The translations under genes were made by a program, and so were the position numbers. From positions 330,919 through 394,918 of the forward strand of contig NZ_KB893337.1 of the NCBI RefSeq assembly GCF_000374045.1: a stretch of DNA of 64,000 nucleotides, read 5' to 3'. Position 1 is the first letter of the stretch. The number at the start of each line of letters is the position of its first letter. This document shows positions 1 through 64,000 of the stretch, in pieces. The DNA is from Segetibacter koreensis DSM 18137 (GTDB lineage: Bacteria; Bacteroidota; Bacteroidia; Chitinophagales; Chitinophagaceae). Under the pieces are notes generated by a model. That model saw nothing but the letters and a program-made list of their open reading frames with translations, was not told the DNA's origin and searched no databases.

Positions 1-979
1 AATTTTCGGGAATTTGCGGCAAATCAAAATTGATTACATGAGAGACTTCAGCTACGTCAATGCCGCGGGCAATAATATCTGTAGCGATGATAAATCTAAA
101 TGTGCCATCTTTAAATTGTCTTACCGTATTGAACCGGTAATTTTGTTCCTTATTTGAGTGAATGATACCAATGGTACCGCTAAACTCGGGCTCCAGTTGT
201 TCATACAGTTGATCTGCCAGTTTTTTTGAAGCCACAAATACCAACACTTTGGTCATGGTGTTGTCTTCTGTAAGTAACAACTTCAGCAGGTTTACTTTTG
301 TGTAAAAGTTTGGAACTTCATAAGCTTCCTGTATAATATTTTCAACAGGAGTTCCTGCTGGTGCGGCTTCGATTCTAACAGCTTTATCAAAATATTCATT
401 CATCAACTCCTCCACTTCCTCAATAAGTGTAGCAGAGAAAAGTAAATTTTGACGTCGTGGCGGCAAGAGGTCAAGAATATTTTTTAGCTGTGCGCGAAAC
501 CCAAGGTTCAGCATTTCATCCACTTCGTCTATCACCAGTTTTTTAATTGACTTCACTTTGAATGCTCCTGCCATTGCCAGGTCATATAGCCTGCCGGGCG
601 TTGCTACCAATACATCACATCCATTTTGAAGTTCAAGTTTTTGTGTATTAATATTAGCACCCCCGTACACACCCACAACGTCAACGCTTATATAGGTTCC
701 CAACTTTTTTACAGACTCTACAACCTGTGTTACCAGTTCACGCGTTGGTACAACAACCAATATTTGGGGGTCCTTATCTTTTGAATATTTCCACAGGTTA
801 AGAAGTGGAAGTAAGTAGGCAAAAGTTTTACCTGTCCCCGTTTGGGCTATTCCACATACATCTGCACCAGCCATAACTACAGAAAAGACTTTTTGCTGAA
901 TGGTGGTTGGTGTAGTATAATCCAACTCATCCAAAGCACGTAATAAATGTTTATTAAGATTAAAATCTTTAAAGTTCAT
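1..979 (-). CDS. DEAD-box RNA helicase (3' end beyond the window)
   Basis: ATP-dependent RNA helicase, probably acting in ribosome assembly or RNA turnover in the cytoplasm. The ATG is the complement of 977-979 and the protein begins MNFKDFNLNKHLLRAL. The frame stays open for about 326 codons to the window edge. Visible motifs in order are a Q-motif region (TTPTTIQ), Walker A AQTGTGKT, PTREL, ATPGR, the motif II box, SAT in LLFSAT, and RGID in the second RecA lobe. Motif II reads DEVD rather than DEAD, which is a tolerated variant. The C-terminal tail that normally distinguishes subfamilies is missing, so no gene symbol is given. It is a chromosomal gene outside the mobile element. Confidence 0.93.
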   Translation of the reverse strand, partial: MNFKDFNLNKHLLRALDELDYTTPTTIQQKVFSVVMAGADVCGIAQTGTGKTFAYLLPLLNLWKYSKDKDPQILVVVPTRELVTQVVESVKKLGTYISVDVVGVYGGANINTQKLELQNGCDVLVATPGRLYDLAMAGAFKVKSIKKLVIDEVDEMLNLGFRAQLKNILDLLPPRRQNLLFSATLIEEVEELMNEYFDKAVRIEAAPAGTPVENIIQEAYEVPNFYTKVNLLKLLLTEDNTMTKVLVFVASKKLADQLYEQLEPEFSGTIGIIHSNKEQNYRFNTVRQFKDGTFRFIIATDIIARGIDVAEVSHVINFDLPQIPEN

Positions 980-1111
980 AGTGGATTAATGAAGCGCAAA
1001 GGTAGTGCATGGCAATCCTCTACACGATTTCTAACTTATGTTGCTAAGAATAGATTAAAAAAAATAATTTGATTTCGCTAATATTATGTCTAGCGACAAG
1101 CTCTCACCAAC

Positions 1112-2428
1112 TTATTTCATCAACTTATTATTAAATTGTACGATCAGTTTAAATAAGTCTTCGTATTCATTTAATGGCAACGTTTCTGCCTTATCATAAA
1201 CGTCATGATAAGCTTTAATGCCGCCCAGGGTATAGATAAAAAAGGCGGGAACTCCTTTTTCGGTAAACCAATAATGATCACTATTAGCAGCTTTACCCCG
1301 AACATTTATTCCTATAAGATATTTACCGGCATTATTTGCTTCATTTAAATAAGTAAACTCTTTAGAGAATTCGGTTGCATTGACAACTGTTATGCCTTCA
1401 ATGCCTGTCCCTTCAAGATCGAGGTTTAGTAAGAAACGAATATTTTTTAAAGGAATTAACGGATTTTCTGTAAAATACTTCGAACCTTTTAAGCCAGCTT
1501 CTTCACCCGCAAAACAAATGAAAGCAATGGTGTAAGGCGGAGGATTGGCGGCATAATACTTAGCTAAACCAAGGAGCAAAGAAGTGCCACTTGCATTATC
1601 ATTTGCGCCCGGAAAATAAGTGTCTTTACCCATACCCCCCAGGTGATCGTAATGAGCAGAAATAACGATAACGGAATCCCGCTTTACCGTTCCTTTTACC
1701 AAGCCACATACATTTGAAGCTTTGAAATCGGGTATCGTTTTATTGTCAATATCTGCATCAATAGTTTTAGGTATATCAGAAAACTGCTTTTTATCTACCT
1801 GAATGATTGTATAATCTGCCTCTTTTGAAGCAACTGACCAGGTCAGTTTATCTTCAAGTGAAACAATTATCCTGTTTACAGGATCAACAAAATGTGTACT
1901 ATCCTGCTGATGCAAATTTCCGTGGGAATGGACGCCCCGGCTATCAGGAGAAATTATAAAGTCTTTTCCAGGAATTAATTCTTTTCCATTTATGCTAACC
2001 TGCATCTTGTCAGGAAAAGTATTGACAGAATAAGAAAATGTTTGAAAAAAAGAGTTACCAGTCAAAGGTTTTAAACCTAATTCAGCAAACCGGCCCGCTA
2101 TAAAACCTGCTGCTTTGCTCATTCCGTCTTTTGTATAACCCCTGCCCCAGAAATAGGGAGAAGTTAAGGTGTCCACCAATTTATGAGCGTATTTTACATC
2201 TTGGGAATAAGAGAAATTTGACAGCGTTATAACCAGGATAAAAAGACAGATTTTCCGTTTGAAAAAATAGTGAACGCTGTAATTTTCAATGCACAGTCTA
2301 TAGTAAACCTTACAGATGCCCACTGCCTTGCTGACGAACGAAATGCGACGCAACGATGATGCTATGAAAACAAATGCTCGTATCAAAAGAAATATTTTTA
2401 AAACAACCACCGGGAACTTAGTGACCAA
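1112..2428 (-). CDS. Secreted M28-family aminopeptidase
   Basis: Zinc-dependent exopeptidase expected in the periplasm or outside the cell. The co-catalytic metal ligands of family M28 can be read in order: His and Asp in ISAHYDHLGG, Asp in GANDNASG, the Glu pair in GEEAGL, Asp in LNLDLEG and His in SDHYWF. A signal-peptide-like stretch KRKICLFILV...FSYSQ begins about 57 residues into the open frame, so the first ATG at 2428 is probably not the true start. There is no in-frame ATG next to the signal peptide; only weaker GTG and CTG codons precede it. The start is therefore unresolved, and the N-terminal 50 residues are likely not protein. Nearby genes are unrelated housekeeping functions. Confidence 0.85.
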   Translation of the reverse strand: MVTKFPVVVLKIFLLIRAFVFIASSLRRISFVSKAVGICKVYYRLCIENYSVHYFFKRKICLFILVITLSNFSYSQDVKYAHKLVDTLTSPYFWGRGYTKDGMSKAAGFIAGRFAELGLKPLTGNSFFQTFSYSVNTFPDKMQVSINGKELIPGKDFIISPDSRGVHSHGNLHQQDSTHFVDPVNRIIVSLEDKLTWSVASKEADYTIIQVDKKQFSDIPKTIDADIDNKTIPDFKASNVCGLVKGTVKRDSVIVISAHYDHLGGMGKDTYFPGANDNASGTSLLLGLAKYYAANPPPYTIAFICFAGEEAGLKGSKYFTENPLIPLKNIRFLLNLDLEGTGIEGITVVNATEFSKEFTYLNEANNAGKYLIGINVRGKAANSDHYWFTEKGVPAFFIYTLGGIKAYHDVYDKAETLPLNEYEDLFKLIVQFNNKLMK

Positions 2429-2431
2429 TAG

Positions 2432-3564
2432 TTAGCGAATAATAAATGTATAGAAGTGACCAAACTCACGTGACCACGCGGCTTCATTGTGTTTGCCTAT
2501 AGGAGACACTACCCGGTGCGTCTCGTACTGTCCTTTCTTTTCTATCGCGGCTATCATCTTATCCATATCGTTCACCATTGTTTCGCTTTCTTCCCCACCT
2601 GCGTAAAAGTAAAACCTGCGGAAACCGTTTCCCCATTTTGCTGCCACAATCTCATCATAAATTTTTGGCGCTGTGTCGAAAGCGGGAGAAAAAATGCCTG
2701 CTCCTCCAAAAACATTCGGATATTTGACCACAGCATACAAACTAATAAGGGCGCCCATGCTGCTGCCTGCAACAAATGTATGGGCAGAGTCTTTTAGCGT
2801 GCGGAAGTTTTTATCTATAAAAGGTTTTAATGTAAGTGCCAGAAAGTCTACGTATTCGTTGCCCTCTCCTTTGCCATAATCTTTATAGTAATAGGGATTG
2901 TATTCGGTCATCCTTTTTTCTGAACCGTTATCAATTCCAATAATAATTGCACTTTTCCACCCTTTTCTACTATTGAGTCGACAGTTTCATCTACACGCCA
3001 TTCTCCAAAAGCTGCAGTCTGTTCATTAAAGAGATTCTGACCATCCTGCATATAAATTACCGGATACTTTTTTTTACCGATTGCGTAATCTTTTGGCAGA
3101 TAAGCCCAAATTCTTCTTGTCCTGTTGAGTTGAGGCATGAAAAAAGCAGTGTCAATTATTTTAACCTGTCGCGTCGCTGTATTAGGTTTTGGCTTTTTGG
3201 GATAATCATCTTTCCATCCCAAGATCGTAAAATCTTGAGATACGTCTCCGCTTACATTAATTTCGTGATTTGCCACATCTTCTCCTTTTGCTGTTGTTTC
3301 CACTTTATCAAAACTTCCACGGGTAAATTTAAATTCATATTTTCCGGCAGCAACATCTTTTAAAACGATGCCACGCCTTGTTGTGCCAAAGGGTTTTAAT
3401 TTATATTTTTCATCCTTAGGATTCCAGTTATTAAAAGAACCAGCAACATAAATTTCATCCTGCTTCTTCGTCGCCACACTATTTACAAGAAGACGCAAAG
3501 TAAACTGCGCTTCAGATTTGATCAGAGTAAGAAAGCATACCAATAAAAACAAAGTTTTCTTCAT
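2432..3564 (-). pseudogene. Alpha/beta-hydrolase esterase with N-terminal CBM48/E-set domain, frameshifted
   Basis: One esterase gene broken into two frames. The 5' part (2908-3564) has a signal peptide, an E-set/CBM48-like domain (EIYVAGSFNNWNP...) and the start of the hydrolase (YPVIYMQDGQNLF). The 3' part (2432-2911) continues the hydrolase with the nucleophile elbow AGSSMGA and a late His in GKHNEAAWS. The sequence expected at the junction (IIIGIDNG..KRMTEYNP) is present in the shifted frame from about 2948, so one base has been lost, or two gained, near 2947-2952. The first frame ends in ATGA overlapping an ATG, so some coupled restart is possible. This is either a true pseudogene, an assembly error, or two chains made by coupling. 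The family resembles Fes/IroE-type esterases. Confidence 0.75.
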
Positions 3565-3662
3565 TCCGTTAAAATAAATTTTTTCGTAAAAAGCTGTGTA
3601 AAAAGATTTTATAATTTTTGCAAATCAGAAACGCCCGAAAGGAGACAACAATTTGTAATGCA

Positions 3663-3690
3663 TAAAAAAACCGCTTTTTTTAAGCGGTTG
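3663..3690 (-). terminator. Intrinsic terminator of accA-dapA
   Basis: Perfect 8-bp stem AACCGCTT/AAGCGGTT (3669-3676 with 3682-3689) and a 5-nt loop. On the minus strand it is followed by a run of seven U (complement of 3664-3670). The stem overlaps the dapA stop codon. Confidence 0.85.
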
Positions 3691-4582
3691 AAAATTCGTT
3701 TAAAGCTTTTAAATATTCCTTTAGCTTTAGATGGACTTTTTCACTCAATGGCACTAATGGTAATCGCAGGTAATTTTTTATCAAACCCATTTCAGCCAAA
3801 AAAGCTTTTACACCCGCAGGATTATTTTCTTCAAATAATAAGTCGAAACCGTCTAACAATTTATATAAAAGCCCTCTGCCAGCATATAGATCATTTTGAA
3901 GACAGTAACGCACCATCTCAGAAAATTCTTTAGGAAAACAATTAGCGGCGACACTTATGACTCCATCCATACCAGCTGCTATGAGTGGCAGTGCAAGCTG
4001 GTCGTCACCACTTGTCACCAAAAACTCGGCAGGCCGGTTTTGGAGTATGTGTAAACATTGGCCGATATTGCCGCTCGCTTCTTTTATACCACGAATATTA
4101 TCACATTCATTTGCCAGGCGAATTGTTGTTTCGGCTGAGATATTACTGCCCGTGCGGGCAGGAATATTATAAAGGATCAGCGGTTTTGGTGCAGCTTCTG
4201 AAATTAATTTGTAATGTTCAAAAATACCTTGCTGAGAAGGCCTGTTGTAATAAGGGCTGGTGCTTAAAATGGCGGCAGCTTGCTGAAGTGGGTAAGTTTC
4301 TACCTCATTTATTATTTCGCGTGTATTGTTTCCGCCTATTCCCACCACAACAGGTACTGCGTTTGTAACCCTTTCATATGTGTAATTGATTATATCAATT
4401 TTTTCAGACTTCTCAAGTGTTGGAGTTTCACCGGTTGTACCCAGAACCACTAAATATTCTACTCCACCGTGTAACACAAAATCTATCATTGTACCAAGTG
4501 CATCAAAATCAACTTCATGCTTTTGGTTAAAGGGAGTTACTAATGCAACCCCTGTTCCTTTTAATGTATCTCTTAATGACAT
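3680..4582 (-). CDS. dapA: 4-hydroxy-tetrahydrodipicolinate synthase
   Basis: Condenses pyruvate with aspartate semialdehyde in the lysine and diaminopimelate pathway (cytoplasm). The 300-residue TIM-barrel protein has the family length. The pyruvate-binding GTTGETPTL motif is seen near residue 48, the catalytic Tyr in LYNIPARTG, and the Schiff-base Lys in GIKEASG. The start ATG follows the accA stop by about 20 bp, so the two probably share a transcript that ends at the terminator overlapping the dapA stop. No oddities. Confidence 0.96.
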   Translation of the reverse strand: MSLRDTLKGTGVALVTPFNQKHEVDFDALGTMIDFVLHGGVEYLVVLGTTGETPTLEKSEKIDIINYTYERVTNAVPVVVGIGGNNTREIINEVETYPLQQAAAILSTSPYYNRPSQQGIFEHYKLISEAAPKPLILYNIPARTGSNISAETTIRLANECDNIRGIKEASGNIGQCLHILQNRPAEFLVTSGDDQLALPLIAAGMDGVISVAANCFPKEFSEMVRYCLQNDLYAGRGLLYKLLDGFDLLFEENNPAGVKAFLAEMGLIKNYLRLPLVPLSEKVHLKLKEYLKALNEFSTA

Positions 4583-4603
4583 TAGCTATCTGTTAGTTAT
4601 TAA

Positions 4604-5584
4604 TTATTCAGGCAGTTCTTCCCAAAAGCCCATTTTACCAAATTTTTCTATTCTATTATTTACCCTTTGTACGGGGTCAATTTGTTTTAGTTGTTGTAAT
4701 ACCGGGGCAATATACCCTTTCAAAATCGCTGATGCTTCGTTATAATCCCAATGTGCGCCACCGAGTGGTTCAGGAATAATACCATCTACCAGGCCAAATT
4801 TATACATATTATCTGATGTGAGCCTAAGTTGCTCCGCAGCTTTTTCTTTCATATCCCAACTGCGCCAGAGGATAGAGCTGCAGTTCTCCGGAGAGATCAC
4901 TGTATACCACGAGTTTTCCAACATAAATACTTTATCCCCTACCCCTATTCCAAGGGCTCCGCCACTGGCACCTTCGCCAATAATTATGCAGATTACCGGC
5001 ACTTTAAGGCGAATCATTTCATAAATATTTCTTGCAATAGCCTCACCTTGTCCCCTTTCCTCTGCTTCCATTCCCGGGTAAGCACCGGGGGTATCTATCA
5101 AAGTGATGACAGGTTTATTAAATTTTTCTGCAAGTTTCATTAATCGCAAAGCTTTTCGATAACCTTCAGGATTGGCCATACCAAAATTGCGCAGCTGCCG
5201 CATTTTTGTATTTGTTCCTTTTTGCTGGCCTATTACCATAATCGTTTCACCATCAAGCTGGGCAAAACCGCCTACCATTGCTTTATCATCGCCCATATTA
5301 CGGTCGCCATGCAGTTCTACGAAATTTGTAAATATTTTAGAAATATACTTCAGGGTATAAGGCCTGTCGGGATGCCGGCTTAACTGTACCCTTTGCCATG
5401 GAGTAAGGTGTTGAGTAATTTCTTTTCTTTTTTCTAAAATAGAATCCTGCAACTGTACAATTGTGGATGTATAATCAACTTTAGAATTTTTGTCGGCAAG
5501 TTTTTTTGTCTGATCAATTTGTTCGTAAAGTTCCTTGATAGGTTGTTCAAAATTCAAAAACTGTCTGTTCGGATATTCGGGCAT
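4604..5584 (-). CDS. accA: Acetyl-CoA carboxylase carboxyltransferase subunit alpha
   Basis: With AccD it transfers the carboxyl group from biotin to acetyl-CoA, the first step of fatty acid synthesis. The 326-residue length is typical. Family signatures are clear: [41 protein letters not shown] and [13 protein letters not shown]. It is the first gene of an accA-dapA unit on the minus strand and lies directly before tRNA-Asp, which is read in the opposite direction. Confidence 0.97.
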
Positions 5585-5712
5585 ATCTGTTGGTTGTGAT
5601 GGTAAAATTAAGTGTTGAATTTTTTTTAAGAAATTTTTGTTTGAAAATAATGTTTCCCCTTATCTTTGCCATCCCAAAATGACAAGTAGTACACAAAGTT
5701 ATTGAGGAAATT

Positions 5713-5786
5713 GGATCGGTAGTTCAGTTGGTTAGAATGCCGCCCTGTCACGGCGGAGGTCGCGGGTTCGAGTCCCGTCCGGTCCG
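5713..5786 (+). tRNA. tRNA-Asp (anticodon GTC)
   Basis: A 74-nt cloverleaf. The acceptor stem GGATCGG pairs with CCGGTCC (one G-U), the anticodon loop is CTGTCAC giving GTC, and the T arm is GCGGG-TTCGAGT-CCCGT. The discriminator is G and CCA is not encoded. It sits 160 bp before a tyrosine integrase, the usual arrangement when a tRNA gene is the attachment site, but no second copy of its 3' end was found in the window. Confidence 0.97.
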
Positions 5787-5792
5787 CTTAGC

Positions 5793-5827
5793 AAAGGATT
5801 ACAGCAATGTAATCCTTTCTTTATTTT
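5793..5827 (+). terminator. Intrinsic terminator after tRNA-Asp
   Basis: Perfect 10-bp stem AAAGGATTAC/GTAATCCTTT (5793-5802 with 5809-5818) with a 6-nt loop AGCAAT, followed by CTTTATTTT. It directly follows the tRNA. Confidence 0.85.
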
Positions 5828-5920
5828 ACAAAGGTTTACAGTAAAGTCCTGTTTTTCAATTTCTTATAACAGTCTCCTGCCCCTTCTTCGTTTTATCTTT
5901 ACAATGGTTGACATATTCTT

Positions 5921-5942
5921 AATCGAGTAAAAAATCGAGTAA
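5921..5942 (+). repeat. Direct repeat just upstream of the integrase gene
   Basis: AATCGAGTAA occurs twice (5921-5930 and 5933-5942), 12 bp apart, ending 3 bp before the integrase ATG. It could be a binding site for the integrase, an excisionase or a repressor. This is inferred from its position only. Confidence 0.6.
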
Positions 5943-5945
5943 ATT

Positions 5946-7301
5946 ATGTTATTACCAATCAAACCCTTATGTGAACGGCAATTTGTTCGTAGAGATGGTA
6001 CAAGTCTTATTTACATTCAATACTGTTACAGTTCTGAAAAACGCACTCTTTTAAATACTGAAATTGCCATTCCTCCAAATTTTTGGAACAAAAAAAAATT
6101 GTGTGTTACAAGCAATCTTCCTTCATCACTAGGGAATTTCGACCAGTTGAATAATGAGTTATGGAGAATGGTGAGAATTGTAGAGGACATTGTTTCTTTT
6201 GCACTAAAAAATAAAATTCAAAATAGGGGCGCTTTTGTAAAGAATATTTTTCACCCTGACTTCAACGTCAACAGCTTACTTTCTCCGGATACTAGCGATG
6301 CTGTTGAGGCCAATGAAACAAAGAAAGTTAATCAGGACTTGTATTTCCAAATAGATGACTATATCAAGTGTAAACAACAAAAAGTTACGAAAGCTACATT
6401 ATGTGTCTATTCTTGCATGAAAGAACAACTGAAGGCTTATGAGGAATATAGAAAGAAAAAGATAACATTTGGTAGTTTTGATTTTGAATTTTACGAGGGC
6501 TTTGTAGACTTTTTAACTTTCGACTACGTAAAAAGAAGGAGAAAGACAATCATTAGAGGATTAAAGCTCAATACAATTGGGAAAACAATTAAGCAACTAA
6601 GAATTTTTATTAAGGACCGTGTTCGTCGTAAAATAATAGCCCCTATCGATCTCCATGATTTTAGAATCCCGGAAGAAGAATCTGATGCTATTTACTTAAC
6701 CTATGAAGAAATTGAGAAAATGCATACAGCTAACTTATCGAGTTATCCCTATTTAACTGAATACCGTGATTTGTTTGTTTTAGCTTGCTTAACAGGTCTA
6801 AGGTTTTCTGATTTTTCAATCCTTGAGCCTGAAGATCTAAGAAATGACATGTTGTATAAAAAGCAGGAAAAATCAGATCATTGGGTTGTCATTCCTTTAA
6901 GAAAAGAGGCTAAGGTTATATTTTCAGAACAATTCAAAGAAAAAATACCGCAACTAACAAATCCGGAATTTAACCGCCACATAAAAACAATAGGAAAATT
7001 AGCTGGTCTGTGTAAAACAATAAAGTTTTCTTACAAAAGAGGAAATAAAAATATTGAGATAATCAAGCCTAAGTATGATTGGATAACATCTCACACGGCC
7101 CGAAGATCATTTTGTACCAATGAATTTTTAGCAGGGACTCCGATAAAATTAATTATGAATATAAGTGGTCATAAAAATGAAAAGGACTTTTACAAATACA
7201 TTAGGGTCACACCTGAGGAGGCCGCACAAAAGATAAAAGAATTATGGCTGGAAAGAAATGATATGAAAACATTCGACACTGACCTAAAGAAGGTCTCATA
7301 A
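5946..7301 (+). CDS. Tyrosine recombinase / ICE integrase
   Basis: Site-specific recombinase expected to insert and excise the element. The 451-residue protein has the Bacteroidota layout: an N-terminal Arm-type domain (FVRRDGTSLIYIQYCY...), a SAM-like core-binding domain (about 125-235) and a C-terminal catalytic domain. The catalytic residues are visible: Arg in LTGLRFSDFS, the HxxR set in SHTARRSF, His in SGHKNEKDF and the Tyr nucleophile just after it in YKYIRV. It is the first gene of the element, 160 bp after tRNA-Asp, and the only plus-strand gene on this side. Confidence 0.95.
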   Translation: MLLPIKPLCERQFVRRDGTSLIYIQYCYSSEKRTLLNTEIAIPPNFWNKKKLCVTSNLPSSLGNFDQLNNELWRMVRIVEDIVSFALKNKIQNRGAFVKNIFHPDFNVNSLLSPDTSDAVEANETKKVNQDLYFQIDDYIKCKQQKVTKATLCVYSCMKEQLKAYEEYRKKKITFGSFDFEFYEGFVDFLTFDYVKRRRKTIIRGLKLNTIGKTIKQLRIFIKDRVRRKIIAPIDLHDFRIPEEESDAIYLTYEEIEKMHTANLSSYPYLTEYRDLFVLACLTGLRFSDFSILEPEDLRNDMLYKKQEKSDHWVVIPLRKEAKVIFSEQFKEKIPQLTNPEFNRHIKTIGKLAGLCKTIKFSYKRGNKNIEIIKPKYDWITSHTARRSFCTNEFLAGTPIKLIMNISGHKNEKDFYKYIRVTPEEAAQKIKELWLERNDMKTFDTDLKKVS

Positions 7302-7589
7302 TTTGATTCATAAGTTGGACGAGCAAGGCAATATCAAGGAGTAAAATGAAAGGTGAGAGAACAAATAATCTGAGAGTTATTTGAAGAAAAGGGGATTTAA
7401 GTAAAAAAACAAATGGACAAGGCTTTCATCATTTTTAAACCCTCTGGCCGGGTTAACATCTTTGTTTGATAAAGGGTGTAAAAAACGGTAATTATTGTAA
7501 CTTAGCACGGTTCCGACCTTCTTCCAAAAAATGACATTGTAAAACAGCGCAGTAGTAATAGAAATAAAGATCTTCCATCTTCTCAGCCA

Positions 7590-7898
7590 TTATGAAATTG
7601 GTAATAGTTGTTGAATATCCTGCCAAAGAAAATAAACCCTTCGTCTAATTTTGTATGGTTTTAGTTTGCCATCCTTTATCCACTCATAAATTGTAGGTCG
7701 GGTAACACGGAAGACATTGCAGACATCAGCAATTTTAAATAAGGGGTAATAAGTTAATCCAGGTGTATCTGACACTGGGGTTGAGGGTTTTTCTTTTTTT
7801 ATTTTTGAAATTTCCTCCCGTATTATTGAACGTATATGTTCCCAAAATTCCTCCTGGCTATAAGGAAACAAGATGGGCGTAGTGGTACTATTATTCAT
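7590..7898 (-). CDS. Helix-turn-helix excisionase-like protein
   Basis: Small DNA-binding protein of the HTH_17/excisionase type. The C-terminal part (LFKIADVCNVFRVTRPTIYEWIKDGK) is a MerR-like helix-turn-helix with a following wing (LKPYKIRRRVYF). Genes of this kind near Bacteroidota integrases often act as recombination directionality factors or tra regulators; that role is inferred. An upstream ATG at 7922 would overlap the neighbouring gene by 20 bp; the ATG at 7898 starts 5 bp after that gene ends and is preferred. It is read toward the integrase. Confidence 0.75.
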   Translation of the reverse strand: MNNSTTTPILFPYSQEEFWEHIRSIIREEISKIKKEKPSTPVSDTPGLTYYPLFKIADVCNVFRVTRPTIYEWIKDGKLKPYKIRRRVYFLWQDIQQLLPIS

Positions 7899-7902
7899 GT
7901 CC

Positions 7903-8220
7903 TCATTTTTTGTAATTTTCATTTAAGTTACACTTCGGGTAAAACATGTGCACCTTACTGCATTGATTCCGTTTAAAAGAAGGCTCATATCTAATATATC
8001 CGTATTCACTTAAATCCTTAATAATTTTGTGATAAGTGGCTCTTGCTGAAATCTTTGCCAACTTCATTATTTGGTAACTGTAGGCCGAAAATGGACTATT
8101 ATAATCGTGATCCTTCCAATATTGAAGTAATGCTGCATATATCCCGATATGCGTAATACTTATGCGAGGGTCATCATCGATTGCGGCAAAAAATTCAGAT
8201 AACGGATTTAACTGCTCCAT
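7903..8220 (-). CDS. Winged-helix DNA-binding protein
   Basis: A 105-residue basic protein. MKLAKISARATYHKIIKDLSEYGYI followed by a hairpin-like KRNQCSKVHMF reads as a winged helix of the replication-initiator or GntR style. It is probably co-transcribed with the excisionase-like gene just downstream and may regulate transfer or excision. No closer family was recognised. Confidence 0.6.
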   Translation of the reverse strand: MEQLNPLSEFFAAIDDDPRISITHIGIYAALLQYWKDHDYNSPFSAYSYQIMKLAKISARATYHKIIKDLSEYGYIRYEPSFKRNQCSKVHMFYPKCNLNENYKK

Positions 8221-8298
8221 CTCAAAAAACTTTTATACTCTTAATTGAAATCATTATCATATTACTTATAATACAAATAAGACATGGCTTATTATAGG

Positions 8299-9102
8299 TC
8301 ACATCCCATGCCTTTGCTTCCTTTTACTATTTTTGACAGCTTTAGGAAGTTCCAGGTTATCATCTGCTTCATTTTGCTTGTGGTTTTCTTTTTTGGCGTC
8401 GTGTGTTGAGGTATGGGCGTAACTCTGTGTTTCCCTTTTAGATTGCTTATTTACAACACGGTGCATACTAGCATCGTAAACATTAATAGATTTAAATTGA
8501 GGATTTGCTTCGATGAAACATTTAACCTCTCTTCTATCATCAGTAAACGTTACCGATTGCCTATTGCCTTTATTTAATGAATCAATCAGTCTTGATTTAT
8601 CCTGTTCATTACTCAATTCTTTTATTGGATGATTTGAAAGCACTTTCTCTAAATCGTAACCGTAATTTTGATGATAATGTTTTATTTTGAAGTTCCCGCT
8701 TGCATCAGTCTCCTTAAAATCCATCTGCATCCACGCATTATAGACCTGCCCTTCCTTATTCATCAAGTCTTTATTTACGGACCTTCCACTCATAAGGTTG
8801 TAAGCCTCTTTTAATGTAATGTTATTACCCTTATTAATATAAAAGCTTTGTTGAATGCTGTCTGCACTTTTTTCCTTTTTCATCCTTAGATCATATTTAT
8901 TGAAAAAGTACATATCGCTTTGCTCCGATTTTTTGAAGTGCAGTGTAGCATCAGCAGTGTCGTTTCTAAATTTTGCTGTATGTAATATTGCAAATTCAGG
9001 AGATTGCTTTGCAATCCTTTCTTTAAGTTCATTTTCTAATGCCTCTCCAAAACCTGTAAACTTTACCTGGTCTTTTAGGTAATCAAAATTTGTCTGGTTC
9101 AT
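8299..9102 (-). CDS. Conjugative-element protein of unknown function
   Basis: A 267-residue soluble protein with no signal peptide and a very charged, Lys-rich C-terminal tail (KKENHKQNEADDN...). The part around FNKYDLRMKK, INKGNNITLKEAYNLMSGRSV and KNEEGQVYNAWMQ-like text resembles proteins carried with Bacteroidota conjugative transposons (DUF3945-like), but the match is from memory only. It is the last gene of the minus-strand tra cluster, 37 bp after traN. No enzymatic motif is visible. Confidence 0.6.
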   Translation of the reverse strand: MNQTNFDYLKDQVKFTGFGEALENELKERIAKQSPEFAILHTAKFRNDTADATLHFKKSEQSDMYFFNKYDLRMKKEKSADSIQQSFYINKGNNITLKEAYNLMSGRSVNKDLMNKEGQVYNAWMQMDFKETDASGNFKIKHYHQNYGYDLEKVLSNHPIKELSNEQDKSRLIDSLNKGNRQSVTFTDDRREVKCFIEANPQFKSINVYDASMHRVVNKQSKRETQSYAHTSTHDAKKENHKQNEADDNLELPKAVKNSKRKQRHGM

Positions 9103-9139
9103 AAAATTTAATTTTTAATTGATTGAAATTTCGAGAAAA

Positions 9140-9985
9140 TCAGAAGAGTAATTTTGCTTTTATAATTGTTCTATTTCGCACCAACAGTTGTAAATTCCTT
9201 CCCCCATTTTTCTCCATTAGCTCTATCAACAAGTACTTGTCATCAGGAATAGTAAATTTTGGTACAGCAAAAACGACTACGTTTGTTGCATCGCCTTTTA
9301 TTGTTGAAGTATCACCATAAACATAGAGTGGATCCACTTGGAGTTCTTGGCTTGCTGTCCGCTTAGATTTCTTTTCGTCCTTAATAAAGAAGCGAAGCAT
9401 ATCTACATCATAATTGATGTTTGAATAATTTGCGATTTTAACTCTAAAAAAAATTACATCAGTCTTAATATAAATTCCATCCAAAGTGAATTTGACGTCG
9501 TAATTGTAAGCTGTTACTCCATGTGTTTTTTTTCCTTTGCCGGCAATTCTTTCAGCGTCTATCTGTATTTCAGCTTCGTTATAAATCGGTTTTAATAAGT
9601 GTGGTTGCCCAACATGCATCCCATTTGTAAAAGATAAATTGATCACAGATGGGTTGCTTACGTAATCAAGGACGAAAGAGTAAAGCTTCCCGTCGGCTGT
9701 GATAACGCTTAGATTTGTCTGAGGAAAATTTTCTCTACCAGCCTTTACTAACAAAATATTTTCAACACCCTTAGCTTTTTGAGCCAACACATCCGCACTT
9801 CCTCTGTCTACACTTTTTATAGCATATTGAAAAATGAGGTTAGTAGTTTTATTTAAGGTTATCTTGAGAGGATAAGGTTCTATGATAGTAGGAAGAAATT
9901 CTCCGCCTGAACTTTGAGAAAATAAAGTATCGCTGGTGAAAAGAAAAAATACTCCAACTATCATTATTACACATATTCGTTTCAT
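9140..9985 (-). CDS. traN: Conjugative transposon protein TraN (VirB9-like)
   Basis: Predicted periplasmic or outer-membrane part of the mating pore. The ATG at 9985 gives a 281-residue protein with a clear signal peptide (MKRICVIMIVGVFFLF...LFSQ). An ATG further upstream at 10063 would add 26 residues lying over traM, so the internal start is chosen. The central GKLYSFVLDYV and the two-beta-domain layout fit the TraN family of Bacteroidota conjugative transposons, the functional counterpart of VirB9. It lies 13 bp after traM. Confidence 0.82.
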   Translation of the reverse strand: MKRICVIMIVGVFFLFTSDTLFSQSSGGEFLPTIIEPYPLKITLNKTTNLIFQYAIKSVDRGSADVLAQKAKGVENILLVKAGRENFPQTNLSVITADGKLYSFVLDYVSNPSVINLSFTNGMHVGQPHLLKPIYNEAEIQIDAERIAGKGKKTHGVTAYNYDVKFTLDGIYIKTDVIFFRVKIANYSNINYDVDMLRFFIKDEKKSKRTASQELQVDPLYVYGDTSTIKGDATNVVVFAVPKFTIPDDKYLLIELMEKNGGRNLQLLVRNRTIIKAKLLF

Positions 9986-9998
9986 TTTGGCAGAGTAT

Positions 9999-11363
9999 TT
10001 ATGGTTGATAGTTGATGTTGTTGGAAAGAGATTGAAAAATTTGGGATGATGCTTTTTTTTCATCCCTAAGCAAAACCTGGTATCCTGCTTTAACGATAAC
10101 TTTTATAAGTTTGGCTTTCCCATTCAATAGTGTTTTGGCAGCTTCCAATCCTGCAGTAGCGGCCTGCGCTTTAAAAGATGGATCTAATGTTGTAATTCCC
10201 ATTTCTTGCATCGTCCGCTCCGTAGCCTTCTTAGCAAAATCATGAGTAATTGCTCCAGGTATATAAATGCCATCAATACCATCCATGTCAACTACAGATA
10301 ATTCGACTGGGTAAAGAGAATTTTTATAACGAATACTAGTAATCTTAACTATTAATCGCTCTCCGTTTAAAGTTGCCATGCCAAATACAAAACTGTTCTT
10401 AGGAATAAGATTGCCGTTAATAAAAATTTCATCCAGCAACCTTAGCTTTACGATTGAGCCATCGACCAGTACTTGCTGTTGATAAACAACTGCCTTAATT
10501 GCATTTTCAACAACCAGTTTCGTATCAACGTCTTCATTCAGTGCATAAAATCTATTTGTTGTAAGCCTGGATTCATAAGCAGCTTTGTCACTTATTAACA
10601 AACTATTAAAATCATTATTAGCGTTAACATTAACTTCAAATATCTGCCCCTTATTTGCTTCCGAAGTTTGTCGTATCCTTTCGTTCACCCTTTCAGGATG
10701 TTGAATGTCTAATATCTTTTCCATCACTCCATTTAATTCCTTCATCTCCGGGTCTTCATTACCAGTATCGGGTTTGTTTACTGTCATCATTTGCTCTAGT
10801 CGATTGATTTCAGAACTACCCATAGAAGGAAGTGGTACTCTTTCTACGTTTCCATAATTACGGGATTTCTTTATAGACTTTGTTGAAACCTGGTTCATTA
10901 CTTTATCTAATTGTTCAAGCTTGCTATAAACTTTTGCTTCATTTGAATCTTGATCAGTACTGGCGTAAGGGTAAGCATCGATTTTGTTACTCCTGTAAGA
11001 AAATGTCGGTTTGTATCGTATAGCTGATAAACTATCGTTTGTCAACGGTCCTCTCCTTCCTGAATTTATTTCACCTGAATAGTATGGATCATTCTTGATT
11101 AGCCCCTTAAGCTTTGCAGAATCGGATTCGGCTTTTTCATAGTAACTCAACTTATCTAAGGGCTTATCATCTTTTAAGTTGGCATCCGGCAATTGCGTGT
11201 TCAACCCTTGATTCGAACCTGCTTGTTCACGCTGACCATCATTTGTCTTTCCTCCACCTAATGTCCAAAATAACAGGGTTACAAATGGCAATACCAGTAA
11301 CGGCAGTCCAAGTAAAAACTTACGTTTTCGTAACAGCTGAGGCGAGAATGTTTCTGTTTCCAT
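9999..11363 (-). CDS. traM: Conjugative transposon protein TraM (VirB10-like)
   Basis: Predicted inner-membrane-anchored scaffold of the type IV secretion channel. From the ATG at 11363 (454 residues) the protein has a short cytoplasmic N terminus, one membrane segment (LLGLPLLVLPFVTLLFW), a long flexible acidic linker and a C-terminal globular domain (LVDGSIVKLRLLDEIFINGN, PKNSFVFG). The upstream ATG at 11405 would overlap the previous gene, whereas 11363 leaves a 4-bp gap. This architecture matches TraM/VirB10. Confidence 0.85.
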   Translation of the reverse strand: METETFSPQLLRKRKFLLGLPLLVLPFVTLLFWTLGGGKTNDGQREQAGSNQGLNTQLPDANLKDDKPLDKLSYYEKAESDSAKLKGLIKNDPYYSGEINSGRRGPLTNDSLSAIRYKPTFSYRSNKIDAYPYASTDQDSNEAKVYSKLEQLDKVMNQVSTKSIKKSRNYGNVERVPLPSMGSSEINRLEQMMTVNKPDTGNEDPEMKELNGVMEKILDIQHPERVNERIRQTSEANKGQIFEVNVNANNDFNSLLISDKAAYESRLTTNRFYALNEDVDTKLVVENAIKAVVYQQQVLVDGSIVKLRLLDEIFINGNLIPKNSFVFGMATLNGERLIVKITSIRYKNSLYPVELSVVDMDGIDGIYIPGAITHDFAKKATERTMQEMGITTLDPSFKAQAATAGLEAAKTLLNGKAKLIKVIVKAGYQVLLRDEKKASSQIFQSLSNNINYQP

Positions 11364-11367
11364 AACT

Positions 11368-11796
11368 CTATTTTTTGGATGATTGTGATTGAACAAGATT
11401 TTCAATGAAAGCCAGGCTGTCTAATAGACCATGTCTATTCTTAATAATGCCATCATATATTTTCCTTCCGGAATCGCTTTGAGCAAGACTGTCTAGGTAA
11501 ACTCTAAACTTTTTAATTTTTTCAAACTCATCTTTAGATATACCTATCGATGGGTTTATTTGTGTATACTCTTTAGCTATTATTTGTTTAGGTATTCTTA
11601 TACTTGTAGTAAATAAGGATCGTATGGAATGGGTACCAGAAATGCTGACAATTATTAAGTAAGCAGAAATACTAAAAGAGACTAAACAATATCCTACAAG
11701 AATAAACCTTTTAGTATTTGAGGGCAGCTTTTCAAATTGAATATGAAGGAAGGATGAAAATCGTTCCTGTTTTTTACATATATTCAAAGGAAACAT
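11368..11796 (-). CDS. Small inner-membrane conjugation protein (TraL-like position)
   Basis: A 142-residue protein with one strong membrane segment (FILVGYCLVSFSISAYLII) and a charged helical C terminus. It lies between traK and traM, where Bacteroidota conjugative transposons carry the small membrane protein TraL. The assignment rests on gene order and topology rather than a sequence motif. It follows traK by 2 bp. Confidence 0.6.
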   Translation of the reverse strand: MFPLNICKKQERFSSFLHIQFEKLPSNTKRFILVGYCLVSFSISAYLIIVSISGTHSIRSLFTTSIRIPKQIIAKEYTQINPSIGISKDEFEKIKKFRVYLDSLAQSDSGRKIYDGIIKNRHGLLDSLAFIENLVQSQSSKK

Positions 11797-11798
11797 GA

Positions 11799-12416
11799 TT
11801 AACGATTTTCTGTTTTAACATCTCTGTTATCAATTGTATTCCAACGTTCTATTAAGAAGCCATGGGAATTATTATCCGACCTGCTTACATTTCGCAAATA
11901 GCCTTCTGTCACGAGACTTCTGAAAACTATACTGGTAGTTCTTATAATTTTTTCGGTTGCATAGCAACGGAAGTAGTAAGGGTATCGATTGATATCTATT
12001 TGAATACTGTCGACATTTACCTGCTGGCTAATATTACCTGAAATAATATTAGAATAATAAGAGTTCTCTTTTAAGTTATCATAAGCTCTTTTTGCAGAAC
12101 CATCAGCTAAATACAACGCTTTAGTTATGTTAGTTTGAATTACTTTTTCGTCCGGGTCGAGAGTAAAAAAATTTTGATGGAAGCTTTTAATGTGGTCCTT
12201 AGCTTCTACAATTATATTATCCTTTCTATCAGAAGCATAAGCCTCAAGCGCTTTCCCATTCGCGAGGATATACACCTTGCCCTGCATGCTGCCTACCAAT
12301 CGATAACTTTTATAAAGAACAAAACCGCAAAGCATAATACTGGCAACAATTACTATTAATGTAAACATTCGAACGTACCTAAATGCAGTATCTATATTTT
12401 TCATTTGCGTAAACAT
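11799..12416 (-). CDS. traK: Conjugative transposon protein TraK (VirB8-like)
   Basis: Assembly factor of the mating channel. The protein opens MFTQMKNIDTAFRYVRMF and has a single membrane anchor near residues 18-37. A compact periplasmic domain follows (ALYLADGSAKRAYDNLKENSYYSNII, RYPYYFRCYATEKIIR), typical of the TraK family. Either the first ATG or the one four codons later could be the start. It sits between traJ and the TraL-like gene. Confidence 0.87.
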   Translation of the reverse strand: MFTQMKNIDTAFRYVRMFTLIVIVASIMLCGFVLYKSYRLVGSMQGKVYILANGKALEAYASDRKDNIIVEAKDHIKSFHQNFFTLDPDEKVIQTNITKALYLADGSAKRAYDNLKENSYYSNIISGNISQQVNVDSIQIDINRYPYYFRCYATEKIIRTTSIVFRSLVTEGYLRNVSRSDNNSHGFLIERWNTIDNRDVKTENR

Positions 12417-12428
12417 GGCTAATCTTTT

Positions 12429-13604
12429 TTATTTGCCTGAAATTTTATCTTTGAAATAGTCGCTACCCTTTGAACCCGCAACTCCGTTTCGTAACATATT
12501 AGAAGCATCTCCGTAAACATCTTTAACCATTGTCGCAGCAGACGTTGCTGTCGTGCTGGCTGCAAGCTTATTGGAAGAGCTCATAAAATTGCTTACTTTA
12601 TAAAGAAGAGTATTTCCACCACCTGCATGAACAATATAATTAGCAACTGAAGGAACGGTGAGATAGCCCGCAATTCCTATTAGCATAAAGACCAGATATG
12701 CCATGTCCGTAGAGCTAAAAAATGTATCACCTGTGTCCTGCACCTGTTGAAGATCCAGTATCAACATCTTTTCCTGAATCTTCGCTATGATTGAACCAAA
12801 AATGTTTGCGACAGGCAACCAAAGAAATGTATTAATATATCGGGCAATCCAAACGGTAATGGTGTGTTGAAAACCATCAAAGACAGCAATTCCAAATACA
12901 AGGGGGCCAAGTATTGCCAATACAATTAAATTGAAAGTTCTTATTGTATTTATACAAAGTGCAGCAGCTTCATATAACAATTGTAATACTTCGCTCATCC
13001 ATTCCTTAACCGAGTTTCTAAAATTGTACGAAACTTTGGCCAAGGCAAATTTGATGTCATTGCCAATGCTTTCAAACATATCTTCTCCCCTTCCACTCTT
13101 GTCATCCGGATAGGTGTACTTATACCATTTATCTCTATCACCAAATCCAGTCTCACCTATATACATTTGCCATGCGCCAGAGGCTTTTGTCATTTCTTCC
13201 TTTTGTTTAAGAAGCACTGCTATAGATTGATCAGAATCTTTCATCATTGCTGCAGTAGCAGTAACCGTAGGATCCATTATTCCATTAATCATAGCAAGAA
13301 CAGAAGGAAAGATCATTACTGCAAAACCTATTACAAAAGGCCTGAACAAGGGATACAAATCAATTGGTTCTGCATTAGCAATATCTCTCCAAACTCTTGA
13401 TGCTATGTACCATGTGGCTGCAAATCCTGCTATGCCCTGTCCCACTCCAATAAGCTTGCTGCATAAAGGCAGCATATCTTTGTATAACTGGTCCAGCACA
13501 GCATGTAATCCCTTTACGTCATCCGAGAATCCTTGTGCTTCGGATAAGACAGGCAATAAGATGCCTATTACCGCCCAAAGGGCAGATTTTCTATACATTG
13601 TCAT
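12429..13604 (-). CDS. traJ: Conjugative transposon protein TraJ (VirB6-like)
   Basis: Polytopic inner-membrane channel component. The N terminus is a signal-anchor (LWAVIGILLPVLSEAQG). Several hydrophobic segments follow, including IGVGQGIAGFAATWYI, FVIGFAVMIFPSVLAMI, LIVLAILGPLVFGIAVF and MAYLVFMLIGIAGYLTV. DPTVTATAAMMKDSD and WIARYINTFLWLPVANIFG resemble the TraJ family. It is 12 bp before traK and 6 bp after the TerB-like gene. Confidence 0.87.
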   Translation of the reverse strand: MTMYRKSALWAVIGILLPVLSEAQGFSDDVKGLHAVLDQLYKDMLPLCSKLIGVGQGIAGFAATWYIASRVWRDIANAEPIDLYPLFRPFVIGFAVMIFPSVLAMINGIMDPTVTATAAMMKDSDQSIAVLLKQKEEMTKASGAWQMYIGETGFGDRDKWYKYTYPDDKSGRGEDMFESIGNDIKFALAKVSYNFRNSVKEWMSEVLQLLYEAAALCINTIRTFNLIVLAILGPLVFGIAVFDGFQHTITVWIARYINTFLWLPVANIFGSIIAKIQEKMLILDLQQVQDTGDTFFSSTDMAYLVFMLIGIAGYLTVPSVANYIVHAGGGNTLLYKVSNFMSSSNKLAASTTATSAATMVKDVYGDASNMLRNGVAGSKGSDYFKDKISGK

Positions 13605-13610
13605 TGCTTT

Positions 13611-14240
13611 TTAATAATTTATGCCGTACATATTTTTTAGGCTTTTTGCATCGTTTCTTTCCCTGGCTCTTTGTATAGCGAGTATAGCAGTGTTATCGTT
13701 AAAGTCACGAAGAAACACTAGTTTATCTTGCATTTCATTATAAATGTTATCGATGGCTTTTAACCTGTCTTCATCCGACATGCGAAGTTTGTTTGCTGTA
13801 ATTATGGTTATTAGGGCATCCAAATTTTTCAGGCTAAGATTAAAGAGATTTGAATAAACTTTACTTAAGTAATTTAGTTCGTTCATACTAAAATTTCCAT
13901 TACGACTAAACCTGGAATAAGCGCTCTTACTTTCCTTTACTATTGAAACCTGAAAGGTTATGATCTCTCTGACTTTGCGATATTTTTTTACTGCGGGACT
14001 AACAGCTAGTAAGCCATCTAAGAAAGATTTATGTAAATAAAAGTTTCCTTGAGACAGATCTTTGATAGTATTATACCCGGTGCTTACAATAACATATCCC
14101 TTTTTTAAATTAGTTAGAATTTCCTTTAAATAAGCCAGCCTTTCTACATTCAACAATAACTGCTGTGCTTCTTGTGACTGTGCTGATAATTGTACTAAAT
14201 TTCCTACATTCAGAAATAAGAATATTATTGCTTTTTTCAT
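13611..14240 (-). CDS. Secreted helical protein of the TraI/'TerB-like' conjugation family, copy 3
   Basis: A 209-residue protein with a signal peptide (MKKAIIFLFLNVGNLVQLSAQ) and an all-helical body. It shares the order KKGY-IVSTGYNTIKDLSQGNF-LHK with the next two upstream genes, and the ending RAxERNDAxSLKxMYGI. Proteins like it are often labelled TerB tellurite-resistance family, but nothing here indicates tellurite resistance. Its place between traI and traJ suggests a periplasmic part of the conjugation apparatus. Confidence 0.75.
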   Translation of the reverse strand: MKKAIIFLFLNVGNLVQLSAQSQEAQQLLLNVERLAYLKEILTNLKKGYVIVSTGYNTIKDLSQGNFYLHKSFLDGLLAVSPAVKKYRKVREIITFQVSIVKESKSAYSRFSRNGNFSMNELNYLSKVYSNLFNLSLKNLDALITIITANKLRMSDEDRLKAIDNIYNEMQDKLVFLRDFNDNTAILAIQRARERNDAKSLKNMYGINY

Positions 14241-14245
14241 GACTG

Positions 14246-14890
14246 CTATTTTTCAATTCCATAAATGCTGCGGCTTGTTTCGATGTTATTTTTTTCTTTA
14301 CTTCTTGCAACTGCTAAAACTTTTGCTTCATCACCGAAGCTTTTTGCAAATAGATATTTATCCTCAAGAGTGTTATAAATACCCTCAATTCTTTCCAGCC
14401 TTTCATCATCTTTCATGTCCAATTTACCCGCTGAAATAACTGCAATAAGCTCATCGATGTCATCTCCACAACTATTGATGAGATTAGCAAACACTTTAGA
14501 GACAAAGTCAATCTCAGATTTACTATATATGTGGTTTGTCTGAACGTACTTATAAGTCTGTTTGTAAATTTCCAATACTTGTTTATGTAATGAAATAATA
14601 TCCGCTACTTTAGAATACTCTCTTATTGTCGGATTAACATTTTTTAATGAGCTAAAGAAATCATCGTGGAGATTAAAATCACCTTTTTTTATGTTACCAA
14701 TTGTTGTTAGTCCATTCCTCGCTATTACGTATCCTTTTTGTACATATCGGAGGTACACTTTAAAAGCTGTAATTTGTTCCAACAAATATTTTCTCTGTGT
14801 CTTCTTTTGCTTGAACCACTCGTCAAATGTTTGGCCTATGCTTATCTCGTAACTAAATGTGATTAGAATAGCCAAGACAACTTTTTTCAT
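14246..14890 (-). CDS. Secreted helical protein of the TraI/'TerB-like' conjugation family, copy 2
   Basis: A 214-residue paralogue of the genes on both sides. The ATG at 14890 gives a signal peptide (MKKVVLAILITFSYEISIGQ); an ATG at 14926 would overlap the upstream gene and is not favoured. Shared features are YVQKGYVIARNGLTTIGNIKKGDFNLHDDFF, the RxxxGIYNxxxDK segment and the end AVARSKEKNNIETSRSIYGI. It follows the upstream paralogue by about 20 bp and precedes the next by 5 bp. Confidence 0.72.
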   Translation of the reverse strand: MKKVVLAILITFSYEISIGQTFDEWFKQKKTQRKYLLEQITAFKVYLRYVQKGYVIARNGLTTIGNIKKGDFNLHDDFFSSLKNVNPTIREYSKVADIISLHKQVLEIYKQTYKYVQTNHIYSKSEIDFVSKVFANLINSCGDDIDELIAVISAGKLDMKDDERLERIEGIYNTLEDKYLFAKSFGDEAKVLAVARSKEKNNIETSRSIYGIEK

Positions 14891-14909
14891 GTTATCGTCC
14901 TTTTTTACC

Positions 14910-15590
14910 TTATTGTTCAAGCCCATACAGTTCCCTTACAACAGCTATGTCATTCTCCGTTTTCGCTCGTTGCAAACTCATAAGTACATTTTGCTGATTA
15001 AAATTGATGAGGTCGCCATAATTTGTTTCAACCTGCTGATATGCCCTGTCTATTATTTCTAATCGCTTAGCGTCAGACATCTGGGTTGAAAAAGAATTTA
15101 TTACTAAAAATATCTGGTCAAGATTTTTTACACTTTCATCCAAGATGCCCGTATATACCCTTCCCATGTATTCAATTTCTTCTTTTGTAAAATGTTTATC
15201 CTGTTTGAGAAGTCCCCACGCATGTTTATATTCAGCCACGAGTTGGACTTGTTTATCAGTTATTTCCCTTACCCTATTGTAGTAGGAAATAATAGCTTTT
15301 ACTTTCCATAACTCGTCGTAGTAATCTTTGTATAACTGCCTTTGTTTTTCTACCCAATCTGTAATTTCATTTAGCTTTGTTTCTGACATTGTATTTTCTG
15401 TTACCTTTTGCGCATTCTGTAGCCAGATAGTTTTATTCTGTAGTCTTTGAACCTTTAAATCAACTGCCCTAATCACTTTTTTAATTCCGGCCTTTATAAT
15501 GTCTGCAATAGGCTCTTGTGCAGATGCTTTACTACCAGTTGCCATCAATGAAAGCATCATTATACTTATAACCACTCCTAGCCTCTTCAT
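14910..15590 (-). CDS. traI: Conjugative transposon protein TraI-like (family copy 1)
   Basis: A 226-residue secreted protein, with signal peptide MKRLGVVISIMMLSLMATGSKASAQ followed by amphipathic helices. The segment VDLKVQRLQNKTIWLQNAQKVTENTMSE is characteristic of the TraI protein of Bacteroidota conjugative transposons. The C-terminal half (DKHFTKEEIEYMGRVYTGIL, SLQRAKTENDIAVVRELYGLE) aligns by eye with the next two genes, so the three form a tandem family. The gene symbol follows the Bacteroidota CTn nomenclature, not the F-plasmid relaxase. Confidence 0.75.
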   Translation of the reverse strand: MKRLGVVISIMMLSLMATGSKASAQEPIADIIKAGIKKVIRAVDLKVQRLQNKTIWLQNAQKVTENTMSETKLNEITDWVEKQRQLYKDYYDELWKVKAIISYYNRVREITDKQVQLVAEYKHAWGLLKQDKHFTKEEIEYMGRVYTGILDESVKNLDQIFLVINSFSTQMSDAKRLEIIDRAYQQVETNYGDLINFNQQNVLMSLQRAKTENDIAVVRELYGLEQ

Positions 15591-15609
15591 GAGAATGTCA
15601 TTTACTTAA

Positions 15610-16017
15610 TTACTTAACAAGACTGTTTAAACTTTTGATCCTTTTATAAGTTGCACCACTCAATAACAAGAGTAAACGTTCCGGAAAAAAGGAACACTTT
15701 CTCTCGCCGCCACCCACTTCCTCGAGTTGCTTTGTCGAATTATCATAACAAGCTATCCACTTGTCAACTTTCTGTTTATGAAGCAAAGTATTATCAAAAC
15801 AATTGCCCTTCCATGTTACCTGGATGATCTTATATATATCCCCCAGATCACTGATTTTTTTTATCATAACCTTCTCAATAATCCTGCAATTACCTTCATT
15901 CCAATTTCTTCGATATATACCAGGCATACACATTAGCATTGCTTTCTCTTGGAGCGCGTTCTTATATGACAGAAATAATGACAGTTTCAGTCTGCGCAGA
16001 TTGTCTTTCCATTTCAT
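15610..16017 (-). CDS. Hypothetical protein between traG and traI
   Basis: A 135-residue basic protein (MKWKDNLRRLKLSLFLSYKN...) with five cysteines and no signal peptide. It lies between traG and the TraI-like gene in the same direction, with gaps of 38 and 19 bp. No family was recognised. Its place suggests a conjugation accessory role. Confidence 0.5.
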   Translation of the reverse strand: MKWKDNLRRLKLSLFLSYKNALQEKAMLMCMPGIYRRNWNEGNCRIIEKVMIKKISDLGDIYKIIQVTWKGNCFDNTLLHKQKVDKWIACYDNSTKQLEEVGGGERKCSFFPERLLLLLSGATYKRIKSLNSLVK

Positions 16018-16055
16018 GGCTGTAAATTTTGATGATGATTGAATTATGAAATTTC

Positions 16056-18524
16056 TTATATCACTCGTGTATTTACTTTAGCAGCGAGTGCTGCAATACC
16101 TTTTTGTATGCTTCCATATTTGTGTGAGTATTGTAGCACTTTAACTTTCTCGGTTTCTTCTGTTGTGTATGCTAAATATTCTTCCAGGCTAACTTCCGTC
16201 CTATACACTTTTGATAACATTCCACCTAAGCTGATGAACACTTCTTTATATTTTTTTGATGGGTCGTTTGCTCTATTAACCGATAATATCAGCGCCTTTT
16301 CCTTTTCAGTTAAACCTAGTAATTCCTGTATTTGCCCAAACTTGTTTTGATACTTACTTTGGTCGAGCAAAATTTTACAATCGCTGTTGTTGATAATTGC
16401 TTCCTTTACTACTTTAGACGATATAATGTCCTCAACTTCTTGCGTAACGACTATGGCTTCCCCAAAAAACTTTCGAACTGTTTTGAACAAATACTTGATG
16501 TATTCTGCCATCCCTTCCTTTGCAATCGCTTTCCATGCTTCCTCAATAAGTATCATCTTACGAACGCCCTTTAACTTGCGCATTTTCGAGACAAATACTT
16601 CCATAACTATGATAGTTACTACAGGAAATAGTATTGGATGATCTTTTATATTGTCGAGTTCAAACACAATAAACCTTTCTTGTAGCAACTCAAGATTTGT
16701 AGTTGCATTTAATAAGTAATCAAATTCCCCTCCTTGGTAAAAAGGTCGCAGGACATACAGGAAGTTATCTACATCGAAGTCTTTTTCTTTCACCCGATCC
16801 TCAGCCAGTATCAGAACAAAGTCGTGGTTCAGGAAATTATAAAAGCTATTAAAACATGGGAAAATATGTTTATTCTTGGCAAGCTTCTCATAATAAAGTT
16901 GCAATGCATTAGATAACGCCACATATTCTGACCGGTTGAAGCTTTCGTCGTCCTTTTTCCATAATGCAAGTAATAGTGTTTTCAGGCTTTCTTTCTTTTC
17001 CGTATCTAGACTATCTCCTTCTCCAATGTAGAAGGGGTTGAACTTTATAGGATTTGTTTCATCATAAGTAAAATAATATCCGTTAACCATGTCACACAAA
17101 CCCTTATAACTATGTCCAACGTCTACCAGCAAAATATGCGTTCCTTGTTCATAATAGCTCCTAACCATATGATTGGTAAAGAAAGATTTTCCGCTACCAC
17201 TAGGACCTAAAATAAACTTGTTTCTATTGGTGCATATTCCTTTTCTCAATGGTTCGTCACTTATATCAACATGCAGAGGCTTACCTGTCAACCTGTCTCC
17301 TAGACGTATGCCCGTCGGGCTAAGGGAAGATCTATAATTCGTTTCGAGGTTAAAAAAACATGTAGCTTGTTCAGCGAACGTATCGAATGTGTCATTCATG
17401 GGAAAATCAGCTTCATTGCCTGGTATACCAGCCCAAAAGATTTGAGGTGCACCGATTGTCTCTTGTTTAACAGATGCATCCATCTGTGCGAGAGCAGAAG
17501 TCACTTTATTCTTTATTTCCTTTACCTCATCTTTATTGTCTGTCCATACAAATAAATTGAAGTGAGCTTTAACAGGCAACCTTTGTTGGCTGACCGCCTC
17601 ATTTAAAAAATCATTAGTAGCATCTCGAGCCAGCGTATTTTCACGGGAATAAGCAGAAAGAGATTGAAGTTTTAATCGTTTACTTTCAAATTTGCGAATG
17701 GCCTGTCGGTAGTTTTCTATAAAAATGTACTGATTATAAATGTGATTACATGGCAAGAGCTGTCCCAGGGCACATGCAAAACCAACACTAAATTTTGTTT
17801 GATCTGTTGAATACTTATCGTAATTTATTCTTGATCCACATAATGCCGGCAAATCGTCAGCGCTTGCCAAGGTGTAAAACTGCGCATACTGGTCGCCTAT
17901 TTTAATACCATTCTTAAAATCAATATCCTTTGTATGCAACCGAATATCGTTGTCAGAAAGAAAACAGTACTTCTCAATAACACCTACTCTTTTCGCTTGA
18001 CTAATCAAATGTTCATCTGTCAGTCTTCTCAATGTAACAAATCCGCTGTCTTCCATGATACGTTTAAACTGTCCTGCGACTGTTACAAAATCTTCCAGCA
18101 TTTGAGCATTTAGAACTTGTGGTGGTACAATTGAAGGACGAAGCAAATTTGAAAAAAGGGATGTAGAGAGTTTTCTTCCGACTGGTTTTTTCGTTAAAAA
18201 AATATAACAAGTATGATTTAGAAAAGGTCTCTCATTAAAGAAACGATCACTGCTACCAGAAAGAAAGCTGGTATTGCACTTTAGAAAATCGGGGGCATAT
18301 TTCTTATCAATAAACCAGTCCTGCTTATGAAAAACTGATAGTTTAGGTAAAACTTTAATGGCTTTAACCCATGCCTGGTGAAATGCTTCATACTCCTGAT
18401 TCGATAAAGTAAAAATCTCAGGCAGTTCAACTTCAAATACAATAGTTATATCTCCTTGTTTTGATAGGATACAATCGTGTTCTACACCCATTATCGGCAG
18501 AAGTTCATCTAGATATCTTTCCAT
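16056..18524 (-). CDS. traG: Conjugation ATPase TraG (VirB4-like)
   Basis: Energises pilus or channel assembly at the inner membrane. The 822-residue protein has the N-terminal DUF3875-type region of Bacteroidota TraG (MERYLDELLPIMGVEHDCILSK) and a C-terminal RecA-like ATPase. Walker A is GPSGSGKSFF (about residue 438), followed by LLVDVGHSYKGL, and Walker B is MILIEEAWKAIA. The length is typical. Its start overlaps the end of traF by 20 bp, indicating tight coupling. Confidence 0.95.
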   Translation of the reverse strand: MERYLDELLPIMGVEHDCILSKQGDITIVFEVELPEIFTLSNQEYEAFHQAWVKAIKVLPKLSVFHKQDWFIDKKYAPDFLKCNTSFLSGSSDRFFNERPFLNHTCYIFLTKKPVGRKLSTSLFSNLLRPSIVPPQVLNAQMLEDFVTVAGQFKRIMEDSGFVTLRRLTDEHLISQAKRVGVIEKYCFLSDNDIRLHTKDIDFKNGIKIGDQYAQFYTLASADDLPALCGSRINYDKYSTDQTKFSVGFACALGQLLPCNHIYNQYIFIENYRQAIRKFESKRLKLQSLSAYSRENTLARDATNDFLNEAVSQQRLPVKAHFNLFVWTDNKDEVKEIKNKVTSALAQMDASVKQETIGAPQIFWAGIPGNEADFPMNDTFDTFAEQATCFFNLETNYRSSLSPTGIRLGDRLTGKPLHVDISDEPLRKGICTNRNKFILGPSGSGKSFFTNHMVRSYYEQGTHILLVDVGHSYKGLCDMVNGYYFTYDETNPIKFNPFYIGEGDSLDTEKKESLKTLLLALWKKDDESFNRSEYVALSNALQLYYEKLAKNKHIFPCFNSFYNFLNHDFVLILAEDRVKEKDFDVDNFLYVLRPFYQGGEFDYLLNATTNLELLQERFIVFELDNIKDHPILFPVVTIIVMEVFVSKMRKLKGVRKMILIEEAWKAIAKEGMAEYIKYLFKTVRKFFGEAIVVTQEVEDIISSKVVKEAIINNSDCKILLDQSKYQNKFGQIQELLGLTEKEKALILSVNRANDPSKKYKEVFISLGGMLSKVYRTEVSLEEYLAYTTEETEKVKVLQYSHKYGSIQKGIAALAAKVNTRVI

Positions 18525-18846
18525 TGTGTAAGCTTAATTTCATAAAGGTTTTTCTTGAATTTGACCTGATAGCGTTAGGAATTGACTTATGTGCGAGTTT
18601 TTTCATCATCCCGTGTTCTCCATATTTGTTACTGGCTGCGTATACTTTAAGTATAAGAATGATCCCCAAAATCAAAATAGTTCCAACGCAAATGAAGGGA
18701 TTAATACCAATTATATAAAGGATAGCAAATAGTATTAATAGCCCCACCAGGCCTGTCGCCAGGTACCATATGTACTGTGCCTTTAGTCCTTTAAATTCAA
18801 TTGGCCTGTTGATGCCCTTGTTTATTTGGTATACACTATTGCTCAT
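18505..18846 (-). CDS. traF: Conjugative transposon protein TraF (DUF4133, VirB3-like)
   Basis: A 113-residue protein starting VYQINKGINRPIEFKGLKAQ, the hallmark of DUF4133. It has two adjacent membrane segments (WYLATGLVGLLILFAILYII and FICVGTILILGIILILKVY) and a basic tail. It normally lies between traE and traG, as here. It is read after the spliced traE exon 2. Confidence 0.9.
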   Translation of the reverse strand: MSNSVYQINKGINRPIEFKGLKAQYIWYLATGLVGLLILFAILYIIGINPFICVGTILILGIILILKVYAASNKYGEHGMMKKLAHKSIPNAIRSNSRKTFMKLSLHNGKISR

Positions 18847-19032
18847 TTTCCTTTTTTAAAATCAACAGTACAATTTTCAATACGACTTGTTGCAACATTC
18901 TTCAAACCTTCGAACTACTATACTCCGAAGAAGACCTTAATTACTGTCGCTACGACGACTAGAAAAATGCATCCTCCGAACCATGCGGAGACGGATTTGT
19001 TTGTGTTTTCGTCGCCAGAAACCCACCTCTGA

Positions 19033-19105
19033 GTCGAGTAGGCAAAAGCATTTCAGCTTAAGCCTCTCACAGCACCGTACGTGAGCGTCTCCGCTCATAC
19101 GGCTC
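19033..19105 (-). ncRNA. Group II intron domains V and VI
   Basis: Domain V (19071-19105) reads GAGCCGTATGAGCGG, loop, CGCTCACGTACGGTGCT, with the AGC-type catalytic base and GNRA-like GAGA loop. Domain VI (19033-19070) is a hairpin with an unpaired A candidate for branching, ending in CTACTCGAC at the splice junction. Confidence 0.85.
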
Positions 19106-19108
19106 TTC

Positions 19109-20389
19109 TTATTCAGTCATTACTGGTCGTCTTCTATTCTTCGGACTTGCAGTAGGCTTAACTCCCCATTTCCAATGTGCGAACAAATTAGGATTGGCTA
19201 ATGCCATATCTCCCAGCCTGTACACTGCTTTGGTCTTGTGTTTCCTAAACCCTTTGAACTTATCACGAACCCAACGAGACAATTTCATGTTTACCGGGAA
19301 TAATACTTCCTTCAAATCCCTCACGTTATGCTTGCCATAGTAGTTGATCCACCCTTGAATGATGGGGTTAATCTCTTTAGCAATTTCTTCGAGTGTAAGC
19401 TGTACCCAATAATGACGGTTCCACTTCCTCACTGTTTCCCAAATCTCTTTCTTAGCTGCATTGCTGATTGCTGGAGAGAAATTTATAAAGACTTCCTTGT
19501 TTTGATCAACTGCCCGCCTCGGCCTAAAAGTGTAACCAAGAAAATCAAACTGGATACAATCATACTCGATGTCGCGATGGTTCTTTTTACAATAAACAAT
19601 CTTTGTCTTGGTCTCGTTGAGTTCCAACTTGCACTCCACTAATCGCTGCTGAATTTGGCGTTTAATAAATTCCGCCTGTTTCAGACTTACACAGTGACAG
19701 ATGATATCATCCGCATATCTTTCAAATGAGATGTTCGTATGATTACGTTTCATCCATTCATCGAATGCATAGTGAAGGAAAAGGTTTGACAATATCGGTC
19801 CTATTACAGAACCTTGAGGAACACCTTTGTTTCTCTCCACTTGTGTACCATCTGCCATCTGGCAGGGAGCTTTTAACCACCGTTGGATGTACATCATAGC
19901 CCATTTGCATCTAACATGCTTTTGTAAAGCTTTGATGAGAAGATCATGATCTATCGTATCGAAGAATTGACGAATGTCCAAATCAACTACCCAATGAAAT
20001 ACATAGCTGCGTTCTTTCGCTTTTGCTATTGCATCATGTGCAGATTTGTTCTTCCGGTACGCATACGAATCTTCATGAAAGTGTGGTTCAATAAACCCTT
20101 CAATGGTTAGAACTACAACCATCTGTGCCACACGATCTCCAACAGTTGGTATACCCAGAGGTCTTGTACCACCATTTGCTTTTGGTATCTCTACCAATTT
20201 CACGGCTGGAGGCACATAGCATCCTGAACTCATTCGGTTCCAGATTTTGTACAAATTGCTTTTGAGATTTTTCTCAAATTCAGTAATTGATACATCATCA
20301 ATTCCCGCTGCGCCTTTGTTTGCTTTCACTCTTTGGTACGCTTCCATAACAAGTTGTTTGGAAATCTCAAATGACTTTGCTTGTTGCAT
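19109..20389 (-). CDS. ltrA: Group II intron reverse transcriptase/maturase
   Basis: A 426-residue intron-encoded protein that assists splicing and retromobility. RT motifs are seen in order: GAAGIDDVSI, IPKANGGTRPLGIPTVGDRV, VVDLDIRQFFDTIDHDLL, KGVPQGSVIGPILSNLFLHY and the YADD active site in FERYADDII. The maturase (X/GIIM) region is INPIIQGWINYYGKHNVRDL. No HNH endonuclease domain follows, so retrohoming would be endonuclease-independent. It is preceded by a strong AGGAGG Shine-Dalgarno, unusual next to Bacteroidota genes. Confidence 0.96.
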   Translation of the reverse strand: MQQAKSFEISKQLVMEAYQRVKANKGAAGIDDVSITEFEKNLKSNLYKIWNRMSSGCYVPPAVKLVEIPKANGGTRPLGIPTVGDRVAQMVVVLTIEGFIEPHFHEDSYAYRKNKSAHDAIAKAKERSYVFHWVVDLDIRQFFDTIDHDLLIKALQKHVRCKWAMMYIQRWLKAPCQMADGTQVERNKGVPQGSVIGPILSNLFLHYAFDEWMKRNHTNISFERYADDIICHCVSLKQAEFIKRQIQQRLVECKLELNETKTKIVYCKKNHRDIEYDCIQFDFLGYTFRPRRAVDQNKEVFINFSPAISNAAKKEIWETVRKWNRHYWVQLTLEEIAKEINPIIQGWINYYGKHNVRDLKEVLFPVNMKLSRWVRDKFKGFRKHKTKAVYRLGDMALANPNLFAHWKWGVKPTASPKNRRRPVMTE

Positions 20390-20394
20390 TAAAT

Positions 20395-20400
20395 CCTCCT
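20395..20400 (-). promoter_or_regulatory. Strong Shine-Dalgarno of the intron RT gene
   Basis: AGGAGG lies 5 nt before the ATG of the reverse transcriptase. Most neighbouring genes show A/T-rich leaders instead, so this element brings its own ribosome site and supports the chosen start. Confidence 0.75.
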
Positions 20401-21230
20401 AATTTCTTAGTTGTTCAATTCAATTCGCTGAATAAGCTGACCCCTTCGCTCCACCTCAATTACAGAGGCTTCGTCACTACTACAGGTCAGTCCGCCCCTG
20501 TGCTTAGCATTGGTACTCTCATCCTTGCAGGTTCTCTGCTTGAATTTCTCCCTTGGCATCTAAGCGACAGGTTCCCAAGTTCCTCGTAAAAGCCTCTATG
20601 CAACTCGTGCCATCTCAATACCGGATGCCACTTGAACAATAAACAGGTTTCCTTCAAGCTTGTCCCAAACTAAGTCTAGGAGTTCGGTTTTGACATCATC
20701 TAACAATATTTCGATACCTCATCGATGGTTCCCTTGCGGTCACCTTTTGCATAGTCACCTGCCGGTTTAATACCGACTTTTCACGTATCGCTCACGACCA
20801 GGGCTCTTAACCAAAGCCGCATACGTTGGTTTGAAAGCTGTTCCTGCAAACCGCTTTCAGCGGGCCTACCGCCATCTCTTACGAAGCATTCAATTGCTGT
20901 TATTCAAGCAGCAATCAATTCTTGGCACACTAGACCTTTACCGCTCCGACCAAACCAAGAATAGCACCAACCGCATACATAAGACTAGTCCCGCCGCGTA
21001 ATAACTTCTTACCATCGTATTAGCTTGATTAATACCTGCAGCAGCATCTTGCGCATATACTTGTAAGTTTACTACAACCAAAATTGTTGTGACAACTACT
21101 GGCAATAGTGTTTTATAAAGGAGTGTATCCTTTAATTTACCTTTACCCATATACTTATTTTTAAGGTTTTTGTTGCAATTTTCAGATCCCTATCTAATGA
21201 CAATTGAAATGAGAATTCGAAGACTCGCAG

Positions 21231-21923
21231 TCATTTTGAGCATATTTTTTTCATATCCTTCTCGCTTAATATGAAGGGACATTTTTCTTTGCACTGCACA
21301 AGTATAAAGTCATTTACGAATACCTGGAAAGAGGCAATGCCTATCACAGGATACAGGGATAACGTGGCATGCAGAATAGATACTAACCTTTCCTTTTTAT
21401 AAAAACGCCTTGGTGCTGTCTCAAATACACCGGTTATGTCAGTAATAAGATCATGAACAATAGTGAAAGGATCTGATACACTATATGCTGCCGGAGAAGA
21501 TTTTCCAACCATCTCATCTTGATTCTTGCCCTTTTGATCTATGCTCTCTTTCTTAGTGTTTTCCTGAATGATGTTATCTTCCGTTTCACTTTCAGTAATT
21601 ATACCTCCTCCGATTGCATCTTCCGGATTTGTATTTTCTAAAAAAATATTCTCGGATTGTGTTGACGTATCGAAGGTGTAATCCTCATCCGTACTTGTCT
21701 CGTCAACTTCCGCTTCCCCGACACGGGAAGCCTTGTTATCGTCAGAATTAATTTCATGCTCGTTAGTGGCGTCAAAGTCGCCATCATCCACAAACTTTTG
21801 ATCACGTTTTAGAAATAGGTAGATCTCCTGTCTGTAATAAAATAAGAAAAGAGCTACATAGTAAATTATCAGTATGATAAAAACCGTTTGTATATACATC
21901 TTCCAGGAAATTGTTGAGAACAT
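21231..21923 (-). CDS. Membrane-anchored acidic protein at the head of the tra operon
   Basis: A 230-residue protein with one N-terminal membrane segment (IQTVFIILIIYYVALFLFYY). A long, very acidic low-complexity linker rich in Asp, Glu, Asn and Thr follows (about 45-145), then a small helical C-terminal domain (VSDPFTIVHDLITDITGVFE...). It lies upstream of traE on the same strand. No family was recognised. The topology suggests an envelope-associated conjugation accessory factor. Confidence 0.6.
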   Translation of the reverse strand: MFSTISWKMYIQTVFIILIIYYVALFLFYYRQEIYLFLKRDQKFVDDGDFDATNEHEINSDDNKASRVGEAEVDETSTDEDYTFDTSTQSENIFLENTNPEDAIGGGIITESETEDNIIQENTKKESIDQKGKNQDEMVGKSSPAAYSVSDPFTIVHDLITDITGVFETAPRRFYKKERLVSILHATLSLYPVIGIASFQVFVNDFILVQCKEKCPFILSEKDMKKICSK

Positions 21924-21995
21924 ATCATTTGTTTTATCTGTTGTTATCTCTTATTGCAAATAAACTATCAGAAAATGCACAAAAACAGTCCTAAC

Positions 21996-22007
21996 GGTCA
22001 TATGACC
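21996..22007. promoter_or_regulatory. Perfect 12-bp palindrome upstream of the tra genes
   Basis: GGTCATATGACC lies 73 bp upstream of the first tra-cluster gene (start 21923) and 60 bp after the XRE regulator gene ends. It is a candidate operator for control of transfer, possibly by the adjacent XRE protein (inference). Confidence 0.5.
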
Positions 22008-22067
22008 ACCTGTAACTAATTGGAAATCAAATAGAAAAATTTTTAAAAAACTTAATACAATTAGGGA

Positions 22068-22334
22068 CTAGTCGATAGTGTAAGTAAGTAAAGCTGAAGG
22101 ATGAAGCTCTAAAGCAGAAGCGAGATCAAGAATTGTAGTGAAAGTAATATTGATTTTACCCTGCTCAATTTTTAAGATATTGCTATAGTCTATGTTACAG
22201 GCAGAAGAAAGCTCCCGAAGAGTTAATCCTTTATCTTCACGGAGCTTTCGCAGATGAGTCCCTAATTTTTTTAAAGCTATTTTATCACTTTCTTTGATCA
22301 TTTCTACTTTGCTATTGCCAAAGAGAAAATTCAA
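22068..22334 (-). CDS. XRE-family transcriptional regulator
   Basis: An 88-residue protein with a Cro/C1 helix-turn-helix: LGTHLRKLREDKGLTLRELSSACNIDYSNILKIEQGKINI. A short N-terminal tail precedes it, and the ATG twelve codons downstream is also possible. It lies 145 bp upstream of the tra cluster on the same strand, with a 12-bp palindrome between them, so it is a good candidate for a tra repressor or activator. The C-terminal part (TTILDLASALELHPSALL) completes the usual five-helix fold. Confidence 0.85.
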   Translation of the reverse strand: MNFLFGNSKVEMIKESDKIALKKLGTHLRKLREDKGLTLRELSSACNIDYSNILKIEQGKINITFTTILDLASALELHPSALLTYTID

Positions 22335-22442
22335 AGATTTAGTTGTAATTATTGTTGGTTAATAACACCACAATGAAAAGTTTTGTACTTTTACCCTTCC
22401 ATCTATCTGCAAAATTTATTTTCTAAGTTTCAATTCTTTCGC

Positions 22443-22667
22443 ATGGAGAATCATTTATTACTAAAGAAACCTATAAACGAACTTCCTCTCACAGAAGAAT
22501 TTAAAAGAACGGCAGAGATCAACGGATTCGAGAATTTGGAGGAAATTCTTTCCTTCTCTGCAGTTTCATGGTTGCAGAGGGAAGGGGTTACTTATCATTT
22601 ATATAAGGAGCTCGCAGATTATTTACAAGAGAATAATCTTTTACATCTGTTACAGCATCAGTACTGA
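22443..22667 (+). CDS. Small alpha-CTD/helix-hairpin-helix-like protein
   Basis: A 74-residue protein. LPLTEEFKRTAEINGFENLEEILSFS and REGVTYHLYKELADYLQENNLL read like the helix-hairpin-helix fold of the RNA polymerase alpha C-terminal domain, a small gene common in Bacteroidota mobile elements. The ATG at 22443 is preferred; the one at 22383 would add an unrelated aromatic tail. It is divergent from the XRE gene and convergent with rteC, with only 8 bp between the stops. Confidence 0.6.
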   Translation: MENHLLLKKPINELPLTEEFKRTAEINGFENLEEILSFSAVSWLQREGVTYHLYKELADYLQENNLLHLLQHQY

Positions 22668-22675
22668 AATTATTC

Positions 22676-23836
22676 TTACATTTTGGTTGTGAGGGTCACT
22701 AGTTCAAGTAGAATACCTCTTACCCCTTTTATTGCCGAAGCTTCCGCTTTATAATACTTTCCATAAAGGCTACCGTAAGAGATATCTTCAGCTCTATAAG
22801 TTCTGAAATTAGAGGCAAAAATTTTTATGACCTCCATTTGGTTATTGTTAGTAATAACCTTTCCTAAAGTTAACACCCGAACAAGAACAGCTAGTTGGGC
22901 CACTGATAGAGCTACATTAATTTTTGTCTCTGCAACTTGCTCGACATTCTTTTCGGGACTGTATTCTTGAGGTTTGATCTGCCTCTCCATAAAAAAAATT
23001 TCTTCTTCAATCCAATGTAAGACCTGATCTTTCATGGGTATAAGATCAGAAAATAGTACATAGCTGAACTGATCCAACATTTGCCTGAATTGTTTTCGAT
23101 GGTACTTCAATACATCAAGCTTAGCCTCGAGCGTTTCTAATATGTTGTATTCTTCCTGTAGCTGGTCTATCAGGTATTTGAAAAACCTTATATGATTAAA
23201 GTTTAGATAGAGTAAAAGTTGTTTTACAGATTTATGAATACTTGTATTCGTCGCTACATCATTTAGCTGCCTAAACAACTCTTTTTTATAGACCAAATCC
23301 CGGTAAGTGAAAGATTTTTTGTTTAATCCTTGTTCGAAGAACTGGTAGTGGGAACCGACGATCTCGATTAATTGCAGGTCTTCAGACCTTCCTTCAAACC
23401 GAACTTTCAATTCACTTAACTGTTGTTCAAATTCTTTAGTTAAATATGAATATTCATTGTCAGGAATTTTTGCATCAAGGTTAAAATGTGGAGAAAAATA
23501 AGTTTTTATGTAGCTAAGGAGATCGCCCACTGAATTAATGAGGGAGCTATATAGATGAATAAGTTCTCGGTTCTCGGTCTGTTGCTGATACGCAAAGAGG
23601 TCGTCAAGTAATTTTATTATGAGGGATTGATAGTTTTGAATTAAAGATGCGTATTCGCTCTTCCTACGAGGATTGAACAGGTAAACTATTAAATACTTTT
23701 TAATGAATTCGATTTCAGAAGAAGCGGAATCTAAAAGCATTTTAAGTCCCGGTTCAGATAAATCAAGACTTACTGCATTTTCGGGATGAACTGTAACGCC
23801 AACAATCTCTATTATTTTTGCTATTCCCTGTTCCAC
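22676..23836 (-). CDS. rteC: RteC-domain regulator
   Basis: A 386-residue helical protein. The C-terminal segment (VALSVAQLAVLVRVLTLGKVITNNNQ, SNFRTYRAEDISYGSLYGKYY) fits the RteC family, which in Bacteroides CTnDOT activates excision and transfer after induction. The N-terminal 280 residues are coiled helical repeats. An FNR-like palindrome with a matching promoter element lies about 107 bp upstream (23943-23956), so it may be controlled by the neighbouring Crp/Fnr protein. Confidence 0.75.
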   Translation of the reverse strand: MEQGIAKIIEIVGVTVHPENAVSLDLSEPGLKMLLDSASSEIEFIKKYLIVYLFNPRRKSEYASLIQNYQSLIIKLLDDLFAYQQQTENRELIHLYSSLINSVGDLLSYIKTYFSPHFNLDAKIPDNEYSYLTKEFEQQLSELKVRFEGRSEDLQLIEIVGSHYQFFEQGLNKKSFTYRDLVYKKELFRQLNDVATNTSIHKSVKQLLLYLNFNHIRFFKYLIDQLQEEYNILETLEAKLDVLKYHRKQFRQMLDQFSYVLFSDLIPMKDQVLHWIEEEIFFMERQIKPQEYSPEKNVEQVAETKINVALSVAQLAVLVRVLTLGKVITNNNQMEVIKIFASNFRTYRAEDISYGSLYGKYYKAEASAIKGVRGILLELVTLTTKM

Positions 23837-23942
23837 ATGTGTTTGAATTTATCTCCACTTTGTACCTTAGGAAAGAGAGAACTAGTATTGGTAGATGCGT
23901 CATCTTCATTGTAAAATTATTGCTTGTATTATTCATTTCAAA

Positions 23943-23956
23943 TTGATAAAAGTCAT
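23943..23956 (-). promoter_or_regulatory. FNR-like box and promoter upstream of rteC
   Basis: TTGATAAAAGTCAT (plus-strand reading) followed on the minus strand after 23 nt by TAATTTTA (23912-23919), a Bacteroidota -7-like element. It is one of four matching sites in the window. Confidence 0.6.
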
Positions 23957-23960
23957 CAAA

Positions 23961-24524
23961 TCAAATCTTACTTTTTATACGGCTAAGGGTTTCTTCGCTG
24001 ATGCCTAAATAGGATGCTAAATACTTGGAAGGCACTCTCTGTATGAGTTCAGGATATTTCTCTCGCAAAAATGCATATCGTTCTGGCGCACTATGTTTGC
24101 GGAGGGAATAGAGACGTTCCTCGGCCAGTACATAATACTTTTCCGTCAAAACCCGGGCTACAAAATTCAACTCTAAAAAATTCCAATACATCTTTTGGAG
24201 TTCATCGTACCCCAAGCACAAAAGGCTGCAATCCTCTAAGGCCTGAATACTTTCATAGGAGGGTTTTTGTGGAAAAAAGCTGGGAACTGAGATAATTAGA
24301 TCTCCCTCTTTCATAAACCACGAACATACTTCTTGAGAGTTAGTAGTATAAAAACATCGCAACAAGCCTTTCTCAATGTAATAAATGCTTTTGCATAGTT
24401 CGCCTTCCGTGAGCAAAAAACCTTTTCGCTCCAGGTCTTGCGTTTTTAGTGATTGTAACAAATTTTGTTGAAGGCCTAAAGATAACTCATGTATGGAGCT
24501 TAGTAGGTTGAAAAACTCTTTCAT
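23961..24524 (-). CDS. Crp/Fnr-family transcriptional regulator
   Basis: A 187-residue protein with an N-terminal cyclic-nucleotide-binding-like beta barrel (GFLLTEGELCKSIYYIEKGLLRCFY). A dimer helix follows, then a C-terminal recognition region (VPSKYLASYLGISEETLSRIKSKI). It lacks the cysteine cluster of oxygen-sensing FNR, and its barrel has no obvious cAMP-binding motif, as usual for this Bacteroidota group. A perfect TTGACAAATGTCAA box lies 87 bp upstream, so autoregulation is likely. The same boxes precede rteC and two lipoprotein genes. Confidence 0.9.
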   Translation of the reverse strand: MKEFFNLLSSIHELSLGLQQNLLQSLKTQDLERKGFLLTEGELCKSIYYIEKGLLRCFYTTNSQEVCSWFMKEGDLIISVPSFFPQKPSYESIQALEDCSLLCLGYDELQKMYWNFLELNFVARVLTEKYYVLAEERLYSLRKHSAPERYAFLREKYPELIQRVPSKYLASYLGISEETLSRIKSKI

Positions 24525-24610
24525 AGCTGTTGTTTTAGATAAAAATTAGATTGGATAGTTGCAGTCGTCGAATGGCTAATAAAAATAATACTTGTTTTTG
24601 CAAAATAAAA

Positions 24611-24624
24611 TTGACAAATGTCAA
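24611..24624 (-). promoter_or_regulatory. FNR-like box and promoter upstream of the Crp/Fnr gene
   Basis: Perfect palindrome TTGACAAATGTCAA, followed on the minus strand after 23 nt by TATTTTTA. The same 14-mer occurs again at 49840-49853. Confidence 0.65.
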
Positions 24625-24675
24625 TAAATTTCATTGCGGTCACTTTTGTGATCCGTGAACATCTTGTCGCCTCAC

Positions 24676-25410
24676 CTACTTACTTGTAATTACTACTATT
24701 TCATAACCGGCTGCTGCCATCAGCAGGTGTTTAAGAGAATGCCCGCTAACAATATTGTCGAGCAGACCGTAAACTTCTTTGTCAAAGGTTTCACAAAACT
24801 TAGCGAAACCAAAGAACAGAAAAATAAGAGTTATTTCCTTCCCGAATTTAATTCGCGGCTTGTATAATATCAGAATTAGAGGCATTGCTATTATGGGAAA
24901 AAACTGAACCATGCCATACCACCTCAAATCACCCTTACCCAACTTTTCACTAACGATCCAATAGATAACACTAATAACGCCAATCATATTAAATATCCAA
25001 AACGCATTGTATCCAATTGTTTCGTTTATGGAACTATAAATTATAAAAGCGAAAAAAGACATCAGAATAATAGTAATCGGTATCCTATCATAAACCAAAG
25101 TAGCATTTTTTGGCAACCAGTGGTAGTATCCGCTTCCTAGTGTTACAAGGATAAAGCCAATAAAAAGGGTATAAAAAATATGCCTTAGTTCCTTTACCTT
25201 GATGTCCTTTGCGCCTTTTAATCCAAAGAATCCAACTAAAGCGAAAGGAAGGTTTGTTACTACATTTAGGAAATTAGGAACGTTCCACAACTTTCTCTGA
25301 TCTGCAAAATCATGATAATTCTGGTCCTGAGGCACCGGCCCTAAGATTATGAGGGCGACGACGCACAAAGAACCAAGTAGTAGTATTATATATTGTTTTC
25401 TAAACACCAA
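24676..25410 (-). CDS. Ceramidase-like (CREST superfamily) membrane hydrolase
   Basis: A 244-residue protein with about seven membrane segments. Superfamily signatures are present: NVVTNLPFALVG, SGYYHWLPKNATLVYDRIPIT (His and Asp metal ligands) and SGHSLKHLLMAAAGYE with the last His pair. Members include alkaline ceramidases and PAQR-like hydrolases; the substrate here is unknown. Chitinophagaceae make sphingolipids, so an amide lipid substrate is plausible (inference). It is carried as cargo next to another membrane gene and a lipoprotein, all on the minus strand. Confidence 0.8.
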   Translation of the reverse strand: MVFRKQYIILLLGSLCVVALIILGPVPQDQNYHDFADQRKLWNVPNFLNVVTNLPFALVGFFGLKGAKDIKVKELRHIFYTLFIGFILVTLGSGYYHWLPKNATLVYDRIPITIILMSFFAFIIYSSINETIGYNAFWIFNMIGVISVIYWIVSEKLGKGDLRWYGMVQFFPIIAMPLILILYKPRIKFGKEITLIFLFFGFAKFCETFDKEVYGLLDNIVSGHSLKHLLMAAAGYEIVVITSK

Positions 25411-25440
25411 TTTTTCAAGAGTTACTGATGTCCGAATTTC

Positions 25441-25878
25441 TTACTTCCAGATATTCAAACCATTAGAACTTTTTTTTCCGACAGTTTTATAAATTTTGAT
25501 AATAGCTGCAACTATTGTTGTCAATGCAATTAGGAGAAACAGAATTAAGGTGATTTGGGGTACTAACTGGTAAAATGTTCCATAATTATAATGCTCATAG
25601 TCAGTATAAAAAAATGTAAATATTGAAGCGAGCATAAGTAAAACTCCCAGTAAATTTAATATGGGTTCAGATACGGAAACGGCAGTTTTTTTACTATGAA
25701 AAGTTATCAGAATAAGAACTATACCCGCTAAAGCTGTGATAGCATAAATACTAAAATGAGGTAATGCTAGTAGCAGGTAAGTAATATAAAAGTTCCCGAC
25801 ATGTTCACCGCTAATAATTATAATGAAAAAACTAATTATAATGGTATAAGGGTTAGTTAGGACATTTATTATTTTCAT
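25441..25878 (-). CDS. Four-helix membrane protein of unknown function
   Basis: A 145-residue protein with four hydrophobic stretches: YTIIISFFIIIISGEHVG, IYAITALAGIVLILITF, ILNLLGVLLMLASIFTFFY and ITLILFLLIALTTIVAAII. No family was recognised. It starts 11 bp after the lipoprotein gene and ends about 30 bp before the ceramidase-like gene, so the three are probably one unit. Confidence 0.6.
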   Translation of the reverse strand: MKIINVLTNPYTIIISFFIIIISGEHVGNFYITYLLLALPHFSIYAITALAGIVLILITFHSKKTAVSVSEPILNLLGVLLMLASIFTFFYTDYEHYNYGTFYQLVPQITLILFLLIALTTIVAAIIKIYKTVGKKSSNGLNIWK

Positions 25879-25889
25879 AAGATTTTAAG

Positions 25890-27188
25890 TTAATTGCAAG
25901 GACCGGTGGCATCACCAACGAAAGCTTTGCCACCAGGTATAGTTATATTATCGCTTTCAATTCCTTGTTGTTGCATACTCTTTAACTGGTTATATAATCC
26001 CTGAGGAGTATTTGTTCCACTTATAGCAGTTCCTCCCGGTATATCATATCGAGGTATTTCCAAGGCATTTGAAATCCTGGTAGCATTAAAAACATCTAAT
26101 GCAAAATCAGTACAGTTAAATTCGTCTACATCATACTTTACAAATCTTGAGAGTTCGACCATTTTATCTAATGTTTTTTGCAATTGTGCCGCTGACAGAT
26201 TCATCTTAAGGCTAGCGTTGTATTCATGTTCACTGTTATCGACAAATTTTCCTGCCACGGGCGCTGTTGTCAATAACGATTTCCAACCTTCGACCGGATA
26301 GAAGCCGATATTTTGCATCACCGAGAGACTGCCATTTGTTTTTTTAATCTGCAAAAAAGTATGACCGGGGGATTGAGTTCGCCAATTAAATAATTTATTG
26401 GAATTATCGTCCACGGGTATATCAGCAAAGATTTCAATAGAACAAGTTGATCCTTGATCAGGAATGGACGAGAAGCATTTAACATACTTGGTAACGTCAA
26501 TTGCAGCTAAACTTTCAATAAATTCAAAGTCTACTAACATTTCGTCTTCTTCGTCTGCTCCTCTATCTGTTCTGGAGCCATAACTTTCCTCATCATATCT
26601 TCTGCCCTCAACAGGACTATAACCAACAGATCGTCCGCCCGAATTAAATCCAAAAAAACCGGATGAATTTGCATAAGGCATACCGCCATAATACCAGTCC
26701 ACTATGATATCAGGATATTCTTGCTTTGCCTGGGGAACCACTAAAGCCCTTTGAGCTAAAGGCTGTTCATTAAGTGCATTTATATAACCGTCTTTAATGT
26801 CGGAAATCAGCTTGACTACTCTATTTAAATAACTTATTTGAATTTTTCCATTATATAAATATTTTGATCCACTGCTGGTTTCTGTTTGGTGTAGTTGAAC
26901 TCTTAAGGCATTCAAAATTTTACCAGAAATGTCGGTATATAAAAGGAGAAAATCATCTGAAAATTTGCTTCCTTTAAAAGAAACCTTGAAGAAGAGAGTG
27001 CGAGTATCTTTTTTAGTTTTTACAGACCTCGTAAAATCAAGATTAGCATAATCACTGGCAGTTAAACTATCTTTTAAAGTTGCTTGTATGTTCTCTATAT
27101 ATCCTCGTTTAGAATTAGCAGGCGGAATATTCTTTTGGCATGAAAGAAAAAAAGCTGCTACAAATGATATAAGTAGAACACTTTTCAA
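25890..27188 (-). CDS. Lipoprotein with a papain-like (permuted NlpC/LRAT-type) C-terminal domain
   Basis: A 432-residue outer-envelope lipoprotein: the signal peptide ends FFLSC, giving a lipobox Cys near residue 18. The central part is a beta-rich region with a Gly/Tyr/Arg-rich linker (about 175-225). The C-terminal part carries a spaced His and Cys: SPGHTFLQIKK, then GFYPVEG, then DEFNCTDFALDVFNATR. This order (His before Cys) is typical of circularly permuted papain-like folds, so a peptidase, amidase or acyltransferase is plausible. The gene has an FNR-like box 49 bp upstream and heads an operon with two membrane proteins. Confidence 0.6.
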   Translation of the reverse strand: MKSVLLISFVAAFFLSCQKNIPPANSKRGYIENIQATLKDSLTASDYANLDFTRSVKTKKDTRTLFFKVSFKGSKFSDDFLLLYTDISGKILNALRVQLHQTETSSGSKYLYNGKIQISYLNRVVKLISDIKDGYINALNEQPLAQRALVVPQAKQEYPDIIVDWYYGGMPYANSSGFFGFNSGGRSVGYSPVEGRRYDEESYGSRTDRGADEEDEMLVDFEFIESLAAIDVTKYVKCFSSIPDQGSTCSIEIFADIPVDDNSNKLFNWRTQSPGHTFLQIKKTNGSLSVMQNIGFYPVEGWKSLLTTAPVAGKFVDNSEHEYNASLKMNLSAAQLQKTLDKMVELSRFVKYDVDEFNCTDFALDVFNATRISNALEIPRYDIPGGTAISGTNTPQGLYNQLKSMQQQGIESDNITIPGGKAFVGDATGPCN

Positions 27189-27236
27189 TTGTCTAACATT
27201 TCCTTAAAATTAAAACCGTTTTTCGTAAATTTCAAA

Positions 27237-27250
27237 TTGATAAAAGTCAA
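27237..27250 (-). promoter_or_regulatory. FNR-like box and promoter upstream of the papain-like lipoprotein gene
   Basis: TTGATAAAAGTCAA, followed on the minus strand after 24 nt by TAATTTTA, 49 bp before the start codon. It shares a 21-bp identical stretch, including the box core, with the rteC site. Confidence 0.6.
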
Positions 27251-27449
27251 GAAAATAAAGCATTCTACATAGTATTGGTAATGTTGGCTGGTTTAATACC
27301 ATGCTTCGGTTACCAATAGGAGAAATGCACACAATGTGATTACCGCATACTATTTGCTGCCACAGCTACTGTTACTATTTTAAATAATTGAAAATTTTCG
27401 TTTTTTAAGTCGAATATATTCAATAACTTTAAGGTATAATAATATCGTC

Positions 27450-27887
27450 ATGTCTATAGCCGTTTCAGCTAACAATAAATCTTTTATAAAAAATCGTTTT
27501 AAAGGTCTCGATTTAAGAAGCCTTCATGCAATAGTGTTCTCCGCCCGAAAAGGTCTAAAGACTAAAATTTTTTATGATTTTGCAGAAGCTATTAAGATGC
27601 CGGAAAAATCACTTGCAAACATTATAAATCTATCAGCCAGAACGATAAGCAATTATAAGGAGCAGCAAAAAGCTTTAGAACCTGTACATGCCGAACATCT
27701 TCTGAAACTTATAAGCCTTTATGAAAAAGGCGAAGAAATTTTTGGCAACATTGATGAGTTTAATTATTGGATGAAAAAGCCTTTCTGGAATTCACAGGAA
27801 ACTCCTATCGATTGGGTTATCACTCCCGGAGGTGTTGATCTACTAATGGAAGAATTGGATAAGCTGGCACAGGGCTATCCTGTATAA
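27450..27887 (+). CDS. Xre/MbcA/ParS-type antitoxin
   Basis: A 145-residue antitoxin expected to bind and silence the adjacent RES toxin and its own promoter. The N-terminal part holds an Xre-like helix-turn-helix region (MPEKSLANIINLSARTISNYK). The C-terminal part has the DUF2384-type pattern (ALEPVHAEHLLKLISLYEKGEEIFGN..EFNYWMKKPFWN). It ends 13 bp before the toxin gene. This is a two-gene toxin-antitoxin module carried as ICE cargo. Confidence 0.9.
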   Translation: MSIAVSANNKSFIKNRFKGLDLRSLHAIVFSARKGLKTKIFYDFAEAIKMPEKSLANIINLSARTISNYKEQQKALEPVHAEHLLKLISLYEKGEEIFGNIDEFNYWMKKPFWNSQETPIDWVITPGGVDLLMEELDKLAQGYPV

Positions 27888-27900
27888 AAAACCCTCATGG

Positions 27901-28377
27901 ATGGTAGTATTCAGGATCACCCACAAAAATTATAGTAATCAGTTATTTGCTTCGGGCCTTAAAGGAAGATGGAACGGTGCCGGAAACAAGGTAATTTACT
28001 GCGCGGAGTCAATTCCTTTGGCCTTTTTAGAAAACATGATAAGAAGACAAGGCGTTGGCTTTAATCATGACTTTAAAATAATGGTGATTGAAATACCGGA
28101 TGACCTGCCAGTAACGTCAATCTCGGTAAATGATCTAAAAGAGGGTTGGCGAGATTTTAAAGATTACTCTCTCTGTCAGCCGCTGGGAGATAAATGGTAT
28201 GCGGAATGTAAAACATCGCTGCTTAAAGTACCATCGGCAGTCCTTCCTGAATGTTACAATTATGTAATCAATACTGAACATACTGATTTTAAAAAAATAA
28301 AATTAGTAGAAACTACAGACCTAATTCCTGACAAACGGATTGAAGATATTTTAAAGAGATACAGGGATAGGCAGTAA
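27901..28377 (+). CDS. RES-domain toxin (NAD-degrading type)
   Basis: A 158-residue toxin of the RES family, members of which deplete NAD. Conserved residues are seen: Arg in LKGRWNGAGNKVIYCAE, Glu in PLAFLENMIRR, and Ser in KVPSAVLPECYNYVIN with the following Asn and His. The overlapping ATG at 27897 is out of frame. The gene directly follows its Xre antitoxin, so the pair forms a complete module. Confidence 0.92.
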   Translation: MVVFRITHKNYSNQLFASGLKGRWNGAGNKVIYCAESIPLAFLENMIRRQGVGFNHDFKIMVIEIPDDLPVTSISVNDLKEGWRDFKDYSLCQPLGDKWYAECKTSLLKVPSAVLPECYNYVINTEHTDFKKIKLVETTDLIPDKRIEDILKRYRDRQ

Positions 28378-28443
28378 AAATATGTGCTTGCCATTCTAGA
28401 CAGCAAATGAATCGTTCCTAAAAATAACACTTATAATCGCCAT

Positions 28444-29223
28444 TTATTCCAAACTCAATTCGGGCAGCTTTTCCCATTCAAAATGTTCATCCTTTCCTTT
28501 CCCATCAGCTCTCATTTTTGATGACCGGATAGTATCAACCGTATGATAAGTCAATCCTTCAGAAGGCATTTCAAAATCAAGAATAGCTTTATAATCTTCA
28601 GGGGCTAAATCTCCTTCCACCCATTTTTTTGACAACTCCAACGGAAGAAATAAAGGCATACGCCATTTATTTTCACCACCATTATGAATCATCTTCATTA
28701 CTTCATTTGCGGCTCTTGTAATTATTGTGAAACTCCAACGTTTAATAGCCTCACCCGTTTCCCTATCGGGTAGCTCTGCCACCGAATATAATCCCGGTAT
28801 AAAAAACATGGGCTGTTCTTTTAATCCTACTAAATATGGCACTTTCTTTTTCCACCCCTTCACTTCCCTATGTTCGTAAATTCCGGTCACCGGCATTAAG
28901 CATCTCCGGTTCCTTATTTTATACCAATAGCTTCCCGTGTCCTCAAGTATTCTTTCACTACGCGCATTTAACATCGTAGGCCTGTTCTTTTTAAAGAGGC
29001 TCTCATCTTTTACGTAATAGGGAATACAGCCCCACTCCATTAGTCTGCAGTGCAACTTACCATCCTCACGGTTTTGATATATTATCGGGTGCTCACCATA
29101 GGCGTGACCAATGACATGAACAGACGCATCGAAATTTATAGTTATCTGATCATCAAAAATTAAATCAGGAAAATAATCCTCTAATTGGCTTATTTCCACT
29201 TTAAACGAAATATCATAACACAT
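28444..29223 (-). CDS. HMCES/YedK-type SOS response-associated protein
   Basis: A 259-residue SRAP-family protein that crosslinks abasic sites in single-stranded DNA through Cys2 (MCYDIS) once Met1 is removed. Other active-site residues are in TMLNARSERI, the Glu in PVTGIYEHR, and the His in MIHNGGENKWRMPLFLP. The gene is the last of a umuD-umuC-hypothetical-HMCES unit, so it probably serves damage tolerance on the element or host. It begins 3 bp after the upstream gene. Confidence 0.92.
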   Translation of the reverse strand: MCYDISFKVEISQLEDYFPDLIFDDQITINFDASVHVIGHAYGEHPIIYQNREDGKLHCRLMEWGCIPYYVKDESLFKKNRPTMLNARSERILEDTGSYWYKIRNRRCLMPVTGIYEHREVKGWKKKVPYLVGLKEQPMFFIPGLYSVAELPDRETGEAIKRWSFTIITRAANEVMKMIHNGGENKWRMPLFLPLELSKKWVEGDLAPEDYKAILDFEMPSEGLTYHTVDTIRSSKMRADGKGKDEHFEWEKLPELSLE

Positions 29224-29226
29224 AGG

Positions 29227-29730
29227 TCAACTTTTTTCAATTTCGTCAAATCTAACACGTAAAGTTTGAGTTGACCGCTTCAAGATAATATAAAGTTCTC
29301 CAAAAGTTACCTGGAAAGATGGCCTAATAGTTTCGTCAGCTCCAATCCTCCAACCTGTATTCTTAATTATATATCTTCTCATATTCTCACTATACCGGTT
29401 ATTCAGGCGCATTTCCATTTCCTTTACATCTTTTACAATGCTCCAGTACACAACATAGCGAGAAGATGGTTCTAACATCTCTCTAATTTTTTTTCTGTGT
29501 TTTTCTTTCGTCAAATCTATAATAGCCGCATACTTATCATGCGCCACTGCGTTTAAATGAATTTTAGCTAAACCCGGGTCATCATAATCAGTGACAAGTA
29601 TATCCGTTTTGTATATTTCGTCGCAATGATCAAAAGCCCTTATGTAAGTTTGACTCACCAGAAAATATTTTTTTAGTTCGATCAATCTGTTTACGTAGTT
29701 ATGCTTAAACTTTTCAAAAGGCTGAAACAT
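29227..29730 (-). CDS. Hypothetical protein in the umuDC cassette
   Basis: A 167-residue mixed alpha/beta protein with no signal peptide (MFQPFEKFKHNYVNRLIELKK...). It is placed 1 bp after umuC and 3 bp before the HMCES gene, so it is surely co-expressed with them. No family was recognised. Its position suggests a partner in translesion synthesis or SOS control. Confidence 0.6.
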   Translation of the reverse strand: MFQPFEKFKHNYVNRLIELKKYFLVSQTYIRAFDHCDEIYKTDILVTDYDDPGLAKIHLNAVAHDKYAAIIDLTKEKHRKKIREMLEPSSRYVVYWSIVKDVKEMEMRLNNRYSENMRRYIIKNTGWRIGADETIRPSFQVTFGELYIILKRSTQTLRVRFDEIEKS

Positions 29731-29731
29731 G

Positions 29732-30991
29732 TTATATTCTCACTTTTAAAATATCGTTGATGTTTGTTGTATAGCAGGGAGATAAGTGTTCTGCTTTCAG
29801 CCTGTATCTCTTTTCAAACCCCTGCACTGCTAATCGGACAATTTCCTTACCTAATGCTCGGTTGACCTTATCCATCGTTTCCATTAACATTTTCCCCTTG
29901 TTTTTTTTGGTGGCAAATAAAGAGCCTTGCACCTGGTCTGCTGGTACAAGGTCCATCACGATCACCCCGCATTTTAAATAACTGTAGCCCTCTTTAAAAA
30001 TGATATCAAAGCCTTTTGAAGCGTATTTAATTATTTCAGTTGTATTATTCGAGGGAGTTTCTAATTGAATGCTGATCGAACCCGAATATTGCTTGTCTTC
30101 CGTCTTGTGCGGGTTTGTCTGAACAAAGACATTTACCTTTTTACAGCAACTACTCTGTTGCCTCAACTTTAAAGCACAGGCTGCAGCATAATTACACAAC
30201 GCTTCCTTAATCTCTGACTTTTCTGACTGCAACTTTCCAAATGATCGCGACGTGCAAATATTTTTTTTGGGTTGGGCTTCAAATTCCCATTCGATAGCCG
30301 GTATGCCTCTTAGTTCGTTTAGTAATCTTTGACCTTTTACCGTCATTTTCTTTCGTATCCATTCGTCCGGCGCATTTCTCAATTGCAGGGCAGTTTTAAA
30401 TCCGTTTCGCTTTAGAAACAATGAATATTGATGGCCGATGCCCCATACATCTTCAACCTGGGTAGATTCAAGCATTTCTTCTGTCAGCCTTTCGTTTGCT
30501 GCCCAGTGAACGCCAAGTTCTTTTCTTTTTTTCTTAGCAAACCTGTTAGCCATTTTTGCCAACGTTTTTGTAGGTGCGATACCCACGCTTACCGGTATAC
30601 CAATATTCTGCTTAATGCTGTTTCTAATCTTCATACCCAGCGTCAGGAGATCGGAGTGTAGCAGGTCGTGAATATCAAGAAAAGCCTCATCAATTGAATA
30701 AATTTCTAACCTTGGCACAAACCCCTCCAGCGTTTTCATAACCCTGTCACTTAAATCTCCATACAATGTATAATTTGAACTAAAAACAGCCACCTCATTT
30801 TTTTCAATGACTTCTTTAATCATGAAAGCAGGAGTACCCATATCAATTCCCAAAGCCTTCGCTTCTTCACTGCGGGCAATGGCACAGCCATCATTATTTG
30901 ACAATACAATCACAGGTCTGCCTTCCAGCTTTGGATTAAAAAGCCTTTCACATGACACATAAAAGTTATTACAATCTACTAAGGCATACAT
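29732..30991 (-). CDS. umuC: Y-family DNA polymerase V catalytic subunit
   Basis: A 419-residue error-prone polymerase. The N-terminal palm residues are seen in [18 protein letters not shown] and [14 protein letters not shown] (Asp/Glu pair). It also has the [15 protein letters not shown] finger region, an HhH region ([18 protein letters not shown]) and the C-terminal UmuC extension ([20 protein letters not shown]). The start overlaps the end of umuD by 13 bp. It is a cargo gene common on Bacteroidota mobile elements. Confidence 0.95.
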
Positions 30992-31413
30992 TGTTTTAAA
31001 TCATTTGCAGTGATTAAAATGGTTGTAACAACACCCCATATTTGCATATTCATTTCATCTGTAATCTCTATATCGTTCATGGCTTTGTTTGCCGGACACA
31101 GCCAGCATTTGTCTCCTATTTTCTTAAAATATTTAACCGTAAACTCACCTGCAAGAACGGCAAAAACGATATCTCCGTTTTTAGCAGTAAGCGACCTATC
31201 TATAATGAGTTTGCATTTCGGAGGAATAAATGCCTCAATCATTGAAGTTCCGGCACAATCGATAAGAAAAGTCGAAAGAGGATGTTTAATAAAAACTTTA
31301 TTTAAGTCTATTCTTTCTTCGAGATAGTCCATTGCAGGCGACGGAAATCCGGCAGGAACGCGGAAATTATAATAAGGTATGCCCTTTTCCGTTTTGCTTG
31401 CCTCGTCTATCAT
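30979..31413 (-). CDS. umuD: UmuD-like autoproteolytic subunit (S24 family)
   Basis: A 144-residue protein that self-cleaves to activate polymerase V. The Ala-Gly cleavage site is in RVPAGFPSP, the Ser nucleophile in [10 protein letters not shown] (Thr replaces the more common Asp of GDSM), and the catalytic Lys in [10 protein letters not shown]. It is the first gene of the minus-strand SOS unit. A perfect 9-bp inverted repeat overlaps its start codon and is the likely operator. Confidence 0.92.
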
Positions 31414-31435
31414 TTTGCTAATATTTTTAGCAAAA
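31413..31435. promoter_or_regulatory. Palindromic operator at the umuD start
   Basis: TTTTGCTAA-TATTT-TTAGCAAAA is a perfect 9-bp inverted repeat (31413-31421 with 31427-31435) touching the umuD start codon. It is suited to a LexA/S24-type repressor. The binding protein is inferred. Confidence 0.6.
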
Positions 31436-31705
31436 CTATCTTAAAAACTAATAGCTAGAACAAATGTTGAAAGATTTTATTTTTTTATCCCACATTCTGC
31501 ACGCCTTTAGACTTCTTATTTTAATCCATTCCGATAATCGAATTGTTGCATTAGAAAGGAATGAGGAGATTGGCTTAATATTTCAATAAGGAAGGTATTC
31601 ATAAGAAAAGTGTCATACATTATGACTATTTCGCCGAAAAATCACATAAATATGTGATTGGACAAATTGGGAAAAAGTCTACATTAGCAATTCTAAGTTT
31701 GACCA

Positions 31706-34700
31706 TTGATTGCTAATCGAAACCCCGAACAACTTGTCCGCGACCAGATAGACAAGATGCTGCACGCATCGGGTTGGTTAGTACAATCAAAAAAGCAAAT
31801 AAACCCGGCTGCAAATATTGGTGTTGCCGTTCGCGAATACCAAACGAACGTTGGTCCTGCTGATTATATTCTTTTTGTAAACAAAAATCCAGTTGGAGTA
31901 ATAGAGGCTAAACGTGAAGAAGAAGGTGTACGACTTACAGTGCATAAAGACCAGACAGAAGGTTATGCAAAGGCGAAACTTCGGCTGATAGATAATGATC
32001 CTTTGGTTTTTGCTTATGAAAGTACCGGTGAAGTAACACGGTTAACTAATAAAAGCACTTCTCTTTCTCAAGACTTTTCTTCAAATGAAGGTTTTCCCGT
32101 ACTTTCCGGCAATAATAATATGACCACTAATTTTTTTACAAACCATAACGGAAACTCCCTCTTAAAGAAGTTCAATGGCGCCTTTGAGCACATCGCCACT
32201 ATATATGCTTTCCATGCTGTAGTTGGATATTTCAGGGCTTCAGGATATTACGCAATAAGGGAACATCTTATGAATGTACCCGAGGTAAAAATTCTTGTAG
32301 GCATCAATGTAGATTCTATAAGTGCTGAAGCGAAACGAAGAGGTCTGATGTTCTTCGGTGATCCAGAGAAAACCAGAGATGAGTTTATCCGATGGATGCG
32401 TCAAGACATTAAGGAGGCCGCTTATACCAAAGAAGTTGAAGATGGTATCCTTAAGTTCATGGAGGATATTATGGACAGGAAAATCCAGTTAAGGGTACAT
32501 AAAACGAAGAAACTTCACGCGAAGATTTACATCTTCCTGCCTCAGAACTATAATGAATACTCAGGTGGTGAAGTAATAACGGGTTCGTCTAACCTTACTG
32601 CTGCAGGATTGGGAATAGAAGACGAAGGAAATTATGAGTTTAATGTATCGCTAAGGGACTATAATGATGTTGCTTTTGCCGAACAAGAGTTTAAAAAGTT
32701 GTGGGAAGACGGAGAGGAGATTTTGCCTATAGACGTTGACAGGATAAAACATAAGTCGCACATAGGCCAACTGTTTACACCGTTCGAGATTTATATCAAA
32801 TTCCTGATTGAATACTTTGGTAAGAACATAGATTATGACCCCGATGCGGTCGGTGACCTGCCAAAGAATTTTAAAAAGCTGAGTTACCAGGTAGATGCAG
32901 TCAACCAGGGATACCAGATGATCTTAGATCATAACGGTTTTATACTCGCCGATGTGGTGGGTTTAGGAAAGACTGTTATTGCCAGCATGATTGCAAAGCG
33001 GTTCCTGATTGCTAATGGTAGTTTAAGTACCAAAATACTGGTTGTATATCCGCCACCATTAGAAAGAAACTGGAAGTCCACCTTCAGGCAGTTTGGTTTG
33101 GACAAGCATACCCGCTTTATTAGCAACGGAAGTCTTCATAAGATTTTGAAAGACGATGAAGATTATTGGCCCAAAGAAGATTATGACCTAATTTTGGTAG
33201 ACGAAGCACACAAGTTTCGTAACCACAAATCATTGATGTTTGATAATCTTCAAACGATTTGTAAAGCACCCAGAAGCATTATCGGCAATGTATATGGACA
33301 TCGTAAGAAGGTGATACTTATTTCAGCAACTCCGCTTAACAACAGGCCGGACGATATTTACTACCAGTTGCAATTGTTTCAGGATGCGAGAAAATCAACT
33401 TTATCTACTACCAACCTGCAAAGCTTTTTTGCTCCATTAATTAGGAGGTATAAGGAGGTGTTGGCTGCAGCTAAAGTGACCGGTAGGCCTGATTTAAATG
33501 CTTTACGCGGCATTTATGGAGACATAAGAGATAAGGTGCTTGAGCCGATAACCGTAAGAAGAACAAGAACCGATGTAAAAAATTACCCAGCGTATTTGCG
33601 GGACCTGGAATCACAGGGTATCAAGTTTCCGGATATTGCCCCTCCAAAGGCAGTTGAATATGAATTAGGCCCCGAACTAGAACAATTGTTTTACGATACG
33701 ATTGCTCACTTGGTAGATGAGATAGGCTATTTCAGGTACCAAGCAATAGCGTATTTACTTCCTGAGGTACAAGACAAGTATTACTCGCAAGCTGAAAGAA
33801 TTTCCAAGACACTAGCACAGATTATGATGACCCAAATGGTGAAACGTTTGGAGAGTTCTTTCTATGCTTTTAAAAATTCGCTTAATCGCTTTCGTATATC
33901 CACTCAGCGGATGATCACCATGTTCGAAAAAGGAAAGATTTATGTGGCACCGAGCACCAATATCAATTCCTTGATGGACCAGGACTGGAGTGATGAACAA
34001 ATTGAAGAAAAGATATTGGAGCTGTCTGCAGAAGACCCCAAGAACCAGATTTTTTCACCTGCTGACTTCCAGGAAGAATTCCTCGACTTGCTACACGCAG
34101 ACCTGCAGCATATAGAACATATATGCGACCAGTGGGAGGTTGTAACAGCAGATCCTAAACTGGATATGTTCAAGCAGCTGTTAAAAAATGAATTGTTCCG
34201 TCACGATATCAATAAAACAGGCAAGCTGGTCATCTTTACCGAATCGAAAGAAACTGCTATCTACCTTACTGAACAACTCAAATACCCGAAAACCTTGACG
34301 GTATCAGCTGAAAACAGGAAAGCGGTTTTTGATATCATTCAGAAGAATTTTGATGCGAATTATAGCGGCGAGTTTCATCACGACTATGACGTCATCATTT
34401 CAACCGAGGTATTGGCAGAAGGTGTAAACCTGCATCGCTCAAACATTATCGTCAACTACGATACCCCATGGAATGCTACCAAGCTGATGCAGCGTATAGG
34501 CAGGGTAAACAGGATAGGAAGTATTGCTGAAGTGATTTATAATTATGCCTTCTATCCTTCACGGCAAAGCGACCAGTTAATTAATCTGTACAACAATGCA
34601 TTCATCAAACTCCAGGGTTTCCATACAGCCTTTGGTGAGGATAGCCGGATATACACCGTAGAAGAGGTATTGGAACAGGTAAAGCTCCACACCCAGGGCA

Positions 34701-35419
34701 TTGGTGAAGACGAAGACAAGCGCCTTATTTACCTCCGCTTCATCCGTGAGTTTAAGGAAAAGAATGAGAAGGAGTTTAAACGCATTAGGCAGTTACCATT
34801 GAAAGCACGAACAGGACGCAAACCTGGTAAACAACACAAGGAGATAACTGGTGGAAGCCTCATATTTATGAAGTCGCCTTATAAACTGGAGTTTTATAAA
34901 CTGCATAAAAAAGTAACCATTGAACCCTTGACATTTATCCAGGCGGCTGAGATGTTTGAAGCCAAAGTGAATGAAGTGTCTGAAGCACTGCCCGATTATC
35001 ATCACAAGCATGTAGAAAAAGCGACTGCGCATTTTGAACAGGAATTATTTTCCAGTTCGATAGAAACTGTATCGGGCGAAACGGCAGATGCAAAAACCAA
35101 CCAAGCTAAAAAGTTTATACGCGAACTGCGTGCCGATAGCAGGGATGAGAAGTTTAGAAATGCGGCTGAAACCATTCTGCTGATGCTGGATAAGGGCACC
35201 ATTACCAATTTGTCAAGCGAACTCAACAAGCTACGGCTAAAGTACAACAAAGGCGATATAAAAGCACATGCCGTAGAAAACCTCATCATGCAGTATGCAG
35301 CCAAGTACGCCAGCATCAACAGCGAAATGGATGATGCAGATGCATTGGATGCACCACTCTTGCCATTAGAAATAACCCAGAAGCCGGATATTATTTTATC
35401 TGAAACATTTACCAGCTAA
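31706..35419 (+). CDS. PLD-nuclease/SNF2-family helicase with a fused HsdR-like N terminus
   Basis: A 1,237-residue defence-type ATPase. Residues 1-115 look like the N-terminal nuclease region of type I HsdR (NPEQLVRDQIDKMLHASGW, VGPADYILF, PVGVIEAKREEEG, VFAYESTGEVTRLTN). From about 139 the protein restarts as a normal PLD-helicase: MTTNFFTNHNGNSLLKKF, a PLD-like HxK in LHAKIYIF (269) and GSSNLTAAG. The helicase motifs are ADVVGLGKT (415), LVDEAHKF (497), SATPLN (541) and QRIGRVNRIG. The open frame starts at TTG 31706; an ATG at 32120 is probably the ancestral start of the helicase. It is the first gene of a five-gene operon. Confidence 0.88.
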   Translation: MIANRNPEQLVRDQIDKMLHASGWLVQSKKQINPAANIGVAVREYQTNVGPADYILFVNKNPVGVIEAKREEEGVRLTVHKDQTEGYAKAKLRLIDNDPLVFAYESTGEVTRLTNKSTSLSQDFSSNEGFPVLSGNNNMTTNFFTNHNGNSLLKKFNGAFEHIATIYAFHAVVGYFRASGYYAIREHLMNVPEVKILVGINVDSISAEAKRRGLMFFGDPEKTRDEFIRWMRQDIKEAAYTKEVEDGILKFMEDIMDRKIQLRVHKTKKLHAKIYIFLPQNYNEYSGGEVITGSSNLTAAGLGIEDEGNYEFNVSLRDYNDVAFAEQEFKKLWEDGEEILPIDVDRIKHKSHIGQLFTPFEIYIKFLIEYFGKNIDYDPDAVGDLPKNFKKLSYQVDAVNQGYQMILDHNGFILADVVGLGKTVIASMIAKRFLIANGSLSTKILVVYPPPLERNWKSTFRQFGLDKHTRFISNGSLHKILKDDEDYWPKEDYDLILVDEAHKFRNHKSLMFDNLQTICKAPRSIIGNVYGHRKKVILISATPLNNRPDDIYYQLQLFQDARKSTLSTTNLQSFFAPLIRRYKEVLAAAKVTGRPDLNALRGIYGDIRDKVLEPITVRRTRTDVKNYPAYLRDLESQGIKFPDIAPPKAVEYELGPELEQLFYDTIAHLVDEIGYFRYQAIAYLLPEVQDKYYSQAERISKTLAQIMMTQMVKRLESSFYAFKNSLNRFRISTQRMITMFEKGKIYVAPSTNINSLMDQDWSDEQIEEKILELSAEDPKNQIFSPADFQEEFLDLLHADLQHIEHICDQWEVVTADPKLDMFKQLLKNELFRHDINKTGKLVIFTESKETAIYLTEQLKYPKTLTVSAENRKAVFDIIQKNFDANYSGEFHHDYDVIISTEVLAEGVNLHRSNIIVNYDTPWNATKLMQRIGRVNRIGSIAEVIYNYAFYPSRQSDQLINLYNNAFIKLQGFHTAFGEDSRIYTVEEVLEQVKLHTQGIGEDEDKRLIYLRFIREFKEKNEKEFKRIRQLPLKARTGRKPGKQHKEITGGSLIFMKSPYKLEFYKLHKKVTIEPLTFIQAAEMFEAKVNEVSEALPDYHHKHVEKATAHFEQELFSSSIETVSGETADAKTNQAKKFIRELRADSRDEKFRNAAETILLMLDKGTITNLSSELNKLRLKYNKGDIKAHAVENLIMQYAAKYASINSEMDDADALDAPLLPLEITQKPDIILSETFTS

Positions 35420-35437
35420 ACCAATAGAACGATCGTC

Positions 35438-38400
35438 ATGGACCAGCAGACCCTTAAACGGATATTTGAAAAAGCATACGACTCTAGCGAATGGATAGAA
35501 GTAGCAAAAGAAGTTTTTAAAGCAGATAATATTCTTACCAAACCAGCTAAAATTAACCTGCCTGCAAACGACTGGGAAGCCACAGGTGTAGAACTGGGAA
35601 GCTTTGAAACCACGGATAACAGGCAGATTGGCTTGTATGAATTAACCATAGGACCTAAGGCACAATTGCACCGCAACAAAAAAGGGATGCGCGAACTATT
35701 GGCCAAAGTGTACAAAGAAGATGTGGATGCTGCGCTGATTGTATTTGTACAAGGCAACAAATGGCGGTTTAGTTATGTAAGCGAAATATATACCCGCGAC
35801 GATAAAGGCAGACGGCAAAAGAAATCAACCGACCCTAAGCGCTACACCTACCTTCTGGGTGAAGGTGAAAGAAGCAAAACCGCTGCGGACCGATTTGCCA
35901 AAGTAAGAACTACCGCCAGTCTCTTTAAAACAGGTGTGTCGCTCGAAACATTGGAAGAGGCGTTTAACGTAGAGAAGATGTCGAAAGACTTCTTCAATGC
36001 TTATCGTAAGCACTACGGTGCGTTTACGGCTTACCTCACCGGCGAAGATGAAAACAGCAAGGAAGTGTGCAAATCTGCTGCGGCCTTTACCTCTGTTTTT
36101 AAAAAAGACAAAAAATGTGCACGTGACTTTGTAAAAAAACTGCTGGGCCGTATTGTATTTATGTACTTCCTTGAAAAGAAAGGATGGCTTGGTGTAAAAG
36201 AGGGAGAAAAGTGGGGGGATGGTAACGAGAATTTTCTAAGGGATCTGTTTAGAGATACCAAACACAAGCAAAACTTTCATCCCAATGTATTGGTGCCGCT
36301 GTTCTATGAAACATTGAACACTGACCGAAAAGATGAATTGTTTAAAATAGATAAAAGCGAGTTTACCCACGGAGACTACCACAAACTGAAAATTCCTTTT
36401 CTGAATGGTGGCTTGTTTGAAAACGATATGCTCGAAGCAGACGGGCTGGTGTTGCCAGAAAAACTGTTTGCCGACCTGTTTACTTTTTTTGACCAGTACA
36501 ACTTTACCGTGTACGAAGACAGTCCCGATGAACATACCGTAGCGGTTGACCCGGAAATGCTGGGACATATATTTGAAAACCTGCTGGAAGACAATAAGGA
36601 CAAAGGCGCATTTTATACCCCGAAAGAAATTGTGCACTATATGTGCCAGGAAAGCCTGATAGAATATCTCTTTACTAAATTGAACGATCAGGGTGAAACG
36701 GTTAAAAGAGAATCAATAGAGAAATTGATTAAGCGTCAGGAAGCTGCAGAATTAATAGAATATGATGAAGCCATTTTAAAAGCTTTACGTGAAGTAAAAG
36801 TTTGCGACCCGGCTATTGGTTCAGGTGCGTTTCCCATGGGCTTACTAATGGAGATATACCACGCTGTTGAGGTCTTATATTTTGTAAGCCCTGATGTGAC
36901 GGAGAAAGTTTGGAAGATGAAAGACTGGAACCCGGCGAAAGTAAAGTCAGACATTATTCAAAACTCTATTTATGGGGTTGATATAGAAAAAGGTGCTGTT
37001 GATATTGCCCGATTACGTTTTTGGTTGAGCTTGGTAGTAGATGAGACAAAGCCACAGCCATTACCTAACCTTGATTATAAAATTGTAGTGGGAGATAGCT
37101 TGTTGAGCAAGTTTGAGAATCATGTAATTGACATTGAGTGGAACTATACTACTAGTCATGGTACGGCAGATACCAAAAAGCTTATTACTGAGCAAGTAGG
37201 CTTATTGCAGAGGCTTTCGGCATGGCAAGGTGCCTATTATAACCACAAAATAAACAAGGAAAAATATCAAAGAGACATTAAAAATCTAAAGATCGATATA
37301 CTTATCAATCAGCTTACTTTAAGCAGGAAAAGCTATAGAGACAAAAACAAAACCATTGTTCCTTTAGATGGGTTTCCTCTTACAGCTAAGCAGATTAAGA
37401 CTAATCTTGAGAATGATTTAGTTATTGCAGAATTCGATCAGAATATTCAAAAGCTGCAAACCATAAAGAAAGATGCTGCTGCAAAGCTTGAATTCTTTGA
37501 TTGGAGGCTTGACTTTCCTGCAGTAATGAATAGTAGTGATAAGAGTAAAGAAGGTTTTGACATTATAATTGCAAATCCTCCATATGTGGACATAAAAGGG
37601 CTACCTCCAGCACACGTCAAATCTTACTTTCTAACCTTTGCAACTTGCGAAAACAGAATAAATCTATACTCCATCTTTATTGAAAAATCTCTTCGCTTAT
37701 TACGAAACGACGCTTCACTTTGTTTTATAGTCCCCAATTCCTTGTTATTAAATAGTTCTTACAAAAAGATTAGAAATAGGCTCGTAAATCATCTAACTCA
37801 ATTAATTAAGTTACCTGACGCAATCTTCGAAAATGCAATAGTTGAAACCATAATTTTCCAAATTAAGACCTCAAACTTACTGGAGGAGATCAAAGGAAAG
37901 GTTTATCCTAATGATTTTAAAACTGACCTAAGAAATATTGTTTTTAATTCTTTTGAAAGATCGCAATGGCGAGAAGATCCCGAGAATAAATTTAATATTT
38001 TTTCGGATGGTATAGTATCAGCTTTATTGTTACATATGGAAAAGGACAGTGTTGCTTTAGAAACGTTGGCCGACTTTTCATTAGGAATTACACCGTACGA
38101 TAAATACAAGGGACATACTGAAGAACAAATTCGAAATCGCGTTTTCCATTCAGATAAAAAAACTTCAAAATTTCACGTGCCAATGATTTCCGGTAAAAAC
38201 ATTCTTCCTTATGTTGTTACCGATCAAATTGAAGAATATTTGGAATACGGAAGCTGGTTAGGAGCTGCAAGAGAAAAACGGTTTTTTATACAACCGAGAA
38301 TTATAGTTAGACAAATAATTTCTGGTAACCCTCCTCGAATTTATGCAGGGTATACCAGTATGGAACTTTATTTCACTCAAATCGGCTTTGCCATAACCAC

Positions 38401-38773
38401 GAATAAAGAAGATGATTTAAAGTATATTCTATGTATACTTAACTCTAAACTAATGAACTTTTATCATAAATATAAGTATTTAGATATCGAGAAAAATACA
38501 TTTCAGAAGATTCTGATAGCAAATTGCAAGAGATTTCCGATAAAGAAAGTAGATACAGAAACAAAGAAATCCCTAAGTAAATTAGTTGATAAAATTATTT
38601 CAAGAAAAACTGAAGAACAGATCGGTAACATAACAGAGGAAGCGACCATTGATAAATGGCTCTACAAGATATATGCCTTGAATTATACTGAAGCTTGCCT
38701 TATTGAAGGGAACAACGAGTGGATGACTAAAGAGGAGTACGAAGCGTTCACATTACCGGGAGAGAAAGAATAG
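35438..38773 (+). CDS. Eco57I-type adenine-specific DNA methyltransferase (BREX PglX-like size)
   Basis: A 1,111-residue N6-adenine methyltransferase. Motif I is VCDPAIGSGAFPMGLL (about 455) and motif IV is IIIANPPYVDIKGLP (about 713). A helical region lies between them and a C-terminal target-recognition region (about 800-1070) is followed by TEEEYEAFT-like text. The MLGHIFENLLEDNKDKGAFYTPKEIV segment is typical of this family. No PD-ExK nuclease was recognised at the N terminus. It probably marks self DNA for the PLD-helicase just upstream (18-bp gap). Confidence 0.9.
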   Translation: MDQQTLKRIFEKAYDSSEWIEVAKEVFKADNILTKPAKINLPANDWEATGVELGSFETTDNRQIGLYELTIGPKAQLHRNKKGMRELLAKVYKEDVDAALIVFVQGNKWRFSYVSEIYTRDDKGRRQKKSTDPKRYTYLLGEGERSKTAADRFAKVRTTASLFKTGVSLETLEEAFNVEKMSKDFFNAYRKHYGAFTAYLTGEDENSKEVCKSAAAFTSVFKKDKKCARDFVKKLLGRIVFMYFLEKKGWLGVKEGEKWGDGNENFLRDLFRDTKHKQNFHPNVLVPLFYETLNTDRKDELFKIDKSEFTHGDYHKLKIPFLNGGLFENDMLEADGLVLPEKLFADLFTFFDQYNFTVYEDSPDEHTVAVDPEMLGHIFENLLEDNKDKGAFYTPKEIVHYMCQESLIEYLFTKLNDQGETVKRESIEKLIKRQEAAELIEYDEAILKALREVKVCDPAIGSGAFPMGLLMEIYHAVEVLYFVSPDVTEKVWKMKDWNPAKVKSDIIQNSIYGVDIEKGAVDIARLRFWLSLVVDETKPQPLPNLDYKIVVGDSLLSKFENHVIDIEWNYTTSHGTADTKKLITEQVGLLQRLSAWQGAYYNHKINKEKYQRDIKNLKIDILINQLTLSRKSYRDKNKTIVPLDGFPLTAKQIKTNLENDLVIAEFDQNIQKLQTIKKDAAAKLEFFDWRLDFPAVMNSSDKSKEGFDIIIANPPYVDIKGLPPAHVKSYFLTFATCENRINLYSIFIEKSLRLLRNDASLCFIVPNSLLLNSSYKKIRNRLVNHLTQLIKLPDAIFENAIVETIIFQIKTSNLLEEIKGKVYPNDFKTDLRNIVFNSFERSQWREDPENKFNIFSDGIVSALLLHMEKDSVALETLADFSLGITPYDKYKGHTEEQIRNRVFHSDKKTSKFHVPMISGKNILPYVVTDQIEEYLEYGSWLGAAREKRFFIQPRIIVRQIISGNPPRIYAGYTSMELYFTQIGFAITTNKEDDLKYILCILNSKLMNFYHKYKYLDIEKNTFQKILIANCKRFPIKKVDTETKKSLSKLVDKIISRKTEEQIGNITEEATIDKWLYKIYALNYTEACLIEGNNEWMTKEEYEAFTLPGEKE

Positions 38774-38794
38774 AATGGATATAAACCAAATCTT

Positions 38795-39757
38795 ATGGCA
38801 ACCCTATTCACCCAACACCTTTACCAGCCTAAAAACAAGAGTGTAGTTCGGCTGGTAAGAAGCTTCCAACTAAACTATTCTCACACCTTTACTAAGGTTC
38901 GAAACCAGTGGTTGCCAGCAATAAGAGAGTTTCTTCGAGAAGAGACGGGTCTTAAAATGCACCAGAAGGTAATAGGGACTAAAATTCAAAAGGATAGTAA
39001 CATCAGTTTTCATTTTGTAACGGACAGAGAAGAAACATTCCTCAAACTGATTGATCAGCATTACCTGAACCTCGATTTTGACGAATACACTGCATTTAAC
39101 AAGCTGCGGTTACAAATGCAATCTTCTTCCAGGTTTTTTAAAAAGGAAGGTGAGGGGAGCGCTTTTTTACTGGATATCCTTGAAGAAAAGCCTCATGCGT
39201 CCTTTCATGAACTCGAGAATTACCTTGATGACTACTTTAAACAATACGATCTTAATAAGCTGATACAAACGCTTTTTAAGAATGCCGGCAGAACGGCAGA
39301 TATCTGGGGCACTTATACCTATGCTTCCAGTAGAGTTGAAGTTTATTATGTTCCCCTCATCTTGTTTTGCCAGATCAACAACCTTCCATTAGAGCATTCT
39401 ATTCTATCTACATTAGTTCACGAAATGGCACATGCCTATCACCACCTGGGTAAGGATAAAGACAACAGCCAATGGTCGGCCATGAATGTGACCGATAAAC
39501 ACATTGTAGAAGGGATGGCTGAATATTTTACGTGGCTATTTATTGAAGCCTACAAAGACAATCACCCGGGAATGGAAAAGACATACAGCTGCATGTTTAA
39601 CTGCCTGGCTGATGAATACACTTGTTTTAAGAAGTGGACACCAACGTATAGCAAGGAGGCAATTAAGTCTGCGCTACTAAGTACACGTCGTAAAGGTGTG
39701 AAAGACTATAACGAGTTTTTGAAACTGTTGCAAAGTGTAAAGACGATAATGCATTAG
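38795..39757 (+). CDS. HExxH zinc metallopeptidase in the restriction operon
   Basis: A 320-residue protein with an HEMAH zinc site (His about 209) and a downstream EGMAEYF that fits the third ligand of a gluzincin. The N-terminal 200 residues are unassigned and helical. The family resembles SprT-like or M48-type peptidases by eye, but it cannot be placed firmly. It lies 21 bp after the methyltransferase and 29 bp before mcrB, all on the plus strand, so it is part of the same operon. A role in cleaving a partner or phage protein is inferred. Confidence 0.75.
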   Translation: MATLFTQHLYQPKNKSVVRLVRSFQLNYSHTFTKVRNQWLPAIREFLREETGLKMHQKVIGTKIQKDSNISFHFVTDREETFLKLIDQHYLNLDFDEYTAFNKLRLQMQSSSRFFKKEGEGSAFLLDILEEKPHASFHELENYLDDYFKQYDLNKLIQTLFKNAGRTADIWGTYTYASSRVEVYYVPLILFCQINNLPLEHSILSTLVHEMAHAYHHLGKDKDNSQWSAMNVTDKHIVEGMAEYFTWLFIEAYKDNHPGMEKTYSCMFNCLADEYTCFKKWTPTYSKEAIKSALLSTRRKGVKDYNEFLKLLQSVKTIMH

Positions 39758-39786
39758 AAATTGAGAACAACTAACCCTGATACCCT

Positions 39787-42315
39787 ATGAGTGATGAAAA
39801 AATTACTTTTTTGCTTGTAAACCTGACATGGAATAGTAATAATTGGCAACAGCCAAGCGAAGACAAAAGCAATCATAAATGGGTCGACGCAGGTAATACT
39901 CCACATGAAAGCTGGAATTTTGACTTCAATAACGTAAGAAATACAAAAGAAGAAATAAGAGGTTATGCTCAATTTACGAAACCACCTAAAGTTACAGGTG
40001 CAAACAACCTCATTATTTTTCATTCACAAAACCAGATTGTCGGTTTTTACGGGAAAGCTGTGATACTTCCGAATGCTGTAGAAGTGAATGCCAAACAGAG
40101 CTTTAATCTTATAGCATCTAGAACTCTGGCTGTAGTATTAAGTAATAAGATTGTATCAGCAAAAGAGAAAGGATATTTTGATGGCAGAGAACGGATGGGG
40201 CAAGTTGGTTTTATATACCTCGAAACAGAAGAAGTTGTCGCATCGATGCTCAATGAAGCTTTGGAGTTAAATCCTCACCTGTCCTCGCAAATATTCGCAA
40301 TCAAAGCATGGGTGGGTATCAATGGAGATAAATCAACTAAGTATTGGGTCTTTCAAGCTAGCCCTAAAGTTTACAGGATTGTGGATGCATTAAGAGATGG
40401 AATATTGAAAACGTGGACAGTCAGTCAGAATAAGTCTAAGATTGGTATAGGCGATAAAGTAATCCTGTGGGCAACAGGAGCAAATGCCGGGGTGTACGCA
40501 CTTGCAACAATAACTTCTCCTGTTTATGAGACTAGCGACCCTGAGGAAGAATTGCCTTATTATACTGGGGTCGTTGACCAGCCGCAAATATCAGATAAAG
40601 TAGATCTCAAGTTAGATTACAATTTAGTAGATGATCCTATTTTGAAACCACGAGTTTTATCTCATGCTATACTCAAAGACTTAAAACATAGTGTGCAAGG
40701 GACAAACCTAGCAGCTACAGAAGACCAATACAACGCAATATTAAAATTGATAGAAGCTATGCCTGCAAACACAAACAACAACTCAATGCCTTTGAACCAG
40801 ATTTTGTATGGGCCTCCAGGCACAGGTAAGACATATACTACTATTGAAACAGCCATTCGCATTGCCAATCCGCAATTCATTTTTATTGACAGAACTAGAA
40901 AGGAGATTAAAGATGAATATGAAAGGCTGCAGAAAAAGGGCCAGGTAGAGTTTGTAACCTTTCATCAAAGCATGACTTATGAAGATTTTATCGAAGGAAT
41001 TAAACCGGTGGAGCCGAAGCCGGGTGATACTTTTTTGCAGTATGAAACGAAACCCGGGATTTTCAAAAGAATAGTAGCAAAAGCGTTGTTCACTCCTTCC
41101 TCAGAGAATAGTCGCTTCTCATTATCTGAAGATGATTTTACAAAAGCGACTTTTTATAAAATCTCGTTGGGGAATACAGCAAATCCGGACGATGACCAGA
41201 TTTTCCAATATTGTATGGACAATAATTGCATTGCGTTGGGCTGGGGTGATGCAATAGACTTTACAGGAAAGTCAGAAGCGGAAATTCAAAAAATGGTACC
41301 TGATCAGTTGGATAAGTTTGCCGCACAGGAAGTGAATATGTTTATTCACTATTTGAAGCAGGGAGATTATGTAGTGGTGAGCTACGGAAATTTATCTTTC
41401 AGGGCAATCGGCATTGTCACCGGAGATTACGAATATCGAAAGGTTGATGGCCTGGGAGTAAATCAATTTAAAAGTGTAAGGTGGTTGCTCAAAAATCAAA
41501 ATATCCCTGTTGAAGAGCTCTATTATAAACGATTTCAGCAGCAGACTTTGTACAAGCTGAATAAGGGAGAAATAAAGAAGGAGTTTTTCGTCAAAGGTGA
41601 AGCCAGTAACATACAGCCGCAAGTTTCCAAAGAGAATTATGTTCTTGTAATCGATGAAATTAATAGGGGCAATATTTCGCAGATTTTCGGTGAGCTGATT
41701 ACGCTTATAGAAGATGATAAACGAAAAGGGAGGGAAGAAGAGTTGGAGGTGTTGCTCCCTTACTCTGGTGAAAGGTTTTCTGTACCTGATAACTTATACA
41801 TCATAGGCACTATGAATACCGCTGATAGAAGCGTCGAGGCTTTGGATTCTGCTTTAAGACGTAGATTTTCCTTTATAGAAATGCAGGCAAATCCGAAACA
41901 TGAAGACATTGGCACAGATGTAACTATTGCAGGTAATTCTTTTGATTTTTCTGAAGTGCTAGCAACCGTAAACAAGCGTTTGGAAAAGCTTATAAGCCGT
42001 GATCACCAGATTGGGCATAGTTACTTTTTACCAAAAACCGGCTGGACATGGAATAACTATTTGCTTGCATTTAATAATAAGATCATTCCATTGCTGCAGG
42101 AGTATTTCTATGGCGATTACGCCAAAATGTGCCTGGTAGTAGGCAGAGGCTTTGTTGAGCTGCAACAGGAGCAAGATGATAGTAATACTAAGTTTTTTGC
42201 TGACGCTGAACATGACGCACTTGATAGTCTATTGGAAAAACAGGTGTGGCGTATCAAGCCAATAAATACAGAAGCTGATTTTGCTAACGCACTTAATCTA
42301 CTGCTGAATAAATAA
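39787..42315 (+). CDS. mcrB: McrB-type AAA+ GTPase with two EVE/PUA-like modules
   Basis: An 842-residue motor of a modification-dependent restriction complex. Residues 1-170 are a beta-rich domain. An EVE domain follows at about 185-300 (YWVFQASPKVYRIVDALRDGI, WTVSQNKSKIGIGDKVILW), then Walker A YGPPGTGKT (about 342). A second EVE/PUA-like block is inserted before Walker B (about 455-600: FYKISLGNTAN, CIALGWGDAIDFTGK, YVVVSYGNLSFRAIGIV). Walker B is VLVIDEINRGNISQIFGEL (about 620), followed by IIGTMNTADRS and LRRRF. Its stop overlaps the mcrC start by one base (TAATG). Confidence 0.93.
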   Translation: MSDEKITFLLVNLTWNSNNWQQPSEDKSNHKWVDAGNTPHESWNFDFNNVRNTKEEIRGYAQFTKPPKVTGANNLIIFHSQNQIVGFYGKAVILPNAVEVNAKQSFNLIASRTLAVVLSNKIVSAKEKGYFDGRERMGQVGFIYLETEEVVASMLNEALELNPHLSSQIFAIKAWVGINGDKSTKYWVFQASPKVYRIVDALRDGILKTWTVSQNKSKIGIGDKVILWATGANAGVYALATITSPVYETSDPEEELPYYTGVVDQPQISDKVDLKLDYNLVDDPILKPRVLSHAILKDLKHSVQGTNLAATEDQYNAILKLIEAMPANTNNNSMPLNQILYGPPGTGKTYTTIETAIRIANPQFIFIDRTRKEIKDEYERLQKKGQVEFVTFHQSMTYEDFIEGIKPVEPKPGDTFLQYETKPGIFKRIVAKALFTPSSENSRFSLSEDDFTKATFYKISLGNTANPDDDQIFQYCMDNNCIALGWGDAIDFTGKSEAEIQKMVPDQLDKFAAQEVNMFIHYLKQGDYVVVSYGNLSFRAIGIVTGDYEYRKVDGLGVNQFKSVRWLLKNQNIPVEELYYKRFQQQTLYKLNKGEIKKEFFVKGEASNIQPQVSKENYVLVIDEINRGNISQIFGELITLIEDDKRKGREEELEVLLPYSGERFSVPDNLYIIGTMNTADRSVEALDSALRRRFSFIEMQANPKHEDIGTDVTIAGNSFDFSEVLATVNKRLEKLISRDHQIGHSYFLPKTGWTWNNYLLAFNNKIIPLLQEYFYGDYAKMCLVVGRGFVELQQEQDDSNTKFFADAEHDALDSLLEKQVWRIKPINTEADFANALNLLLNK

Positions 42316-43550
42316 TGCCGGCCAAACAATACATACGTGTATTTGAGCACGCTACACTTCGTGAGAATGACGTAGTGGACGATGTCAAGTTTGAAGAGCA
42401 TCACTTAAAGGCGATGCAAGTATACTATGGAGCAAAGGGCAATCCCTATTACAACCTTACACACAAAGGTGTAAAGTTTACCTCTTATGTAGGCGTGCTA
42501 CAGGTTGCGGGATTAACGATTGAAGTATTGCCTAAAGCGGATAAGCAAGAGACAGATAAAACTGTATGGCACGGCTTCCTGGTAGATATGTTACGAACAG
42601 TTGGGTTGTTAGATACTTATGAGACCGGCACAGCATCCCTCAGGCTCAAGAGCCATTCCATATTAGACCTGTATATGAAGATGTTCGTAAAAGAAGTGCG
42701 TTACCTGCTGCAAACAGGATTGGTAAAGAAATACCGGAAGACAGAAAGCAACAGTTTCGCTTTAAAAGGTTCTTTACTGTTCTCAAAAAACCTTCAACAC
42801 AACCTGGTGCACGCAGAGCGCCTTTATGTTCGGCATAGCACGTATGATCGGGAAAACATTTTCAATCAGGTGTTATACAAAACGCTTTTGTTGCTCCGGC
42901 ATATCAACACATCATCCAATCTGGCGGGGAAAATAGAAAGCCTGCTGCTGGATTTTCCTGAATGTAACAACCTACAGGTAAATGATGTTTTTTTTGAAAA
43001 GTTGGTATTTGATAGAAAGACGGAAGCATACAAAAAGGCTATCCAGATAGCACGGTTACTACTGCTCCATTATCACCCTGATATACGAAAGGGAGGAAAT
43101 GAAGTCATCGCCTTAATGTTCGACATGAACAAACTCTGGGAAGCTTATGTATACAAGAAACTCCGTAAACAACTATTGGGTCGGTACACAGTAAGAGGAC
43201 AGGTAGGTACAGGATTTTGGCAGCCACAAACAGGTAGAACAGTTAGGGTGTATCCAGACATCGTTGTGTATGACTTGTCTGGAAATGTTGTTTGTATACT
43301 CGATACCAAGTGGAAGAACGTGTCCGGCAACAGCCCTTCTGATGATGATCTGAAACAGATGCTGGTGTATAACTTGTACTTCGGTTCGGTAAAGTCAGCA
43401 TTGTTGTATCCATCTACCAATGAATATTCCTTTGAAGGGACTTTTGCCAAAGATGGGCACGGAGAATGCCGGTTGAGCTTTATGCCATTGGTGCGGGAGA
43501 ATGGGAGTGTGAAGTTGTCGTTAGGAGAGGTGGAGGGGTATATTCGTTAA
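42315..43550 (+). CDS. mcrC: McrC nuclease subunit
   Basis: A 411-residue partner that supplies the nuclease of McrBC. The PD-(D/E)xK core reads VYPDIVVYDLSGNVVCILDTKWK (about 313-333). N-terminal text (LTHKGVKFTSYVGVLQVAGLTIEVLPK) is typical of McrC. The start ATG shares a base with the mcrB stop. It ends the operon; no terminator was seen, but a noncoding region of 364 bp follows. Confidence 0.93.
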   Translation: MPAKQYIRVFEHATLRENDVVDDVKFEEHHLKAMQVYYGAKGNPYYNLTHKGVKFTSYVGVLQVAGLTIEVLPKADKQETDKTVWHGFLVDMLRTVGLLDTYETGTASLRLKSHSILDLYMKMFVKEVRYLLQTGLVKKYRKTESNSFALKGSLLFSKNLQHNLVHAERLYVRHSTYDRENIFNQVLYKTLLLLRHINTSSNLAGKIESLLLDFPECNNLQVNDVFFEKLVFDRKTEAYKKAIQIARLLLLHYHPDIRKGGNEVIALMFDMNKLWEAYVYKKLRKQLLGRYTVRGQVGTGFWQPQTGRTVRVYPDIVVYDLSGNVVCILDTKWKNVSGNSPSDDDLKQMLVYNLYFGSVKSALLYPSTNEYSFEGTFAKDGHGECRLSFMPLVRENGSVKLSLGEVEGYIR

Positions 43551-43914
43551 TTACAAATTATGATGCTTTCACACGATTGCAGGACTGCGGTGGCAATAGA
43601 AATAGGAAGAACATGACTAATTAATCCGCTACAGAAGATATCTACCGTGTTCACAGGCCTGTATCTAAAAAATTCTAAGGCTATGCTTTGCTAAAATCAA
43701 ACCAACAATTTAAGCTCTCCGTGGCGTTTTCGCTTTTGTCCGTGTTTCCCCTCCGAACATAATTGAACAAAGGGCTGTTGGTGCAGACAGACAACAGCCC
43801 CGTTAAGGAAGTTAGTTCAAGGATAACCTTACTTATTCTGTTGTTATAATTAGATGCGACGCAAAGATGATCAGTCGGGCTACATGAGCTTGTACCAAAA
43901 TTCTAATTACAAAA
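43551..43914. other. 364-bp noncoding stretch with a 9-bp hairpin
   Basis: No gene seen. It holds a perfect inverted repeat GGGCTGTTG/CAACAGCCC (43772-43780 with 43792-43800) with an 11-nt loop. It might fold as an RNA hairpin; there is no U-run directly after it on the plus strand. Confidence 0.6.
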
Positions 43915-44106
43915 ATGTCAACCAATCAAATAGTTTCTAAAATCTGGTCGTTTTGCAATACCCTTCGTGATGATGGTGTGGGTTATGGCAATTACTTAGA
44001 ACAACTTACTTACCTGCTGTTTTTTAAAATGGCGGATGAATATAGCAAACCTCCTTACAGTCGTAAGATTGCCTATTCGTTTAAAATAAGATTTTTAGAT
44101 TTTTGA
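43915..44106 (+). pseudogene. hsdM: Truncated hsdM (type I methyltransferase) 5' stub
   Basis: Only 63 codons remain of a gene normally about 450-500 codons long. The text MSTNQIVSKIWSFCNTLRDD, GYGNYLEQLTYLLFFKMADE and YSKPPYS is the HsdM N terminus. After YSRK the frame departs from the family and stops. No motif I or NPPY is present. With the HsdR-like N terminus at 31.7 kb it marks the remains of a type I restriction locus on either side of the defence operon. Confidence 0.85.
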
Positions 44107-44390
44107 TTTTGTAAGGTCCATACCAATAGTCACCAGCTACTTCATCCCTAATGACTTGCAGTGAAGTAAGTGATGTTTTGAATGGGTTAGAAAGAAATGT
44201 ATGAAAGTTTATGTCATTAATCATTCAAGCAAAGTTAGGCTTAGGGCGCTGTAGCGCAAAGAAAGACTACGGCATAAACACAGCTCCTACCCTGCTTAAT
44301 CCCGCATTTATTCCGTTTCCTTTTTTGCTTAATTGCCCTAAGGCGGAGAATGCTCCATAATTAATTTTTTAAACTTTTAAATCTTGAGTT

Positions 44391-44861
44391 ATGGAAAGCA
44401 AACTGAGTGTATCAGCATTGTACCAGGTAGCTGAAATAGAGCTAAAATACAAATCAAAAGTGAAAGCTTCTGACCGCCTCCAAATCGGATCTTCGAAAGA
44501 CGCTTACCACATTCTACTGCAGTTATGGGATCATAATAAAATCGAATTTATAGAACAATTTAAAGTGTTGCTTCTTAACAGAGCGCAGAAAGTGTTGGGT
44601 ATTTACGAAGTATCAACTGGAGGTATTTCCGGAACTATTGCTGACCCAAGAATAATATTCGTAGCTGCACTTAAGGCTAACGCGTCTGGAATCGTCATTT
44701 CTCACAACCATCCGTCAGGGAGTCTTAAGCCAAGCAGGCAGGATGAAGAACTTACTCAAAAGTTAAAACACGCTGGTCAATTTCTTGAGATCAAATTACT
44801 TGATCACATAATCATCACTAGCGAAAGTTACTTGTCATTTGCTGATGAAGGGCTGCTATAA
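44391..44861 (+). CDS. radC: RadC-family JAB-domain protein
   Basis: A 156-residue protein typical of Bacteroidota mobile elements. The JAMM metal site reads VISHNHPSG (His pair about residues 104 and 106) with the Asp in SRQDEEL. The N-terminal HhH domain of long RadC is absent, as usual for the ICE-borne type. Its biochemical role is unsettled; the historical DNA-repair label is not supported by sequence. A terminator overlaps its stop. Confidence 0.93.
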   Translation: MESKLSVSALYQVAEIELKYKSKVKASDRLQIGSSKDAYHILLQLWDHNKIEFIEQFKVLLLNRAQKVLGIYEVSTGGISGTIADPRIIFVAALKANASGIVISHNHPSGSLKPSRQDEELTQKLKHAGQFLEIKLLDHIIITSESYLSFADEGLL

Positions 44862-44872
44862 GCCCTTTTTTT
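44850..44872 (+). terminator. Intrinsic terminator of radC
   Basis: 5-bp stem GGGCT/AGCCC (44850-44854 with 44861-44865), loop GCTATA, then seven T. It overlaps the radC stop codon. Confidence 0.75.
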
Positions 44873-44935
44873 AACTTTTGACGATCAGATGCCGAATACT
44901 ATTAGGCGGCATACCATTTTCTGCTCTCTTGTTTT

Positions 44936-47689
44936 TTATTTCGCTTGGATTGCATTGCCATCACTATCCACGGTAATAATTTCGTCGAAGCCAATTTCCT
45001 TCAATCCTTTCAATATTTTATCTGCATCGCCCACTACAATCCATGAGAGATTATCCGGGTTAATCATTTGCTTGCTAAGTTTTTGGACATCTTCCAAGGT
45101 CATGGCTTTGACGTTTTTAGAATATAACTTAAAATAGTCTTGAGGTAATTCATACTTCACCAGTTCTACTAATGATTGCAATATAGACCCGTTCGTTTCC
45201 CACTTTCCTGGAAGTTGCATACTTACATTGCTTTTCGTTCTTTGAAATTCTTCATTTGTTATGGGTCTTTCATTAATAACCGCCTTATATTCTTTCTTTA
45301 TTTCCTGTAAAGACTCTTTTGTTTTATCCGTTTGAACAGACGTATAAACAAGCATTGGCCGTTGACCTTTGGCATCCGGTATATAAGTTCCCGCCCCGTA
45401 GGACCAATGTTTATCTTCCCTCAGGTTCATGTTTATCCGGGAGGTAAAATCACCGCCAAAAACATTCATTAAAGCCTCCCTTGGTATTTCAGGTAATTTG
45501 CCATATGGTTCTGTAAGGTATCCTGCAATAATTACTGATTGCTGCGATTCAGGACGATCAATCAGGTACAAACGATTACCCTTAATACCAGTGACTGACG
45601 AAAGGTTTTTCTTAGGAACTTCTCCCGGCTGCCAGCTGCCAAAACTACTTTCTAATTTAGACAACAAAGTTGGCATCTCGATATCACCCACTATCAATAT
45701 TGTCGCATTATTAGGTTTAATCCATGTATCGTAAAATTTAACCACTTCCGCACGGGTTAAAGTAGAAACACTTTTTTCGTATCCAGAGCCAGAAAATGGC
45801 AAACTGTACGCATGACCTTCACCATAAAAAAACCTAGGAAACACCCTTAACGCCATTGAAAAAGGTTCAGTTTTCTCCCGTCGAATATTATTGAGCTGCT
45901 CTTGCTGCAGACGTGAAAACTGAGATTGAGCAAAAGATGGGTTCAATACAATATCGGCAAAAAGATCAAGAGACGCATTGAATGTTGATTTCAATGCGTC
46001 CATCCTGACATAGGAAGCATCCAGGTCAGAAAAAGTATAAATAGAACTACCTAATAACTGAGCTTTGGAACTAATTTGCAGAGCATTTAAAGTTTTGGTT
46101 CCTTCATCTAGTAAATTCATAGTCAGGCTAGCAGCACCGGGTTTAGTAAATTGGTCCGCAGCATAGCCAGCTGAAAATAATAGGCCTACAGAAACTGTAG
46201 GCACCTCTTTTCTACGAGCTAAAACAACGTTAAGCCCGTTTTTTAATTTTGCTGTTTGAATATCAGGAAAACTTGACTCGGGCTGAGTGGTCAGAGCAGG
46301 CAATTTACTTCTGTCAGCATCGGTTGCTGCAGTTTTATAGTTTGGGAAAGGCGTACAAATAAGGGTGTGTCTTCCATTTGATAGCCAGTCTTTAGCAGCC
46401 TTCTGAACATCTTCAACCGTTGCTTCCGCAATCCATTTAAGATTGTTCTTATAATATTCCGGATTGTTTCCATACACTTCTGATTCGGCAAGTATGTCTG
46501 ATTTCCCACCAAAACCGCCAATTCGCTCCATTCCTTTTATGAATTGACTATATCTATCAGATTTTACCCGCATCAACTCTTCAGTCGTTGGACCTTTAAC
46601 AATTAAATCCTGTAATAGTTGGTTAACACTTTGTTCTACTTTAGCATGGTCACCGCCCGGTTTTACGTTCACTGTCACATTAAACGTGCCACCAATTTCC
46701 TTAGAATCATTGTATGTGTACACAACGCTTGCTACCTGGTCTTCAAAAACTAATTTCTTGTATAACCGAGAATTTTTCCCACGGCTAAGAACGTCTGACA
46801 CAAGGTCCAAAATAACAGCTTCTTTCGATCCCCATTGGGGCACATTCCAATACATACTAATTCTTGTCTCGTTTACCCTGTCCTGGTAAGCCTGCCTTGT
46901 ATTCTCTGTTCTTTTGGCTATATTCTTTTCAAACTTTGCTAATGTGGAACCAGCTGGAATATTGCCAAAGTATTTTTTTACTTTTTCATATACTTCATCT
47001 GCCTTTACATCACCAGCTATAACCAGTACAGCATTAGCTGCTCCGTAATAGGTACGAAACCAATTTTTAACATCTTCAAGCGATGCAGCATTAAGATCTT
47101 CCATTGAGCCAATGACAGTCCAGGAATAAGGATGACCCACATTGTAAGATGCTTTAGTAGATAATTCCCATTCCAAACCATAGGCCTGATTTTCTCCTTG
47201 TCTTTTTTCATTTTGTACTACCCCTCTTTGCTCGTTCAATCTGGCAGAATCTATCACACCCAACAAATGGCCCATCCGGTCGGATTCCAACCATAAGACT
47301 TGATCGAGAGCTGCTATAGGAACATTTTGAAAATAATTAGTACGGTCGTTGTTGGTGGTACCATTTAGATCAGTAGCGCCAATGTTCTCTAATGCTTTAA
47401 AGTAATCCATATTAAAATGCTCGCTGCCGTTGAACATCAGATGTTCGAACAGGTGTGCAAAGCCACTTTTACCAGGCTTCTCATTTTTCGAACCAACATG
47501 ATACCAAACATTAACGGCCACAATAGGAGCTTTGTGATCTTCATGGACAATTAACCTTAGGCCGTTTTCAAGCACATACTTCTTATACGGAATATTTATC
47601 TTCGACGGATCTACAAGATTAACTTGTTGGCAAATAGCAGAAAAAGTAATCACAAGCGACAATGACAAGAACAATACTATCTTCTTCAT
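44936..47689 (-). CDS. Secreted M16-family metallopeptidase (tandem-domain)
   Basis: A 917-residue protein with a signal peptide (MKKIVLFLSLSLVITFSAICQQ). The N-terminal M16 half has the zinc motif HxxEH in FAHLFEHLMFNG and the distal Glu region in NEQRGVVQNEKRQGE. The C-terminal half repeats the fold without the zinc motif and includes the R/Y-containing tail (HWSYGAGTYIP). Such proteins degrade peptides in the periplasm. It is followed by the convergent radC. It is cargo or nearby chromosome; no mobile-element role is evident. Confidence 0.93.
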   Translation of the reverse strand: MKKIVLFLSLSLVITFSAICQQVNLVDPSKINIPYKKYVLENGLRLIVHEDHKAPIVAVNVWYHVGSKNEKPGKSGFAHLFEHLMFNGSEHFNMDYFKALENIGATDLNGTTNNDRTNYFQNVPIAALDQVLWLESDRMGHLLGVIDSARLNEQRGVVQNEKRQGENQAYGLEWELSTKASYNVGHPYSWTVIGSMEDLNAASLEDVKNWFRTYYGAANAVLVIAGDVKADEVYEKVKKYFGNIPAGSTLAKFEKNIAKRTENTRQAYQDRVNETRISMYWNVPQWGSKEAVILDLVSDVLSRGKNSRLYKKLVFEDQVASVVYTYNDSKEIGGTFNVTVNVKPGGDHAKVEQSVNQLLQDLIVKGPTTEELMRVKSDRYSQFIKGMERIGGFGGKSDILAESEVYGNNPEYYKNNLKWIAEATVEDVQKAAKDWLSNGRHTLICTPFPNYKTAATDADRSKLPALTTQPESSFPDIQTAKLKNGLNVVLARRKEVPTVSVGLLFSAGYAADQFTKPGAASLTMNLLDEGTKTLNALQISSKAQLLGSSIYTFSDLDASYVRMDALKSTFNASLDLFADIVLNPSFAQSQFSRLQQEQLNNIRREKTEPFSMALRVFPRFFYGEGHAYSLPFSGSGYEKSVSTLTRAEVVKFYDTWIKPNNATILIVGDIEMPTLLSKLESSFGSWQPGEVPKKNLSSVTGIKGNRLYLIDRPESQQSVIIAGYLTEPYGKLPEIPREALMNVFGGDFTSRINMNLREDKHWSYGAGTYIPDAKGQRPMLVYTSVQTDKTKESLQEIKKEYKAVINERPITNEEFQRTKSNVSMQLPGKWETNGSILQSLVELVKYELPQDYFKLYSKNVKAMTLEDVQKLSKQMINPDNLSWIVVGDADKILKGLKEIGFDEIITVDSDGNAIQAK

Positions 47690-47908
47690 AAATAAAAAAA
47701 TTATTAATGAGCAGTAACTGAATCTAATCTATGAGTTAGAAAAATCTTTTTTGTAGGGGGATGTTCTGAACCTTTTTACTTAGATTAAATCTAAGGTTTT
47801 ATATTTAAAACTCCAACTTTAGAACAGTATAATATTAGAATAGTAAGCCTGGCATATCTCGTTTACAGCTGATCGATCTTCCGTCTCCCCAGCTTTTGCA
47901 AATGGTTT

Positions 47909-48361
47909 TTAGTCGTGGACGTTTTCCTGTTCGTCAATGTCTTTTTGCATTTTTAATTGTTCTTCCGTCCATTCGATATAGCGTTTACTTTTAAAGGCAA
48001 ACCAACATTGGCGTTGTTCACCAGCATTGTCAATTACAAACTTAAATTCCCGAAATGGTCTATTTCTGCTTAATGCTTTTATAAGTTCGTCTTTAAGTTT
48101 TGTATCGGTGAGTTGCTTTACAAAGTCAGCCATAACTCGAAATGAATCGCTTGCTTCCATCGCGTCAATTTCATGATAGTCCAAAAAGTTTTCGTCAAGT
48201 TTGTCGAGTTCATCTTGCCAGGCATCCGTGTCCATACCGATATGCCTGTTAGTGTCTGGCACAAAAATAAGTTCGCCTGTTTGTTTGTGATAAAAGGCCC
48301 TGAATCCACAGTCCAATTGTTCGGAAATTTCCTTTATTTGTTCTTTTGTAAAAGTCGGCAT
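47909..48361 (-). CDS. UPF0158-family protein
   Basis: A 150-residue acidic protein (MPTFTKEQIKEISEQLDCGFRAFYH...). The tail FRVMADFVKQLTD and FREFKFVIDNAGEQRQCWFAFK are typical of UPF0158. Function is unknown. It is flanked by intergenic gaps of about 200 bp on each side. Confidence 0.8.
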   Translation of the reverse strand: MPTFTKEQIKEISEQLDCGFRAFYHKQTGELIFVPDTNRHIGMDTDAWQDELDKLDENFLDYHEIDAMEASDSFRVMADFVKQLTDTKLKDELIKALSRNRPFREFKFVIDNAGEQRQCWFAFKSKRYIEWTEEQLKMQKDIDEQENVHD

Positions 48362-48561
48362 GCTGTGAATATTCTGTCTTTCTCAAAATAAAAACTTTCC
48401 TTCAAAATGCAAACTCTGCACATGAAAATTTAATAGAATGTTACTCATTAGGACTGTCACGCTTCGCTCCTGTCAGCGCGATAAATTAAATGCCCCTATT
48501 AGCCGTAAGCTTTTCTTCTGGCTTTATTAGTTTACATTTGATAATCTATAAAATTATTGCA

Positions 48562-49011
48562 ATGAAAAATGATATAATTTTCCTTGCACTTGCATTAATC
48601 ACTGGCGCTTTAATTCCTATCCAAGCTGCGACTAATGCGGAGTTTAGTAAAAGTATTGGAAATCCATTTATTACTGGCCTAATGGTTTTTATAGTTGGAT
48701 TGATAGGAATGATACTTTTTCTGCTGATATCAAGAATATCCTTCCCTATGCGACAACAGTTAGCTTCTGCTCCCGTACATGGTTACCTTGGAGGAATAAT
48801 TGTTGCGACTTATGTTGTAATGATAACTGTTTTGGTTCCAAGGATTGGAGTTGGAACAGCTATTGGGCTTATCGTCACGGGACAAATTATCTGCGCTGTT
48901 ACAATAGATCACTTCGGTCTTTTTAATGTTGCTGTTCGCTCTATAAGTCTTACACGGATCGTAGGAATGCTTTTGATGATTGCAGGAGTCTATCTGGTAA
49001 TGAAAAAATAG
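48562..49011 (+). CDS. YdcZ/DUF606-type membrane transporter
   Basis: A 149-residue protein with five hydrophobic segments and the family start (FLALALITGALIPIQAATNAEF..SIGNPF). It belongs to the small DMT-like exporter group, often found in pairs; no second copy is present here. The ATG at 48562 is preferred over 48490, which would add a nonfamily tail. Substrate unknown. Confidence 0.82.
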   Translation: MKNDIIFLALALITGALIPIQAATNAEFSKSIGNPFITGLMVFIVGLIGMILFLLISRISFPMRQQLASAPVHGYLGGIIVATYVVMITVLVPRIGVGTAIGLIVTGQIICAVTIDHFGLFNVAVRSISLTRIVGMLLMIAGVYLVMKK

Positions 49012-49290
49012 GTCCTGCTCAAGTTCAAACTAAATCAAACTACAATCCTTAGCAAGGCTTGCAGCTAACATCAAGGGACTTGCCAAGTACCAAATTGTTA
49101 CAATGTTTTATTACAACTAATTAGTTTTCCTCTAACCATTTTGCATAATATAATTATTCTTCAGGTAATCAAAATCGAAAAGACGGTCTCTGTGGGGCAA
49201 TAATCCAGGGACATAACGATTGCTGTCACTATAAACTTTTCCTATTGGCCCGCTCCCTTGAAAAAAAAGCGGATTAGCTGTCGTTTTTGT

Positions 49291-49668
49291 TTAGGATCTA
49301 TCCTTCATCAATTGCAGATTATTTAAGTAAGGAGCTCTATCGCTGCAGTTATCTTCAACAACTGTCATCAGCAAAGATTTCGCCTTGATTTTATATTTAT
49401 ACTTACCGATAGTAGAACTTTCACAACCACTCTGCCCGGAAATTTTCTTTAAAGTAAACGTTGAAGAGGTTGCAGTATAAATCATTGTTTCAAGAATAGT
49501 ATTTTCATCGAGATTGAAGACAGTAAGGGTATCTTTCCCAAAATTAAAAGTAACATTAACGGGATTGTCTAATTTCAACACTCCTTTCCATTTGCTGTGT
49601 CCAAGTTGCGCTTTTACTGAACCTGATATAAGCGTTATTGTTAAGAGGCAAAAGAGACCATTTTTCAT
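49291..49668 (-). CDS. Small secreted protein of unknown function
   Basis: A 125-residue protein with a signal peptide (MKNGLFCLLTITLISGSVKA) and a beta-strand-rich body with two Cys (SGQSGCESS, VEDNCSDRA). It looks lipocalin-like in pattern, but no family was recognised. It stands alone between noncoding gaps. Confidence 0.6.
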   Translation of the reverse strand: MKNGLFCLLTITLISGSVKAQLGHSKWKGVLKLDNPVNVTFNFGKDTLTVFNLDENTILETMIYTATSSTFTLKKISGQSGCESSTIGKYKYKIKAKSLLMTVVEDNCSDRAPYLNNLQLMKDRS

Positions 49669-49839
49669 GACTTTTTAATTTTTCCTGAAAATTATATTAA
49701 ATAATTTTTAAGCAGCATAAAACTTTAAAATAGTCCAAAGGGAATTTTTCTATTACTCAAACTCCTTAATATCCCGCCGTCTGGCATGTTGCTCATAGTT
49801 ATACCTATCTTTTAAGGACTTCTGTACTTATTGTTTTTC

Positions 49840-49853
49840 TTGACAAATGTCAA
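49840..49853 (+). promoter_or_regulatory. FNR-like box and promoter upstream of a lipoprotein gene
   Basis: TTGACAAATGTCAA, identical to the site before the Crp/Fnr gene. After 23 nt comes TAATTTTA (49877-49884), and the start codon of the next gene is 57 bp beyond the box. Confidence 0.65.
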
Positions 49854-49909
49854 TTACATTTCCCTAAACGTTTTAGTAATTTTATAGAACTCATTAAACC
49901 CTCATTATC

Positions 49910-50464
49910 ATGAACAAATCACCCTTAATCCTGATTATATTTTGTATTATAACAGGAAGTTGTCATCGTACAGAGTTAAGTCATGACGAAGCTTTGAAAC
50001 AACTCAAACAGGAAAAAGATCTTTCGGGAGTACTAGGTTATGATATATATTGTAGTGATCCTATATATGCAAGAAAAGTACTGGAAGCGGGACTTGAATC
50101 TGCAGGCTTAGTAACAGTTCAACGAACCCAAAAATTAGTTGACGCTGGTAAGCCATTAATAGTTTTTACACCGAAGAGTCAATCCTTCTTACTTCCGACA
50201 CCAGACATTGATAAAGCGACTCATATACAGAAAGTTAAGTTAGCTGACGAAGATGTTATAGAAGTGGACAATGTAAGAACAAATAGTAGTGGAGATAAAG
50301 CCCTGGTGGAATATTCTACCGCCTTTAAAAATGTTACACCTTTTGCTAAACTTACCACTGTTGATTTCAATAGAACGAAAACAAATAAAGCTTACTTCGT
50401 ATTAAGTGATGAAGGATGGAAACTTCAAAAAAAACCGGATGTAAGTTATATGGATCCAAAATAG
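49910..50464 (+). CDS. Lipoprotein of unknown function
   Basis: A 184-residue lipoprotein: MNKSPLILIIFCIITGSCHRT has a lipobox Cys at residue 18. The body has no recognised family (DEALKQLKQEKDLSGVLGYDIYC...). It is controlled by a perfect FNR-like box upstream and is followed 92 bp later by a strong hairpin. Confidence 0.65.
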   Translation: MNKSPLILIIFCIITGSCHRTELSHDEALKQLKQEKDLSGVLGYDIYCSDPIYARKVLEAGLESAGLVTVQRTQKLVDAGKPLIVFTPKSQSFLLPTPDIDKATHIQKVKLADEDVIEVDNVRTNSSGDKALVEYSTAFKNVTPFAKLTTVDFNRTKTNKAYFVLSDEGWKLQKKPDVSYMDPK

Positions 50465-50556
50465 TTGGATGGGTTTTTAGTAGTCCAAAGGTTATTTTTA
50501 ATCATCTCCATAAGGTTCATAGTAAGAAAACTTATTCCTATTTGTTATGCTGCTAA

Positions 50557-50596
50557 GCGGAATATAATTGCTCCAATTATATTCCGCATTTTATTG
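50557..50596 (+). terminator. Strong hairpin after the lipoprotein gene, likely terminator
   Basis: Perfect 14-bp stem (50557-50570 with 50574-50587) around a 3-nt loop, followed by ATTTTATTG. The tail is weak, so a regulatory role is also possible. Confidence 0.6.
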
Positions 50597-50661
50597 TTTA
50601 GGTTTGCAGCGTTACACCTGTTACTAAGCATACTGACCCACTGGCGCAGCAAATATTGCTA

Positions 50662-50955
50662 CTATTTACTTGTCCTCAACACACTAAGTTTTTCACTAAG
50701 CTCTATTAATCCTGCTTTTTTTAAACAATCATCAGATAGATTACTTAGTTCCTGCAATGTTTCTTTGGGTACAATATCCAAAAGATTTGATACTTTGTCG
50801 TCAGGATCTTTTAGTGTTAGACCTCGTTCAATAACATTTTTTAGCAGTAGTACATTTCTACGGGAAATTTTAAGATCAATCTTTACCGTTTCGTTCATAC
50901 CTGGGATACTTAAGATAGTGTCATAGACTTTAGACACATCATTTGTAGTAAGCAT
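50662..50955 (-). CDS. Small helical protein near the mobilization genes
   Basis: A 97-residue protein with a pattern of helices (MLTTNDVSKVYDTILSIPGMNETV, KISRRNVLLLKNVIERGL). It is divergent from the CHC2/toprim gene. No family was recognised; similar small genes occur with mobilization regions. It might be a regulator. Confidence 0.5.
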   Translation of the reverse strand: MLTTNDVSKVYDTILSIPGMNETVKIDLKISRRNVLLLKNVIERGLTLKDPDDKVSNLLDIVPKETLQELSNLSDDCLKKAGLIELSEKLSVLRTSK

Positions 50956-51091
50956 AATGGAAAAATTTGTTGATTACATAATAAGTCAAAATTATTCTTA
51001 ACTACCTTCTCGATCCTGTTCAAAATATAGTCATGATTGTTCAGCCTACGAGCGCTTTCTAATTTCGTAACTGTAAACGAAATGCGCGGGT

Positions 51092-51988
51092 ATGAATACT
51101 TCAAGACACAGAGTTTCCGTAAACGAAGCCAGGCAAATTGATATGGTAGAGTACCTTTTAAAACTAGGTCACTCACCTGCAAAAATCAGAAACTTCGACT
51201 ACTGGTACTTGTCTCCATTACGTGAAGAAAAAACCCCTTCCTTTAAGGTAAACAGGAAGTTGAACTGCTGGTATGATCACGGCATTGGCAAGGGAGGAAA
51301 TGTGGTTGATTTTGCCATCCTTTACCACAACTGTACAGTAAGTGAATTTCTCCAAGAAGTAAATGGCTATTTTTCATTTCACCCGCCTGCTACTTTGCTA
51401 GCAAAATTGAGTGGAGAAAAGACTGAAGGCAAAATAGCAATTTTAAGTGAAAAAACTCTTTCTTCTTACGCTCTTGAGCGTTACTTAATGCATCGAAGAA
51501 TTTCAATTACAGTTGCAAAAGAATATTGCAAAGAAGTATGCTATGAATTGAATGATAAAAAATATTTCGGCATAGGGTTTAAAAACGATGCTGGAGGTTA
51601 CGAATTACGCAACCAATATTCTAAATTAAGTAGTGCTCCCAAAGACATAAAAACATTTGACCTCGGAGCAAAAGAAGGTATTGCTTTTGAAGGTTTTTTC
51701 GACTTCCTTTCTTTCATTTCAATTCAAAAAAACTTTGCACCTATCAAGGCAAATTACGTCGTCTTAAACTCCCTGTCATTGTTTGAAAAAGGTCGTGCGT
51801 TTATGGAGAAACACGAGCATATCAAATTGTATTTAGATCATGATAAAACCGGACAAAAATTCACACGATATGCATTATCCCTATCCAAAAAATACAAAGA
51901 TGAAAGCGGACTGTATAAAAATTATAAAGACTTAAATGATTGGATAATGAACATTGGAAAGGACCAGAAGAAAAGGCTTAAGCTATAG
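51092..51988 (+). CDS. CHC2-like/toprim primase-type protein
   Basis: A 298-residue protein resembling the DNA primases of Bacteroidota mobilizable elements. The zinc-binding-type N terminus reads YWYLSPLREEKTPSFKVNRKLNCWYDHGIGKGGNVVDF. The C-terminal part shows toprim-like Glu in IAFEGFFDFLSF and LYLDHDKTGQKF. It probably primes complementary-strand synthesis after transfer (inference). It lies before the oriT candidate and mobC. Confidence 0.85.
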   Translation: MNTSRHRVSVNEARQIDMVEYLLKLGHSPAKIRNFDYWYLSPLREEKTPSFKVNRKLNCWYDHGIGKGGNVVDFAILYHNCTVSEFLQEVNGYFSFHPPATLLAKLSGEKTEGKIAILSEKTLSSYALERYLMHRRISITVAKEYCKEVCYELNDKKYFGIGFKNDAGGYELRNQYSKLSSAPKDIKTFDLGAKEGIAFEGFFDFLSFISIQKNFAPIKANYVVLNSLSLFEKGRAFMEKHEHIKLYLDHDKTGQKFTRYALSLSKKYKDESGLYKNYKDLNDWIMNIGKDQKKRLKL

Positions 51989-52112
51989 TGTTAATAACCT
52001 TTGCCTTCTTAACCTCTACCCTATTATCTCAGTCACCCCGAAGCAATATAGCCCTTCTAAAGAAAATATAGGTAAATGATAAAAAACCAAAAAGACACGC
52101 TTAAAAATAGAA

Positions 52113-52161
52113 GATTGCCACCTTCCTGCAATCGGCAAGATGTCCGGTTGTGCCACAACCG
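52113..52161 (+). other. Candidate oriT region
   Basis: Two adjacent inverted repeats between the primase gene and mobC: GATTGC/GCAATC (52113-52118 with 52128-52133) and CGGTTGT/ACAACCG (52145-52151 with 52155-52161, 3-nt loop). A pyrimidine-rich TCTTGCCCCCC follows. Position next to mobC and the relaxase fits an origin of transfer; the nic site is not identified. Confidence 0.5.
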
Positions 52162-52241
52162 ACTCTTGCCCCCCATTACTCCCAAGTCGTAGGTGGAGTG
52201 CTTTTAGAAAAAAAATTAGAAAACCACATAAATAAAACGTT

Positions 52242-52631
52242 ATGAGTGAACAAGGTACCAATCGGACCAAATGGCTGCATGTAAGGTTAAAGCCCGAAGA
52301 ATATATAAAAATTAATAAGCTGTATAGTACATCTACCTGTCGAAAATTGAGTGATTACGCCAGAAAGATATTGCTTGAGAAACCCGTTACTACCACATAT
52401 CGCAACCAATCTTTAGACGACTTAATGGCAGAGACTATAAAGCTTAGAAACGAATTAAACAGCATCGGAAATAACTTTAATCAGGCTGTAAAAAGACTTC
52501 ATACGCTGCAACAAATCCCCGAATTCAGGCACTGGATTTTAGCCTATGAACTGGACAAAAAACTTCTTTTGAACAAGGTGGATGAAATAAAAAATAACAT
52601 TCAAAAAATAGCTGAAAAATGGTTGCAGTAA
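52242..52631 (+). CDS. mobC: MobC-like relaxosome protein
   Basis: A 129-residue protein with a ribbon-helix-helix-type N terminus (NRTKWLHVRLKPEEYIKINKLY..TSTCRKLSDYARKILL) and the helix LRNELNSIGNNFNQAVKRLHTL of MobC. It is expected to bind oriT and help the relaxase. It overlaps the relaxase gene by 13 bp. Confidence 0.88.
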   Translation: MSEQGTNRTKWLHVRLKPEEYIKINKLYSTSTCRKLSDYARKILLEKPVTTTYRNQSLDDLMAETIKLRNELNSIGNNFNQAVKRLHTLQQIPEFRHWILAYELDKKLLLNKVDEIKNNIQKIAEKWLQ

Positions 52632-53905
52632 TTAAAACAGGGCACTCTATCAACCGCATCTTAAACTACAATGAAAACAAGGTTAAAGAAGGCAAAGCAG
52701 AATGTATTTCAGCTGTAAATTATCCTATAGATATCGAAAAAATTTCTTTTAATCAAAAGCTAAATCGCCTCCTGAAACTAGCTTCCTTAAATGAAAATGT
52801 AACGCGAAACAGTGTTCATATATCACTCAATTTCGACCCTTCTGAAAAACTTTCTAATGAGCAATTGAAAGAAATTTCGAATAGGTATATGGAAAAAATA
52901 GGCTTTGGAGAACAACCTTATCTAGTATACCACCATACTGATGCAGCACATCCTCATATTCATATTGTATCTCTAAAAGTACGTGCCGATGGCTCTCGCA
53001 TAGATACTAATAATATCGGCCGTAACCAGTCGGAAAAAGCCCGCAAAGAAATCGAGAATGATTATGGGCTGGTGAAGGCCGAAGGTATGAAAGCGAAGCC
53101 TTACGAACTCAAGTCAGCATATGGTCAGAAAGTACAGTACGGCCGGTCAGAGTCAAGGCGAGCGATTGTAAACGTTCTCGATAATGTACTTAATACTTAT
53201 AGATACACTTCCCTTGCTGAATTAAATGCAGTACTTCAACAGTATAATGTATTAGCAGACAGGGGTAGTGAAGGTTCAAGAGTATATAAAAATGAAGGTT
53301 TGCTTTACCGGATTCTTGATGAAAAGGGAAATTCTGTCGGAGTTCCGATTAAAGCAAGTTCTTTCCACAATAAACCTACTTTAAAATACATTGAGGAAAG
53401 ATTTAACCTTAATGAAGCTGCCCGCCAAAGTCATAAAGCAAGGGTTAAAAATGCAATTGATTTGGCAGTATTAAAACAACCGAAAAAATCCTTGAAGACT
53501 TTGCAAGGATCACTTCAAAAAGAAGGAATACATACGGTTGTAAGGCAAAATAAGGAAGGAACTATTTACGGCCTAACCTATGTCGACCACAAAACAAAAT
53601 GTGTATTTAATGGCAGTGATTTAGGAAAACAATACTCCGCAAAAGGCATCCAGGAAAGATGTGGTCAAAACGATCATTTAAAACAAAATGATGGCGTAAA
53701 AAATCAAGTAACATTACCTCATCTGAAAAACGAAACTAATTCTGCCCACAAAGAACAATTTTCCATCGAGGAGCATCTTATAACGAATGATATTGGAAGG
53801 ACAGCAGAGGAATTTCTGCAACCTATACAAGGAAACAATTATCTCCCTTACCAACTAAGAAAGACTAAAAAGAAAAAGCGTAGAAATATATCAAACAACC
53901 AATAA
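52619..53905 (+). CDS. mobA: Relaxase (MobA/MOBP type)
   Basis: A 428-residue nicking enzyme. The metal-binding His triad reads HHTDAAHPHIHIVSLKV (about 105-116). The N terminus (MVAVIKTGHSINRILNYNENK) is the common start of Bacteroidota relaxases; the catalytic Tyr should lie near that region. The C-terminal 200 residues are charged and end KKKKRRNIS. It overlaps mobC and is followed by the coupling protein after 10 bp. Confidence 0.92.
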   Translation: MVAVIKTGHSINRILNYNENKVKEGKAECISAVNYPIDIEKISFNQKLNRLLKLASLNENVTRNSVHISLNFDPSEKLSNEQLKEISNRYMEKIGFGEQPYLVYHHTDAAHPHIHIVSLKVRADGSRIDTNNIGRNQSEKARKEIENDYGLVKAEGMKAKPYELKSAYGQKVQYGRSESRRAIVNVLDNVLNTYRYTSLAELNAVLQQYNVLADRGSEGSRVYKNEGLLYRILDEKGNSVGVPIKASSFHNKPTLKYIEERFNLNEAARQSHKARVKNAIDLAVLKQPKKSLKTLQGSLQKEGIHTVVRQNKEGTIYGLTYVDHKTKCVFNGSDLGKQYSAKGIQERCGQNDHLKQNDGVKNQVTLPHLKNETNSAHKEQFSIEEHLITNDIGRTAEEFLQPIQGNNYLPYQLRKTKKKKRRNISNNQ

Positions 53906-53915
53906 ATTTTAAAAA

Positions 53916-55904
53916 ATGCGTATCGGTGAAGACGAACAGGGACTAAGGAAAATACTTGATATGACAAGGCTAGTAAGCATGGCATTATTAGGATTACATT
54001 TTTATTATTATTGCTATTTAGCTTTTCAAATGTGGCAACTAACAGCACCATTAACAGATAAAATTCTAACAAATATTGCCAACGCAGGCATCTTCAACAA
54101 CTTTCACAAATCTAAATTAATAGCACTTGGGTTTTTATTTATCTCCTTATTGGGATCCAGCGGAAGGAAGGACCAAAAGATAAACTATAAAAAAGGTTTA
54201 TATTTTATCATAGTCGGTCTGATTATTTACTTCTTAAGTTGCCTGTTATTACTGATGAAAATGGAGATGGAAATAGTAGCTGTCCTTTACATCAGTATTA
54301 CCATCGCAGGTTTCATATTAATGCTTACCGGTGGCTCTTTGCTATCGCGTGTCATTCAATTTCAATTACAAAATAAAGACATCTTCAATAAAGAAAACGA
54401 AACTTTTCCACAAGAAGAAAGGCGGATAAAAAATGATTATTCTATCAACCTTCCAGCGATCTACAATATGAGAGGGAAGACGCGTAAAAGCTGGATAAAT
54501 ATTACTAATCCCTTTAGAGGTTTACTTGTCCTGGGATCTCCCGGATCAGGTAAATCCTACTTCGTAATTCGTCATGTTATTACCCAACATATTGTCAAGG
54601 GCTTCGCCATGTTTGTTTATGATTTCAAGTACGACGATTTATCCTGCATCGCTTACAATACTTATCTTAAACATAGGCACTCCTACCCTATTCCGCCTCA
54701 ATTTTTTGTTATCAATTTTGATGATTTATCACGAAGCCACAGATGCAACCCGTTAGGACATGAAACAATGGAAGACATTACTGATGCGGCAGAATCTGCA
54801 CGCACTATTTTATTGGGATTAAACCGGGAGTGGATTAAAAAACAAGGTGATTTTTTTGTTGAATCATCCATCAACTTTCTTACCGCCATAATATGGTTTT
54901 TACGTAATTACAAGGGCGGTGAATACTGCTCTTTACCTCACGTAATGGAACTAATGCAAGTGGATTATGAGCCGTTATTTTCAGTATTAGGTACAGAGAA
55001 GGAAATTGAAGTGTTAGTCAATCCTTTTATTACTGCTTATGTAAACAATGTAATGGAACAGTTAGAAGGTCAAATTGCAACAACGAAGACGGCAATGGCA
55101 AGACTTTCATCACCTCAATTGTACTATGTGTTATCAGCAAATGATTTTACACTTGACATTAATAATCCAGAGCAGCCAAAAATTGTTTGCATGGGAAACA
55201 ACCCGCAAAAAATACAAATTTATGGAGCAGTTTTATCGCTTTTTGTCACACGTTTAGTAAAGCTGGTAAACAAAAAAGGAAAGCTGAAAAGCAGTCTGAT
55301 ATTTGACGAATTTCCAACCATTTATTTAAACAACATCGATAGCCTCATCGCAACAGCGCGAAGCAATAAAGTGGCAACCACTTTAGGAGTTCAAGACTTT
55401 AGTCAGCTAAGAAAAGATTATGGTAGAGAGCAAGCAGATGTTATCATGAATATAACAGGGAACCTAATAAGTGGACAGGTAATGGGAGAAACAGCCAAAC
55501 AGCTTTCTGAAAGATTTGGGAAGATCATGCAGGATAGAGCAAGTTATTCTATTAACAGCACTGATACTTCTGTAAGCCTTTCAACACAGTTGGAATCCGC
55601 TATTCCGCCATCGAAAATCTCATCATTAAGTTCCGGTGAATTTGTCGGGATGGTTGCTGATGACCCTTTGGAAAAAATAGACTTAAAAGCTTTCCATTGC
55701 CAGATTTTAAATGACCATGAGGCTTTGAAAAATGAACAGAATAAATATAAGCAAATACCGGCTGTAAGAAAGGTTGACAATACAATAGTCCAAAAAAATT
55801 ATCTGCAAATCAAACAAGATGTGCAGGATATAATTAATTCAGAAATGGAGAGGATTTTGAATGATCCAGGATTGGAACATTTGGTGGTTAAAAAAAATTT
55901 GTAA
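53916..55904 (+). CDS. Type IV coupling protein (TraG/VirD4/MobB-type ATPase)
   Basis: A 662-residue DNA pump linking the relaxosome to the mating channel. There are four hydrophobic N-terminal segments (for example ALLGLHFYYYCYLAFQMW and YFIIVGLIIYFLSCLLLL). The cytoplasmic ATPase has Walker A VLGSPGSGKSYFV (about 207) and Walker B SLIFDEFPTIYLNN (about 461). Text VATTLGVQDFSQLRKDYG and ITGNLISGQVMGETAKQLSERFG is typical of the family. It is coded by the mobilization operon, not the tra block. Confidence 0.94.
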   Translation: MRIGEDEQGLRKILDMTRLVSMALLGLHFYYYCYLAFQMWQLTAPLTDKILTNIANAGIFNNFHKSKLIALGFLFISLLGSSGRKDQKINYKKGLYFIIVGLIIYFLSCLLLLMKMEMEIVAVLYISITIAGFILMLTGGSLLSRVIQFQLQNKDIFNKENETFPQEERRIKNDYSINLPAIYNMRGKTRKSWINITNPFRGLLVLGSPGSGKSYFVIRHVITQHIVKGFAMFVYDFKYDDLSCIAYNTYLKHRHSYPIPPQFFVINFDDLSRSHRCNPLGHETMEDITDAAESARTILLGLNREWIKKQGDFFVESSINFLTAIIWFLRNYKGGEYCSLPHVMELMQVDYEPLFSVLGTEKEIEVLVNPFITAYVNNVMEQLEGQIATTKTAMARLSSPQLYYVLSANDFTLDINNPEQPKIVCMGNNPQKIQIYGAVLSLFVTRLVKLVNKKGKLKSSLIFDEFPTIYLNNIDSLIATARSNKVATTLGVQDFSQLRKDYGREQADVIMNITGNLISGQVMGETAKQLSERFGKIMQDRASYSINSTDTSVSLSTQLESAIPPSKISSLSSGEFVGMVADDPLEKIDLKAFHCQILNDHEALKNEQNKYKQIPAVRKVDNTIVQKNYLQIKQDVQDIINSEMERILNDPGLEHLVVKKNL

Positions 55905-56627
55905 GGCAAACATCTTTAACCTGCGGAGCATCTTTAAAGCAAGGGTACTTGATTTAGAACTAGAAGTAAAGAGGATAGCATTGTGGGTTGAATTAGTGTC
56001 GGGAGCAGTATGGACTTTAATCTCTTTGAATCTTGACATGATAACCTTATAGCAAATGCGTAATGTTCTTCATTTCATGTAGGACATACCCCAACATATC
56101 TGCAGTGTCAATCAATGCGTTCTTAAACCTTCTTTCGGAGTATTTCTTTTTGTACAGCTCTGCCTCGTTTCAAAATGCCAGCACACAAGAAGCACTGTTA
56201 CACCCTGAGTTATGGTTGAAAATTTTTAAAGTTCTTATTTGGGTTTACTTAGTTTTCCTAAAAAGTAACTTCCCGCTAACGTAGCAAGGACTAAAGTGCA
56301 ACAAGAATAAGTGAACCAGTTATTGAAATACTTCAATATCCAAAACTAGCCAAATTTAGCTCCTACAACAAGATTAATTATTGACCAATAATGCAACAAA
56401 CATTATCCAAGCGAAGCAGCAATAAAAAATTATTTTAAGGACTCTTTCCATAAAGCGATAAATTTATTGAGATTTTAATTTAATAATGTAGCCACATGCA
56501 GTAGGACCTATATCAATTTAAATCACTTTCACATCAGCAACAGTCAAAATTGTATAGAACGAGGGCGACTTTGTGGTCGATATAAGATTAAGTTCATCTA
56601 TTATCATGCTTTACCAGGTACAATACC
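55905..56627. other. Noncoding stretch with a 41-codon coding remnant
   Basis: No complete gene is seen in 723 bp. On the minus strand, 56047-56169 reads as coding-like text ending in HEMKNITHLL (LYKKKYSERRFKNALID...) but is cut by a stop at its 5' side. It is probably the end of a decayed gene. Confidence 0.4.
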
Positions 56628-57215
56628 CTATGCGGTAATTATTTCTTTTAAAACTACAGCTTTTTTTTGTTCATCGTTTTCGAACACTTTCCAACCTTTA
56701 CTTTCCGGGTCATATTTCTTTATGAAGCGGTCAAACATAAGTTGAAGCCAAGAGTCTTTTTGGGTTTGGATGTACTCTTTTGTCTGTTCAAATGAACCGT
56801 TATTTTCTTTTATATACTTATCATTGTAACCACTTTCATCTATTTTAAGAATTGCACTGAATAAACTAAAGTCTCTTTCTCTTTCCTTTTCAGGTAATGT
56901 TGAAAACAAAAAGCGATAAAATTCATATTCAGGATTAAGGTCAAAGTTTTTATAATCCTTATCTACATGTTCAATTGCAATTGATAATGCTTTTTTACAT
57001 TCCTGATAGTTTTGATTTTCTATGGGATCGGCTAAATGTGTAAATAATTCTGAAGCTACCAAATAGGTTAAATGAACCTGAATGCCGTTTTCCTTTTCCT
57101 TCTGTTTCATTTTAGCAAGATTGCTTTTCATCGAGGAAGCATCAGTCCTTGTTAAAAACCGGTAGCAATTAGTGTCAAAAAAGATTATTTTATTAGCTAA
57201 ATGTTCTGGTGTCAT
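56628..57215 (-). CDS. PIN-like nuclease-fold protein
   Basis: A 195-residue protein with a PIN-like N terminus (IIFFDTNCYRFLTRTD, acidic Asp) and further acidic residues in YLVASELFTHL, EKERERDFSLFSAILKID and ESGYNDKY. Such proteins cut RNA. No classical antitoxin is adjacent; a possible 60-codon gene lies 11 bp upstream. Its place beside a defence cassette suggests a toxin or effector (inference). Confidence 0.65.
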   Translation of the reverse strand: MTPEHLANKIIFFDTNCYRFLTRTDASSMKSNLAKMKQKEKENGIQVHLTYLVASELFTHLADPIENQNYQECKKALSIAIEHVDKDYKNFDLNPEYEFYRFLFSTLPEKERERDFSLFSAILKIDESGYNDKYIKENNGSFEQTKEYIQTQKDSWLQLMFDRFIKKYDPESKGWKVFENDEQKKAVVLKEIITA

Positions 57216-57226
57216 AAGAGAAAAAT

Positions 57227-57409
57227 TTAAGTGAATATACCACCAAGCTTGTGGAATGAATTAATACATCGATCGACCTGCTCACGTCGACTAAGAATTG
57301 CATACGTCGATATTTCAATTGCGCGTCGAGATTCTATCTTATCCTGCACGGAACCAGGAAGAGCAGGAGGGCTGAAGGTACTACTGTTAAATATTGTTGT
57401 ATCACTCAC
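57227..57409 (-). CDS. Possible small protein upstream of the PIN-like gene
   Basis: A 60-codon frame (MSDTTIFNSSTFSPPALPGS, then RRAIEISTYAILSRREQVDR) 11 bp before the PIN-like start on the same strand. It would suit an antitoxin-sized partner, but there is no recognised fold, and plus-strand remnants overlap it. Confidence 0.3.
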   Translation of the reverse strand: MSDTTIFNSSTFSPPALPGSVQDKIESRRAIEISTYAILSRREQVDRCINSFHKLGGIFT

Positions 57410-57636
57410 TTATTCCGTTGCTGGGCAATTTCAGCCACCAGAGCCATTACTTCGTCTTTCGAATATCACGATGGATTACTTCAACTATTAACCTCTAATG
57501 CTTAAGAACATCAGTCGGGGTTGGAAGCCGTTATTAATACTCGCTTATCAATTGGAAAAGACGTATTAGAGTTGTACAATTCGTATTTAAAGGGAAGTAA
57601 AGTACCTTTGAGCCTATTATTTTAAAATATAACAGT
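57410..57636 (+). other. Degenerate coding remnant
   Basis: No intact gene. One plus-strand frame reads FEYHDGLLQLLTSNA, a stop at about 57,500, then GLEAVINTRLSIGKDVLELY..SYLKGSKVPLSLLF and a second stop, which looks like one gene interrupted by a nonsense codon. The 5' end cannot be placed. Confidence 0.35.
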
Positions 57637-57828
57637 ATGACATTTACTTCTGGGTTTTGGTATGAAATTATCTATCATGGTGGTTTAAAAGTCCAGTTTC
57701 AGTTCTTAGACACTAATGAAGCAGGACAATTAAGATGCAGGCTTTGTAATGGTGATTTAAGAACTGACTTGTTTCGGACTACCTTCCAAGAAGTTAAAGT
57801 GATAGGAGAAAAATCCCCTTGTATTTAA
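57637..57828 (+). CDS. Small protein of unknown function
   Basis: A 63-residue protein (MTFTSGFWYEIIYHGGLKVQ...) with a beta-rich pattern and a Cys pair in RCRLCNG. It is convergent with the ubiquitin-like operon and ends directly at the DUF6527-like stop. No family was recognised. Confidence 0.4.
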   Translation: MTFTSGFWYEIIYHGGLKVQFQFLDTNEAGQLRCRLCNGDLRTDLFRTTFQEVKVIGEKSPCI

Positions 57829-58224
57829 TTAACATAAAACGGGAGCGACCCATCTCCTAAAAAAACTCCTCCACTTCCCTTTTTTCTTCTGTTTGTAGTA
57901 TCGAATTTTATCCTTCTTCTCAGCTTGCCTTCCAGATTCTACTTCCCCTATTGTCCACTTCGGCGCATGTCTTATAGCGCTGTTAGTAATCCAATAATGA
58001 CTTCGGCACTTGAAGTTCCAATTGCCAATTGAAGGGTAGAGTGTAATGGTGTCACCGTCGAAAGTAAGCTTCCAATCTGTTGGCGATATTGGTGTAACAA
58101 CTTCATTACCACAGCCACACACACATTTGTGTATAGCTGTGCAGTATCGAAGTGAGATATACAAAAAACCTTCTCCTACATTTTCAGGAATTACTTCCAC
58201 AAATTTATGCTGTAGTGTCTTCAT
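57829..58224 (-). CDS. DUF6527-like zinc-site protein of the ubiquitin-like cassette
   Basis: A 131-residue protein with a likely zinc site: HKCVCGCGNEVVTP and later CRSHYWITNSAI. The text LTFDGDTITLYPSIGNWNFKC resembles DUF6527, which is found next to ThiF and multiubiquitin genes in bacteria; this is recognised from memory. Its role is unknown; an E3-like or processing function is only inference. Its start overlaps the E1 gene by 20 bp. It ends the operon. Confidence 0.7.
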   Translation of the reverse strand: MKTLQHKFVEVIPENVGEGFLYISLRYCTAIHKCVCGCGNEVVTPISPTDWKLTFDGDTITLYPSIGNWNFKCRSHYWITNSAIRHAPKWTIGEVESGRQAEKKDKIRYYKQKKKGKWRSFFRRWVAPVLC

Positions 58225-59383
58225 TCTGTAATTGTGCTACATTGATTGAATAAGATGAATGGTGCTCTTCCCGCAAATCCTGATAAAAGCCACTCAATTT
58301 TTTCCACTTCATTACAGCCATTACTGCATTTAAGCAGTTGAGGTCGGCAATCTGAACATTAGTGGAATACTCATTATTTTCATCTTCCTCAAAAGATATC
58401 CGATTTGAAAGATGGTCGTTTTTGTGAACAGTGCCCGTTGTAACCCTGATGGTTCCAACAAGCTGCTCATTTGCAATATTTACTCCAAGTCCTACATCGA
58501 TGAATGGGATCTTAACCTTCAATAAATGCTGAATAATCATTCTCCTTGCTACATCGTTATCGACGCAAATGAAAACGTAGGACATCGCGTCAAGCTCTGT
58601 TAGGTTGGTATCGGTGATGTAGTAAGCGTGTTCCTTAATTCCTTTGTGGAGCTTTAAGTACATTTCAGCATAGTAGCTTACCTTTTTCATCTTCTTGTTG
58701 AGGTGCTCGAGGGACGCTGCCCCCGGTGACCTAAAGGCATTGTGCTGTAAGAACTCATCGCCGTCGTAGGTATGTATATCCTTAACCGGCGCCTTTGCCA
58801 CCAAATCGAGAATATAAGCACCTGTACCACCCATACCTATGATAGCTATTCTTTGTTCAAGGAACTTGGAATTAATGTGAGCAACATTGGCTCTACTTGA
58901 ATTAGTGTCTACATAGCTAAACACAGTTTCTGCGTCATCATCTGCTATGACATCGAACGTTTTTTCCGTAAGTGATGCGTCCAAAGATTTAGCAGGTGCA
59001 GTGATTATCCGGGCATAGGTAGTTACCTTTTCATAAAAGTCGGCATATCCATTTGCAGGTTTATTAGAGAACGAGCGATTGACTGTGAACCCATCTAACA
59101 GCTTCTGCTCTCCGACACCATGCTGAATTGCAGTAATGATGTTTCCATCTTTGTCGCAAGGCTGGTCGCCGATAAAAAACATCACATGAGTATTAGGCTT
59201 TGCTGTCGTTGAATTATTCACCAAATTCAATTGGCTTACCAAAATGCCTCGCTTGACTTCCTTCTGAGTGTTTACATAAGGTATATGGTGGATAACTAAG
59301 TATCCACCTTTTACCTGTATTGCAAAACCTTCATCCCTCAATTTTTTGAGGTCTTTACTATGATTTATTAGTTGCTGTGACAT
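58205..59383 (-). CDS. ThiF/E1-like adenylyltransferase with DUF6791-like N terminus
   Basis: A 392-residue enzyme expected to adenylate the C terminus of the multiubiquitin protein. The N-terminal 170 residues (GGYLVIHHIPYVNTQKEVKRG, FYEKVTTYARII) are the domain typical of bacterial ThiF proteins in these cassettes. The catalytic part has IIGMGGTGAYILDLV (about 183), YDGDEF..HNAFRSPGA (Arg finger), FICVDN and a later Cys in ADLNCLNAV. ATG 59383 is preferred; ATG 59419 would extend the overlap with the upstream gene. No E2 gene is visible, so it may act alone or with a host factor. Confidence 0.88.
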   Translation of the reverse strand: MSQQLINHSKDLKKLRDEGFAIQVKGGYLVIHHIPYVNTQKEVKRGILVSQLNLVNNSTTAKPNTHVMFFIGDQPCDKDGNIITAIQHGVGEQKLLDGFTVNRSFSNKPANGYADFYEKVTTYARIITAPAKSLDASLTEKTFDVIADDDAETVFSYVDTNSSRANVAHINSKFLEQRIAIIGMGGTGAYILDLVAKAPVKDIHTYDGDEFLQHNAFRSPGAASLEHLNKKMKKVSYYAEMYLKLHKGIKEHAYYITDTNLTELDAMSYVFICVDNDVARRMIIQHLLKVKIPFIDVGLGVNIANEQLVGTIRVTTGTVHKNDHLSNRISFEEDENNEYSTNVQIADLNCLNAVMAVMKWKKLSGFYQDLREEHHSSYSINVAQLQNEDTTA

Positions 59384-60044
59384 TGAATACCATTTTATGT
59401 TTAACAATAATTTTGTCACCTTTTACCATGCTGCCTTCCGGATTTTCCTTTGGTCCCTTGGCATAGGTTACTGTATAAATGGTATTCGGATTGCTGTTTT
59501 GAACACCAAATGCGAGTGATGCTACTTGGTCAAAAGTTATAGTCTTTTCTACCCAAGACTTCTCTCTGCCGTTAACAATTAGAACAACTTGCACAAGTTT
59601 TTCCTTAGAGAAGAAATTTTCAATTCCGGGTCTGGCAAGGTCGACGAACTGTTCATCTTTAATTAATTCATCCTCCCATGGGCCTTTAATAGAGAGAAAG
59701 ATTTCATCGTCAGCAGAAATTGCGCCTTGCCGCCGTATATCACCACCTTTGATGTACTGCTTGTTTGTTTCGAACTCCTGGCAGTTGATCGTGTACTTAA
59801 GCTTCTGCTTAATAAAGAACTGCTCGAGTCCTGGACGAGCTAAGTCAACCAAATCCCCATCGTTAACGGGCTCATCTTTCCACGGTTCTGATATCGAAAG
59901 ATATAATTCTCCATCAAGGGGAAGATTTGCAGCTTGTTTTACTTGCAAACCTGTAATGTACTGATCATTCCATTCGAATTGCTTTCCTTCAGCAGAGAAT
60001 GGTAATGTTTTGTGACCTTTGGCCACTGAGCTTATATTTTCCAT
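59358..60044 (-). CDS. Multiubiquitin protein (three ubiquitin-like domains)
   Basis: A 228-residue protein with three beta-grasp-like repeats. Repeats 1 (about 12-78) and 2 (about 80-148) share YITG/YIKG..., LSISEPWKDE/LSIKGPWEDE and LVDLARPGLEQFF/FVDLARPGIENFF. Repeat 3 (150-222) is the multiubiquitin-family type (VNGREKSWVEKTITFDQVASLAF, YTVTYAKGPKENPEGSMV) ending FNVTATNKS. There is no terminal GG, so processing, or attachment by another residue, must differ from eukaryotic ubiquitin. The stop overlaps the E1 start. Confidence 0.85.
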   Translation of the reverse strand: MENISSVAKGHKTLPFSAEGKQFEWNDQYITGLQVKQAANLPLDGELYLSISEPWKDEPVNDGDLVDLARPGLEQFFIKQKLKYTINCQEFETNKQYIKGGDIRRQGAISADDEIFLSIKGPWEDELIKDEQFVDLARPGIENFFSKEKLVQVVLIVNGREKSWVEKTITFDQVASLAFGVQNSNPNTIYTVTYAKGPKENPEGSMVKGDKIIVKHKMVFNVTATNKS

Positions 60045-60240
60045 TTTTTATTGTTTTTGGAAAATGATAAAATGCCTCAACTTTTTTTCGGGCAGCGAGA
60101 GGTTGCATCAGCCCAGACAGGAAGCGCTCAATGACATTTGTAAGTTCTAATAAAAATCACTTACTTTGTTATTGAACAAGGGGGAATTTCAAGGTGATAA
60201 GCCTTGAACGAAGTCCGCGAAAACTTTAATCCCTGTATAC

Positions 60241-60277
60241 CCCAGTCGACTGCGTCAACAGTTTGATTGGGTTTTTT
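60241..60277 (+). terminator. Orphan plus-strand terminator, possible end of a small RNA
   Basis: Compound hairpin: outer stem CCCAGTC/GATTGGG (one G-U) enclosing inner ACTG/CAGT, followed by TTTTTT. A second perfect hairpin TTCAAGG/CCTTGAA lies upstream (60188-60208). No plus-strand gene precedes it, so a small RNA in 60045-60277 is suspected. Confidence 0.5.
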
Positions 60278-60292
60278 ATTTTTTATCGGCTA

Positions 60293-60709
60293 TTATGCTG
60301 CTTTTATTAGGTTATATAATTGAATTATCCTTTGATCTTTTATTAATGTCAGAAATAGTTGATCGAATGGAACCGACGTGACAAAGCATTTCTTAGCCTC
60401 TTCTACTAAAAAATGATCTTCTTCGGAAGAAGCTAAAATGGCGCCTTGTTTAGAGAGCGCCACGTATAAAGAGCTTAAATCGGTCAATGATAGGATTTTC
60501 TTTTTGCCTTTCGCCCAATCGTCAAAATCGTTCATTTCAAAGTGAACAATTTCCACATGATCTGAAGCCTCAATAATTTGACGAACTCTTGAACTGTAGT
60601 GATGTAGTCTAAGTCCCGATACCGTTATCGAACAACATTGAATAAGATGGACAAGTATCTTATGCTTGTGGAGTCGCTCTAACAGTTCGATATCGTTTAC
60701 TACATACAT
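60293..60709 (-). CDS. PIN-like partner of the XRE-ImmA/IrrE protein
   Basis: A 138-residue protein. MYVVNDIELLERL at the start and LSLTDLSSLYVALSKQGAILASSEEDHFL give the spaced acidic residues of a PIN-type ribonuclease. It lies 1 bp after the ImmA/IrrE gene, an arrangement seen for toxin-antitoxin-like pairs in which an XRE-metallopeptidase controls a nuclease. This is inference from the gene order. Confidence 0.65.
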   Translation of the reverse strand: MYVVNDIELLERLHKHKILVHLIQCCSITVSGLRLHHYSSRVRQIIEASDHVEIVHFEMNDFDDWAKGKKKILSLTDLSSLYVALSKQGAILASSEEDHFLVEEAKKCFVTSVPFDQLFLTLIKDQRIIQLYNLIKAA

Positions 60710-60710
60710 C

Positions 60711-61790
60711 TTAATTGACGCTAAATTTTAGTTCTTCAATCTCTCTTCTAAACAGGTCAATTTTTCGGTCACCCAACTCTGCTGCCTTGCCAATAGAAAG
60801 TCTTTTCTCCACAACAGCCTTAACCAAGAGCTTTTGAAATCGGCTGGCCTTCTCATTTGACCTATATTGGCCGAACTCCTTAGAGGGTTCTTTACCGTTC
60901 CATTCCTTATATGATGTCCACCAACATTTATAAGTTTCTTGGTTGATGAAGTTGGAATTAAAAGCCCTCATTATTATTGCTTGAATAGATATTCCGTATA
61001 ATTCTTTGATACTTTTCAATTCCGCAAGTGTAATTATCGTACGGTTTTTACCTAACTCATTATATAATACATCATCTACAAGTAAAACTGCACCAGCGAA
61101 AGAATCACAGAACCATTCAATTTTTGTATCAGTGGTATCAGGAGGAAGTTCTAATACGATGTGCCCAAGCTCATGCAATGCAGTAAACCTTTTCCTTTCA
61201 ATTGTAAGACAGTTCTCATTGAGAACGACTACTGGTAACGCATCGTTTGCCATTGCGCTTAGGCCCGTAAAGTCTTCGTACCTCGTGACCTCTACAACAA
61301 AGACACCTTGACTCTCTAACGTTTCTACGACGTCTGTGATTGGCGCGTTTCCAATTTTCCACTTTTTCCGAACTAATTTAGCGGCCTTTTCTACGTCCTT
61401 TTGGCCATGAATCTTAAGGTCTTTTACCGGATTATCGAACACTTGTCGTTCCTCGACAATCTCAGAAACTTCCAAAAATTTGGACAGGTACCGACTTACT
61501 TCCTCCTTTAATTCTTTTTCAAATTCTGGATTTACTATCTTATGCTTCTCCCGGAACTTAATGTTTTGGAACTTGATTGAAAACTTTTCATCGTTTTCGT
61601 AAAAGAAGGAAAAAGGAACATTTAATACGTCAGCAAGCTTAAGTAAGGTTTCACTGCTTGGTGAAACGACACCGTTTTCGAACTTATGAATCGATTGTTT
61701 TGCAACCCCTACTTCTTCAGCAAGCTCCTGTAACGAGAAATTCTTTTTCTCTCTGAGTTGTTTAAGTTTCTGTGCAAATGAATTCTTCAT
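60711..61790 (-). CDS. XRE-ImmA/IrrE-family metallopeptidase regulator
   Basis: A 359-residue protein. The N-terminal XRE helix-turn-helix reads FAQKLKQLREKKNFSLQELA. The ImmA/IrrE zinc peptidase has the HELGH motif in FTALHELGHIVLEL with Glu in WFCDSFAGAVLL. The C-terminal part (KAAELGDRKIDLF) is a further helix. It probably represses its own operon through a 14-bp inverted repeat 31 bp upstream and could cleave a repressor on induction. Confidence 0.88.
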   Translation of the reverse strand: MKNSFAQKLKQLREKKNFSLQELAEEVGVAKQSIHKFENGVVSPSSETLLKLADVLNVPFSFFYENDEKFSIKFQNIKFREKHKIVNPEFEKELKEEVSRYLSKFLEVSEIVEERQVFDNPVKDLKIHGQKDVEKAAKLVRKKWKIGNAPITDVVETLESQGVFVVEVTRYEDFTGLSAMANDALPVVVLNENCLTIERKRFTALHELGHIVLELPPDTTDTKIEWFCDSFAGAVLLVDDVLYNELGKNRTIITLAELKSIKELYGISIQAIIMRAFNSNFINQETYKCWWTSYKEWNGKEPSKEFGQYRSNEKASRFQKLLVKAVVEKRLSIGKAAELGDRKIDLFRREIEELKFSVN

Positions 61791-61820
61791 ATTTCTTTTT
61801 GATACAACAAATATAGAAAA

Positions 61821-61857
61821 GTAACCTGGAAAAACAAAATTTATTTTTTCAGGTTAC
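61821..61857. promoter_or_regulatory. Inverted-repeat operator upstream of the XRE-ImmA gene
   Basis: GTAACCTG at 61821-61828 and CAGGTTAC at 61850-61857 are perfect 8-bp arms. Including the A/T-rich shoulders, 13 of 14 bp pair (GTAACCTGGAAAAA with TTTTTTCAGGTTAC). It lies 31 bp before the start codon. Confidence 0.6.
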
Positions 61858-62112
61858 GGATACGAGCAAAGGCACGGTGACTAAATATAAAAGCATGGAG
61901 AAGGAACTATTGTCCTTTCTGTTGATGTTACTATCTACAAGTACAAGGGAGTGACACAACGATGTTTAATAGCAGCACAAATGCCGGCTACAAAAAAAGT
62001 CCTACTTAAGCCTCCTTTATATCATACTTCCTTTCACAATCATCGTAGATCCAAGTCGTCATCAATCCATTTCCTCGCTAATAATTAATATTGCTTTATA
62101 ATTAGAAATAAG
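61858..62112. other. Noncoding stretch with no recognised element
   Basis: Continues the 322-bp gap between the XRE-ImmA gene and the next plus-strand gene. Nothing beyond the operator was recognised. Confidence 0.5.
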
Positions 62113-62511
62113 ATGATAGAGGCGCCGCCTGCAATTAAAATACAAAAGCCTAAGTTCAAACCGGAAATCGACTTCAGGGTTCAGGCAGAAGTTTCATTGG
62201 AAAAATCTACTATCGTGCATTGTCGTCTTTCGGGAGATTATGAATTTCCCACTGCTATCAGGATCTGGCCAACTACTTTCCTTGTTCAGGACAACAGCGA
62301 CAGGAAGAAATTACTACACGCTTACAATATTGCTCCTTATCCAAAATGGAAAATAGTAGATGAAGGGCATGTTTTCACCCTAGTTTTTGAAGGGCTCGAT
62401 AAGAATTGCCTTTTATTTGACCTGGTAGAAGATATACCTGAATTAGGAGGTTTTAAATTTGAAAATATCAAACGCAACGATACAGATGTGTATTGGGTTG
62501 ACGTAGATTAA
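62113..62511 (+). CDS. Conserved hypothetical protein
   Basis: A 132-residue protein with no signal peptide (MIEAPPAIKIQKPKFKPEI...), rich in beta strands (AIRIWPTTFLVQDN, FTLVFEGLDKNC). No family was recognised. The IS3 element begins 12 bp after its stop. Confidence 0.5.
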   Translation: MIEAPPAIKIQKPKFKPEIDFRVQAEVSLEKSTIVHCRLSGDYEFPTAIRIWPTTFLVQDNSDRKKLLHAYNIAPYPKWKIVDEGHVFTLVFEGLDKNCLLFDLVEDIPELGGFKFENIKRNDTDVYWVDVD

Positions 62512-62523
62512 CCAGGGAAACTT

Positions 62524-62548
62524 TGTCTCGTCCTGAAATAGGTTGTCT
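62524..62548 (+). repeat. Left terminal inverted repeat of the IS3 element
   Basis: Begins TGTCTCGTCCTGAAATAGG. The partner at the right end starts TGACCCGTCCTGAAAAAAG on the minus strand. Confidence 0.85.
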
Positions 62549-62564
62549 GTAAAACGACCTAAAA

Positions 62565-62927
62565 ATGGAGCTGAAAGATCAGATTATTCAGGAGTATTTA
62601 AACACCCGTTGTGGCTACCGAAAGCTGCAGGAAAAGTATGGTGTAAGCAGAACAACGATTTGTAATTGGGTACAGGTATATCAAGGCGTTCACAATTTGC
62701 CTAAGACCAATTTGCAGCAGAAGCATTACATTAGTCCGATGAAGAGAAAGCAGAGAGAAGCCGATGCAAATCATGCAGCCTTGCTTGATAAAATAGCTTC
62801 TCTTGAAAAGCAACTAAAACACCAGGAACTGCGCGCCGAAGTATTAGATAAGCTCATAGATGTGGCAGAAAAACAGCTTGAAATTTCAATCAGAAAAAAG
62901 CCTGGTACCCAGCAGTCCTCGAAGTAA
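62565..62927 (+). CDS. IS3-family transposase OrfA
   Basis: A 120-residue helix-turn-helix protein (LNTRCGYRKLQEKYGVSRTT) with a leucine-zipper-like tail (LLDKIASLEKQLKHQELRAE). It binds the element ends and is fused to OrfB by frameshifting at 62894-62900. Confidence 0.9.
   Translation: MELKDQIIQEYLNTRCGYRKLQEKYGVSRTTICNWVQVYQGVHNLPKTNLQQKHYISPMKRKQREADANHAALLDKIASLEKQLKHQELRAEVLDKLIDVAEKQLEISIRKKPGTQQSSK
62894..62900 (+). promoter_or_regulatory. Programmed -1 frameshift site of the transposase
   Basis: The heptamer A-AAA-AAG lies in the orfA frame. Slipping by -1 continues KAWYPAVLEVKKVKPNY and runs straight into orfB with no stop. Confidence 0.8.
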
Positions 62928-62971
62928 AAAAGGTAAAGCCAAATTATAGTCTGCAAGCAATTTGCCGACTG

Positions 62972-63832
62972 TTGGGATTTTCTGTTCAGGCATATCATAA
63001 GAAACAAAAAAGAACATTACAGCACCTATCTGAGGAGCAGATAATAATTGCTCAAATTGATGTTATAAGAAAGCATCAGCCGCGTTGTGGAGGTCGCAAG
63101 TTGTATATAATGCTGCAGCCGTTTTTAAAGCAGCATTGCATAGTTATGGGAAGAGATAAATTCTTCTTATTGCTACAAAAAAACAAGCTGCTGGTACGTA
63201 AGACAAAACGCAGTGTATACACCACCGACAGCAAGCACTTCTTTTACCGATATCCCAATATGGTAAAGGATTTCACGCCATTAAAGGCACATGAACTTTG
63301 GGTAGCCGACATCACTTATATACCTCTTAAAAACCGCTTTGCTTACCTCTTTCTTATTACCGATGCCTACTCAAGAAAAATAGTAGGTCATTATGTAAGC
63401 GATGATATGAAAGTAAGCAGCGCAATCATTGCTTTAAAAAAAGCTTTAGATCAAAAACCTGCAGACAGAATAGTAATACATCACAGCGATAGGGGCATGC
63501 AATATTGCAGTAAAGCTTATGTACAATTACTGCACGATCATTATGCACATATAAGCATGACACAAAACGGAGACCCATATGAAAATGCGATAGCAGAAAG
63601 AGTAAATGGCATCTTAAAATCTGAACTTCTAAGCCCCTGTTACGACACCATTGATCAGGCCGCGGCTCATATTAACCGATCCATCCTTATCTATAATTAT
63701 AAACGAAGACATAGCAGTCTTAACTGGCAAATACCAGGCAATGTGCACAAGCAACAAGGCCCACAAATAAAGCGATGGAAAAACTATTATCAACCCCTAA
63801 AAAAGAAGGAGGTAAGTATGCAGGAACCATAA
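62972..63832 (+). CDS. IS3-family transposase OrfB (DDE integrase domain)
   Basis: A 286-residue rve-type integrase. The DDE residues are in LWVADITYIP, VIHHSDRGMQYCS and ENAIAERVNGILKSEL. The TTG at 62972 is a minor start; the true N terminus is reached by -1 frameshifting from orfA, which adds codons from 62900. Translation of both parts gives the OrfAB transposase. Confidence 0.93.
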   Translation: MGFSVQAYHKKQKRTLQHLSEEQIIIAQIDVIRKHQPRCGGRKLYIMLQPFLKQHCIVMGRDKFFLLLQKNKLLVRKTKRSVYTTDSKHFFYRYPNMVKDFTPLKAHELWVADITYIPLKNRFAYLFLITDAYSRKIVGHYVSDDMKVSSAIIALKKALDQKPADRIVIHHSDRGMQYCSKAYVQLLHDHYAHISMTQNGDPYENAIAERVNGILKSELLSPCYDTIDQAAAHINRSILIYNYKRRHSSLNWQIPGNVHKQQGPQIKRWKNYYQPLKKKEVSMQEP

Positions 63833-64000
63833 CAGGCCAACGCAAAAAAACATTAGCTATAGCTTTGGGAGCAACCGCAAATGTTTTTTGCCACCGCACA
63901 ACAGTCACCAAAAACTAAACCTATTTCAGGATGTATTATCTTAGACAACCAATAGCAGGATTTACACCCTAAAAGAGACAACTTTTTTCAGGACGGGTCA

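Follow-up and report, generated by a model that had tools for sequence, protein, structure and literature searches.

A compact cassette of a serine-ended ubiquitin-like protein, a DUF6791-ThiF enzyme and a DUF6527 protein as a possible protein-tagging system

We analyzed a 64,000-nucleotide stretch of the Segetibacter koreensis genome (hereafter, the window) and found a cassette of three overlapping genes encoding a multi-ubiquitin-like protein that ends in serine, an E1-like enzyme in which a DUF6791 domain precedes the ThiF domain, and a DUF6527 protein. The conserved sequence features of the three proteins are consistent with a self-contained protein-tagging system, a reading to which we give slightly less than an even chance: ThiF would activate the serine tail by adenylation, with DUF6791 acting as an integral E2 by way of its Cys76 and DUF6527 picking or holding the target.

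Results

The three overlapping reading frames claimed in the preliminary description are all present on the minus strand, and profile searches with the three proteins recovered a known family for each. The multi-ubiquitin-like protein (59358..60044, 228 aa) contains three stretches matching the Pfam family Multi_ubiq (PF14452, 2.2e-35) and shows sequence similarity to multi-ubiquitin chains of solved structure, namely 9cd2 (4.8e-20), 9d59 (4.6e-8) and BilA 8u38 (2.7e-4). Its C-terminal tail FNVTATNKS (59361..59387) closes with a free terminal serine (codon 59361-59363), and the 3' end of the gene shares 26 bp (59358..59383) with the start of the E1 gene. For the E1-like enzyme, the list of open reading frames begins at an upstream GTG (59419); we preferred the ATG at 59383 because the relatives and the NCBIfam model PRK06153 begin there. 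Counted from this ATG, the protein (58205..59383) has 392 aa and matches PRK06153 (NF004805) over positions 1-391 with 592.8 bits at a cut-off of 352. Its earlier designation as a ThiF/E1 enzyme is right for the ThiF adenylation domain (residues 173-300, 58484..58867; Pfam ThiF, 9.3e-10) but overlooked the N-terminal DUF6791 domain (residues 10-160, 58904..59356; PF20590, 2.1e-56), in which Cys76 (codon 59156..59158) lies. The third gene (57829..58224) overlaps the E1 gene by 20 bp (58205-58224) and encodes a DUF6527 protein of 131 aa (PF20137, 2.8e-25) with a predicted zinc site formed by C34/C36/C38, C73 and H76. The predicted zinc residues are invariant in 38 of 38 aligned rows, and a comparison of the protein with solved folds gave no match.

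The spread of the cassette is wide and patchy, often on mobile elements. At an E-value of 0.001, the E1-like protein drew 5,555 clustered matches from the protein database, the DUF6527 protein 2,646 and the ubiquitin-like protein 833; both DUF6791 and ThiF were present in all of the best 120 of the 5,555 E1-like matches. A scan of genome contigs gave 37 cassette loci, with the ubiquitin gene upstream of the E1 gene in 34 (the other three begin at the contig edge) and DUF6527 downstream in 36 (the remaining contig stops 48 bp past the E1 gene). Within the phylum of the window, DUF6791 was found in 14 of 395 genomes, at 16 places, and the three genes stood in order at all 15 fetched loci, which are the places other than the window's own. 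The view that the three genes belong together gains from this comparison, the order being equal in the relatives read and the 26-nt overlap being kept. Among plasmids, 115 of 72,556 records matched the E1-like protein, in 108 cases across 80% or more of its length, and 83 of the 115 were typed as conjugative or mobilizable; none of 50,697 phage records matched. In two genomes of one family (L063, L067), DUF6791 and ThiF are separate overlapping reading frames, and DUF6791 can therefore be a stand-alone protein.

Several loci showed peculiarities of their own. The reading frames have equal coordinates and lengths in Paenimyroides, two Pedobacter, Pelobium and Chryseobacterium (L007-L011), suggesting recent transfer, while one locus appears under two unrelated organisms, Pontibacter mangrovi and Amaricoccus solimangrovi (L003 and L004, both on contigs of 92,608), which points to contamination of one assembly. 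Sphingobacterium cellulitidis contains a broken cassette, its ubiquitin, E1 and DUF6527 genes lying in several pieces of reading frame (L028:5321-7493), and a contig of Mucilaginibacter oryzae (L026) carries two oppositely oriented cassettes at 119-2277 and 5352-7603.

The observation that the ubiquitin-like protein ends in TATNKS rather than GG proved to be a family trait: serine is the last residue and threonine the fourth last in 120 of the 120 listed proteins, the window's included, and glycine is absent from the last six residues of all of them. Well-studied covalent beta-grasp tags are attached through a C-terminal glycine, and the ubiquitin-like protein has no such residue, either exposed or placed where trimming could expose it. 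We know of no precedent for a ThiF enzyme that activates the terminal serine of a ubiquitin-like protein. The tails of distant plasmid members end in VQS (Rhizobium), IQS (Acinetobacter) and DKS (Pontibrevibacter and Leptolyngbya), and these four plasmid cassettes, all that were read, retain the 26-nt overlap as well. A solved structure of the same ubiquitin family, the 'ZDHYS365 multi-ubiquitin domain protein' that gave the 9cd2 match above, has the end VTQTDKS.

As the tail is encoded within the gene overlap, its conservation could reflect constraints on the E1 frame. The ATG of the E1 gene holds the same position in the overlap in 39 of 41 distinct sequences, the rest being one TTG and one fragment of the broken cassette L028. 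We compared the codons in 29 distinct 27-nt overlaps with that ATG, the four plasmid cassettes added. The first and second bases of the serine codon are invariant across the 29 overlaps, and the first coincides with the third base of an E1 codon, where T and C would be silent. The third base coincides with the second base of E1 codon 8 and varies freely, such that residue 8 of the enzyme is His, Leu or Arg. With bases 1 and 2 fixed and base 3 free, the serine is held for the sake of the ubiquitin-like protein itself and not by the E1 frame.

The same tail bears on two other readings of the ubiquitin-like protein. It could work non-covalently as an assembly or binding module, the conserved tail being a recognition end for partners; Hub1 is a glycine-less ubiquitin-like protein of this non-covalent kind, and the glycine-free last six residues in the 120 listed proteins would suit such a role. 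Bacterial ubiquitin-like proteins can, moreover, oligomerize, going by the title of Gong et al. 2025. We nevertheless consider this quite unlikely, as the ThiF adenylation-site residues expected of a catalytic E1 are kept in 56 of 56 rows, which argues for catalysis, most simply on the tail. A sulfur carrier system of the ThiS/MoaD kind would agree with the relatedness of the ThiF domain to ThiF/MoeB but is highly improbable, given that ThiS and MoaD depend on a thiocarboxylate at a terminal glycine and that no rhodanese or sulfur gene was seen among the recurrent neighbors listed.

In agreement with the preliminary description, we detected no stand-alone E2 or JAB gene in the cassette or beside it. 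The window's own genome gave no Prok-E2_E match, the cassette has no Pfam E2 match, and the single Prok-JAB match of the genome lies on contig C4, the cassette being on C24. The cassette thus has neither the E2 (UBC) protein or recognized E2 domain nor the JAB peptidase in the operon that are characteristic of Bil-type systems. The survey of relatives likewise found no regular E2 or JAB neighbor just outside the cassette: among 174 neighbor reading frames scanned of the 260 listed, no E2 or JAB family had two or more matches, and none of the 14 DUF6791 genomes had Prok-E2_E or, near the cassette, JAB. Seven of these 14 genomes contained JAB matches, which lay on a different contig or, in one case, roughly 875 kb from the cassette. 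Not one of the 395 genomes combined DUF6791 with Prok-E2_E. A RadC-type gene of JAB fold is present among the genes of the conjugative element (44391-44861), at a distance of 13 kb; since elements of this sort often carry RadC genes, we did not count it as the missing JAB.

The earlier impression that nothing occupies the place of an E2 was not supported: DUF6791, with its conserved cysteine, stands where sister cassettes carry Prok-E2_E and JAB. Multi_ubiq was found in 22 of the 395 genomes, which comprise the 14 DUF6791 genomes and eight others, and 24 reading frames from the eight non-DUF6791 loci included ThiF in eight cases, Prok-E2_E in seven, JAB in five and DUF6527 in three. Ubiquitin, ThiF and DUF6527 occur in both classes, which are set apart by Prok-E2_E, often with JAB, on one side and DUF6791 on the other. 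On the Synechocystis plasmid pSYSX (L069), consecutive genes encode Ub, Prok-E2_E, JAB-ThiF and DUF6527, with HTH and ImmA/IrrE genes adjoining; the order of Multi_ubiq, ThiF and DUF6527 and the HTH and ImmA/IrrE neighborhood are common to this cassette and ours, whereas the separate E2 gene, the JAB fused to the E1, the tail TTTEG and the lack of DUF6791 set it apart. Plasmids of Oscillatoria, Rhizobium phaseoli and Bradyrhizobium are annotated with Ub, E2, ThiF and DUF6527. The Methylomagnum plasmid and two Sinorhizobium plasmids have no separate E2 gene, and the match of the pSYSX E2 falls in their multi-ubiquitin gene.

Of nine ubiquitin-like tails read in the sister class, six contain TTEG with zero to eight residues after it and three differ; four of the six, that of pSYSX among them, have no extension and close exactly with TTTEG. 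Extended tails of this kind would need trimming, which JAB could perform, and the serine tails of the listed proteins have no extension; JAB may be dispensable to our cassette if its modifier is made with the final end, a step that we put forward with less confidence than the others. The argument is weak because pSYSX combines an unextended tail, TTTEG, with a JAB domain, and JAB may serve deconjugation instead.

We infer from profile comparisons that DUF6791 may be a fused, divergent E2, the resemblance being to Prok-E2_E, not JAB, and of a suggestive and weak kind. Aligning DUF6791 with 17 Prok-E2_E sequences using hhalign gave a score of 22.6 and P 0.0042 (0.0045 in the reverse direction), at a probability of 8% and with a confident alignment in the first 40 columns only. 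The score exceeded those of 100 of 100 column-permuted controls (best 19.5) and of the reversed control (12.6), and the pair was the best of the 18 family pairs compared. Against other families, DUF6791 gave P 0.22 for JAB, 0.17 for its own ThiF, 0.47 for DUF6527 and 0.75 for ubiquitin. The sister-class ThiF, taken as unrelated, reached P 0.047 (score 19.1), and an unrelated pair can therefore come close to the likeness with Prok-E2_E; Prok-E2_E against the ThiF of the DUF6791 class gave P 0.061 to 0.12, and the positive control, ThiF against the sister-class ThiF, P 2.2e-20. The structure model of the whole E1-like protein had a mean pLDDT of 87.9 and a pTM of 0.64. In it, DUF6791 is folded as a helix, four strands, the Cys76 loop, two strands and a helix; the order in E2 domains is a helix, four strands, the active-site loop and a helix. 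Structural searches with the full-length model were dominated by the ThiF part.

Of 58 aligned rows, 57 retain Cys76, and one relative (L036) has tyrosine in its place. The cysteines of the ThiF part are less conserved, C273 being found in 45 rows and C350 in 15, and the E1 domain has no conserved catalytic cysteine, C76 in DUF6791 being the only strongly conserved one. The alignment of Prok-E2_E contains no conserved cysteine, and the likeness alone therefore does not predict a thioester.

The position of DUF6791 at the N terminus of the E1, where the pSYSX enzyme has its JAB, suggests another role, in which the domain would replace JAB and not E2, acting as a deconjugating or processing enzyme while conjugation proceeds without an E2. 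Residues H66, S106 and K108 are conserved besides C76, and Iyer et al. speculated on such a role for their domain X (PMC1779556, in the portion consulted). We find this distinctly unlikely, as the comparison of DUF6791 with JAB stayed at the P 0.22 given above and the likeness to Prok-E2_E was better.

By fold, the E1 part is closest to BubCD (PDB 9ea4 and others), which came first in Foldseek and stood above MccB in the profile search as well; the comparison concerns the fold of the E1 alone, and the structural search, which the ThiF part dominated, did not pair DUF6791 with the N-terminal region of BubCD. Next after BubCD in Foldseek came MccB, the E1-like enzyme of microcin C7, with which the ThiF fold is shared, and PaaA; the profile also matched MccB at 1.7e-5. 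MccB activates a non-glycine C terminus, the asparagine of the peptide MccA, and does so without a catalytic cysteine. Our ThiF enzyme might likewise modify the tail itself without any conjugation, in which case the ubiquitin-like protein would serve as its substrate or as a carrier instead of a tag. We hold this to be unlikely: BubCD outranks MccB, MccA is a short peptide and not a beta-grasp protein, the sister cassettes carry an E2, and the conservation of Cys76 would be left unexplained.

The defence-rich setting on an integrative and conjugative element that had been described for the cassette was confirmed in the window, which contains both conjugation and restriction genes. It represents a conjugative element of the Bacteroidota type, with relaxase, YWFCY coupling protein, TraG, TraM and TraJ, and a defence block (31706-43550) has in a row an SNF2/PLD helicase, a type IIG restriction-methyltransferase, a 320-aa gene without clear family, and EVE/AAA and McrBC genes. 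With these surroundings and the patchy spread as context, an antiphage role of the cassette is plausible.

Upstream of the cassette, on the same strand, lies a candidate regulator (60711..61790) with XRE-HTH and ImmA/IrrE parts (HTH_3, 2.9e-18; Peptidase_M78, 3e-12), which matched RmrA (5.3e-48), capP (5.1e-13) and capH (2.6e-11) in PADLOC. Relatives of near full length (34-46% identity) are found beside L002, L003 and its twin L004, L057, L058 and the sister-class locus L104, and partial or weak matches at three further loci. Peptidase_M78 (ImmA/IrrE) was the commonest family among the scanned neighbor reading frames (12 of 91 and 9 of 83). According to the consulted part of one study, 70% of Multi_ubiq proteins adjoin such ImmA/IrrE loci, interpreted there as toxin-antitoxin pairs (PMC4963859); the consulted part of another reports the DNA-damage regulators CapW or CapH+CapP with 219 of 544 Bub operons (PMC13373217). 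By analogy, either the toxin-antitoxin or the DNA-damage-regulator reading could apply here.

Between the candidate regulator and the cassette, a minus-strand gene (60293..60709) encodes a 138-aa protein that looks PIN-like by eye only; no family scored above the cut-off in Pfam, NCBIfam or PADLOC, and the compared loci contained no relative. The sister-class locus L104 (2872-4421, with Prok-E2_E) has a 367-aa relative of the regulator (46% identity) followed by a 148-aa gene, a two-gene layout equal to that at 60293-61790 in the window.

Discussion

In the tagging system that we propose, ThiF would adenylate the carboxylate of the terminal serine, and the tail would then pass to Cys76 of the fused DUF6791 or directly to the target, which the predicted zinc protein DUF6527 may select or hold in an E3-like manner. 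The neighboring XRE/ImmA-IrrE protein may control the cassette, whose role on mobile elements could be in defence or stress. A stricter version, which we put forward tentatively and think more apt to fail than to stand, has the ubiquitin-like protein synthesized with its final end, activated at the terminal serine and passed within one polypeptide from ThiF to the cysteine of DUF6791 as a cryptic E2; the operon lacking JAB, three overlapping genes would suffice, and the tagging may be one-way.

If true, tagging by this large and mobile serine-ended family, whose serine is selected even within a gene overlap, would widen the chemistry of E1 enzymes. DUF6791 and DUF6527, Pfam families of unknown function, would gain a proposed role, and the idea is pinned to single residues, the terminal serine and Cys76.

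The class of cassette itself is not new, polyUbl operons with a non-JAB domain on the E1 having been tabulated in 2006 (Iyer et al. 2006, PMC1779556). In the consulted part of that work, Table 1 (row 6e, footnote b) describes operons with domain X on the E1 instead of JAB and with a zinc-finger-like protein, given for proteobacteria and one actinobacterium. Our cassette agrees with them in the number of ubiquitin-like repeats (one to three there, three Multi_ubiq stretches here) and in an E1 whose N terminus bears a different domain from JAB, here in the DUF6791-ThiF enzyme; domain X is probably DUF6791. The printed zinc signature, C-x3-C-x(35-38)-H-x2-C, differs from the C34-x3-C38-x34-C73-x2-H76 found here in that the last two ligands are swapped, and the pSYSX DUF6527 protein, of the same family, fits the printed form. 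The section on domain X suggests a JAB-like role and names no conserved cysteine, tail, overlap or relation to E2. With the Bil system (BilABCD), the cassette shares the multi-ubiquitin protein, 8u38 being related in sequence; an E2 with a catalytic cysteine, the JAB-type peptidase BilC and a glycine end are features of Bil's own (PMC11354881, part consulted). Our search of 5.39 million papers found none naming DUF6791, DUF6527, PRK06153 or the two Pfam numbers; Gong et al. 2025, Ye et al. 2026 and Chambers et al. 2024 may deal with the serine end or with DUF6791. The chemistry of the cassette is testable and possibly new.

Two further observations concern the neighborhoods of the cassettes. 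In a Chroococcidiopsis sister cassette, an IS4 element (L117:3401-4768) lies right behind the Mov34/MPN (JAB-type) gene; the annotation of this stretch shows no ThiF gene but has a SAVED gene further along. DUF2188 genes adjoin cassettes of both classes (L119:2086-2313, L123:4758-5003 and L126:2100-2333) and make up 5 of 91 neighbor reading frames; their product is a possible small partner.
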